Shown one piece after another: positions 1 through 64,000 of a DNA stretch of 64,000 nucleotides. The notes beneath the pieces were generated by a model. The model worked only from the letters and a program-made list of their open reading frames with translations, ran no database searches and was not told the origin of the DNA. The DNA is from Eunapius fragilis (taxonomy: Eukaryota > Porifera > Demospongiae > Spongillida > Spongillidae). Position 1 is the first letter of the stretch, and every line of letters begins with the position of its first letter. The stretch is from assembly GCA_963681505.1 (NCBI GenBank), contig OY811984.1, positions 237,501-301,500 of the forward strand, given 5' to 3'. The position numbers and the translations under genes were made by a program.

Positions 1-2208
1 CCTCCTTACCTCTGGTGTGCTGTTCCTCACACCTCATGCTGAAGAGTTTTCTGGGAGCCATTTTTGATACACTGTTGTATCAGTTCAATGATGGCTTGAC
101 CCGCCTGGCTAACATCAGGCAGATAGAACAAGCCAAAGAGGATGGTGAGTGAGGGGGTGAGGGAGAGATACTAGTAGGAATGAAGAGAAGGATTTGAGGA
201 AGGTGATGCTATGAGGGGGGGTGTATGGTGATATGGGGAGGTTGTGATGGTGTATACATGATGTGACGCCAACAATACTGTTTCCACAGCTGCCCACTGG
301 TCATCTCTTAGCTTCAAGGAGCGTCAAGATAAGGAGCAGTTCTTAGCCAGTGAGCAACACGTTGGTCGTGGGTTTCTCAAGCTGGTAAGCAATTGGAGCA
401 TTGGCTGACAGGGAAGGAGGGGTGTGGTTTAAGGCTGATGGGAAGGGAGGGGTGTATTGGGGAAATGAGGGTGTGGTTTAGCATTCATATCATCAAGTAG
501 TCCCTTTTCATCACACAGGCGAACTTCCAACTCCAACTTCTTCTAACCATGTCTGAGTCTGACGCTGTCTCCAAGTGCTTCTGTGTTCCACCCCTCTCCA
601 TCCGCACAGCTGCTGCGGTCAGTTGTGGTCAGAGGGCAGACGTGTGGTGGGTCTAATGGGTTCTGATGATATAATACTTTTACCCACAGATGCTTGGGTT
701 TCTCAATTCTCTCTGTGGTCCAAGAGCCACAGAGCTCAAAGTGAAGGACAGAGAGTCGTATGCCTTCAATCCTCGCAAGTTGATCGACACCATTACTACC
801 ATTGTGCTAAGGGTATGGAAGCAAGAATCCAATATGGCTACCACGAAGGAGTCCAATATGGCTGCCAACGGTTTTATGAAGTCTATTGCATTGCACCCTG
901 AGTACTCTGCTGACACTATGAGTCACGTGGGAAGTTTGCTGTCAAGAGACAACCAGACTAGTGCCCAGACCTTTGCACTATTTATGCAGAATGTACGTGT
1001 GTGTGTGTGTGTGGGTGTGTTGTGTGTGTGTTTGAGGATCAAAACTTTAGGACCTAGTGAACATAATAGGTGAGGGTATCTTTAGGACGTAGTGACCATA
1101 ATAGGTGAGGGTATCTTTAGGACGTAGTGAACATAATAGGTGAGGGTATCTTTAGGATGTAGTGAACATAATAGGTGAGGGTATCTTTAGGACGTAGTGA
1201 ACATAATAGGTGAGGGTATCTTTAGGACCTAGTGAACATAATAGGTGAGGGTATCTTTAGGACCTAGTGAACATAATAGGTGAGGGTATCTTTAGGACGT
1301 AGGGAACATAATAGGTGAGGGTATCTTTAGGACATAGTGAACATAATAGGTGAGGGTATCTTTAGGACGTAGTGACCATAATAGGTGAGGGTATGTTTAG
1401 GACGTAGTGACCATAATAGGTGAGGGTATCTATTATTTTGCCTTTATCATAGGTGGAAGCCATTCAGCGTGCATCAGGGGTACCCCAGAGCAGCAGTAGC
1501 CCCCAGGGGAGGGACCGGTCTCCCAAGAATACTAGGTGGCAGGTGGAAGCAAAGGCTATACAGGTTGACCAGGCCTGCCTTAGGGACCTGTACGTGTGTG
1601 CCATGGAGCCCAGCAAATACGACAGTGCAGCGTTGATAGAGGTACACACCTTTGCTGACAGAAGCCAAACATCCTTTGATGCAAGGTTAGAAACCATTAG
1701 AAACCTTCGATGACCATCAAAGGGGACATGTTTGTTTTCCAGGTCCCCAAAGGTAAAGGCTATCCTTAGAGATATGAAACAGCTACAAGAATCACTGCCT
1801 ATCCATCCTGATTCTGCCATCTTTGTCAGACAGGTAAGTGAGCTCTAGTGTGACCTCCCAGACTAGCAAAAAAATAATAGTTAGAATCAGTAGGTTCAAT
1901 CTGTGTACATTCATGACATGTGTACATTCATGGCATGTGGCCTTATTGTTAGCCACAGGCTCTTCCACCCCACCACCACCTGCTGCATTACTTTATTTAA
2001 AGAGGGAGGGATCCTCCCCTCCACCCTTTGTTCCCGCCCCCTCCAGGATGAGGAACATATGGACCTTGTAAGGGTGCTGATCACAGGCCCTGTGGACACT
2101 CCATACAGTAGAGGCTGCTTCACATTTGATGTCTACTACCCCAACGCATACCCCACCAGTCCCCCTCTGGTGGTCCTCATCACCACCGCCAACAAGACAG
2201 TGAGGTAT

Positions 2209-2260
<52 letters not shown>

Positions 2261-2650
2261 GATCACCTGACTAGGGATGAAAGACCTCCATATATTCAGT
2301 AAAGAAGTAAACACAAAGATATGGTCAGATCTAATATGACGTAGGCATGAGGCCTTGTGACAGAAGATAAACACTTTTTGCAGAACGTTGTAGGGTATTT
2401 CGCGTAACAATGAAAATGTTCTGTTCCCATAGATTCAACCCAAACCTGTATGCTGATGGGAAGGTGGGTGTGTCTACTCCAACCTGGGTCAGGTGGTCAT
2501 GTTGCTTCTCTCCTACAAAAAGGTGTGCTTGAGTCTCCTGGGGACCTGGCATGGTGGAGATGCTACTGAAAAGTGGGACCCCAACCAATCAAGTCTGTTC
2601 CAAGTAATCTATCAGTCCAATTCCTATGCTGCTATTCACACGCACACGCG

Positions 2651-2686
<36 letters not shown>

Positions 2687-3393
2687 ACATCTTTTAGGTA
2701 CTTCTGTCCATACAAGGAATGATTCTCATTCCTGACCCAATGTTCAATGAACCTGGCTATGAAGCCATACGTGGAACTGAAGAAGGAAATGTGAGTGGTT
2801 GTGGGGGGAGGGTTTTGATTATAAGAACAGAGTGTATGTAAACTGTGTATATAAGCATTCAGTAGTTTTTTTTTTTTTTTTGAGCTGTGGGTCCCCCACC
2901 TGCGTTACATGGCCTCCATTGCTTGCTCTTCCACAGAGACGTAGTGCTGTGTACAACGCAGACCTGCAGGTCCACACTGTGAGATATGCAATGTTGGAGC
3001 AGTTGAGAAATCCACCAGCAGGTCAGGTGACTCTACCACCATGAGTTGTAATCTCTAGTGGTCTAATAATTGCCCACCTAAATTAGATCTCTTGAGGTGT
3101 AAAATAATGATTGTCTTATTAACCACAGAAATTAGATAGTCCTGTGTCTGTATGATGAGTAAGCTTATCAACGTTATATGTCTTTCTACTGGGAATAAGT
3201 AACGGTTGCTTACTAAATACAGTCTTTGCACACTGTAGGTTTTTCAGATCTGATCAGGGCTCACTTTACCATTCAACGAGACATAATCCTCAAGCAATGT
3301 GCGCAATGGCTTGACAAGGCTGTGAATACTGAGCATGAGCAAAGACTGAGAAGAGCCATTGATGAATTTAGACCCGTGCTGGAGGAACTCTGA
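1..3393 (+). CDS. BIRC6: BIRC6-like E2/E3 ubiquitin enzyme, C-terminal 521 residues (5' end outside window)
   Basis: Twelve exons can be joined in frame: <1-144, 290-384, 519-617, 690-992, 1453-1685, 1743-1833, 2047-2204, 2433-2463, 2523-2603, 2698-2790, 2937-3021 and 3239-3393 (stop TGA). All introns are GT-AG and several are about 60 bp. The last six exons encode a ubiquitin-conjugating (UBC) domain: [36 protein letters not shown], then [11 protein letters not shown] with the catalytic Cys as second codon of exon 2523-2603. It ends with [16 protein letters not shown] and [11 protein letters not shown], as in animal BIRC6. In known family members this giant membrane-associated protein ubiquitinates caspases and other IAP-binding proteins and blocks apoptosis and autophagy. 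Unlike vertebrate BIRC6, the tail after the UBC-linked helix is short, ending in RPVLEEL. The upstream BIR domain lies outside the window. Convergent with the next gene. Confidence 0.93.
1046..1432 (+). repeat. 35-bp minisatellite in a BIRC6 intron
   Basis: About eleven near-identical 35-bp units (core AGGACGTAGTGAACATAATA followed by GGTGAGGGTATCTTT) fill most of intron 993-1452. Each unit carries a GGTGAG donor-like string, yet the exon borders on either side are clear. Confidence 0.95.
2210..2258 (+). repeat. (GT)n microsatellite in a BIRC6 intron
   Basis: A run of about 24 GT dinucleotides starts a few bases after the splice donor at 2205. Confidence 0.97.
2639..2686 (+). repeat. (CA)n microsatellite in a BIRC6 intron
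   Basis: A slightly impure CA run lies just before the acceptor at 2697. Confidence 0.95.
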
Positions 3394-3464
3394 ACATTTC
3401 TTTTTTTTTAAATGTGTGAATTGAATGTTCTCAATTATAAAGTACTTACGACATGATTGTATGA

Positions 3465-3470
3465 ATTAAA
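3465..3470 (+). promoter_or_regulatory. Probable BIRC6 poly(A) signal
   Basis: ATTAAA lies 72 bp after the stop codon, in the 163-bp space between two convergent genes. ATTAAA is the commonest variant of AATAAA. No equally clear signal is seen for the opposing gene. Confidence 0.5.
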
Positions 3471-3556
3471 GCTACTGGAAGAGATGGTCCATCACTAGGG
3501 TCCCCTGTGTGATGATGAAATCATTTCTAACAAGTAAATAGCAATGCCAGAGAACT

Positions 3557-8425
<4,869 letters not shown>

Positions 8426-8562
8426 TTAAATTTTACCACGAACGGTTAATTATTACAAACCAAGAGAATGAAAAAAATGTGTTGTCGGACACGACTACAC
8501 GATACGTGTTGGCTGGACGTTCTCATTGTTACACAGAACTGTTCCGAAGAGAAAGGAAGGGG

Positions 8563-11500
8563 CTACGTTTTGAGAATGACTTCGATCGGCCATAAAAGGT
8601 TATCACAGCACAAGTCAATAGTGTTCACGGGATTGTTGCAAACGGCCATCTGAATTGTGTACATCCCTGGGTACGAGTACCTCCGGTACGTAGTGACGGT
8701 GCCTACGTGAGCTCGGCTCCCCGTGTCGCTAGCTCCATCTCCCCAGGTTACCATGTAGCTAGAAAGCGACTGTCATTATACGCCAAGATTATATTTTGCT
8801 TAGTTAACCTGAATCCATCTTGCTGTGTACAATTCCCCGCCCCTATTTCCATGCCTAGCTGGGCCGTCAGCGAGACCGTCGTGTTGAGGCTAAGGCTATT
8901 TCGCAATATGGTAGGGCAGCATTTCCTGAGTGCTGGAAGTGTTGGAAAAAGTTGAGAGACGCTACAATCAGGCATACACGTGATATGTAGTCAGATCCAT
9001 ACCTGAACTGACCGTGAAGGGGTATATCTTCATCAGAGATTCCCCGTAGCCATCTTCTGTAACTAATATGAATATCTGGTTCCCAGGGAGCAACACTTGT
9101 GTGCTCAATATGTAGGGACTTTTGCCTGCAGAGAGAATATGTGGATGTAGCCCATGGCTGAACCCTTTATCAACTGACATATCTCTGTTGGAAGGTTAGA
9201 CACTTGACATGTGGCAATGAAGGGTCTGTTGCAAGTAAAGTTGGCTGTAACCCTATCACCAAGTTCTGTAGTATTGAAGTCCAAGTTACAGGAGAACGGA
9301 CCACTAGCTACATTAGGGAGAGAACTGTTCGAGGCCACTCACATGTTCACCCACCCCCCTCCTCCCTTTATCACTACCTCCTCCCCACACTTATCCTCTT
9401 CCACATCGCTCTCCTTGTCACCTAACCCTCCCATTCCCACACTTCCACCTCATCACATCCACTCAACTCACGCAGTGGAGGTGGCTGGTTCAGGTTAAAC
9501 CTGAGGTTAATGCTGGTAGAGGTACCATCCTCAGCCTGGCAGGCTATCACCAGAGTGTGTGACCCAGCGCCCAAGCTCCGAGGATCTGCCAGGAAGGATC
9601 CACTACCTGTGGTGGGGGTTAAATAGAGCACATCACACGCTGGGAGGAGGGAGGGGGAGGGGCTCACACGACATGGGACTGCTGACATCAACACTGCATG
9701 TGCATATGCAGTCCTGTCTGGAGGTCACGAAGGTTATCTTCAACACTCCCCGGGCGTCTGGTATTCCCACATTTGTAACAATTGTGACGGGCCCTGTGGG
9801 TGATGAGATCACAGGTCAGCCAACTGCCATCCTGCCAATGGGGGTGTGGTCACCTGGGGTGGTGGGAGGGGTGGTGGTAGGTCTGTCAATGGTCAGGATG
9901 GTGCTGGACATTTGGTCCAGTGAATCCACGGCAACAATAAGGAAGTACCCTAACGTCTCACGCCCCACCAGATATGGGCTCACACCTGTGGGCAGGTAGG
10001 AGGGTAAATATTAAGCTATGCATTGTAAATAGAAACAGGGTCGTCATTTTTATTCCTTACATCAGCGAATATGCAGACTACTGTTCTTTGTACTGACCAA
10101 CACTTCTTAAGGTCTCTTGTGACCCCCCCTCCCCTCCCTCCCTCCCCGGAGGTCTGTCCTATGGGTGACCCCCCGGAGGTCTGCCCTCTGAGGTTATGAC
10201 TCACAGTTAAAAGACATTGTACATGTACTTACAAGGCTTCATCACTCCACCAACAAGTGAACAGAAGAATTTTGCTTTCGCTCTGTTTACTGAAAATTGA
10301 ACCACAGTATTCCCGCCAATGTCCGGGAGAGACTGAGAAGCTGTGATCTGTAGTGCTGGCAAACTGTTGTTGCCCAAGTCAAATTTAAACACCTTCAAAG
10401 CTGTTGTTGTACCGATACTGGCCTCCACCAAAAGAGAATAGTGACCCTCTGGTAGTCCACCCACTACATAGGGGCTATTGCCTATTTGTGGGGGGAAGTG
10501 GGTATCATGGTAAAGATATGAGCATGTGTGACAGGATAATGTGATTATGCGATGATGGAATATGATGAAGGGACACGAGCATGTGATATGAAGGGATACG
10601 AGCATGTGATATGAAGGGATACGAGCATGTGATATGAAGGGATACGAGCATGTGATATGAAGGGATACGAGCATGTGATATGAAGGGATACGAGCATGTG
10701 ATATGAAGGGATACGAGCATGTGATATGAAGGGATACGAGCATGTGATATGAAGGGATACGAGCATGTGATATGAAGGGATACGAGCATGTGATATGAAG
10801 GGATACGAGCATGTGATATGAAGGGATACGAGCATGTGATATGAAGGGATACGAGCATGTGATATGAAGGGATACGAGCATGTGATATGAAGGGATACGA
10901 GCATGTGATATGAAGGGATACGAGCATGTGATATGAAGGGATACGAGCATGTGATATGAAGGGATACGAGCATGTGATATGAAGGGATACGAGCATGTGA
11001 TATGAAGGGATACGAGCATGTGATATGAAGGGATACGAGCATGTGATATGAAGGGATACGAGCATGTGATATGAAGGGATACGAGCATGTGATATGAAGG
11101 GATACGAGCATGTGATATGAAGGGATACGAGCATGTGATATGAAGGGATACGAGCATGTGATATGAAGGGATACGAGCATGTGATATGAAGGGATACGAA
11201 CATGTGATATGAAGGGATACGAGCATGTGATTTGATTGAGGAAACTCATATATTGCAGTGGTAAAAGGATAACATTAAGAGGTGATGGTGCTGTACAAAG
11301 TGAGGGAAATGCTCTCACATTGTACACGCATAGGCTGGGTGGTGGTGGCATCCAACAGAATGCATACATACTGAACACCAGAGCAGGAACACTGATTATC
11401 GTATGCACAGCTGCAGTTGAAGGTCACTTGCAGGTTTCCACTAGGTGTCTGTAGTGTGGTACCTATGATCTCTGGTGCAGCTGCAAACATTTAGAAGTAG

Positions 11501-14304
11501 CGCATATATGGTATACAAATATCAAGTATAACCAAGAAATAATAAAACATTATTCTCTAACCTCTGCACCTTCCAAACCCCCTCCTGTCACACCTCCCAC
11601 ACCTTCTCATGCCACACCTCCCACACCCTCCTGTCACACCTCCTACACCCTCCTGTCACACCTCCCACACCTTCTCATGCCACACCTCCCACACCCTCTC
11701 ATGCCACACCTCCCACATCCCCTCGTCCCACCTCCCACACCCTCTCATGCCACACCTCCCACACCTTCTCATGCCACACCTCCCACACCTTCTCATGCCA
11801 CACCTCCTACACCCTCCTGTCACACCTCCCACACCTTCTCATGCCACACCTCCCACACCTCACTAGTTACCTCTTGGTATTGCAGAGGGTGTGCTCTGAA
11901 GAAGAGAGGTGGCCATTGTGGTGGTACTTGAGGGACTGAGCCCACACTACATGAAGAGAAAGCCGTGGCTATTAGTGAGGGTGGGGCCACGACCATACAT
12001 AGGCAGCATCCCCTGCACTATGCCCCGGGCCCATGCCGGGCTCATGCCGGACCCATGCCAGGCCCTCTCTCTGGGCTCCATCATACAATGCCCAACATGT
12101 GTTTACCTGGCTCAGGGTGTTCCCCATCAAACACAGGCACAGGGACTGGTTGCTATGCGGAATGCAAGACGTGACTCCACCCACCATGCACGTGCACTGC
12201 AGACACAGGCGCTGCGACTGCACCGGACCAATGGAATGAGAGGAGAGGCACGCAGCAGCAAAGGACCTCATGACCAGGACGTCCTCCCTCCCAATGAGGC
12301 CGATGGACCAGGCAGAGCCCCCCACCGCCATGGCCAGGGTCACATAGTCCTGCAGAGTTGTGCCTTGTGTGTTGTTGAAGGCCACTTGGCCTGCAGTAGA
12401 CAGGTACCCTCCATTCGGCTGAAGAACAAATGCACGTTGCGTTCCATTGGAGCCCAAAACAGTTAACCCAGATGAGCCATTGATGTAAAGCTGTGAGCTG
12501 ATTATGGCATCAAAGAGGACCTGGTTGCCAACGAGGGTCTGGTACATGCCCTCCCATGTTGTGTTTGACTTGAAGGTCGTATTGCGCCCTGTGTCCGTAA
12601 TGAGAATGATGGACCGTCCAATGAACTTGTCGCTCCTGAAGGGGGCGGTGCGGGCCACATGCCCCACCCCCTCGTACCCGTCCCCTGCATCCCTGTCCCT
12701 AGGCAGCTGTCGTCGAGCACTTGGGAACTGTGAGGAGGGGAAGAACACCTGGTTGTTCACCATCATGTATGACGTCATGGCGTAGCTTCCAGAGCCAGTA
12801 AACATGGCTAGACAGTATCTGTTTGCTGTGCCGTTAACCCCTACGCTGTGCTTCAGCAGCTCATCCTCTATGACGGGTACTAACAGTTGAAGCCATACAG
12901 AGGACTGCATTGAAGGTGTAGCGGAGACCACAAAGCATATGTCCATGGCCCTCATCCCCATCCAGACGGCATCAGTCTGGTACAGCAATGAACCAACTGG
13001 CAGGGAGCCATTGGGTGTGGTACAAACTAAAATTAATAAAATAATGATTGAGTGAAAACAAAGCAGACATGCCAAATTGTATGCAGATATCCGTGAGAAC
13101 CATGGTGACAGAAACTCTCAGTTAATCATCTTAAAACACTAAAATTAATAAAATAATGATTGAGTGAAAACAAAGCAGACATGCCAAATTGTATGCAGAT
13201 ACCCGTGAGAACCATGGTGACAGAAACTCTCAGTTATCATCTTAGAACACTGATACAACGGCTATGAATACTAATGTTTGGCTTAGTCATGTACATGCTT
13301 TATGAATCTTCACTATGACCTAATAACCGGAACAGTGGCCTTATAGTCAGGACAGTGATCCTATATTGTATTCCTCACTTGCCACCAATAGCACATCTGT
13401 TATGTTCTTTTTTCCTAATCTGTTGGACATACATGGTATAGCTATCTAGTTATTTAGGCATGGATGGAAGGGTTAAATTTGAATGATTATTCGAAACAAA
13501 GGATTAATTAAAGGCTATTCCAAACAATGTTACTACACACAATATGTGGGACAATTAACATAAACTGGGCATGCCCAAGATTTTTTGGCTTGCGCTTTTA
13601 TGCTAAGAATGCATATGCTTCAAAGAAGGTTTGGTGCTCCCTTTATTGTTCTTTCCATCAATTCCTCACCATGCACAATGGTACTACTATGGAGGGGGAG
13701 TATTACAAGTATATCTACATACGTATACAGAAAAGGCCATAAAGCTTTGTAGCGTTACACACTTTGGAAGATTAATAAGCATTGGGTCCCTTCTTGTAGC
13801 TGTAAATGTGCACCATGTGACAAAATGATTGTGTTGGTATGTATGGCTAAGAAAAAGTCACCTTGTCCATCTTCTTCAAACGTACAATGCAATACACATG
13901 GACATGTCGTCACATAATTTTCTGAAATACCCTCTCACCTTGAACTGTCTGAGGTGAAATGCAGCTTCCCTGAGCACCTATTAGTAGGTTAATTGGAAAT
14001 AATTATATTTTCATGCCTCTCTCTCGCTACATGAAGTTACGCTATACATAAAATTTTCTAACCACTCTTGTATAGTGTAAATTTTATTCATCCAATCCTC
14101 TACCGCCCCCCGCCTTTCCTCGCTCCTATTCTCCGTATGTCCATTAACTTTTTTTTTTTTTTTACCGTTGCATTCAACTAGTTATGTATAGTCACACTTA
14201 CCGACTTCACAGGATTGGTTGGTAATGCTGTAAGCTCCATGGCGTGTGAAAAAGATAATCATGAGCAGCACATACGTGCTACCACCCGAGACTGCTCCAG
14301 CCAT
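8563..14304 (-). CDS. Secreted modular protein: signal peptide, VWA-like, four Cys-SPY Ig-like modules, PKD domain (12 exons, 826 aa)
   Basis: The exons are 14304-14202, 13026-12107, 11946-11871, 11480-11319, 10481-10233, 9985-9854, 9793-9695, 9639-9472, 9307-9179, 9125-9003, 8932-8809 and 8758-8563 (TAG). The phases agree throughout. Exon 1 is a signal peptide (hydrophobic YVLLMIIFF). Exon 2 resembles a VWA domain (AMDICFVVSATPSM, IILITDTG), but the first MIDAS aspartate is replaced, so normal metal binding is doubtful. Exons 4-10 hold four repeated modules with a C-SPY turn followed by a GxHxLxVxAxD-like strand (NSPYVVGGLPEGHYSLLVEA, KSPYILSTQVLLPGNQIFIL). The last exons form a PKD domain (SYMVTWGDGASD, YSYPGMYTIQMAVCN). 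There are many N-glycosylation sequons and no membrane segment. The family resembles extracellular adhesion or matrix proteins; the actual role is unknown. The exon 7 donor is the least certain border. Confidence 0.8.
10562..11230 (+). repeat. 23-bp minisatellite, about 29 nearly identical copies
   Basis: The unit GATATGAAGGGATACGAGC plus ATGT is almost perfectly repeated within intron 10482-11318 of the modular secreted gene. The homogeneity suggests recent expansion. Open frames through it are shadows. Confidence 0.97.
11585..11868 (+). repeat. 24-bp C-rich minisatellite
   Basis: Units of the type CCTCCCACACCTTCTCATGC plus CACA fill the intron between exons 3 and 4 of the modular secreted gene. 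Confidence 0.93.
13024..13254 (+). repeat. Tandem duplication of about 114 bp at an intron acceptor
   Basis: Positions 13024-13139 and 13138-13254 are near-identical, starting ACTAAAATTAATAAAATAAT. Each copy carries, on the minus strand, the TTAATTTTAG acceptor. Only the copy next to exon 2 is used in the model. Confidence 0.93.
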
Positions 14305-14833
14305 CCTTTAATTTCCCGATGAAGCGAAATCAACTATATTTTTGTACTTGCGGTTGTTCTTATATCGAGCAATTAATTATTCATTGATTTGCATATTTCA
14401 GCCACGCCTACTCGGAAGGTGTCTATCCCGGGATTGTGGCAGTGCGCAACGCGCGTGGCAGACGCCTTGTAGCATTCTGTTAATATATAATTTTGTCACC
14501 TCGGTGGCGAACGGCTAGTATGCGCACTCCAAGTTATTCTGTATGTGTAGTGCAGTCGTACGCACGAACAGGACATTTCCCCTGTCGCATGTCCATGTTT
14601 GCCGCACGGGTTGAAGCATGCAGCGTAAGCTTCTATGGCATATGTACGACTTCGCCAACTAATTTCATAGCTTGCTTGCCTGGTGAACGTGGGCGTTGCT
14701 TTGAACCACTGATTGGGCTAGGCCATGAGTGAGGAGGGGAGCACTGCGCGCATAACTAGGTGTGCATTGCAAAATAGCACAACAATTAAATGATTATTAT
14801 AAAGAAGTTGTGTAGTTGCCAGGACAACAGACA
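14305..14833. other. Intergenic: MRPL3 3' side and promoter side of the modular secreted gene
   Basis: No gene, RNA or repeat is recognised here. Both flanking genes are on the minus strand, so this space should contain the MRPL3 3' UTR and the next gene's promoter. No AATAAA is seen on the minus strand after the MRPL3 stop. Confidence 0.5.
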
Positions 14834-16327
14834 TCACTTTTTGGCAGTGCCCTTTTTAGTAGCAGACTTGTTGGCAAACACAACCAGAGGGCCATGTGGA
14901 AGGTGTGCATCAGGGGCATATGTCTCCTCTATAAGTGGCATATGGGCTGTAGGCAATGGACCTGGACACTCGTGCTGCCGACGTTTGGCATCAGTAACCC
15001 TGACAACACTGTTCTTATGACCAGGAACAGCTCCATTGACATACAGAACACCAAATCTGTGGTTAATGCGCCATACCTTTTGAAAGAAGAGAGAGAAAGT
15101 ACTGATTGAAGGCATGAACAAGTCTAACAGGCCATGCAGAAACGGAGGGAGGGTGTAGGAGGGGGTGTATGAGGGAGTGTGTAGAGGGGTGTATGAGGGA
15201 GTGTGTAGGTGTGTAGGAGGGGGTGTATGAGGGAGGATGTAGGGGTGTAGGAGGGTGTAGGAGGGAGGGTGTAGGAGGGGTGTATGAGGGAGGGTGTAGA
15301 GGTGTAAGAGGGTGTAGAAGGGGTGTATGGGTGTAGGAGGAGGGAGGGTGTATGAGGGAGGGTGTAGGAGGGGTGTATGAGGGAGTGTGTAGGGGTATAG
15401 GAGGGTGTATGGGTGTAGGAGGGAGGGTGTAGGGTGTAGGAGGGAGGGTGTATGAGGGAGGGTGTAGAGGTGTAAGAAGGGTGTAGGAGGGGCCATGAAC
15501 ACAGAGAAGGGGGAGGGGACAAGGCCTGTACCTTGAGAGACTGGGTTGTCACACGGACTCCACCCATCCTTCCAGCCATTCTCTTTCCTGGCCACACCCT
15601 ACCAGGGTCCTTGGATCCACGTAAAAGAGGGCATTAAATAGACCATACATGTGTTCTCTCCCCTCCATACCTGAGCCCCTCCTGTGCCTCCCATCTTCCT
15701 GTGCGTGAGTGTGGTACCATGGGATGCAGGCTGTCCCCTCATTCCATGCCTCTTCATCACCCCCTGAAAGCCCTTCCCAATACTGCAGAACAGGGGAGGT
15801 GATGGATGGGGAGGAGGATATAGGTAATGGATGGGGAGGAGGATGGAGGTGATGGATGGGGAGGAGGATGGAGGTGTTGGATGGGGAGGAGGATGGAGGT
15901 GATGGATGGGGAAGAGGATGGAGGTGATGGATGGGGAGGAGGATGGATGTGATGGATGGGGAGGAGGACTAATGTCCTAACCTTGTGCCACAGACATCTA
16001 CAAACTGTCCCGGTACAAAATGTGACGCGGTGACCTTTGTACCCACCGGTAACACTGCGTCCTCTGTAACCCTAAATTCTGCAAGCTTGCGCTTTGGTAC
16101 AATGCCAGCCTTTTGGAATTGTCCAAGGACTGCCTTGGACATCTTCACAGAGGAATCCTCATCAGTTAGGTGCATCAAATACCACACATACACACACCTT
16201 CTTGTCTGCTTTGGGATGGTTAAACGCACCAACCTGAAGAGCACAATAGCCTTCCTTCTCCTTAGTCCTCACATTAACCACTTCATTCTCAACCACCTAT
16301 AAGAATACATGAAAGCATTACCACACA

Positions 16328-16400
<73 letters not shown>

Positions 16401-16482
16401 GAAAATCATTGAATGGATAGTTCCACACACTTTATTTGGTCGCAAGGTCAGTATGCATAGGGCTTCCACTCACCACTGTACG

Positions 16483-16547
<65 letters not shown>

Positions 16548-16845
16548 GTACCTGCAGTAAAGTAACGGCCACAGAGTTTCCCTCGCTGTTCCATACCTGC
16601 GTCATACCAAGTTTCAGAGCCAGTACTCCCGTTCTACGCGATTGTTCTTGCTTCGCTTTTTCCGACTTCATAGAACCATCAGTTGCGGCGTTTGACCGAG
16701 GACTAGGTTCATTCTTAGCAGCGGTGGCTGTCGCCGAATGCCTGGTTTGGATGGCACTTATTCTGGCAAACCACTGCAGGCCGTGAGGTAACCCTCCGCG
16801 AGCAGTCCTTATCAATTGCGTACAACCACTGAACACGCACGCCAT
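14834..16845 (-). CDS. MRPL3: Mitochondrial ribosomal protein uL3m (complete, 6 exons, 333 aa)
   Basis: The exons are 16845-16552, 16296-16198, 16157-15982, 15782-15671, 15609-15532 and 15076-14834 (TGA). They join in frame to 333 residues; human MRPL3 has 348. The N-terminal ~65 residues are basic and Arg/Ser/Ala-rich, as in a mitochondrial targeting peptide. The uL3 core then follows: [57 protein letters not shown], then [20 protein letters not shown] and [25 protein letters not shown], and [13 protein letters not shown]. It binds 23S-type mitochondrial rRNA near the peptidyl-transferase centre. Some core motifs are closer to bacterial L3 than to the human protein. The ATG at 16843-16845 is chosen because it opens the targeting peptide. 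Introns 3 and 5 are minisatellite-filled, and introns 1 and 2 border CA repeats. Divergent from URI1. Confidence 0.95.
15143..15492 (+). repeat. GGGTGTAGGAGG-type minisatellite in MRPL3 intron 5
   Basis: Irregular units such as GTGTAGGAGGGGTGTATGAG run through the intron between exons 5 and 6. The strand is purine/T-only with almost no C. Confidence 0.92.
15796..15970 (+). repeat. 25-bp minisatellite in MRPL3 intron 3
   Basis: About seven units of GATGGATGGGGAGGAGGATG plus GAGGT lie between exons 3 and 4. Confidence 0.93.
16321..16398 (+). repeat. (CA)n microsatellite
   Basis: A long CA run in MRPL3 intron 1, just upstream (in gene direction) of exon 2. Confidence 0.97.
16487..16545 (+). 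repeat. (CA)n microsatellite
   Basis: A second CA run in the same MRPL3 intron, next to the exon 1 donor. Confidence 0.97.
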
Positions 16846-16914
16846 ATTACCACGTGGGGTTACGAGGCATGGCAATAGTACTATAGTGTGCTGGTCGACC
16901 TCCGCGTGTTATCA
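16846..16914. promoter_or_regulatory. Bidirectional promoter between MRPL3 and URI1
   Basis: Only 69 bp separate the two divergent start codons, so both transcription starts and 5' UTRs must lie here or inside the coding starts. A CACGTG E-box sits at 16851-16856. No TATA box is evident on either strand. Shared control is inferred from the arrangement. Confidence 0.65.
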
Positions 16915-17193
16915 ATGGATGCAACCAAAACGCGCGAGGCTTTTGAGAGACTGAAGAAGCAACACACTAAGGTAGCGGCTTGCGCGCATTACCAGTGCAG
17001 TTCAGTCCAAATGTTTTCAGGCTATCAAATTGACTGAAGAACGAGTTGAAAAGTGGTACGTGTTTGTTTGCACATTATTAGTCACTGGGCTTACCTGCCC
17101 CCACCCCTGCACAGGGAACAGTTCAAGGCCGACTATGAAAGCTTGCAAGCTAGGTTGAGTACCCTTCCAGACAAAATTACCTATGACATTATG
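16915..17193 (+). CDS. URI1: URI1 prefoldin-like chaperone, first three exons only (gene broken off by distance and assembly gap)
   Basis: The exons are 16915-16971, 17021-17055 and 17115-17193, joined in frame to 57 residues: a helix with REAFERLKKQHTKAIKLTEE and then RLSTLPDKITYDIM. The last motif matches the animal URI1 N-terminal coiled coil (RLSTLPDKLSYNIM). URI1 is an alpha-type prefoldin subunit of the R2TP/prefoldin-like complex that acts in RNA polymerase assembly and TOR signalling. A possible next exon begins at 17717, where an acceptor is followed by codons for VPFYK; the expected continuation after YDIM is VPF. The rest of the usual ~400-500 residues is not found before or after the N gap. 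Either the gene continues into the missing sequence, or the assembly is misjoined there. Confidence 0.85.
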
Positions 17194-17215
17194 GTTAGAA
17201 CTTTACATGTGTTCA

Positions 17216-17512
17216 TGGTTAGGGTGTGATTGAAGATAAGGGTGTAACCATTGATGAGTAGGTGTAGGTGTAGTTGAAGATAGTCAGGGTATAATGATTG
17301 ATGGTTAGGGTGTAATTGAAGATGTTCAGAGATGGTTAGGGTGTAATTGAAGATGTTCAGAGATTGATGGTTAGGGTGTAATTGAAGATGTTCAGAGATT
17401 GATGGTTAGGGTGTAATTGAAGATGTTCAGAGATTGATGGTTAGGGTGTAATTGAAGATGTTCAGAGATGGTTAGGGTGTAATTGAAGATGTTCAGAGTA
17501 ATGGTGCATTGT
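17216..17512 (+). repeat. ~35-bp minisatellite in a URI1 intron
   Basis: Units of GGTTAGGGTGTAATTGAAGA plus TGTTCAGAGATTGAT, about eight copies with some shortened. The TTAGGG hexamers are part of this unit and not telomeric repeats. Confidence 0.92.
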
Positions 17513-18071
17513 CATGTGAACTGTGAGGAGCCTCTATCAGATGATCATTATGCATCCAAAATTATTTTTTCAAGTTTTCAAGTTATTTGATAAATTCTTC
17601 TAAGGGACACCTATGTCTCTACAACTTCTTTCTTACACACTGGAAATTAGTTTTACAGTGGCCTGAATTTTTAATTATGCATACATTTTAATTCCACGTG
17701 TCAACTTTGATGTTAGGTCCCTTTTTATAAGGCACTGAATTTATAATTAGCTATACATTTCAATGTGAGTGTTACTTTTCTTTTGTTTTGATTTGAAAAA
17801 GGATCCCATTGGTGATTAAGCTGGACACTGTCCCAGGGGTGATTAAGCTGGACATCGTCCTAAGGGTCATAAACTTACAACGCCTTCCTTTCAGTATTGT
17901 TCCCTCATTTCTCTCAATGGAAACCAATTTTGGTGCTATAGATATTTTCGCTGCCTTGAGTACAAAGTTTGCCAACTCGTTGGGTTAGAATTCCACATCA
18001 TATCTCCAGGTAATGAGCATCATAAGCATGTCAAGTTTGGTATGTTGCTATATATAGGAGGAGTCCTGTAG
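17513..18071 (+). other. Presumed URI1 intron sequence up to the gap
   Basis: AT-rich sequence with a possible tiny exon at 17717-17731 and a 29-bp tandem duplication near 17808-17862 (GTGATTAAGCTGGACA twice). Nothing else is recognised. Confidence 0.4.
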
Positions 18072-18271
18072 NNNNNNNNNNNNNNNNNNNNNNNNNNNNN
18101 NNNNNNNNNNNNNNNNNNNNNNNNNNNNNNNNNNNNNNNNNNNNNNNNNNNNNNNNNNNNNNNNNNNNNNNNNNNNNNNNNNNNNNNNNNNNNNNNNNNN
18201 NNNNNNNNNNNNNNNNNNNNNNNNNNNNNNNNNNNNNNNNNNNNNNNNNNNNNNNNNNNNNNNNNNNNNNN
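18072..18271. other. Assembly gap (200 N)
   Basis: Exactly 200 N, so the gap length is probably a placeholder and the true distance is unknown. Unique gene sequence lies before it and mobile-element-rich sequence after it. Confidence 0.99.
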
Positions 18272-18305
18272 GGATCCGTGTTTAAAAAAAAAAAACCTAA
18301 CATAG

Positions 18306-18635
18306 TCTCGTACCCAGACCATCAATCCCACAGCTGTACATCACCGCTACGTGGAAAGAGCATAGATTGGTTCTGTGGGGATCCTCGAGTGTTACGCGTC
18401 ATAAATGGGGTGTCATCATATAGAATTATCGTGTCGTCATAACTAATTATCGGGCTCAAAACAAAGAGAGAACGTGTATGCCACGGCGCGCCTAGTAAGA
18501 ATTAGGAAACATCCAACAGGCACATGTCCTTTTATGACTGTGGCATGAGAAACAGTATACCTTAAACAATCCTCTTCCATGTAGCGGTGATGTAATCCAT
18601 CCGCAGCTGTGGGATTGAGGGTCTGGGTACGTAAC
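18306..18635. mobile_element. Non-coding element with ~55-bp terminal inverted repeats (family T, copy 1)
   Basis: The left end (from 18306: CTCGTACCCAGACC, then ACATCACCGCTACGTGG) is the inverted complement of the right end, which terminates at GGTCTGGGTACG near 18632. The interior shows no coding frame. A DNA-transposon-derived MITE is the simplest reading. Confidence 0.75.
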
Positions 18636-18761
18636 TACTTCTAACAAGACTTCCGATGGCTTACCTTGTTATCGTCGTCGTACAAGAAGGCAACAACAAG
18701 CAGTTTCGTGTTTGTTTGATGTCACAAAACTAGTAGAGAACAAAACTATTTTCCAAACTCG

Positions 18762-18890
18762 TACCCAGTCCCACGTATTTCTTCTTCTTGTTCTTGTTCT
18801 TGACCACGCATAACTCGAGATAGGAACACTTTTAAGAAATGAAAATCACACCAATGGCTTTAGAATTCGTTGGCATTCTCGCTTCTGTGG
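18762..18890 (+). repeat. Dispersed repeat family D, partial copy
   Basis: This shares TTCTT-rich sequence, then CATAACTCG, AGGAACACTT and CACCAATGGCTTTAGAATT, with two fuller copies at 26097-26434 and 26707-27060. Confidence 0.7.
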
Positions 18891-19087
18891 TCAAAATGTC
18901 TCGAGGCTACATGACATATAACGTATAAGCTTACTGCACTGACACGACTTGGATACGCTTTCTTTCATGGTCACATGACGCGTGGGCTTTAATTGCTTTA
19001 TTGTCCGCCATATGGGTGCTCGGTTTACTATGGAAATATATGGGCTTATGCTCGATTTTGGTACTTTTGATACGTATAACCAAGGAT

Positions 19088-19690
19088 AGTCTCGTACCCA
19101 GACCCAGATTCCCAACAGCTGCGGATGGATTACATCACCGCTACGTGGCAAGTAGCGGTGATATAATATGGAACGCCGTTTGTTGCAAAAATCGCACGCG
19201 CGCTAGGTCGCTGTTATCAGTAGTGAATCTCATTACAATAGCCTGTGAATCTACTTACTCGTCCACTTGTGACTAGCGTTGAGAAAGGCTATCGCTAGCG
19301 TTTGGAATCTTTAGCTTGCGTTGGGCACTCTTCACCAGCGCGTGGCAATCATTCGCTAGCGTTAGGCAGTTCCTCGATAGCGCTAGGAATCGTTGGTTAG
19401 CGCTGCGCGTGACTAGCGCTGCGGATTGGCCCGCGCTGAGGTTTTGGCTCGCGCTGCGGTTTTAGCTCGCGCTGCGGTTTTGCTCGCGGTGCAGTTTTGG
19501 CTCGCGCTGCGGTTTTAGCTCGCGTTGCGGTTTTAGCTCGCGCTGCGGTTTTGGCTCGCGCTGCGGTTTTAGCTCGCGCTGCGGTTTTAGCTCGCGCTGC
19601 GGTTTTGCTCGCGCTGCGGTTTTGGCTCGTGCTGCGGTAGTGAACTCGCAAGTGTGATCTTACACTTGCATGGGTCTGGTACGAGATTAG
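19088..19690. mobile_element. Family T element, copy 2, carrying an internal minisatellite
   Basis: The left end repeats the family T terminus (TCTCGTACCCAGACCCAGAT, followed by a short fold-back around GTAGCGGTGAT). The right end near 19669-19690 carries the inverted GGGTCTGGTACGAGA. The interior contains an 18-bp GC-rich tandem repeat. Confidence 0.65.
19425..19640 (+). repeat. 18-bp GC-rich minisatellite
   Basis: About twelve units of TTTTAGCTCGCGCTGCGG with small variants, inside the family T element. The Ala/Arg/Lys open frame on the minus strand is a shadow of this repeat. Confidence 0.93.
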
Positions 19691-20452
19691 CTTAATTTCT
19701 TTTTTAAAATAAGCTTTGTCGTGTGTTGTAGTGCATCGCATAGTGTTTTGTTAGCATCGGAGCTAGGGTGCCCCTCCCCCCACCCCCCTCCCGCTCCCCC
19801 CCACTTTATGATTTCTGTGTCTCAGCTACTCAGTCATGAGTGGTCCTGATAAAGTTTAATAATATAAGAGATGCTGGCAAGGGTTACCTGTGCAACTCTT
19901 GGTGGGTTCATATGGTTCCTGCAGTGTGTCTTGTACATATTTCATATGTTCATATTAATTAGACTGCATGATGCAAGCACCTTTCATGAGCTAATATTCT
20001 TTGTATACTGGTACACACACATCCCTTCCTTAGTATGATGGGGTGCGTACTTATGGGATTGTACCTATATGGAATTAAGGGGTGCGTGTGTACCTAAATG
20101 GAAGTGATGTGTACCTATGCTAGTGGTGTGTACCTGTGGAAAGGAAGTATACCTTTATGGAAGTTAGGGTGTGTGTGCCTATGGAAAGTAAGGATATGCA
20201 ACTATGGTAGGAAGGGATGAGGTGTACCTATATTGCATTACATACCTTCCAAGCAGTCAGACTAGCCTGGCCTTCAGTTAAATCGACTGATATAATCAAT
20301 ACACATTAATAGCAGCTCTTGCCATTGTTCCTTGTTAATACATATAGCATGCATGCCAGTAACATCGATGGTGCTATATTCATAATGACTTAGTAATTTT
20401 TCTAAATAAAACTGAGCATATAAGTTTTTCCTATTACAAATAGAAATACTGT
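19691..20452. other. Non-genic; C-rich tract and irregular GTACCTATGG repeats
   Basis: A C/T tract at 19770-19803 is followed by single-copy DNA. Irregular tandem repeats of the GTGTACCTATGGAA type lie at about 20030-20235. No gene is seen. Confidence 0.6.
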
Positions 20453-21910
20453 TCAGGGTAGCCCCATTGTGACAAGTGCGTCTCTGACTGCTATATATAT
20501 ATCAAGACCATGATAATCACTGTGAGCAAGAGGTGGATAGTGTGACTGGAGATACTGAAATTGCGCATTGCTCAAAAATGGCGGTATTTCAGGAACTACA
20601 ACTGATCCTTGTTCAAATGGGTTAGAGAAATTGTCATCTTCGACACCATAATCCTCTATAACAGGCTGGTTTAGCGTAGCAGAATCAGCTGTTGCCAATC
20701 CATTAGTCCACATCTCAGCAGGGCTCATTCCATGTTCCGTTCGCACTGTGTTGAAATCTCTTCAGTTGAAGGTTAATGCGAGGAATGCATACATAGTGAA
20801 GGCAAAAGAGTTGAGTTTCATTTTCAGGGCACAGTAAGTTGCACACTTCCATTTCATAAAACAGCGAGTAATACAAATGGCACACACATCGAAATGTGTC
20901 TCTCCACAGCCTCTCAATCCGTTGGTTATGCACACTAGATCCCGCCATGAAACTCTGTCGCCCTAACCCTCTGGCATTTATCATATGTCTAGCCACTTCT
21001 ATATTCTCTCCTCCATAATCTGCTCTAACTCGTGATGGCCAACTATATTGTTCTGTAGCTTTCAAAAACAAATCCAGTACAGTGCTGCTTTTATTGTTGT
21101 CAGATGCACCTAGGTAGACTATAAGTCTTGAGTGGCCATCAATACCTCCATGAATGACAATTCTCCATCGTATCAGACAGTGGAGACCATCTATATGCCA
21201 CAAGGCATTGGAAGACGGTACATTGTAGGTTCTTCGAACTACAGTAGTCATAGCACGTGATTGCACATTTGTAGCATTTACACGAAGCAATGATTCTCGC
21301 ACACGCTGCCTTGGAACGCATATTCCATAGCTTCTTATTTCTCCCCAAACCATTATTGCACCGTTATTTGGTGAATCATGTTGAATTCTTGAAACAACTG
21401 CATCTAAATCACCATTGGTTATCTCAGAGAACGTAGGCATGTATCCGATTTCTCGAAGGCGCCTCCACAGAGTTGAGCGAGAAATAAACAGAATCTCTGC
21501 ACAATCTTCCCACGAACATCCTCTTTCTCGAAGGTACTCCACCTAAAAGTAAAACGTATGTTATAACATTCATGACTTAAAACGTTCTATGCCGGCCATA
21601 CCAATTCAACATTGATAAACTTCCTGGGTCTTCCTCTCCTCCGAGGTGCGTCTAAAATAGTTTGCCCATCTAACTCATTGAGCTTTGTTTCCCACTGTAT
21701 GATCAATAACGCAAATTTACTTACGAAGCGCCGTAACGATTCAACGTCGGTTGAATGATTACGCTGCAAATTTAAAAAAACAAGGTGAAGTTCTTCTTCG
21801 TGTGCGTACAGAGTAGTGAGTATCTCGTCGACTAGATGCAGGTTTTCGCTTGTTTGGTGCTCAATGCACCGAAGAAGGGTACGATGTACTCGGGTCAAAC
21901 AGATATCCAT
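20453..21910 (-). CDS. Integrase-core (DDE) protein of a mobile element
   Basis: Exon 1 is 21910-21602 and exon 2 starts at 21542, with a 59-bp GT-AG intron between them. The joined product has an N-terminal helical region, a GRPRK AT-hook-like segment, and a helix-turn-helix ([20 protein letters not shown]). An integrase core follows, with WHIDG (Asp ~221), RADYGGEN (Asp ~278) and HNQRIE (Glu ~313), so D-57-D-35-E spacing. After it come the family's LRTEHGMSP-like segment and an acidic C-terminal tail. These proteins are common in aquatic animals and are thought to derive from DNA transposons of the IS3/retroviral-integrase fold. There is about one break near the C-terminal part, so it is probably an old or inactive copy. 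No capsid or polymerase gene is seen nearby. Confidence 0.75.
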
Positions 21911-21932
21911 TATGATTACAAAGGGTCAATAT

Positions 21933-22035
21933 CAGGGCTGCCGCGATATGTATAGAAGTCAAAGTTATCGCGGTTATCGCGATTTACCGTGATATCATAG
22001 ACTTCTACATATCGCTATTTATCGGAGCAGCCCTG
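21933..22035. repeat. 103-bp imperfect fold-back
   Basis: The two halves are inverted complements: CAGGGCTGC at 21933 pairs with GCAGCCCTG at 22027-22035, and ATATGTATAGAAGTC pairs with GACTTCTACATAT. The centre is rich in TATCGCG. It may be a minimal fold-back transposon. Confidence 0.7.
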
Positions 22036-22719
22036 GTTTATATTTTTAAATCGCATACGTTTGGCTAATTGCGAGGTTTCATGCGCGCGTAATCGGGAAG
22101 ACTTCAATGTGGAGAACCTTTTTTATTTGGACTACTGACCTCGTGAAGTCTCTTTTGTTATCATCCCGAACATGTCCTCTGACCAAAGCTACTACAATTA
22201 CTAAGTGACAATTAATAGTTGCCGCATGGAGGTTATAGCTCGATAGATGAATCAGAGATAATCTGGATGTATAATACTAGACGTGTTTGGTGAAAAGGGT
22301 ATATATTTAGCTATGGATCTACACTATGTGTACTATGTGACAAGGGTATATATGTACTTGTATTGCCATGGATGCATGCTATCCTTAGTGGCAACTGACC
22401 TATTGGTCCCACTGTAGGTGCATTGCTATTGGAACACTGTACTAGCTGCTTATGATTTTTGTAGATGACATGAATGGAATAGATGCGATGACTTAGCGGG
22501 ATAAAAAAAAATAGGGCCTGGTATCGAATAGCATAGTCTTCGTGCGCATGCGCGAGCCATTCACCAGAATCTGGTGAATCGTGTACTGTTGTAATTTGGT
22601 TTGTAATCCTTTCCGTATATCAATTCGTTCTCCGCGCAAGCTATAACCTCGTCTCAGATCGCCCGTAGATTTACGTAGCACTCCATTTCAAAATACACAC
22701 CCAATACACAAAGAGAAGC
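22036..22719. other. Intergenic between integrase gene and DUF6589-like remnant
   Basis: Mostly unremarkable. A perfect short hairpin, ATTCACCAG-AAT-CTGGTGAAT, lies at about 22559-22579. A 62-codon minus-strand frame ending at 22493 has no recognisable features and is not called. Confidence 0.5.
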
Positions 22720-23760
22720 ATGGATACAAGGAAAGAGTCAAGGTCTTGCAGGATTTGTGGCAGTGTTGTGCCTCCCACACATTGTGTAGCACTCTTTTCT
22801 ACTCAATCTTCTTGCAGATAGGCTCAGCAAGGTTTTTGATGTCCCAGTGGCTCCAGATGATGGGGTTTGGCCAAGTTCATCTGCGGAATCTGCAATAGGA
22901 AATTTTTGTTAGCAGAGTCGTTTATAACAGCCACGCAAGTTATGAGAAGAACAATGCCCTTACCCTCTGGCACTGGTGGTACCAGGTTCACAAGCTCAGG
23001 TCACACGAAAGAGAACCAAATATACCAGTGGCCCTGAGGCATCTCCTCACACTAGCCAGTGTAGACCTGTGGCCAAGCGGCTGGCTGCTGAGTGCCCTGG
23101 AAGAAGGCTTACTTATCCTGATTGCCATAACTGTATAAGGGGGGAAAATGTACCACACTTGATATATTTATGCTTACACAGCACAGACAGATAATTGCAC
23201 TGAGCCACTGATTGACAGTAGCAATGATTAAGGACCAGGTACTGCAGATGGTACAGGTAACCAAGAGCTAGATATGATTGGTGCCCCAAATGTATCTCAG
23301 AATCCTGTTGAAGGTACGCTGAATTTTCTACATAACCATTTACATACGGAAGCAAGCTCAATAGTGTTGGACCCATGTGATAACACAACTGATGATGTCA
23401 TGGCTGCTCCTACATTAGATAAAGAAAAAATATAATGTTCTTAATACTTATAGTGCACAATAATGTGTAAATACAGATTTGCACATAATGAGAGAAATGG
23501 CCTCATACCTAGGAGCATCATACAACCATGTAGCTCTTACAGGGGGTGCCAAGCATCATGTGATGTGCTCTAACACACGAGAGGATCGACTAGAGCAGCT
23601 TGAGCCATGTGTAGAGGACTGGCACTGTGTCATGAACCTCATGATACTAAGTCGTACATCACCCATGCATAAGATATTAGTAACATGCATACCTTTGATA
23701 TTCTGTAGTTTATATGGCAAAAGCTTGTCAAGATCAGTCCAAGAGACCATGGTTCGCTAA
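22720..23760 (+). pseudogene. Decayed zinc-finger plus DUF6589-like gene
   Basis: The ATG at 22720 opens MDTRKESRSCRICGSVVPPT, a CxxC finger start. The next segment, in another frame, is DRLSKVFDVPVAPDDG, typical of ZAD-like fingers in invertebrate repeat-derived proteins. A KRTKYTSGPEASPHTSQ linker follows at about 23010. At 23479-23660 a region with YLGASYNHVALTGGAKH and RLEQLEPCVEDWHCVMNL resembles the DUF6589 core (GDQ...RLEGLxPxxxDWH). The pieces lie in different frames with stops between them, and there are too few splice-like borders to explain this, so the gene looks decayed. The family assignment is by eye and moderately sure. Confidence 0.5.
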
Positions 23761-23929
23761 ACCAACTCTTACAAGACTTGGATGGTTACCAAAAGCAACC
23801 AAGCCAAAGGATGACATGCATTCATGCCAGTATGTGTTACTGACTGTGTTGTTTGCTCCTGCATATTGGAAATATTGAATTTTTTTTTTATTTGTACTTA
23901 TGTCAAGCCACTTACCACTTCAAAACGCA

Positions 23930-24450
23930 GTGTGCTTCATTAACAGCTACTGCCACAACGCTAACTGACAGAGGAGACAAGAAGTTTTCTGTACCACGAT
24001 TGGCCTCAGGAGCACTGCACAGGAGCTGAAAATGACCAAGAGACACTTGTCTCTCACTGGCAACTATTTCATTGTCCAAATCTGCACAAGTAAGAAGAAA
24101 ACCTCAACAACACATTTGCATCTACATCTAACATTGCTAGACGTTTTTATACATAGGAATTCTTAGCGGTGTTTCCAGAGAGTATTGCAGCATTTACATC
24201 TCTCTTCTGTAAACCAGAGACTTGGTCGACCATTAGATAGTAGAGAAATTACTAGGACTGAGCGATACGTTGAACTTGTGATGTAGTGGTTTGCTTCAGT
24301 TTGAAGTCGAACATGAACGGTAGGAGTTGGTAGCAAATTGACTTCCTGTACCCAGTAGGAAACCAAGCTAAGACATCCTGACCATTGTACAGATGGAAAA
24401 GTGCTTCCTCCTGCTTGGCCTTGAGTATTAGGCTTTCCAGGTGAACACAC
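23930..24450 (-). other. Two exon-like open segments, function unknown
   Basis: 24450-24163 reads as a 95-codon open segment containing FPSVQWSGCLSLVSYWVQEV. About 24090-23930 reads as DLDNEIVASERQVSLGHFQL and onwards, without stops. Both are on the same strand as the HECT gene but lie beyond its stop codon. I do not recognise either. They could be exons of an unrelated gene or chance open frames in a decayed element. Confidence 0.25.
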
Positions 24451-24748
24451 CTTAAAGACTAAGCTACCGCTTCACGGAAACTCAGCTGAATACGCCATAA
24501 CTCGATCAGACTAGTAATAAACGGGACAAACCAAATTACGATTCACCAGAATGGCTACCATACAGTGAATTAAATATCCTGTTTAGTACTAATAATAACT
24601 GCCATGTAGGCTGCTGTCGGGTTCATAAACAATCATCAAGTACATAACTGCACGCAGATAAAAAAGAATTAAAAATGATATGCATACAAAATAATAGTTC
24701 TAAGGGAACAGACTGATATAGTATATAGTATACAGTTCAAGGAAGTTT

Positions 24749-25888
24749 CTAAATTGAATCCATAAACCAGCACAGTTCAGGATCGTTAAGGATTGACATC
24801 CATTCATCGTGAAAATCGCAGTAATTGGCATAACAAACTGGTAGCTCCAATAGACAGCTACATGTGTGTGCAATTGGTCTTCGGGCAACTCCACTTAGGC
24901 GGTTGAACTGAACTTCTAAATTCTTCACCGTGAGCACACTACTACCCGTCACAAATCGCAAAAATCGTTGTACAAGACTACTTGTCATATTTCCTATCAT
25001 TTCAACGAGATAGCTAGACACCCGGTCTTCAGCTGCATTCATATCTTCAGGCCATTTAATTACATCAAGCACTTTCCTGCATGAAACTGCAAGGGTCTTG
25101 TAGATGGAACATATACCGGTGACAGATTGTGAGACCCAAAACGCAGCATGACTTGGGGGAATCCCTGAATGCATATATGAGATTGCTGCTGCAGGCTTGC
25201 AGCAAAACTCGAACTGTGCAACCTGTACCAAGCATGTCTTTAAGTTGGAAGGGGTGGGCAATTGCCGACACCCAAACCTACTTAAGGTGGAAAGTAGTTT
25301 TTCTTGGACTTCAAGAGAAAAAGTACAGGTACTTGTATCCAAGGCATCTTTGAAGATGGTTCTTTCTGTAGCTGAAATGTACTCAAGAAAAGCTTCACAC
25401 AGAACGGACTGTGTAATGCTGGCACTTGGGCCTAAAAGAATACCTATTATACAGGGAAGTGCTATCCTTACAGGCAAGAAGCCACTGACTAAGTAAGCAT
25501 GGGATATAATACTTCCTACTACAGGAAATACTGAGGTGTCTGTTTGAGGACATAGCATTGGAACAAGAAGGGTTGAACCATCAAACATTGAAGAATAACA
25601 CTCATCCCAAAATGCAGAAAACATATCTCTGGTAACTCCTCCTTGATCAATTGCCATTTCACCTTCAAATGCTACACGTATTGGGTATTCACCCATAATG
25701 GATTTTTTCTTATACATCTCCAAAACATCCTCAAATACACTGATACGCTTCACTTTGCGAAGTAAACCATAGGTAGTATTCAATTCAGTCATATACTGAA
25801 CTCTTTCTGTGAAGGAAAGCCACCATTCATAATGGACAGGAATGGACTGCTCAAAGAATCTCAGTATTATTGTTATATAGGATCGTGC
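24749..25888 (-). CDS. HECT-domain E3 ubiquitin ligase, C-terminal exon (379 codons; upstream exons not found)
   Basis: The single long exon begins after the acceptor TTTTCGCAG at 25889 and ends with TAG at 24749. It shows the HECT N-lobe signature (VAFEGEMAIDQGGVTRDMF, then FSAFWDECY). At the C-terminus is the catalytic AHTC motif within RRPIAHTCSCLLELPVC, with the catalytic Cys 37 residues from the end, a normal HECT spacing. HECT ligases accept ubiquitin on this Cys and transfer it to substrates. Similar stand-alone HECT proteins (G2E3-like) are greatly multiplied in fish and invertebrates, often near integrase-core genes. Whether this copy is a host gene or mobile-element cargo cannot be decided here. 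The frame is uninterrupted. Confidence 0.8.
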   Translation of the reverse strand, partial: ARSYITIILRFFEQSIPVHYEWWLSFTERVQYMTELNTTYGLLRKVKRISVFEDVLEMYKKKSIMGEYPIRVAFEGEMAIDQGGVTRDMFSAFWDECYSSMFDGSTLLVPMLCPQTDTSVFPVVGSIISHAYLVSGFLPVRIALPCIIGILLGPSASITQSVLCEAFLEYISATERTIFKDALDTSTCTFSLEVQEKLLSTLSRFGCRQLPTPSNLKTCLVQVAQFEFCCKPAAAISYMHSGIPPSHAAFWVSQSVTGICSIYKTLAVSCRKVLDVIKWPEDMNAAEDRVSSYLVEMIGNMTSSLVQRFLRFVTGSSVLTVKNLEVQFNRLSGVARRPIAHTCSCLLELPVCYANYCDFHDEWMSILNDPELCWFMDSI

Positions 25889-26096
25889 CTGCGAAAACGG
25901 ACCTGCTGCATATAATAAAATTGTTATTAAAATGCACCGCCATTAACTTCCGAATGGTTAAGGCTATCGACTTCCTATTTTCAACACTTCATACTACACC
26001 ATTTCCCTACAGTATTTTGGAATCTTGCATTAGCTTTATGCCAGTGGTGCAACGTCATATACCCGATGGGGCTCAACACTTTTGCAGGAAAATTCA

Positions 26097-26434
26097 ATCG
26101 GAAGTCTCGCTGGAGACTTCCATATAGGTTTTGACCCCGAATATGAATTTAATTAAAATCCCGCGACCCTACCGTAGCTTCGCTCTCGACGATCGGATCG
26201 TCTAACTTGTTGTGGCAATCGATCTAGAAGTCAAAACTGAGTAGTTTCGTTTTTGTTTCACATCGTAGAACAGCGTGGTTGTCGAGAACGAAAAATACTG
26301 CTGTCCTCGTTCCCCTTCCAAAAATAATGGGTGGTCGTCTGCTTCTGCTTCTGCTTCTTGAGAACTCATAACTCGGGACAGGAACACTTCTAAGGAATGA
26401 AAATTGCACCAATAGCTTTAGAATTTGCTGGAGG
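26097..26434 (+). repeat. Dispersed repeat family D, copy A
   Basis: It begins with a short hairpin (GGAAGTCTC-GCTG-GAGACTTCC) and ends near AATTTGCTGGAGGACTC. It is highly similar to copy B, 610 bp downstream, in direct orientation. There is no coding potential, and the family is unknown. Confidence 0.85.
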
Positions 26435-26706
26435 ACTCCATATCCAGAAATGCCCCATACATTGGAAGACATTCATAAAAAAATTCCAAATTGAATTCTA
26501 TAACATTTTACCATATAGCGGAATTTTTTTTCTTTCCACTATAAAAATTTGAGTGTCAGATTTTTATGGATTATGAAGTTAAAATCAAGATATGTTTTTT
26601 AATTACTACATAGTTAACGTAATTTTTAGGGGGGGAGGGGGGGTCGATTAACTAACTATTAAACGAATTAACAATGTTTATGAGCAATTATAATCCTCTC
26701 ACCAAT

Positions 26707-27060
26707 AATCGGAAGTCTCGCTAGAGACTTCCATATAGGTTTTGACCCCGACTATGAATTTAATTAAAATCCCGCGACCCTACCGTAGCTTCGCTCCCGA
26801 CGATCGGATCGTCTAACTTGTTGCGGCAATCGATCTAGAAGTCAAAACTGAGTAGTTTCGTTTTTGTTCCACGTCGTAGAACCGCGTGGTTGTCGAGAAC
26901 GAAAAATACTGCTGTCCTCGTTCCCCTTCCAAAAATAATGGGCGGGTCGTCTGCTTCTTCTTCTTCTTCTTCTGCTTCTTGAAAACTCATAACTCGGGAC
27001 AGGAACACTTTTAAGCAATGAAAATTGCACCAATAGCTTTAGAATTTGCTGGGGGACTCG
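26707..27060 (+). repeat. Dispersed repeat family D, copy B
   Basis: Same hairpin start (GGAAGTCTCGCTAGAGACTT) and body as copy A, with an expanded TTC run at 26957-26972. It is followed at about 27060-27095 by a short hairpin made of CTTTTAGGCTTT and its complement. Confidence 0.85.
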
Positions 27061-27240
27061 CTTTTAGGCTTTGATACACAAAAGCCTAAAAGCCTACATA
27101 CGGCCAATTTAATTATCCGTCAATAGACGTCACTGCAGTAGATTATTTTCGTAGCTGCCTCGAAATTGCGTTAGAAATAGGTATCGTCTTAAAAATGCGA
27201 ACAAAAGCAGAACGAAGCAAAATATGTATAGGCAAGTTTC

Positions 27241-27504
27241 TTTCTTCCATGTGTGCAGTGGTTTGCTCATATTGCTTGTCTCATCAACACCTCGATGCTA
27301 AGATAGTCAATAATTTCCCATACAAATGTATGGGTGGGAACCTACTTTTGAAACGCTTGGAAAACCCATACCAAAGCAGGTATGCTCGGGGTGGCATTAA
27401 AAAGAGATAGAGGAGTGGTTACTGCTATCTTCCATTTGTGCAGTGGTTTGCTCATATTGCATGTCTCATCAACACTCGATGCTAAGATAGTCAATAATTT
27501 CCCA
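27241..27504 (-). repeat. 185-bp satellite, inverted leading segment
   Basis: About one and a half monomers are in the opposite orientation to the main array. They meet it head-to-head at a CCCATGGG centre at 27501-27508. Confidence 0.92.
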
Positions 27505-30500
27505 TGGGAAATTTTTGACTATATTAGCATCGAGGTGTTGATGAGACATGCAATATGAGCAAACCACTGCACACTTGGAAGATAGCAGTAACCACTCCTC
27601 TATCTGTTTTAAATGCCACCCCGAGCATACCTGCTTTGGTATGGGTTTACCAAGCGATTCAAAAGTAGGTTCCCACCCATACATTTCTATGGGAAATTTA
27701 TGACTATCTTAGCATCGAGGTGTTGATGAGACATGCAATATGAGCAAACCACTGCACACATGGAAGATACCAGTAACTACTCCTCTATCTGTTTTAAATG
27801 CCACCTCGTGCATACCTGCTTTGGTAAGGGTTTACCAAGCGATTCAAAAGTAGGTTCCCACCCATACATTTCTATGGGAAATTTATGACTATCTTAGCAT
27901 CGAGGTGTTGATGAGGCATGCAATATGAGAAAACCACTGCACAATTGGAGGATAGCAGTGAACACTCCTCTATCTGTTTCAAATGCCACCCTGAGCATAC
28001 CTGCTTCGGTATGGGTTAACCAAGCGATTCAAAAGTAGGTTCCCACCCATACATTTCTTTGGGAAATTTTTGACTATATTAGCATCGAGGTGTTGATGAG
28101 ACATGCAATATAAGCAAACCACTGCACACTTGGAAGAAAGCAGTAACCACTCCTCGATCTGTTTTAAATGCCACCCCGAGCATACCTGCTTCGGTATGGG
28201 TTAACCAAGCGATTCAAAAGTAGGTTCCCACCCATACATTCCTATGGGAAACCACCCATACATCTCTACGGGAAATTTTGACTATCTTAGCATCGAGGTG
28301 TTGATGAGACATGCAATATGAGCAAACCACTGCACACTTGGAAGATAGCAGTAACCACTCCTCTATCTGTTTTAAATGCCACCCCGAGCATACCTGCTTC
28401 GGTATGGGTTAACCAAGCGATTCAAAAGTAGGTTCCCACCCATACATTCCAATGGGAAACCACCCATACATCTCAATGGGAAATTTTGACTATCTTAGCA
28501 TCGAGGTGTTGATGAGACATGCAATATGAGCAAACCACTGCACACTTGGAAGATAGCAGTAACCACTCCTCTATCTGTTTAAAATGCCACCCCGAGCATA
28601 TCTGCTTTGGTATGGGTTTACCAAGCGATTCAAAAGTAGGTTCCCACCCATACATTTCTATGGGAAATTTTTAACTATATTAGCATCGAGGTGTTGATGA
28701 GACATGCAAAATGAGCAAACCACTGTACACATGAAACATAGCAGTAACCACTCCTCTATCTCCTTTTAATGCCACCCCGAGCATACCTGCTTTGGTATGG
28801 GTTTACCAAGCGATTCAAAAGTAGGTTCCCACTCGTACATTCCTATGGGAAACCACCCATACATCTCTATGGGAAATATTGACTATCTTAGCATCGAGGT
28901 GTTGATGAGACATGCAATATGAGCAAACCACTGCACACTTGGAGGATAGCAGTAACCACTCCTCTATCTGTTTTAAATGCCACCCCGAGCATACCTGCTT
29001 CGGTATGGGTTAACCAAGCGATTCAAAAGAAGGATCCCACCCATACATTTCTATGGGAAATTTTTGACTATATTAGCATCGAGCTGTTGATGAGACATGC
29101 AATATGAGCAAACCACTGCACACTTGGAAGATAGCAGTAACCACTCCTCTATCTGTTTAAAATGCCACCCCGAGCATATCTGCTTCGGTACGGGTTAGCC
29201 AAGCGATTCAAAAGTAGGTTCCCACCCATACATTCCTATGGGAAATTTTTGACTATCTTAGCATTGAGGTGTTGTTGAGACATGCAATATGAGCAAACCA
29301 CTGCGCACTTGGAAGATAGCAGTAACCACTCCTCTATCTGTTTTAAATGCCACCCCGAGCATACCTGCTTCGGTATGGGTTAACCAAGCGATTCAAAAGT
29401 AGGTTCCCACCCATACATTCCTATGGGAAACCACCCATACATCTCTATGGGAAATATTGACTATCTTAGCATCGAGGTGTTGATGAGACAAGCAATATGA
29501 GCAAGCCACTGCACACTTGGAAGATAGCAGTAACCATTCCTCTATCTGTTTTAAATGCCACCCCGAGCATATCTGCTTTGGTATGGGTTTACCAAGCGAT
29601 TCAAAAGTAGGTTCCCACCCATACATTTCTATAGGAAATTTTTAACTATCTTAGCATCGAGGTGTTGATGAGACATGCAATATGAGCAAACCACTGCACA
29701 CATGAAACATAGCAGTAACCACTCCTCTATCTCCTTTTAATGCCACCCCGGCATACCTGCTTTGGTATGGGTTTACCAAGCGATTCAAAAGTAGGTTCCC
29801 ACTCATACATTCCTATGGGAAACCACCCATACATCTCTATGGGAAATATTGACTATCTTAGCATCGAGGTGTTGATGAGACATGCAATATGAGCAAACCA
29901 CTGCACACTTGGAGGATGGCAGTAACCACTCCGCTATCTGTTTTAATTGCCACCCCGAGCATACCTGCTTCGGTATGGGTTAACCAAGCGATTCAAAAGT
30001 AGGTTCCCACCCATACATTCCAATGGGAAACCACCCATACATCTCTATGGGAACTATTGACTATCTTAGCATCGAGGTGTTGATGATACATGCAATATGA
30101 GCAAACCACTGCACACATGGAAGATAGCAGTAACCACTCCTCTATCTCTTTTTAATGCCACCCCGAGCATACCTGCTTTGGTATGGGTTTACCAAGCGAT
30201 TCAAAAGTAGGTTCCCACCCATACATTTCTATGGGAAATTTTTGACTATCTTAGCATTGAGGTGTTGTTGAGACATGCAATATGAGCAAACCACTGCACA
30301 CTTGGAAGATAGCAGTAACCACTCTTCTATCTGTTTTAAATGCCACCCCGAGCATACCTGCTTCAGTATGGGTTAACCAAGCGATTCAAAAGTAGGTTCC
30401 CACCCATACATTCCTATGGGAAACCACCCATACATCTCTATGGGAAATATTGACTATCTTAGCATCGAGGTGTTGATGAGACAAGCAATATGAGCAAGCC

Positions 30501-33500
30501 ACTGCACACTTGGAAGATAGCAGTAACCACTCCTCTATCTCTTTTTAATGCCACCCCGAGCATACCTGCTTTGGTATGGGTTTACCAAGCGATTCAAAAG
30601 TAGGTTTCCACCAATACATTTCTATGGGAAATATAGACTATCTTAGCATCGATGTGTTGATGAGACATGCAATATGAGCAAACAGCTGCACACATGAAGT
30701 ATAGCAGTAAGCACTCCTCTATCTCCTTTTAATGCCACCCCGAGCATACCTGCTTTGGTATGGGTTTACCAAGCGATTCAAAAGTAGGTTCCCACACATA
30801 CATTTCTATGTGAAATATTGACTATCTTAGCATCGAGGTGTTGATGAGACATGCAATATGAGCAAACCACTGCACACAGGAAAGATAGCAGTAACCACTC
30901 CTCTATCTCCTTTAAATTCCACCTCAACTATACCTGCTTAGGTATGGGTTAACCAATCGATTCAAATGTAGGTTCCCACCCATACATTCCAATGGGAAAC
31001 CACCCATACATCTCAATGGGAAATATTGACTATCTTAGCATCGAGGTGTTGATGAGACATGCAATATGAGCAAACCACTGCACACTTGGAAGATAGCAGT
31101 AACCACTCCTCTATCTGTTTTAAATGCCACCCCGAGCATACCTGCTTTGGTATGGGTTTACCAAGCGATTCAAAAGTAGGTTCCCACCCATACATTTCTA
31201 TGGGAAATTTATGACTATCTTAGCATCGAGGTGTTGATGAGACATGCAATATGAGCAAACCACTGCACACTTGGAGGATAGCAGTAACCACTCCTCTATC
31301 TGTTTTAAATGCCACCCCGAGCATACCTGCTTCGGTATGGGTTAACCAAGCGATTCAAAAGTAGGTTCCCACCCATACATTCCTATGGGAAACCACCCAT
31401 ACATCTCTATGGGAAATATTGACTATCTTAGCATCGAGGTGTTGATGAGACATGCAATATGAGCAAACCACTGCACACTTGGAGGATGGCAGTAACCACT
31501 CCGCTATCTGTTTTAATTGCCACCCCGAGCATACCTGCTTCGGTATGGGTTAACCAAGCGATTCAAAAGTAGGTTCCCACCCATACATTCCAATGGGAAA
31601 CCACCCATACATCTCTATGGGAACTATTGACTATCTTAGCATCGAGGTGTTGATGATACATGCAATATGAGCAAACCACTGCACACATGGAAGATAGCAG
31701 TAACCACTCCTCTATCTCTTTTTAATGCCACCCCGAGCATACCTGCTTTGGTATGGGTTTACCAAGCGATTCAAAAGTAGGTTCCCACCCATACATTTCT
31801 ATGGGAAATTTTTGACTATCTTAGCATTGAGGTGTTGTTGAGACATGCAATATGAGCAAACCACTGCACACTTGGAAGATAGCAGTAACCACTCTTCTAT
31901 CTGTTTTAAATGCCACCCCGAGCATACCTGCTTCAGTATGGGTTAACCAAGCGATTCAAAAGTAGGTTCCCACCCATACATTCCTATGGGAAACCACCCA
32001 TACATCTCTATGGGAAATATTGACTATCTTAGCATCGAGGTGTTGATGAGACAAGCAATATGAGCAAGCCACTGCACACTTGGAAGATAGCAGTAACCAC
32101 TCCTCTATCTCTTTTTAATGCCACCCCGAGCATACCTGCTTTGGTATGGGTTTACCAAGCGATTCAAAAGTAGGTTTCCACCAATACATTTCTATGGGAA
32201 ATATAGACTATCTTAGCATCGATGTGTTGATGAGACATGCAATATGAGCAAACAGCTGCACACATGAAGTATAGCAGTAAGCACTCCTCTATCTCCTTTT
32301 AATGCCACCCCGAGCATACCTGCTTTGGTATGGGTTTACCAAGCGATTCAAAAGTAGGTTCCCACACATACATTTCTATGTGAAATATTGACTATCTTAG
32401 CATCGAGGTGTTGATGAGACATGCAATATGAGCAAACCACTGCACACAGGAAAGATAGCAGTAACCACTCCTCTATCTCCTTTAAATTCCACCTCAACTA
32501 TACCTGCTTAGGTATGGGTTAACCAATCGATTCAAATGTAGGTTCCCACCCATACATTCCAATGGGAAACCACCCATACATCTCAATGGGAAATATTGAC
32601 TATCTTAGCATCGAGGTGTTGATGAGACATGCAATATGAGCAAACCACTGCACACTTGGAAGATAGCAGTAACCACTCCTCTATCTGTTTTAAATGCCAC
32701 CCCGAGCATACCTGCTGCGGTATGGGTTAACCAAGCGATTCAAAAGTAGGTTCGGACCCATACATTTCTATGGGAAATTTATGACTATCTTAGCATCGAG
32801 GTGTTGATGAGACATGCAATATGAGCAAACCACTGCACACAAGGAAGATACCAGTAACCACTCCTCTATCTGTTTTAAATGCCACCCCGAGCATACCTGC
32901 TTCGGTATGGGTTAACCAAGCGATTCAAAAGAAGGATCCCACCCATACATTTCTATGGGAAATTTTTGACTATATTAGCATCGAGCTGTTGATGAGACAT
33001 GCAATATGAGCAAACCACTGCACACTTGGAAGATAGCAGTAACCACTCCTCTATCTGTTTAAAATGCCACCCCGAGCATATCTGCTTCGGTACGGGTTAG
33101 CCAAGCGATTCAAAAGTAGGTTCCCACCCATACATTCCTATGGGAAATTTTTGACTATCTTAGCATTGAGGTGTTGTTGAGACATGCAATATGAGCAAAC
33201 CACTGCGCACTTGGAAGATAGCAGTAACCACTCCTCTATCTGTTTTAAATGCCACCCCGAGCATACCTGCTTCGGTATGGGTTAACCAAGCGATTCAAAA
33301 GTAGGTTCCCACCCATACATTCCTATGGGAAACCACCCATACATCTCTATGGGAAATATTGACTATCTTAGCATCGAGGTGTTGATGAGACAAGCAATAT
33401 GAGCAAGCCACTGCACACTTGGAAGATAGCAGTAACCATTCCTCTATCTGTTTTAAATGCCACCCCGAGCATATCTGCTTTGGTATGGGTTTACCAAGCG

Positions 33501-36500
33501 ATTCAAAAGTAGGTTCCCACCCATACATTTCTATAGGAAATTTTTAACTATCTTAGCATCGAGGTGTTGATGAGACATGCAATATGAGCAAACCACTGCA
33601 CACATGAAACATAGCAGTAACCACTCCTCTATCTCCTTTTAATGCCACCCCGGCATACCTGCTTTGGTATGGGTTTACCAAGCGATTCAAAAGTAGGTTC
33701 CCACTCATACATTCCTATGGGAAACCACCCATACATCTCTATGGGAAATATTGACTATCTTAGCATCGAGGTGTTGATGAGACATGCAATATGAGCAAAC
33801 CACTGCACACTTGGAGGATGGCAGTAACCACTCCGCTATCTGTTTTAATTGCCACCCCGAGCATACCTGCTTCGGTATGGGTTAACCAAGCGATTCAAAA
33901 GTAGGTTCCCACCCATACATTCCAATGGGAAACCACCCATACATCTCTATGGGAACTATTGACTATCTTAGCATCGAGGTGTTGATGATACATGCAATAT
34001 GAGCAAACCACTGCACACATGGAAGATAGCAGTAACCACTCCTCTATCTCTTTTTAATGCCACCCCGAGCATACCTGCTTTGGTATGGGTTTACCAAGCG
34101 ATTCAAAAGTAGGTTCCCACCCATACATTTCTATGGGAAATTTTTGACTATCTTAGCATTGAGGTGTTGTTGAGACATGCAATATGAGCAAACCACTGCA
34201 CACTTGGAAGATAGCAGTAACCACTCTTCTATCTGTTTTAAATGCCACCCCGAGCATACCTGCTTCAGTATGGGTTAACCAAGCGATTCAAAAGTAGGTT
34301 CCCACCCATACATTCCTATGGGAAACCACCCATACATCTCTATGGGAAATATTGACTATCTTAGCATCGAGGTGTTGATGAGACAAGCAATATGAGCAAG
34401 CCACTGCACACTTGGAAGATAGCAGTAACCACTCCTCTATCTCTTTTTAATGCCACCCCGAGCATACCTGCTTTGGTATGGGTTTACCAAGCGATTCAAA
34501 AGTAGGTTTCCACCAATACATTTCTATGGGAAATATAGACTATCTTAGCATCGATGTGTTGATGAGACATGCAATATGAGCAAACAGCTGCACACATGAA
34601 GTATAGCAGTAAGCACTCCTCTATCTCCTTTTAATGCCACCCCGAGCATACCTGCTTTGGTATGGGTTTACCAAGCGATTCAAAAGTAGGTTCCCACACA
34701 TACATTTCTATGTGAAATATTGACTATCTTAGCATCGAGGTGTTGATGAGACATGCAATATGAGCAAACCACTGCACACAGGAAAGATAGCAGTAACCAC
34801 TCCTCTATCTCCTTTAAATTCCACCTCAACTATACCTGCTTAGGTATGGGTTAACCAATCGATTCAAATGTAGGTTCCCACCCATACATTCCAATGGGAA
34901 ACCACCCATACATCTCAATGGGAAATATTGACTATCTTAGCATCGAGGTGTTGATGAGACATGCAATATGAGCAAACCACTGCACACTTGGAAGATAGCA
35001 GTAACCACTCCTCTATCTGTTTTAAATGCCACCCCGAGCATACCTGCTTTGGTATGGGTTTACCAAGCGATTCAAAAGTAGGTTCCCACCCATACATTTC
35101 TATGGGAAATTTATGACTATCTTAGCATCGAGGTGTTGATGAGACATGCAATATGAGCAAACCACTGCACACTTGGAGGATAGCAGTAACCACTCCTCTA
35201 TCTGTTTTAAATGCCACCCCGAGCATACCTGCTTCGGTATGGGTTAACCAAGCGATTCAAAAGTAGGTTCCCACCCATACATTCCTATGGGAAACCACCC
35301 ATACATCTCTATGGGAAATATTGACTATCTTAGCATCGAGGTGTTGATGAGACATGCAATATGAGCAAACCACTGCACACTTGGAGGATGGCAGTAACCA
35401 CTCCGCTATCTGTTTTAATTGCCACCCCGAGCATACCTGCTTCGGTATGGGTTAACCAAGCGATTCAAAAGTAGGTTCCCACCCATACATTCCAATGGGA
35501 AACCACCCATACATCTCTATGGGAACTATTGACTATCTTAGCATCGAGGTGTTGATGATACATGCAATATGAGCAAACCACTGCACACATGGAAGATAGC
35601 AGTAACCACTCCTCTATCTCTTTTTAATGCCACCCCGAGCATACCTGCTTTGGTATGGGTTTACCAAGCGATTCAAAAGTAGGTTCCCACCCATACATTT
35701 CTATGGGAAATTTTTGACTATCTTAGCATTGAGGTGTTGTTGAGACATGCAATACGAGCAAACCACTGCACACTTGGAAGATAGCAGTAACCACTCTTCT
35801 ATCTGTTTTAAATGCCACCCCGAGCATACCTGCTTCAGTATGGGTTAACCAAGCGATTCAAAAGTAGGTTCCCACCCATACATTCCTATGGGAAACCACC
35901 CATACATCTCTATGGGAAATATTGACTATCTTAGCATCGAGGTGTTGATGAGACAAGCAATATGAGCAAGCCACTGCACACTTGGAAGATAGCAGTAACC
36001 ACTCCTCTATCTCTTTTTAATGCCACCCCGAGCATACCTGCTTTGGTATGGGTTTACCAAGCGATTCAAAAGTAGGTTTCCACCAATACATTTCTATGGG
36101 AAATATAGACTATCTTAGCATCGATGTGTTGATGAGACATGCAATATGAGCAAACAGCTGCACACATGAAGTATAGCAGTAAGCACTCCTCTATCTCCTT
36201 TTAATGCCACCCCGAGCATACCTGCTTTGGTATGGGTTTACCAAGCGATTCAAAAGTAGGTTCCCACACATACATTTCTATGTGAAATATTGACTATCTT
36301 AGCATCGAGGTGTTGATGAGACATGCAATATGAGCAAACCACTGCACACAGGAAAGATAGCAGTAACCACTCCTCTATCTCCTTTAAATTCCACCTCAAC
36401 TATACCTGCTTAGGTATGGGTTAACCAATCGATTCAAATGTAGGTTCCCACCCATACATTCCAATGGGAAACCACCCATACATCTCAATGGGAAATATTG

Positions 36501-39500
36501 ACTATCTTAGCATCGAGGTGTTGATGAGACATGCAATATGAGCAAACCACTGCACACTTGGAAGATAGCAGTAACCACTCCTCTATCTGTTTTAAATGCC
36601 ACCCCGAGCATACCTGCTGCGGTATGGGTTAACCAAGCGATTCAAAAGTAGGTTCGGACCCATACATTTCTATGGGAAATTTATGACTATCTTAGCATCG
36701 AGGTGTTGATGAGACATGCAATATGAGCAAACCACTGCACACAAGGAAGATACCAGTAACCACTCCTCTATCTGTTTTAAATGCCACCCCGAGCATACCT
36801 GCTTTGGTATGGGTTTACCAAGCGATTCAAAAGTAGGTTCCCACCCATACATTTCTATGGGAAATTTATGACTATCTTAGCATCGAGGTGTTGATGAGAC
36901 ATGCAATATGAGCAAACCACTGCACACTTGGAGGATAGCAGTAACCACTCCTCTATCTGTTTTAAATGCCACCCCGAGCATACCTGCTTCGGTATGGGTT
37001 AACCAAGCGATTCAAAAGTAGGTTCCCACCCATACATTCCTATGGGAAACCACCCATACATCTCTATGGGAAATTTTGACTATCTTAGCATCGAGGTGTT
37101 GATGAGACATGCAATATGAGCAAACCACTGCACACTTGGAAGATAGCAGTAACCACTCCTCTATCTGTTTTAAATGCCACCCCGAGCATATCTGCTTTGG
37201 TATGGGTTTACCAAGCGATTCAAAAGTAGGTTCCCACCCATACATTTCTATGGGAAATTTATGACTATCTTAGCATCGAGGTGTTGATGAGACATGCAAT
37301 ATGAGCAAACCACTGCACACATTGATGATACCAGTAACTACTCCTCTATCTGTTTTAAATGCCACCTCGAGCATACCTGCTTTGGTAAGGGGTTACCAAG
37401 CGATTCAAAAGTAGGTTCCCACCCATACATTTCTATGGGAAATTTATGACTATTTTAGCATCGAGGTGTTGATGAGTCATGCAATATGAGAAAACCACTG
37501 CACACTTGGAGGATTGCAGTGAACACTCCTCTATCTGTTTCAAATGCCACCCCGAGCATACCTGCTTCGGTATGGGTTAACCAAGCGATTCAAAAGTAGG
37601 TTCCCACCCATACATTTCTATGGGAAATTTTGGACTATATTAGCATCGAGGTGTTGATGAGACATGCAATATGAGCAAACCACTGCACACTTGGAAGATA
37701 GCAGTAACCACTCCTCTATCTGTTTTAAATGCCACCCCGAGCATACCTGCTTTGGTATGGGTTTACCAAGCGATTCAAAAGTAGGTTCCCACCCATACAT
37801 TTCTATGGGAAATTTATGACTATCTTAGCATCGAGGTGTTGATGAGACATGCAATATGAGCAAACCACTGCACACATTGAAGATACCAGTAACTACTCCT
37901 CTATCTGTTTTAAATGCCACCTCGAGCATACCTGCTTTGGTAAGGGTTTACCAAGCGATTCAAAAGTAGGTTCCCACCCATACATTTCTATGGGAAATTT
38001 ATGACTATCTTAGCATCGAGGTGTTGATGAGTCATGCAATATGAGAAAACCACTGCACACTTGGAGGATTGCAGTGAACACTCCTCTATCTGTTTCAAAT
38101 GCCACCCCGAGCATACCTGCTTCGGTATGGGTTAACCAAGCGATTCAAAAGTAGGTTCCCACCCATACATTTCTATGGGAAATTTTGGACTATATTAGCA
38201 TCGAGGTGTTGATGAGACATGCAATATGAGCAAACCACTGCACACTTGGAAGATAGCAGTAACCACTCCTCTATCTGTTTTAAATGCCACCCCGAGCATA
38301 CCTGCTTTGGTATGGGTTTACCAAGCGATTCAAAAGTAGGTTCCCACCCATACATTTCTATGGGAAATTTATGACTATCTTAGCATCGAGGTGTTGATGA
38401 GACATGCAATATGAGCAAACCACTGCACACATGGAAGATACCAGTAACTACTCCTCTATCTGTTTTAAATGCCACCTCGTGCATACCTGCTTTGGTAAGG
38501 GTTTACCAAGCGATTCAAAAGTAGGTTCCCACCCATACATTTCTATGGGAAATTTATGACTATCTTAGCATCGAGGTGTTGATGAGGCATGCAATATGAG
38601 AAAACCACTGCACAATTGGAGGATAGCAGTGAACACTCCTCTATCTGTTTCAAATGCCACCCTGAGCATACCTGCTTCGGTATGGGTTAACCAAGCGATT
38701 CAATAGTAGGTTCCCACCCATACATTTCTATGGGAAATTTTTGACTATATTAGCATCGAGGTGTTGATGAGACATGCAATATGAGCAAACCACTGCACAC
38801 TTGGAAGATAGCAGTAACCACTCCTCGATCTGTTTTAAATGCCACCCCGAGCATACCTGCTTCGGTATGGGTTAACCAAGCGATTCAAAAGTAGGTTCCC
38901 ACCCATACATTCCTATGGGAAACCACCCATACATCTCTACGGGAAATTTTGACTATCTTAGCATCGAGGTGTTGATGAGACATGCAATATGAGCAAACCA
39001 CTGCACACTTGGAAGATAGCAGTAACCACTCCTCTATCTGTTTTAAATGCCACCCCGAGCATATCTGCTTTGGTATGGGTTTACCAAGCGATTCAAAAGT
39101 AGGTTCCCACCCATACATTTCTATGGGAAATTTTTAACAATCTTAGCATCGAGGTGTTGATGAGACATGCAATATGAGCAAACCACTGCACACATGAAAC
39201 ATAGCAGTAACCACTCCTCTATCTCCTTTTAATGCCACCCCGAGCATACCTGCTTTGGTATGGATTTACCAAGCGATTCAAAAGTAGGTTCCCACTCATA
39301 CATTCCTATGGGAAACCACCCATACATCTCTATGGGAAATATTGACTATCTTAGCATCGAGGTGTTGATGAGACATGCAATATGAGCAAACCACTGCACA
39401 CTTGGAGGATACCAGTAACCACTCCTCTATCTGTTTTAAATGCCACCCCGAGCATACCTGCTTCGGTATGGGTTAGCCAAGCGATTCAAAAGTAGGTTCC

Positions 39501-42500
39501 CACCCATACATTCCTATGGGAAATTTTTGACTATCTTAGCATTGAGGTGTTGTTGAGACATGCAATATGAGCAAACCACTGCGCACTTGGAAGATAGCAG
39601 TAACCACTCCTCTATCTGTTTTAAATGCCACCCCGAGCATACCTGCTTCGGTATGGGTTAACCAAGCGATTCAAAAGTAGGTTCCCACCCATACATTCCT
39701 ATGGGAAACCACCCATACATCTCTATGGGAAATATTGACTATCTTAGCATCGAGGTGTTGATGAGACAAGCAATATGAGCAAGCCACTGCACACTTGGAA
39801 GATAGCAGTAACCATTCCTCTATCTGTTTTAAATGCCACCCCGAGCATATCTGCTTTGGTATGGGTTTACCAAGCGATTCAAAAGTAGGTTCCACCCATA
39901 CATTTCTATAGGAAATTTTTAACTATCTTAGCATCGAGGTGTTGATGAGACATGCAATATGAGCAAACCACTGCACACATGAAACATAGCAGTAACCACT
40001 CCTCTATCTCCTTTTAATGCCACCCCGGCATACCTGCTTTGGTATGGGTTTACCAAGCGATTCAAAAGTAGGTTCCCACTCATACATTCCTATGGGAAAC
40101 CACCCATACATCTCTATGGGAAATATTGACTATCTTAGCATCGAGGTGTTGATGAGACATGCAATATGAGCAAACCACTGCACACTTGGAGGATGGCAGT
40201 AACCACTCCGCTATCTGTTTTAATTGCCACCCCGAGCATACCTGCTTCGGTATGGGTTAACCAAGCGATTCAAAAGTAGGTTCCCACCCATACATTCCAA
40301 TGGGAAACCACCCATACATCTCTATGGGAACTATTGACTATCTTAGCATCGAGGTGTTGATGATACATGCAATATGAGCAAACCACTGCACACATGGAAG
40401 ATAGCAGTAACCACTCCTCTATCTCTTTTTAATGCCACCCCGAGCATACCTGCTTTGGTATGGGTTTACCAAGCGATTCAAAAGTAGGTTCCCACCCATA
40501 CATTTCTATGGGAAATTTTTGACTATCTTAGCATTGAGGTGTTGTTGAGACATGCAATATGAGCAAACCACTGCACACTTGGAAGATAGCAGTAACCACT
40601 CTTCTATCTGTTTTAAATGCCACCCCGAGCATACCTGCTTCAGTATGGGTTAACCAAGCGATTCAAAAGTAGGTTCCCACCCATACATTCCTATGGGAAA
40701 CCACCCATACATCTCTATGGGAAATATTGACTATCTTAGCATCGAGGTGTTGATGAGACAAGCAATATGAGCAAGCCACTGCACACTTGGAAGATAGCAG
40801 TAACCACTCCTCTATCTCTTTTTAATGCCACCCCGAGCATACCTGCTTTGGTATGGGTTTACCAAGCGATTCAAAAGTAGGTTTCCACCAATACATTTCT
40901 ATGGGAAATATAGACTATCTTAGCATCGATGTGTTGATGAGACATGCAATATGAGCAAACAGCTGCACACATGAAGTATAGCAGTAAGCACTCCTCTATC
41001 TCCTTTTAATGCCACCCCGAGCATACCTGCTTTGGTATGGGTTTACCAAGCGATTCAAAAGTAGGTTCCCACACATACATTTCTATGTGAAATATTGACT
41101 ATCTTAGCATCGAGGTGTTGATGAGACATGCAATATGAGCAAACCACTGCACACAGGAAAGATAGCAGTAACCACTCCTCTATCTCCTTTAAATTCCACC
41201 TCAACTATACCTGCTTAGGTATGGGTTAACCAATCGATTCAAATGTAGGTTCCCACCCATACATTCCAATGGGAAACCACCCATACATCTCAATGGGAAA
41301 TATTGACTATCTTAGCATCGAGGTGTTGATGAGACATGCAATATGAGCAAACCACTGCACACTTGGAAGATAGCAGTAACCACTCCTCTATCTGTTTTAA
41401 ATGCCACCCCGAGCATACCTGCTGCGGTATGGGTTAACCAAGCGATTCAAAAGTAGGTTCGGACCCATACATTTCTATGGGAAATTTATGACTATCTTAG
41501 CATCGAGGTGTTGATGAGACATGCAATATGAGCAAACCACTGCACACAAGGAAGATACCAGTAACCACTCCTCTATCTGTTTTAAATGCCACCCCGAGCA
41601 TACCTGCTTTGGTATGGGTTTACCAAGCGATTCAAAAGTAGGTTCCCACCCATACATTTCTATGGGAAATTTATGACTATCTTAGCATCGAGGTGTTGAT
41701 GAGACATGCAATATGAGCAAACCACTGCACACTTGGAGGATAGCAGTAACCACTCCTCTATCTGTTTTAAATGCCACCCCGAGCATACCTGCTTCGGTAT
41801 GGGTTAACCAAGCGATTCAAAAGTAGGTTCCCACCCATACATTCCTATGGGAAACCACCCATACATCTCTATGGGAAATTTTGACTATCTTAGCATCGAG
41901 GTGTTGATGAGACATGCAATATGAGCAAACCACTGCACACTTGGAAGATAGCAGTAACCACTCCTCTATCTGTTTTAAATGCCACCCCGAGCATATCTGC
42001 TTTGGTATGGGTTTACCAAGCGATTCAAAAGTAGGTTCCCACCCATACATTTCTATGGGAAATTTATGACTATCTTAGCATCGAGGTGTTGATGAGACAT
42101 GCAATATGAGCAAACCACTGCACACATTGAAGATACCAGTAACTACTCCTCTATCTGTTTTAAATGCCACCCCGAGCATATCTGCTTTGGTATGGGTTTA
42201 CCAAGCGATTCAAAAGTAGGTTCCCACCCATACATTTCTATGGGAAATTTATGACTATCTTAGCATCGAGGTGTTGATGAGACATGCAATATGAGCAAAC
42301 CACTGCACACTTGGAAGATAGCAGTAACCACTCCTCTATCTGTTTTAAATGCCACCCCGAGCATACCTGCTTTGGTATGGGTTTACCAAGCGATTCAAAA
42401 GTAGGTTCCCACCCATACATTTCTATGGGAAATTTATGACTATCTTAGCATCGAGGTGTTGATGAGACATGCAATATGAGCAAACCACTGCACACATGGA

Positions 42501-43743
42501 AGATACCAGTAACTACTCCTCTATCTGTTTTAAATGCCACCTCGTGCATACCTGCTTTGGTAAGGGTTTACCAAGCGATTCAAAAGTAGGTTCCCACCCA
42601 TACATTTCTATGGGAAATTTATGACTATCTTAGCATCGAGGTGTTGATGAGGCATGCAATATGAGAAAACCACTGCACAATTGGAGGATAGCAGTGAACA
42701 CTCCTCTATCTGTTTCAAATGCCACCCTGAGCATACCTGCTTCGGTATGGGTTAACCAAGCGATTCAATAGTAGGTTCCCACCCATACATTTCTATGGGA
42801 AATTTTTGACTATATTAGCATCGAGGTGTTGATGAGACATGCAATATGAGCAAACCACTGCACACTTGGAAGATAGCAGTAACCACTCCTCGATCTGTTT
42901 TAAATGCCACCCCGAGCATACCTGCTTCGGTATGGGTTAACCAAGCGATTCAAAAGTAGGTTCCCACCCATACATTCCTATGGGAAACCACCCATACATC
43001 TCTACGGGAAATTTTGACTATCTTAGCATCGAGGTGTTGATGAGACATGCAATATGAGCAAACCACTGCACACTTGGAAGATAGCAGTAACCACTCCTCT
43101 ATCTGTTTTAAATGCCACCCCGAGCATATCTGCTTTGGTATGGGTTTACCAAGCGATTCAAAAGTAGGTTCCCACCCATACATTTCTATGGGAAATTTTT
43201 AACAATCTTAGCATCGAGGTGTTGATGAGACATGCAATATGAGCAAACCACTGCACACATGAAACATAGCAGTAACCACTCCTCTATCTCCTTTTAATGC
43301 CACCCCGAGCATACCTGCTTTGGTATGGATTTACCAAGCGATTCAAAAGTAGGTTCCCACTCATACATTCCTATGGGAAACCACCCATACATCTCTATGG
43401 GAAATATTGACTATCTTAGCATCGAGGTGTTGATGAGACATGCAATATGAGCAAACCACTGCACACTTGGAGGATACCAGTAACCACTCCTCTATCTGTT
43501 TTAAATGCCACCCCGAGCATACCTGCTTCGGTATGGGTTAACCAAGCGATTCAAAAGTAGGTTCCCACCCATACATTCCAATGGGAAACCACCCATACAT
43601 CTCTATGGGAAATATTGACTATCTTAGCAACGAGGTGTTGATGATACATGCAATATGAGCAAACCACTGCACACATGGAAGATAGCAGTAACCACTCCTC
43701 TATCTCTTTTTAATGCCACCCCGAGCATACCTGCTTTGGTATG

Positions 43744-43978
43744 TTCGGTAGCAAGATCACTTGCTAGTTTCTGGCGAGAAACATCAAAACGTAAGTGTGA
43801 CAAAATATTTAATTTTTCTAAAGTGCAGGGAAGAGAGGTCCCTGCCGCCTTGAAAGATTCGCAACCAGAGGTTGCCATAGTGAAGTGTTGGTGTGTAAAG
43901 ATGGTTGACTGAAATAAATTTAATTGAAAAAGCCAAACATGTTTCGGCCTTACTGGCCTTCATCAGTGGCAAAACGTC
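43744..43978 (-). mobile_element. 235-bp retroelement-like insert with hammerhead motif, inside the satellite
   Basis: Non-satellite DNA splits a monomer between GGTATG and TACCAAGCG. On the minus strand it opens with a hammerhead-ribozyme motif, then after about 50 bp has an ATG (43876-43878) and 45 open codons starting MATSGCESFKAAGTSLPC before the satellite resumes. A hammerhead followed by a coding start is the arrangement known in Penelope-like elements and some hammerhead-bearing retroelements. The 5' end of such an element is the best guess; only a fragment is present. Confidence 0.6.
43932..43970 (-). ncRNA. Hammerhead ribozyme-type motif (minimal, short stem III)
   Basis: The minus strand reads GCCA-CTGATGA, then A-GGCC-AGTAA-GGCC (stem II), GAAA, CAT, GTT and TGGC. 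All the conserved core is present (CUGAUGA and GAAA). GCCA and UGGC pair as stem I, and GGCC pairs with GGCC as stem II. Stem III is reduced to about one C-G pair, and the cleavage triplet would be GUU. This compact form is typical of hammerheads in Penelope-like retroelements. Activity is not shown by sequence. Confidence 0.7.
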
Positions 43979-44766
43979 TACCAAGCGATTCAAAAGTAGG
44001 TTTCCACCCATACATTTTTATGGGAAATTGTTGACTATCTTAGCATCGAGGTGTTGATGAGACATGGAATATGAGCAAACCACTGCACACTTGGAGGATA
44101 GCAGTAACCACTCCTCTATCTGTTTTAAATGCCACCCCGAGCATACCTGCTTTGGTATGGGTTAACCAAGCGATTCAAAAGTAGGTTCCCACCCATACAT
44201 TTCTATGGGAAATTGTTGAGTATCTATGCATCGAGGTGTTGATGAGACATGCAATATGAGCAAACCACTGCACACATGGAAGATAGCAGTAACCACTCCT
44301 CTATCTGTTTTAAATGCCACCCCGAGTATGCCTGCTTTGGTATGGGTTTACCAAGCGATTCAAATGTAGGTTCCCACCCATACATTTCAATGGAAAATTT
44401 TTGACTATCTTAGCATCGAGGTGTTGATGAGACATGCAATATGAGCAAACCACTGCACACATGGAAGATAGCAGTAACCACTCATCTATCTCTTTTTAAT
44501 GCCACCCCGAACATACCTGCTTCGGTATGGGTTAACCAAGCGATTCAAAAGTAGGTTCCCTCCCATACATTCCTATGGGAAACCACCCATACATCTCTAT
44601 GGGAAATATTGACTATCTAAGCATCGAGGTGTTGATGAGACATGCAATATGAGCAAACCACTGCACACTTGGAAGATAGCAGTAACCACTCCTCTATCTG
44701 TTCTAAATGCCACCCCGAGCATACCTGCTTTGGTATGGGTTTACCAAGCGATTCAAAAATAGGTTC

Positions 44767-47700
44767 TATCAATGACTACTACAGGAGTCATATGTCAATA
44801 TGTATGACTCCCGCAGGAGTTAGCAATCTCCATGTATGACTCCTGCAGGAGTCAAATATGTCACTATGAATGACTCCTGCAGGAGTCACATATTTCAATA
44901 TATGACTCCTGCAGGAGTGAAGTATTTCAATGAATGACTCCAGCAGGAGTGAAGAATGTCAATATGTATGACTCTTGCAGGAGTCAAGGATATCCATACA
45001 TGACTCCTGCAGGAGTCAAGTATTTCAATGTATGACTCCCGCACGAGTCAAGTATTTCAATGTATGACTCCTGCAGGAGTCTAATACGTCAATATGTATG
45101 ACTCCTGCAAGAGTCAAGTATCTCCATGCATGACTCCTGCAGGAGTCAAGTATGTCAGAATGTATGAGTCCTGCAGGAGTCAAGTATGTCAATATGTATG
45201 ACTCCTGTAGGTGTCAACTATATATTTGCATGACTCCTGCAGGAGTCAAGTATCTCAGTTTGTATGACTGCTGCAGGAGTCAAATATGTTTCAGCGTATG
45301 ACTCCTGCAATATGTTTCAATGTATGATATGTTTCAATGTATGACTCCGACAAGAGTCATGTTTGTTAGTATGCATGACTCCTGCAGGAGTCAAATATTT
45401 CAATGAATGACTCCTGCAGGAGTAAAGCATGTCAATATGTATGACTCCTCCAGGAGTCATGTATCTCCATGCATGACTCCTGCAGGAGTCAAGTAGGCCA
45501 GTATGTATGACTCCTGCATGAGTCAACTATATATTTGCATGACTCCTGCAGGAGTCAAGTATGTCAGTATGCAAGACTACTGCAGGAGTCTAGTATCTCC
45601 ATGCATGACTCCTGCTGGAGTCAAGTATGTCAGTATGTATGACTCCTGTAGGAGTCAAGTATGTCACTCAAGAATTTCAATGTATGACTCCTGCAGGAGT
45701 CAAATGTTTCAATTATGACTCCTGCAGAAGTCAAGTATGTCAATATGTCTGACTCCTGCAGGAGTGAAGTATTTCAATGTATGACTTCTGCATGAGTCAA
45801 GTATTTCAATATGAATGACTCCTGCAGGAGTCTAGTATGTCAGTATGCATGACTCCTGCAAGAATCAACTATATATTTGCATGACTCCAGCAGGAGTCAA
45901 GTATGTAAGTATGCAAGACTCCTGCAGGAGTCAAGTATCTCATTGCATGACTCCTGCAGGAGTCAAGTATCTCCAAGCATGACTCCTGCAGGAGTCAAGT
46001 ATGTCAGTATGTATGACTCCTGCAGGAGTCAAGTATGGCACTCAAGTATTTCAATGTATGACTCCTGCAGGAGTCAATTATTTCAATTATGACTCCTGCA
46101 GGAGTCAAGTATGTCAATATGTATGACTACTGCAGGAGTCAAGTATTTCAATATATGACTCCTGCAGGAGTCAAGTATTTCAATATGTATGACTCCTGCA
46201 GGAGTTAAGTATCTCCATGTATGACTCCTGAAGGAGTCAAGTATGTCAGTATCAATGACTACTACAGGAGTCATTTGTCAATATGTATGACTCCTGCAGG
46301 AGTGAGCAATCTCCACGTATGACTCCCGCAGGAGTCAAATATGTCACTATGAATGACTCCTGCAGGAGTCACATATTTCAATATATGACTCCTGCAGGAG
46401 TGAAGTAATTCAATGAATGACTCCTGCGGGAGTCAAGAATGTCAATATGTATGACTCTTGCAGGAGTCTAGGATATCCATACATGACTCCTGCAGGAGTC
46501 AAGTATTTCAATGTATGACTCCCGCAGGAGTCACGTATTTCAATGTATGACTCCTGCAGGAGTCTAATATGTCAATATGTATGACTCCTGCAATAGTCAA
46601 GTATCTCCATGCATGACTCCTGCAGGAGTCAAGTATGTCAGAATGTATGAGTCCTGCAGGAGTCAAGTATGTCAATATGTATGACTCCTGTAGGAGTCAA
46701 CTATATGTTTGCATGACTCCTGCAGGAGTCAAGTATGTCAGTTTGTATGACTGCTGCAGGAGTCAAATATGTTTCAATGTATGACTCCTGCAATATGTTT
46801 CAATGTATGATTTGTTTCAATGTATGACTCCTACAAGAGTCATGTTTGACAGTATGCATGACTCCTGCAGGAGTCAAATATTTCGATCAATGAATGACTC
46901 CTGCAGGAGTAAAGTATGTCAGTATGTATGACTCCTCCAGGAGTCATGTATCTCCATGCATGACTCCTGCAGGAGTCAAGTATGCCAGTATGTATGACTC
47001 CTGCATGAGTCAACTATATATTTGCATGACTCCTGCAGGAGTCAAGTATGTCAGTATGCAAGACTCTTGCAGGAGTCTAGTATCTCCATGCATGACTCCT
47101 GCAGGAGTCAAGTATGTCAGTATGTATGACTCCTGCAGGAGTCAAGTATGTCACTCAAGATTTTCAATGGATGACTCCTGCAGGAGTCAAGTATGTCAAT
47201 ATGTCTGACTCCTGCAGGAGTCAAGTATTTCAATGTATGACTCCTGCATGAGTCAAGTATTTCAATATGTATGACTCCTGCAGGAGTCTAGTATGTCAGT
47301 ATGCATGACTCCTGCAAGAGTCAACTATATATTTGCATGACTCCTGCACGAGTCAAGTACGTAAGTATGCAAGACTCCTGCAGGAGTCAAGTATCACATT
47401 GCATGACTCCTGCAGGAGTCAAGTATCTCCAAGCATGACTCCTGCAGGAGTCAAGTATGTCAGTATGTATGACTCCTGCAGGAGTCAAGTATGTCACTCA
47501 AGTATTTCAATGTACGACTCCTGCAGGAGTCAATTATTACAATTATGACTCCTGCAGGAGTCAAGTATGTCAATATGTCTGACTACTGCAGGAGTCAAGT
47601 ATTTCAATGTATGACTCCTGCAGGAGTCAAGTATTTCAATATGTATGACTCCTGCAGGAGTCAAGTATGTTAGTATGTATGACTCCTGCAGGAGTCAACT

Positions 47701-48912
47701 ATATATTTGCATGACTGCTGCAGGAGTCAAGTATGTCAGTATGCAAGACTCCTGCAGCAGTCAAGTATCTCAATGTATGACTCCTGCAGGAGTCAAGTAT
47801 CTCCAAGCATGACTCCTGCAGGAGTCAAGTATGTCAGTATGTATGATACCTGCAGGAGTCAAGTATATCACTCAAGAATTTCAATGTATGACTCCTGCAG
47901 GAGCCAAGTATGTCAATATGTCTGACTCCTGCAGGAGTCAAGTATTTCAATGTATGACTCCTGCAGGAGTCAAATATGTCAATATGTATGACTCCTGCAA
48001 GAGTCATGTATCTGCATGCATGACTCCTGCAGGAGTCAAGTATTTCAGTATCAATGACTACAGCAGGAGTCATATGTCAATTTGTCTGACTCCTACAGGA
48101 GTGAGCAATCTCCACGTATGACTCCTGCAGGAGTCAAGTATGTCAGACTGTATGAGTCCTGCAGGAGTCAAGTATGTCAATATGTATGACTCCTGCAGGA
48201 GTCAACTATATATTTGCATGACTCCTGCAGGAGTCAAGTATGTCAGATTGGATGAGGGCTGCAGGAGTCAAATATTTCACAATGAATGACTCCTGCAGGA
48301 GTCAAGTATTTCAATGCATGACTCCTATAAGAGTCAAGTTTGTCAGTATGCATGACTCCTGCAGGAGTCAAATATTTCAATGAATGACTCCTGCAGGAGT
48401 AAAGTATGTCTATATGTATGACTCCTCCAGGAGTCATGTATCTCCATGCATGAATCCTGCAGGAGTCAAGTATGTCAGTATGTAGGACTCCTGCAGGAGT
48501 CAAATATATATTTGCATGACTCCTGCAGGAGTCAAGTATGTCAGTATGCAAGACTCCTGCAGGAGTCAAGTATCTCAATGTATGACTCCTGCAGGAGTCA
48601 AGTATCTCCATGCATGACTCCTGCAGGAGTCAAGTATGTCAGTATGTATGACTCCTGCAGGAGTCAAGTATGTCACTCAAGAATTATTTCAATGAATAAC
48701 TCCTGCAGGAGTCAAGTATTTCAATTATGACTCCTGCAGGAGTCAAGTATTTCAATATGTATGACTCCTGCAGGAGTCAGATATGTCAATACGTATGACT
48801 CCTGCAGGAGTCAGATATGTCAATATGTATGACTCCTGCAAGAGTCAAGTATCTCCATGCATGACTCCTGCAGGAGTGATGTATGTCAGTATGAATGACT
48901 CCTGCAGGAGTC
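44767..48912 (+). repeat. ~31-bp minisatellite built on a 16-18-bp perfect palindrome (block P1)
   Basis: Each unit carries GACTCCTGCAGGAGTC, often extended to TGACTCCTGCAGGAGTCA, separated by AT-rich spacers of a few kinds such as AAGTATGTCAGTATGTA, AAGTATTTCAATGTA, AAGTATCTCCATGCA and AACTATATATTTGCA. The spacer order itself repeats, giving a higher-order unit of about 1.48 kb (for example 44770 and 46253). Confidence 0.96.
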
Positions 48913-51900
48913 ATGCATAGTTACAGATTGGTTCCGCGAAAGTGCTGCAATTAGTCGCAGCGTGCCGAATTGTGCCGAATATGTTGTAGATTGATCCGGC
49001 AAAAGTGCACCAATCCGTCGCAGCGGGCCGAATTGCGCTGAATTGATACAGATTGAACCTGTGAAAGTGCAGCAATCGGTCGCAGTGCGCCGAATTGCGC
49101 CGAATTGTTGCAGATTGATCCGGCGATTGTGCAGCAATCTGTTGCAGTGCGCCGAATTGTTATATATTGATCTCGCGAAAGTGCATTAATCCGTCGCAGC
49201 GCGCCGAATTAGCGCTGAATTGTTACGGATTGATGCGGTGAAAGTGCAGCAATCAGTTGCAGCGCGCCGAATTGTTACAGATTGAACCCGTGAAAGTGCA
49301 GCAATCGGTCGCAGCGCGCCGAAATGTGCCGAATTGTTGCAGATTGATGAAGCGAAAGTGCAGCAATCCGTCGCAGCGCGCCGAATTGCGCCGAATTGTT
49401 ACAGATTGGTCCAACCATGTGCACCAATCCGTCCCAGCGCGCTGAATTGCGCCGTAATGTTGCAGATTGATCCCGCAAAAGTGCAGCAATCCGTCTCAGC
49501 GCACTGAATTGTTACAAATTGGTTGTTCCGCCAAAGTGCTGCAATCCGTCGCAGCGCGCCGAATTGCGCCAAATTGTTACAGATTGATCCAGCAAAAGTG
49601 CACCAATCCGTTGCACCGCGCCGAATTGCGCTGAATTGTTACAGATGGAACCCGTGAAAGTGCAGCAATCGGTCGCAGCGCGCCGAATTGTGCCGAATTG
49701 TTACAGATTGGTCCAGCCGAAGGGCACCAATCCGACCAAGTGCCCCGAATTGCGCCGAATTGTTGCAGATTGATGCCGCCATAGTGAAGCAATCGGTCGC
49801 AGCGCGCCGAATTGCCCCGAATTGTTGCAGATTGATCCGGCGAAAGAGCAGTAATCCGTCGCAGCGCGCCGAATTGCGCCAAATTGTTACAGATTGGTCC
49901 AACCAAAGTGCACCAATCCGTTAAAACGCGCCGAATTGCGCCGAGATGTTGCAGATTGATCCCGCAGAAGTGCAGCAATCCGTCTCAGCGCGCCGAATAG
50001 TTACAAATTGGTTCCTCCAAAGTGCTGCAATCTGTCACAGCACGCCGAATTGTTGCAGATTGATCCCGCCAAAGTGCAGCAATCCGTCGCAGCGCGCCAA
50101 ATTTCGCAGAATTGGTACAGATTGATCCCGTGAATGTGCAGCAATCGGTCGCAGCGCGCTAAATTGCACCAAATTGTTGCAGATTGATCACGCGAAAGTT
50201 CTACAATCCGTCATAGCGCGCTGAATTGCGCCGAAATGTTACAGATTGGTTCCGCGAAAGTGCTGCAATCCATCGCAGCGCGCTGAATTGTTCCGAATTG
50301 TTGCAGATTGATCCCGCAATAGTGCACCAATCCGTCGCAGCGCGCCGAATTGCGGTGAATTGTTACAGATTGAACCCATGAAAGTGCAGCAATCGGTCGC
50401 AGCGCGCCGAATTGCACCAAATTGTTGCAGATTGATCACGCGAAAGTTCTACAATCCGTCATAGCGCGCCGAATTGCGCCGAATTGTTACAGATTGGTTC
50501 CGCGAAAGTGCTGCAATTCGTCGCAGTGCGCCGAATTGTTCTGAATTGTTGCAGATTGATCCCGCAAAAGTGCACCAATCCGTCGCAGAGCGCCGAATTG
50601 CGCTGAATTGTTACAGATTGAACCCGTGAAAGTGCAGCAATCGGTCGCAGCGTGCCGAAATGTGCCAAATTGTTGCAGATTGATCACGCGAAAGTGAAGC
50701 AATCCGTCGCAGCGCGCCGAATTGCGCCGAATTGTTACAGATTGGTCCAACCAAAGTGCACCAATCCGTCCCAGCGCGCCGAATTGCGCCAAAATGTTGC
50801 AGATTGATCACGCGAAAGTGAAGCAATCCGTCGCAGCGCGCCGAATTGCGCCGAATTGTTACAGATTGGTCCAACCAATGTGCACCAATCCGTCGCACAG
50901 CGACGAATTGCGCTGAATTGTTACAGATTGAACCCGTGAAAGTGCAGCAATCGGTCGCAGCGCGCCGAATTGTGCCGAATTGTTACAGATTGATCATGCG
51001 AAAGTGCAGGAATCCGTCGCAGCGCGCCGAATTGCGCTGAATTGTTACAGATTGATCCGGTGAAAGTGCAGCAATCCATTGCTGCGCGCCGAATTATTAC
51101 AGATTGGTTCCTCCAAAGTGCAGCAATCGGTCGCAGCGCGCCGAATTGCGCCAAATTGTTGTAGTTTAATCACGCGAAAAATCTACAATCCGTCATAGCG
51201 CGCCGAATTGCGCCGAAATGTTACAGATTGGTTCCGCGAAAGTGCTGCAATCCGTCGCAGCGCCCCGAATTGTTTTGAATTGTTGCAGATTGATCCCGCA
51301 AAAGTGCACCAATCCGTCGCAGCGCGCCGAATTGCGCTGAATTGTTATAGATTGAACCCGTGAAAGTGCAGCAATCGGTCGCAGCGTGCCGAAATGTGCC
51401 AAATTGTTGCTGATTGATCACGCGAAAGTGCAGCAATCCGTCGCAGCGCGCCGAATTGCGCCGAATTGTTACAGATTGGTCCAACCAAAGTGCACCAATC
51501 CGTCCCAGCGCGCCGAATTGCGCCGAAATGTTGCAGATTGATCCCGCAAAAGTGCAGCAATCTTTCTCAGCGCGCCGAATTGTTACAAATTGGTTCCACC
51601 AAAGTGCTGCAATCCGTCGCAGCGCGCCGAATTGCGCCAAATTGTTACAGATTGATCCCGCAAAAGTGCACCAATCCGTCGCACAGCGCCGATTTGCGCT
51701 GAATTGTTACAGATTGAACCCGTGAAAGTGCAGCAATCGGTCGCAGCGCGCCGAATTGTGCCGAATTGTTACAGATTGATCATGCGAAAGTGCAGGAATC
51801 AGTCGCAGCGCGCCGAATTGCGCTCAATTGTTACAGATTGATCCGGTGAAAGTGCAGCAATCCATTGCTGCGTGCCGAATTGTTACAGATTGGTTCCGCG

Positions 51901-52140
51901 AAAGTGCTGAAATCCATCGCAGCGCGCCGAATTGTGCCGAATTGTTGCAGATTGATCCCGCAAAAGTGCACAAATCCGTCGCAGTGCGCCGAATTGCGCT
52001 GAATTGTTACAGATTGAACCCGTGAAAGTGCAGCAATCGGTCGCAGCGCGCTGAATTGTGCTGAATTGTTGCAGATTGATCCCACGATCATGCAGCAATC
52101 CGTTGCAGCGTGCCGAAATGCACCGAATTGTTACAGATTG
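48913..52140 (+). repeat. 62-bp satellite (block R1, about 52 monomers)
   Basis: The monomer begins GCGCCGAATTGCGCCGAATT, followed by GTTACAGATTGATCCCGCGA and AAGTGCAGCAATCCGTCGCA. It contains an internal duplication of GCGCCGAATT. Variants with one or both copies change the local period. Long open frames on both strands follow from the repeat and are not genes. Confidence 0.96.
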
Positions 52141-53358
52141 GAGGAGTCAAGTATCTCCAAGCATGATTCCTGTAGGCTACAAGTATGTCAGAATGTATGA
52201 CTCCTGCAGGAGTCAAGTATGTCACTCAAGTATTTCAATGTATGACTCCTGCAGGAGTCAATTATTTCAATTATGACTCCTGGAGGAGTCAAGTATGTCA
52301 ATATGTCTGACTCCTGCAGGAGTCAAGTATTTCAATGTATGACTCCTGCAGGAGCCAAGTATTTCAATATGTATGACTCCTGAAGGAGTCAAGTATCACC
52401 ATGAACGACTCCTGAAGGAGTCAAGTATGTCAGTATCAATGACTACTACAGGAGTCATATGTCAATATGTATGACTCCTGCAGGAGTGAGCAATCTCCAT
52501 GTATGACTCCTGCAGGAGTCAAATATGTCACTATGAATGACTCCTGCAGGAGTCACGTATTTCAGTATGTATGACTCCTGCAGGAGTCAAGTATCTCCAT
52601 GTATGACTCCAGAAGGAGTCAAGTATGTCAGTATGCAAGACTCCTGCAGGAGTCAAGTATCTCAATGTATGACTCCTGCAGGAGTCAAGTATCTCCATGC
52701 ATGACTCCTGCAGGAGTCAAGTATGTCAGTATGTATGACTCCTGCAGGAGTCAAGTATGTCACTCAAGAATTATTTCAATGTATGACTCCTGCAGGAGTC
52801 AAGTATGTCACTCAAGAATTATTTCAATGTATGACTCCTGCAGGAGTCAAGTATTTCAATTATGACTCCTACAGGAGTCAAGTATTTCAATATGTATGAC
52901 TCCTGCAGGAGTCAAGTATGTCAGTATGTATGACTCCTGCATGAGTCAACTACATGTTTGCATGACTCCTGCAGGAGTCAAGAATTTCAATGTATGACTC
53001 CTGCAGGAGTCAAGTATGTCAGTATGTATGACTCCTGCAGGAGTCAAGTATGTCACTCAAGAATTATTTCAATGTATGACTCCTGCAGGAGTCAAGTATT
53101 TCAATTATGACTCCTGCAGGAGTCAAGTATTTCAATATGTATGACTCCTGCAGGAGTCAAGTATGTCAGTATGTATGACTCCTGCAGGAGTCAACTATAT
53201 GTTTGCCTGACTCCTGTAGGAGTCATGTATTTCAATGTATGACTCCTGCAGGAGTCAAATATGTCAATATGTATCACTCCTGCAAGAGTCAAGTATCTCC
53301 ATGCATGACTCCTGCAGGAGTCAAGTATGTCAGTATGAATGACTCCTGAAGGAGTCAT
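52141..53358 (+). repeat. Palindrome minisatellite, second block (P2)
   Basis: Same GACTCCTGCAGGAGTC unit and same spacer families as P1, including the start motif CAATGACTACTACAGGAGTC at 52437. Confidence 0.95.
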
Positions 53359-55132
53359 GCATAGTTACAGATTGGTTCCGCGAAAGTGCTGCAGTCCGTC
53401 GCAGCGTGCCGAATTGTGCTGAATTTTTGCAGATTGAACCCGTGAAAGTGCAGCAATCGGTCGCAGCGCGCCGAATTGCGCCGAATTGTTACAGATTGAT
53501 CCCGTGAAAGTGCAGCAATCCGTCGCAGCGCGCCGAATTGCGCTGAGTTGTTACAGATTGATCCCGTGAATGTGCAGCAATGGGTCGCATCACGCCGAAT
53601 TGCGCCGAATTGTTACAGATTGGTCCAGCCGAAGGGCACCAATCCGTCCATGCGCCCCGACTTGCGCCGAATTGTTGCAGATTGATCCCGCCATAGTGAA
53701 GCAATCGGTCGCAGCGCGCCAAATTGCCCCGAATTGTTGCAGATTGATCCGCCAAAAGTGCAGTAATCAGTCGCAGCGCGCCGAACTGCGCCAAATTGGT
53801 ACAGATTGGTCCAACCAAAGTGCACCAATCCGTCCCAGCGCGCCGAATTGCGCCGAAATGTTGCAGATTGATCCCGCAACAGTGCAGCAATCCGTCTCAG
53901 CGCGTCGAATTGTTACAAATTGGTTCTCGCCAAAGTGCTTCAATCCGTCGCAGCGCGCCGAATTGCGCCAAATTGTTACAGATTGATCCCGTAAAAGTGC
54001 ACCAATCCATCGCACTGCGCCGAATTGCGCTGAATTGTTACAGATTGAATCCGTAAAAGTGCAGCAATCGGTCGCAGCGCGCCAAATTGTGCCGAACTGT
54101 TTCAGATTGGTCCAGCTAAAGTGCACCAATCCGTTCCCGCGCGCCGAACTACGCGGAATTGGTACAGATTGATCCCGTGAATGAGCAGCAATCGGTCGCA
54201 GCGCGCCGAATTGCTACGAATTGTTACAGATTGGTCCAGCCGAAGGGCACCAATCCGTCCATGCACGCCGAATTACGCCGAATTGTTGTAGATTGATCCC
54301 GCCATAGTGAAGCAATCGGTCTCAGCGCGCCGAATTACCCCGAAATGTTGCAGATTGATCCTGCGATAGTGCAGCAATCCTTTGCAGCACGCCGAATTGT
54401 TACAGATTGGTTCCGCGAAAGTGCTGCAATCCGTCGCAGCGCGCCGAATTGCGCCAAATTGTTACAGATTGATCCTGCAAATATGCACCAATCCGTCGCA
54501 GCGCGTCGAATTGCGCCGAATTGTTGCAGATTGATCCCGCGAAAGTGCAGCAATCCGTCGCATCACTCCGAATTGCACCGAATTGTTACAGATTGGTCCA
54601 ATCAAAGTGCACCAATCCGTTCCAGCGCGCCGAATTGCGCCGAATATTTGCAGATTGATCCCGTGAAAGTGCAGCAATCCGTCGCAGCGCGCCAAAATGT
54701 TGCAGATTGATACGGCGAAAGTGCAGCTATCCGTCGCAGCGCGCCGAAATGCGCCGTATTGTTACAGATTGGCCCAGCTAAAGAGCACCAATCCGTTCCA
54801 GCGCGCCGAATTACGTCGAATTGTTGCAAATTGATCCCGTGAAAGTGCAGCAATTGGTCGCAGCGCACCGAATTGCGCAGAATTGTTGCAGATTGATCCT
54901 GCGAAAGTGCAGCAATCGGTCGCAGCGCGCCGAATTGCGCCAAAATGTCAAAGATTGGTCCAACCAAAGTGCACCAATCCGTCCCAGCGCGCCGAATTGC
55001 GCCGAATTGTTGCAGATTGATCCCGCGAAAGTGCAGCAATCCTTTGCAGCGCGCCGAATTTCGCTGAATTGGTACAGATTGATCCCGTGAATGTGCTTCA
55101 ATCGGTCGCAGCGCACCGAATTGCACAGAATT
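53359..55132 (+). repeat. 62-bp satellite, second block (R2)
   Basis: It starts with the same junction sequence as R1 (GCATAGTTACAGATTGGTTC) and continues with the same 62-bp monomers, somewhat more diverged. Confidence 0.95.
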
Positions 55133-56643
55133 GTAGTGGGATTGGTAGTGGTAGTGGTAGTGGGATTGGTAGTGGTAGTGGTAGTGGAATTGGTAGTGGC
55201 AGTTGTAGTGGGTTTGGTAGTGGGATTGGGTGGTAGAGGTAGAGGTAGTGGGATTGGTAGTTGTAGAGGTAGTGGTAGTGGGATTGGTAGTGGGATTGGT
55301 AGTGGGATTGGTAGTGGTAGTGGTAGAGGTAGTGGGATTGGTAGTTGTAGTGGTAGTGGTAGTGGGAATGGTAGTGGGATTGGTAGCGGGATTGGTTATG
55401 GTAATCGTAGTGGTAGTGGGATTGGTAGTGGGATTGGTAGGGGTAGTGGTAGAGGTAGTGGGATTGGTAGTGGTAGTGGTAGTGCGATTGGTAGTGGTAG
55501 TGGTAGTGGGATTGGTAGTGGGATTGGTAGGGGTAGTGGTAGAGGTAGTGGGATTGGTAGGGGTAGTGGTAGTGGTAGTGGTAGTGGGATTGGTAGTGGT
55601 AGTGGTAGTGGGATTGGAAATGGTAGTGGAAGTGGTACTGGGATTGGTAGTGGTAGTGGTAGTGGGATTGGTAGTGGGATTGGTAGTGGTAGTGGTAGAG
55701 GTAGTGGGATTGGTAGTGGTAGTGATAGTGGTAGTGGTAGTGGTAGTGGTTGTGGGATTGGTAGTGGCAGTGGTAGCGGTAGTGGGATTGGTAGTGCGAT
55801 TGGTAGTGGTAGTGGGATTGGTAGTGGTAGTGGTAGTGGGATTGGTAGAGAGATTGGTAGTGGTAGTGGCAGTGGTAGTGGGATTGGTAGTGGGATTGGC
55901 AATGGTAGTGGTAGTGGTAGTGGAATTGGTAGTGATAGTGGTAGAGGTAGTGGGATTGGTAGTGGTAGTGGTAGTGGGATCGGTAGTGGGATTGGTAGTG
56001 GTAGTGGTAGTGGGATTGGTAGTGGTAATGGTAGTGGAAGAGGGATTGGTAGTGGGATTGGTAATGGTAGTGGTAGTGGGATTGGTAGTGGTATTGGTAG
56101 TGGGATTGGTAGTGGTAGTGGTAGTGGTAGTGGGATTGGGATTGGTAGTGGTAGTGGTAGAGGTAGTGGGATTGGTAGTGGGATTGGTAGTTGTAGTGGT
56201 AGTTGTAGTGGGATCGGTAAGGGATTGGATGTGGGATTGGTAGTGGTAATTGTAGTGGTAGTGGGATTGGTAGAGGTAGTGGTAGTGGGATTGGTGGATT
56301 GGTAGTGGGATTGGTAGGGGTAGTCGTAGAGGTAGTGGGATTGGTAGTGGTAGTGGGATTGGTAGTGGTAGTGGTAGAGGTAGTGGGATTGGCAGTGGTA
56401 GTGGTAGTGGGATTGGTAAGTGGGATTCGTAGTGGTAGTGGTAGTGGTAGTGGGATTGGTAGTGGTAGTGGTAGTGGTAGTGGGATTGGTAGTGGGATTG
56501 GTAATGGAAGTGGTAGTGGGATTGGTAGTGGAAGTGGTAGTGGTAGTGGTTGTGGGATTGGAAGTGGTAGTGGTAGAGGCAGTGGGAATGGAAGTGGTAT
56601 TGGTAGTGGTATTTGTAGTCGGATTGGTAGTGGTAGTGGTAGT
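55133..56643 (+). repeat. C-poor GGTAGT / GGGATTGGTAGT minisatellite (block G)
   Basis: 1.5 kb composed almost only of G, T and A on the + strand, built from GGTAGT hexamers and GGGATT interruptions. Gly/Ser, Val or Pro/Leu-rich open frames in all directions are shadows. Confidence 0.96.
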
Positions 56644-57636
56644 GGTATGGGTTAACCAAGCGATTCAAAAGTAGGTTCCCACCCATACATTCCAATGGGA
56701 AATTTATGACTATCTTAGCATCGAGGTGTTGATGAGACATGCAATATCAGCAAACCACTGCACACTTGGAGGATAGCAGTAACCACTCCTCTATCTGTTT
56801 TAAATGCCACCCCGAGCATACCTGCTTCCGTATGGGTTAACCAAGCGATTCAAAAGTAGGTTCCCACCCATACATTCCTATGGGAAACCACCCATACATC
56901 TCTATGGGAAATTTTTGACTATCTTAGCATCGAGGTGTTGATGAGACATGCAATATGAGCAAACCACTGCACACATGGAAGATAGCAGTAACCACTCGTC
57001 TATCTGTTTTAAATGCCAGGCCCGAGCATGCCTGCTTCGGTATGGGTTAACCAAGCGATTCAAAAGTAGGTTCCCACCCATACATTCCTATGGGAAACCA
57101 CCCATACATCTCTATGGGAAATATTGACTATCTTAGCATCGAGGTGTTGATGAGACATGCAATATGAGCAAAGCACTGCACACTTGGAAGAAAGCAGTAA
57201 CGACTCCTCTATCTGTTTTAAATGCCACCCCGAGCATACCTGCTTCGGTATGGGTTAACCAAGTGATTAAAAAGTAGGTTCCCACCCATACATTCCTATG
57301 GGAAATTTATGACTATCTTAGCATCGAGGTTTAGATGAGACATGCAATATGAGCAAACCACTGCACACTTGGAGGATAGCAGTAACCACTCCTCTATCTG
57401 TTTTAAATGCCACCCCGAGCATACCTGCTTCGGTATGGGTTAACCAAGCGATTCAAAAGTAGGTTCCCACCCATACATTCCTATGGGAAACCACCCATAC
57501 ATCTCTATGGGAAATATTGACTATCGTAGCATCGAAGTGTTGATGAGACTTGGAATATGAGCAAACCACTGCACACATGGAAGATAGCAGTAATCGCTCC
57601 TCTATCTCTTTTTAATGCCACCCCAGGCAACCCATA
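56644..57636 (+). repeat. 185/208-bp satellite resumes
   Basis: It re-enters at GGTATGGGTTAACCAAGCGA in the same orientation as the main array, with about five monomers. It ends in an inverted junction with 24-bp arms (ATGCCACCCCA versus TGGGGTGGCAT). Confidence 0.95.
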
Positions 57637-60600
57637 TCGAAGCATTTATGCTTGGGGTGGCATTAAAAAGAGATAGAGGAGTGGTTACTGCTATCTTCCA
57701 TGTGTCCAGTGGTATGATCATATTGCATGTCTCATCAACACCTCCATGCTAAGATAGTCAAAATTTTCCCATAGAAATGTATGGGTGGGAACCTACTTTT
57801 GATTTGATTGTTAAAGCCACACCAAAGTTTATATGGCTGAGCTGACATCAATTATAGAAAGTGGGATGGTCCCTGCTATCATCCAAGTGTGCAGTGGTTT
57901 TCTAGTACTAGAAGCCTCATCAACACCTGGATGCTAAGATAGTCAATATTTCCCATAGAGATGTATGGGTGGTTTCCCATAGGAATGTATGGGTGGGAAC
58001 CTACTTTTGAATCGCTTGGTAAACCGATACCAAAGCAGGTATGCCAAGGGTGGCATTAAAAAGAGATAGAGGCGTGGTTACTGCTATCTACCATGTGTCC
58101 AGTGGTTTGCTCATATTGCTTGTCTCATCAACACCTCCATGCTATGATAGTCAACAATTTCCCATTGAAATTTATGGGTGGGAACCTACTTTTGAATTGA
58201 TTGTTAAAGCCACACCAAAGCTTATATGGCTGAGCTGACATCAATTATGGAAAGAGGGATGGTATTTGCTATCATCCAAGTGTGCAGTGGTTTTCAAGTA
58301 CTAAGAGCCTCATCAACACCTTGATGCTAAGATAGTCAATATTTCCCATGGAGATGTATGGGTGGTTTCCCATAGGAATGTATGGGTGGGAACCTACTTT
58401 TGAATCGCTTGGTGAACCCATACCGAAGCATTTATGCTTGGGGTGGCATTAAAAAGAGATAGAGGAGTGGTAAATGGTATCTTCCATATGTCCAGTGGAT
58501 TGATCATTTTGCATGTCTCATCAACACCTCGATGCAAAGATAGTCAAAAATTTCCCATACAAATGTATGGGTGGGAACCTACTTTTTAATTGATTGTTAA
58601 AGCCACACCAAAGCTTATATGGCTGAGCTGACATCAATTATAGAAAGTGGGATGGTCCCTGCTATCATCCAAGTGTGCAGTGGTTTTCTAGTACTAGAAG
58701 CCTCATCAACACCTGGATGCTAAGATAGTCAATATTTCCCATAGAGATGTATGGGTGGTTTCCCATAGGAATGTATGGGTGGGAACCTACTTTTGAATCG
58801 CTTGGTAAACCGATACCAAAGCAGGTATGCCAAGGGTGGCATTAAAAAGAGATAGAGGCGTGGTTACTGCTATCTACCATGTGTCCAGTGGTTTGCTCAA
58901 ATTGCTTGTCTCATCAACACCTCCATGCTATGATAGTCAACAATTTCCCATTGAAATTTATGGGTGGGAACCTACTTTTGAATTGATTGTTAAAGCCACA
59001 CCAAAGCTTATATGGCTGAGCTGACATCAATTATGGAAAGAGGGATGGTATTTGCTATCATCCAAGTGTGCAGTGGTTTTCAAGTACTAAGAGCCTCATC
59101 AACACCTTGATGCTAAGATAGTCAATATTTCCCATGGAGATGTATGGGTGGTTTCCCATAGGAATGTATGGGTGGGAACCTACTTTTGAATCGCTTGGTG
59201 AACCCATACCGAAGCATTTATGCTTGGGGTGGCATTAAAAAGAGATAGAGGAGTGGTAAATGGTATCTTCCATATGTCCAGTGGTTTGATCATTTTGCAT
59301 GTCTCATCTACACCTCGATGCAAAGATAGTCAAAAATTTCCCATACAAATGTATGGGTGGGAACCTACTTTTTAATTGATTGTTAAAGCCACACCAAAGT
59401 TTATATGGCTGAGCTGACATCAATTATAGAAAGTGGGATGGTCCCTGCTATCATCCAAGTGTGCAGTGGTTTTCTAGTACTAGAAGCCTCATCAACACCT
59501 GGATGCTAAGATAGTCAATATTTCCCATAGAGATGTATGGGTGGTTTCCCATAGGAATGTATGGGTGGGAACCTACTTTTGAATCGCTTGGTGAACCCAT
59601 ACCGAAGCAGTTATACTTGGGGTGGCATTAAAAAGAGATAGAGGAGTGGTTACTGCTATCTTCCATGTGTCCAGTGGTTTGCTCATATTGCATGTCTCAT
59701 CATCACCTCGATGCTAAGATAGTCAAAAATTTCCCATAGAAATGTATGGGTGGGAACCTACTTTTGAATTGATTGTTAAAGCCACACCAAAGCTTATATG
59801 GCTGAGCTGACATCAATTATAGAAAGTGGGATGGTCCCTTCTATCATCCAAGTGTGCAGTGGTTTACTAGTACTAGAAGCCTCATCAACACCTGGATGCT
59901 ACGATAGTCAATATTTCCCATAGAGATGTATGGGTGGTTTCCCATTGGAATGTATGGGTGGGAACCTACTTTTGAATCGCTTGGAAAACCGATACCAAAG
60001 CAGGCATGCCCGGGGTGGCATTAAAAAGTGATAGAGGTGTGGTTACTGCTATCTTCCATGTGTGCAGTGGTTTGCTCATATTCCAAGTCTCATCAACACC
60101 TCCATGCTAAGATAGTCAAAAGTTTCCCATAGAAATGTATGGGTGTGAACCTACTTTTGAATCGCTTGGTGAACCCATACCGAAGCAGTTATGCTTGGGA
60201 TGGCATTAGAAAAAGATAGAGGAGTGGTTACTGCTATCTTCCATGTGTCCAGTGGTTTGCTCATATTGCATGTCTCATCATCACCTCGATGCTAAGATAG
60301 TCAAAAATTTCCCATAGAAATGTATGGGTGGGAACCTACGTTTGAATTGATTGTTAAAGCCACACCAAAGCTTATATGGCTGAGCTGACATCAATTATAG
60401 AAAGTGGGATGGTCCCTGCTATCATCCAAGTGTGCAGTGGTTTACTAGTACTAGAAGCCTCATCAACACCTGGATGCTACGATAGTCAATATTTCCCAAA
60501 GAGATGTATGGGTGGTTTCCCATAGGAATGTATGGGTGGGAACCTACTTTTGAATCGCTTGGAAAACCGATACCAAAGCAGGCATGCCCGGGGTGGCATT

Positions 60601-63600
60601 AAAAAGTGATAGAGGTGTGGTTACTGCTATCTTCCATGTGTGCAGTGGTTTGCTCATATTCCAAGTCTCATCAACACCTCCATGCTAAGATAGTCAAAAG
60701 TTTCCCATAGAAATGTATGGGTGTGAACCTACTTTTGAATCGCTTGGTGAACCCATACCGAAGCAGTTATGCTTGGGATGGCATTAAAAAGTGATAGAGG
60801 AGTGGGTACTGCTATCTTCCATGTGTCCAGTGGTTTGCTCATATTGCATGTCTCATCATCACCTCGATGCTAAGATAGTCAAAAATTTCCCATAGAAATG
60901 TATGGGTGGGAACCTACGTTTGAATTGATTGTTAAAGCCACACCAAAGCTTATATGGCTGAGCTGACATCAATTATAGAAAGTGGGATGGTCCCTGCTAT
61001 CATCCAAGTGTGCAGTGGTTTACTAGTACTAGAAGCCTCATCAACACCTGGATGCTACGATAGTCAATATTTCCCAAAGAGATGTATGGGTGGTTTCCCA
61101 TAGGAATGTATGGGTGGGAACCTACTTTTGAATCGCTTGGAAAACCGATACCAAAGCAGGCATGCCCGGGGTGGCATTAAAAAGTGATAGAGGTGTGGTT
61201 ACTGCTATCTTCCATGTGTGCAGTGGTTTGCTCATATTCCAAGTCTCATCAACACCTCCATGCTAAGATAGTCAAAAGTTTCCCATAGAAATGTATGGGT
61301 GTGAACCTACTTTTGAATCGCTTGGTGAACCCATACCGAAGCAGTTATGCTTGGGATGGCATTAAAAAGTGATAGAGGAGTGGGTACTGCTATCTTCCAT
61401 GTGTCCAGTGGTTTGCTCATATTGCATGTCTCATCATCACCTCGATGCTAAGATAGTCAAAAATTTCCCATAGAAATGTATGGGTGGGAACCTACGTTTG
61501 AATTGATTGTTAAAGCCACACCAAAGCTTATATGGCTGAGCTGACATCAATTAAAGAAAGTGGGATGGTCCCTGCTATCATCCAAGTGTGCAGTGGTTTT
61601 CTAGTACTAGAAGCCTCATCAACACCTGGATGCTACGATAGTCAATATTTCCCATAGAGATGTATGGGTGATTTCCCATAGGAATGTATGGGTGGGAACC
61701 TACTTTTGAATCGCTTGTAAAACCGATACCAAAGCAGGTATGCCCGGGGTGGCATTAAAAAGTGATAGAGGTGTGGTTACTGCTATCTTCCATGTGTGCA
61801 GTGGTTTGCTCATATTCCAAGTCTCATCAACACCTCGATGCTAAGATAGTCAAAAATTTCCCATAGAAATGTATGGGTGGGAACCTACTTTTGAGTTGAT
61901 TGTTAAAGCCACACCAAAGCTTATATGGCTGAGCTGACATCAATTATAGAAAGTGGGATGGTCCCTGCTATCATCCAAGTGTGCAGTGGTTTACTAGTAC
62001 TAGAAGCCTCATCAACACCAGGATGCTACGATAGTCAATATTTCCCAAAGAGATGTATGGGTGGTTTCCCATAGGAATGTATGGGTGGGAACCTACTTTT
62101 GAATCGCTTGGAAAACCGATACCAAAGCAGGCATGCCCGGGGTGGCATTAAAAAGTGATAGAGGTGTGGTTACTGCTATCTTCCATGTGTGCAGTGGTTT
62201 GCTCATATTCCAAGTCTCATCAACACCTCCATGCTAAGATAGTCAAAAGTTTCCCATAGAAATGTATGGGTGTGAACCTACTTTTGAATCGCTTGGTGAA
62301 CCCATACCGAAGCAGTTATGCTTGGGATGGCATTAGAAAAAGATAGAGGAGTGGTTACTGCTATCTTCCATGTGTCCAGTGGTTTGCTCATATTGCATGT
62401 CTCATCATCACCTCGATGCTAAGATAGTCAAAAATTTCCCATAGAAATGTATGGGTGGGAACCTACGTTTGAATTGATTGTTAAAGCCACACCAAAGCTT
62501 ATATGGCTGAGCTGACATCAATTATAGAAAGTGGGATGGTCCCTGCTATCATCCAAGTGTGCAGTGCTTTTCTAGTACTAGAAGCCTCATCAACACCTGG
62601 ATGCTACGATAGTCAATATTTCCCATAGAGATGTATGGGTGGTTTCCCATTGGAAAGTATGGGTGGGAACCTACTTTTGAATCGTATGGAAAACCGATAC
62701 CAAAGCAGGTATGCCCGGGGTGGCATTAAAAAGTGATAGAGGTGTGGTTACTGCTATCTTCCATGTGTGCAGTGGTTTGCTCACATTGCATGTCTCATCA
62801 ACACCTCGATGCTAAGATAGTCAAAAATTTCCCATAGAAATGTATGGGTGGGAACCTACTTTTGAATTGATTGTTAAAGCCACACCAAAGCTTATATGGC
62901 TGAGCTGACATCAATTATAGAAAGTGGGATGGTCCCTGCTATCATCCAAGTGTGCAGTGGTTTTCTAGTACTAGAAGCCTCATCAACACCTGGATGCTAC
63001 GATAGTCAATATTTCCCATAGAGATGTATGGGTGGTTTCCCATTGGAAAGTATGGGTGGGAACCTACTTTTGAATCGTATGGAAAACCGATACCAAAGCA
63101 GGTATGCCCGGGGTGGCATTAAAAAGTGTTAGAGGTGTGGTTACTGCTATCTTCCATGTGTGCAGTGGTTTGCTCATATTGCATGTCTCATCAACACCTT
63201 GATGCTAAGATAGTCAAAAATTTCCCATAGAAATGTATGGGTGGGAACCTACTTTTGAATTGATTGTTAAAGCCACACCAAAGCTTATATGGCTGAGCTG
63301 ACATCAATTATAGAAAGTGGGATGGTCCCTGCTGTCATCCAAGTGTGCAGTGGTTTTCTAGTACTAGAAGCCTCATCAACACCTGGATGCTACGATAGTC
63401 AATATTTCCCATAGAGATGTATGGGTGATTTCCCATAGGAATGTATGGGTGGGAACCTACTTTTGAATCGCTTGTAAAACCGATACCAAAGCAGGTATGC
63501 CCGGGGTGGCATTAAAAAGTGATAGAGGTGTGGTTACTGCTATCTTCCATGTGTGCAGTGGTTTGCTCATATTCCAAGTCTCATCAACACCTCGATGCTA

Positions 63601-64000
63601 AGATAGTCAAAAATTTCCCATAGAAATGTATGGGTGGGAACCTACTTTTGAGTTGATTGTTAAAGCCACACCAAAGCTTATATGGCTGAGCTGACATCAA
63701 TTATAGAAAGTGGGATGGTCCCTGCTATCATCCAAGTGTGCAGTGGTTTACTAGTACTAGAAGCCTCATCAACACCTGGATGCTACGATAGTCAATATTT
63801 CCCAAAGAGATGTATGGGTGGTTTCCCATAGGAATGTATGGGTGGGAACCTACTTTTGAATCGCTTGGAAAACCGATACCAAAGCAGGCATGCCCGGGGT
63901 GGCATTAAAAAGTGATAGAGGTGTGGTTACTGCTATCTTCCATGTGTGCAGTGGTTTGCTCATATTCCAAGTCTCATCAACACCTCCATGCTAAGATAGT
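57637..64000 (-). repeat. Inverted satellite array of dimeric (393 bp) and trimeric (578 bp) higher-order units
   Basis: Monomer A is the inverted 185-bp satellite. Monomer B is a diverged relative with TTGTTAAAGCCACACCAAAG and GGCTGAGCTGACATCAATTA. Successive B starts at 57807, 58201, 58594, 58987, 59380 and 59773 are spaced 393 bp. Those at 60351, 60929 and 61507 are spaced 578 bp (one extra A monomer). Both spacings then alternate (61900, 62478, 62871, 63264, 63657). The array runs off the window. Confidence 0.95.

What the first reader, a model, noticed from the sequence alone, without database searches (positions are those of the whole stretch)
44767..53358. Array of about 160 perfect TGACTCCTGCAGGAGTCA palindromes at ~31-bp spacing
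The palindrome is far better conserved than the AT-rich spacers, across more than 5 kb in two blocks. The arms TGACTC and GAGTCA look like bZIP/AP-1-type half-sites. Regular spacing near three helical turns would place sites on one DNA face. This is what one would expect of a selected protein-binding array, or of a repeat spread by a hairpin-based mechanism.
Basis: partly seen in the sequence, partly recalled or inferred. Interest (0 to 1): 0.7.

Follow-up and report, generated by a model that had tools for sequence, protein, structure and literature searches.

The report
Satellite DNA with palindromic core
The array is one stretch of an abundant tandem repeat (satellite DNA) in what looks like a freshwater sponge genome, each unit built around the same 18-letter palindrome; it is a largely ordinary kind of repeat, with only weak signs that the palindrome itself is selected.

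Summary
The array is real but overstated. The window holds 72 perfect palindromes (155 with up to 3 mismatches) in two blocks, 44773-48913 and 52164-53357, spaced 34 or 32 bp, with a 62-bp satellite between them. The host genome (219 Mb; one contig looks like a demosponge mitochondrion) has 17,690 perfect copies, an estimated 1.3 Mb of arrays, seen on 14 of 24 contigs and often near contig ends. It is satellite DNA: alternating 32/34-bp units, higher-order repeats, and cassettes shared between chromosomes.

The strong palindrome/spacer contrast is mostly inherited. Within 27 arrays the palindrome varies 0.22-0.62 times as much as the spacer. Among recent duplicates the ratio is 0.72 (95% CI 0.55-0.91), and in one array without obvious higher-order structure 0.50. 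Some constraint or homogenisation therefore remains. Compensatory arm changes are rare, though about twice the chance expectation. Reversion is the same in palindrome and spacer. Successive sites do not share a helical face. The AP-1/bZIP reading is weak: 5 full sites in 5,335 bp, and the G of the half-site belongs to the most variable pair. An origin in LTR enhancers was tested and rejected.

Verdict: a new family of a known kind.

The parts
44773..48913 (+). Palindrome-core satellite, block 1: 121 palindromes with up to 5 mismatches, 51 of them perfect
52164..53357 (+). Palindrome-core satellite, block 2: 35 palindromes with up to 5 mismatches, 21 of them perfect; a truncated unit precedes it at about 52145
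44773..46255 (+). Higher-order repeat copy 1; its first 17 units match those from 46256 with 23 differences in 603 bases
48914..52140 (+). 62-bp satellite between the two blocks, used as a non-palindromic control
53358..55130 (+). The same 62-bp satellite after block 2; the block-to-62-bp junction is the same as at 48913
27504..44766 (+). 185/208-bp satellite directly to the left of block 1

Best explanation
It is satellite DNA: a tandem repeat of an 18-bp palindrome plus a 14- or 16-bp AT-rich spacer, mostly alternating, so the working unit is about 66 bp. Shown here: the arrays carry higher-order repeats, are abundant, lie on many contigs (often near the ends), and share junctions and an inserted cassette across chromosomes. 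Inferred: they grow by unequal exchange and segmental duplication and spread by exchange between chromosome ends. The palindrome looks far better conserved than the spacer chiefly because several spacer types existed before the blocks were amplified, while all types share one palindrome. What is left, palindrome variation 0.5-0.7 times the spacer's, I attribute (inferred) to homogenisation, since every neighbour can serve as template for the same palindrome, and perhaps to weak selection on the core. No act of its own is needed to explain the array.
For: Copy number 17,690 exact in the genome, about 38,600 units, 1.30 Mb, 0.59% by extrapolation from 2,635 non-randomly chosen units. Spacer lengths 14 and 16 alternate in 1,680 of 2,117 transitions. 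Higher-order repeats: 17 units at 44773 against 46256 differ at 23 of 603 bases. Block-to-62-bp junction at 9 places on C7, C13, C14, C19; an 869-874-bp cassette between blocks in six measured gaps on C8, C13, C19, C22. Palindrome/spacer ratio rises with relatedness: 0.72-0.76 in the five lowest divergence bins, 0.31-0.39 in the four bins from 0.10 to 0.30. Recent singletons 101 of 14,742 against 123 of 12,838 site-copies. At spacer positions that are themselves well conserved the difference is not significant (89 of 14,229 against 62 of 7,660, p = 0.12). Reversion to consensus 10:2 in palindrome, 9:2 in spacer.
Against: The recent ratio is still below 1 (CI 0.55-0.91), and with spacer base-specific rates 148 palindrome singletons are expected against 101 seen. 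An array without obvious higher-order structure gives 0.50 (CI 0.35-0.68, 69 units); detection bias explains only about 4-8%. The best 18-bp block of the non-palindromic 62-bp satellite differs less from its rest (ratio 0.62) than the palindrome does in the window (0.26). Complementary double changes exceed expectation (37 against 19.1). So selection on the palindrome is not excluded.
Confidence: 0.72

Rival explanations
1. The palindrome is a selected binding site for a dimeric protein (centromere, subtelomere or chromatin factor), and arrays persist because they carry many sites.
For: Palindrome less variable than spacer in each of 27 arrays, in recent duplicates and in the C5 array; complementary changes 37 against 19.1 expected; same core on different spacer families.
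Against: Variability of mirror positions is not significantly correlated (r 0.27, permutation p 0.25). The AP-1 form is unsupported. Arrays are not one per chromosome: C7 alone has marker clusters at 0.12, 0.74, 9.82 and 10.07 Mb, which does not look like one centromere per chromosome.
Confidence: 0.15
2. The palindrome is a hairpin or cruciform that promotes amplification, inversion or repair of its own units.
For: As single-stranded DNA it folds into a 7-bp stem with a TGCA loop, -5.2 to -5.9 kcal/mol, z about -3.3. Inverted stretches occur in L025 and L031 and a head-to-head junction in L036, some with switch points in palindromes.
Against: Reversion to the perfect arm is no commoner than reversion in spacers (10:2 against 9:2). 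Few orientation switches were seen (3 of 32 blocks flagged, one probably a misreading), and palindromes make up over half of the array anyway.
Confidence: 0.1
3. The array derives from enhancer repeats in the LTR of a retrotransposon.
For: On C5 an array directly abuts an LTR with a primer-binding-like site and a gag-like frame (reading by eye).
Against: Array lies on both sides of that element, with a 4-bp TATG target duplication, and 0 of 10 other LTR flanks examined (of 40 listed matches) hold a palindrome. The element was inserted into the array.
Confidence: 0.01

Closest known systems
Satellite DNA with higher-order repeats and short inverted repeats (e.g. Tribolium madens TmSat1/TmSat2, PMC13081366, passages seen)
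   Same: Tandem, abundant, higher-order repeats, short inverted repeats in each subunit, satellites intermingled with conserved transition zones.
   Different: Shorter monomer (32/34 bp), a perfect 18-bp palindrome instead of scattered inverted repeats under 10 bp, arrays often near contig ends, different animal phylum (host inferred).
Repetitive hairpin-forming elements of sponge mitochondrial DNA (PMC2800124, passages seen; PMC7800867, whole text)
   Same: Short perfect or near-perfect inverted repeats, many copies; the same genome's mitochondrial contig carries such hairpins (first 10 kb examined).
   Different: Nuclear, in regular tandem arrays; no copy of this palindrome in the 10 kb of mitochondrial DNA examined.
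CENP-B box satellites (recalled)
   Same: A short conserved motif inside each satellite unit.
   Different: The CENP-B box is not an 18-bp perfect palindrome (recalled); several arrays per chromosome here; no binder or centromere mark tested.
CRISPR arrays (recalled)
   Same: Regular palindromic repeats with spacers of even length.
   Different: Spacers are not unique (one 16-mer occurs 12 times); nuclear eukaryotic DNA.

Membership tests
Satellite DNA | Head-to-tail tandem units | tested here: met
Satellite DNA | High copy number over many chromosomes | tested here: met
   17,690 exact copies; listed places on 14 of 24 contigs (lists capped at 100 places)
Satellite DNA | Concerted evolution or higher-order repeats | tested here: met
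Satellite DNA | Located in heterochromatin | not testable with these tools
   no chromatin data
bZIP/AP-1 binding array | Full TGA(C/G)TCA or TGACGTCA sites | tested here: not met
   5 and 0 in 5,335 bp
bZIP/AP-1 binding array | Half-site bases most constrained | tested here: not met
   pair 2/17 most variable of nine
bZIP/AP-1 binding array | Binding of a bZIP dimer | not testable with these tools
   needs an experiment
Mobile hairpin element (RHE-like) | Dispersed single insertions | tested here: inconclusive
   one isolated copy met (L001); the capped lists do not allow a genome-wide count
Mobile hairpin element (RHE-like) | Compensatory stem changes | tested here: inconclusive
   37 complementary of 2,148 changed cells, 19.1 expected; 14 contexts by my count
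Centromeric satellite with CENP-B-like box | One main array site per chromosome | tested here: inconclusive
   several clusters on C7, C2, C13, but lists are capped and array sizes unknown
Centromeric satellite with CENP-B-like box | Centromere protein binding | not testable with these tools
   needs ChIP
LTR enhancer repeat | Array inside the LTR of most copies | tested here: not met
   0 of 10 flanks
CRISPR array | Unique spacers | tested here: not met

The most novel reading that the evidence does not exclude
The palindrome is a long-lived dyad binding site of an unknown sponge chromosome-end or centromere protein: arrays rise and fall and their spacers drift, but units with an intact dyad are preferentially kept, which would make this the first motif-defined functional satellite in a sponge. 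(First is my guess; one search is the main literature search made on sponge satellites, and it listed 12 of 409 papers, none on sponges by title; one search listed 15 of 178, none on sponges by title.)
Probability: 0.12. Interest if true: 0.62.

Novelty: new member of a known kind. Interest (0 to 1): 0.3.

Why it matters
Palindrome-cored satellites make it possible to ask whether a short dyad is kept by selection, by gene conversion or by inheritance. The ratio of palindrome to spacer change as a function of duplicate age (0.72-0.76 recent, 0.31-0.39 old) shows how a strong-looking conservation contrast can be mostly inherited. The family also gives a marker for chromosome ends and exchange between them in a freshwater sponge (host inferred).

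Tried and rejected
Rejected: common helical face; AP-1 sites; arm-to-arm repair, because reversions are equal in palindrome and spacer; LTR enhancer origin; CRISPR-like array; structured RNA or tRNA in the window (0 Rfam matches at gathering score; 0 tRNA); relatives in viral contigs (0 exact matches to the 18-mer) and in prokaryote contigs (0 exact matches to a 23-mer). The exact 18-mer is in 0 papers of the library (one search). Host naming: Spongilla lacustris odSpoLacu1.1 (PMC12141999, passages: 248.7 Mb, 23 chromosomes, longest scaffold 31.14 Mb, mitochondrion 28.04 kb) does not match this assembly (218.9 Mb; C1, the longest contig seen, 24.99 Mb; C24 28,504 bp), so the species is left open.

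Limits: the 2,635 units come from 32 blocks in 20 loci chosen by markers and junctions, not at random; blocks under 5 units and the last unit of each block were dropped. Loci L002-L007 were left out of that set; by their coordinates they lie within the window or within L016-L019. The 62-bp control used 49 of 69 parsed units. Pair counts (4,773 pairs) are not independent. In one search the sixth closest run gave ratio 4.25, which I put down to the damaged unit at 52164. The two markers differ: 90 of 100 listed places (117 in all on both strands) lie within 1 Mb of a contig end for the first, 52 of 100 (278 in all, list stops at C7) for the second. (a rarer spacer variant) matched only at 3 places, all in the window.
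Full report
Where it is. The window is C14:237501-301500 of a genome of 218,937,333 bases in 24 contigs. C24 is 28,504 bp. In its first 10 kb ARAGORN finds six tRNAs, the frames read by eye as cox2, atp8, atp6 and cox3 under code 4, and there are many inverted repeats with arms of 8 bp or more. That fits a demosponge mitochondrial genome; 28 kb with hairpin repeats between genes fits freshwater sponges (PMC7800867, whole text). The species is not fixed: the published Spongilla lacustris assembly differs in size and longest scaffold (PMC12141999, passages). Only one of the six contig starts fetched besides C24, that of C13, begins with telomere-like CCCTAA repeats.

The observation. 72 perfect palindromes, 131 with at most 1 mismatch and 155 with at most 3, lie in 44773-48913 and 52164-53357. 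Intervals are 34 (70 of 154) and 32 (63 of 154). Between and after the blocks lies a 62-bp satellite, and to the left a 185/208-bp satellite. The left ends of the two blocks differ, but both blocks end in the same junction with the 62-bp satellite.

Genome context. There are 17,690 exact copies. Two variants of the palindrome served as location markers. The first gave 117 places, 100 listed, in 20 clusters, 17 of them within 1 Mb of a contig end (21% expected from length). The second gave 278 places, 100 listed, ending at C7, in 19 clusters, 10 of them within 1 Mb (13% expected). So arrays are enriched near contig ends, with clear interior exceptions (C1 4.8 and 5.5 Mb, C2 6.3 Mb, C3 12.1 Mb). 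The junction with the 62-bp satellite recurs at 9 places on C7, C13, C14 and C19. A cassette of 869-874 bp with fold-back sequences lies between blocks in six measured gaps on C8, C13, C19 and C22. These shared structures show copying between chromosomes.

Unit anatomy. Over 2,635 units in 32 blocks of 20 loci, 1,207 palindromes are perfect. Spacers are mainly 14 bp (1,223) or 16 bp (1,125), alternating in 1,680 of 2,117 transitions. Spacer variation is uneven: in the 14-bp class four positions have a majority base at 0.43-0.71, while others reach 0.94-0.97, as high as palindrome positions (0.91-0.99). Those variable positions define spacer types that recur in higher-order repeats.

Is the palindrome selected? 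Within 27 arrays of at least 30 units the palindrome/spacer ratio of pairwise difference is 0.22-0.62. Homologous 12-unit blocks were binned by divergence on alternate units and measured on the others. The ratio is 0.72-0.76 in the five bins below 0.05, then 0.65, 0.52, 0.39, 0.35, 0.37 and 0.31, and 0.15 in a last bin of five. In clusters of recent copies singletons number 101 of 14,742 palindrome site-copies and 123 of 12,838 spacer site-copies, ratio 0.715, cluster-bootstrap CI 0.55-0.91. Restricted to consensus-majority sites, and in spacers to well-conserved positions, it is 89 of 14,229 against 62 of 7,660, ratio 0.77, p 0.12. With spacer base-specific rates 148 palindrome singletons would be expected against the 101 seen. 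On C5 an array without obvious higher-order structure (69 units) gives 0.50, CI 0.35-0.68. Detection bias lowers the ratio by about 4-8% at such divergence. As a yardstick, the best 18-bp stretch of the non-palindromic 62-bp satellite deviates 0.62 times as much as the rest; in the window the palindrome gives 0.26. I conclude that most of the contrast is inherited type structure and that a 1.4- to 2-fold slower change of the palindrome is real, by selection or by homogenisation. These data do not separate the two.

Dyad tests. Of 2,148 unit-pair cells with a change, 37 are complementary double changes (19.1 expected by independence) and 39 other double changes; non-mirror position pairs show 434 against 411.6. 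By my count the 37 fall in 14 sequence contexts, so few are independent. Other perfect palindromes make up 18 of 1,225. Variability of mirror positions correlates at r 0.27, p 0.25. Reversions to consensus are 10:2 in palindromes and 9:2 in spacers. Phase coherence at 10.5 bp is that of random positions over 5 units (0.406 against 0.401); of the helical repeats tried, 11 bp gives the highest coherence (0.88), as expected from a spacing near 33. The single strand can fold into a 7-bp hairpin.

Rejected origin. On C5 the array abuts a short LTR. The retrotransposon has array on both sides and a 4-bp target duplication, and 0 of 10 other flanks of this LTR (of 40 matches) carry the palindrome. 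It is an insertion into the array and not its source.

Verdict. A palindrome-cored satellite DNA family, new as a family as far as one exact-string paper search shows, of a known kind. A dimer-binding function stays possible but unproven.

Noticed in passing
window 27265-63958: The 185-bp satellite occurs in both orientations: a 29-base probe (up to 5 mismatches) matches 93 times forward (27532-57534) and 21 times reversed (27265, 27450 and 57716-63958), a large inverted arrangement.
   Followed up: partly
window 55135-56650: A GGTAGT/GGGATT-type simple-repeat array of about 1.5 kb sits between the 62-bp and the 185-bp satellites.
   Followed up: no
window 20715-21542 (-): Frame with an integrase core domain (Pfam PF24764, E 2.3e-66), probably a transposon gene.
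   Followed up: no
window 24749-25792 (-): Frame with a partial HECT ubiquitin-ligase domain (PF00632, E 3.1e-08).
   Followed up: no
L020 1826-2694 and L016, L017, L021, L030, L035: A cassette of 869-874 bp with fold-back sequences between palindrome blocks on C8, C13, C19 and C22.
   Followed up: partly
L001 1501-1518 (C1:634491): A single perfect palindrome outside any array, between two fold-back elements.
   Followed up: no
L036 about 1380-1430 (C2:15975882-15975927), L031 and L025: Head-to-head or inverted stretches of the palindrome array.
   Followed up: partly
L026 (C24): Mitochondrial contig with many perfect inverted repeats in its first 10 kb.
   Followed up: partly
L039-L041 (C5:1671501-1681500): LTR retrotransposon copy inserted in a palindrome array; 40 scored LTR matches genome-wide.
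   Followed up: yes
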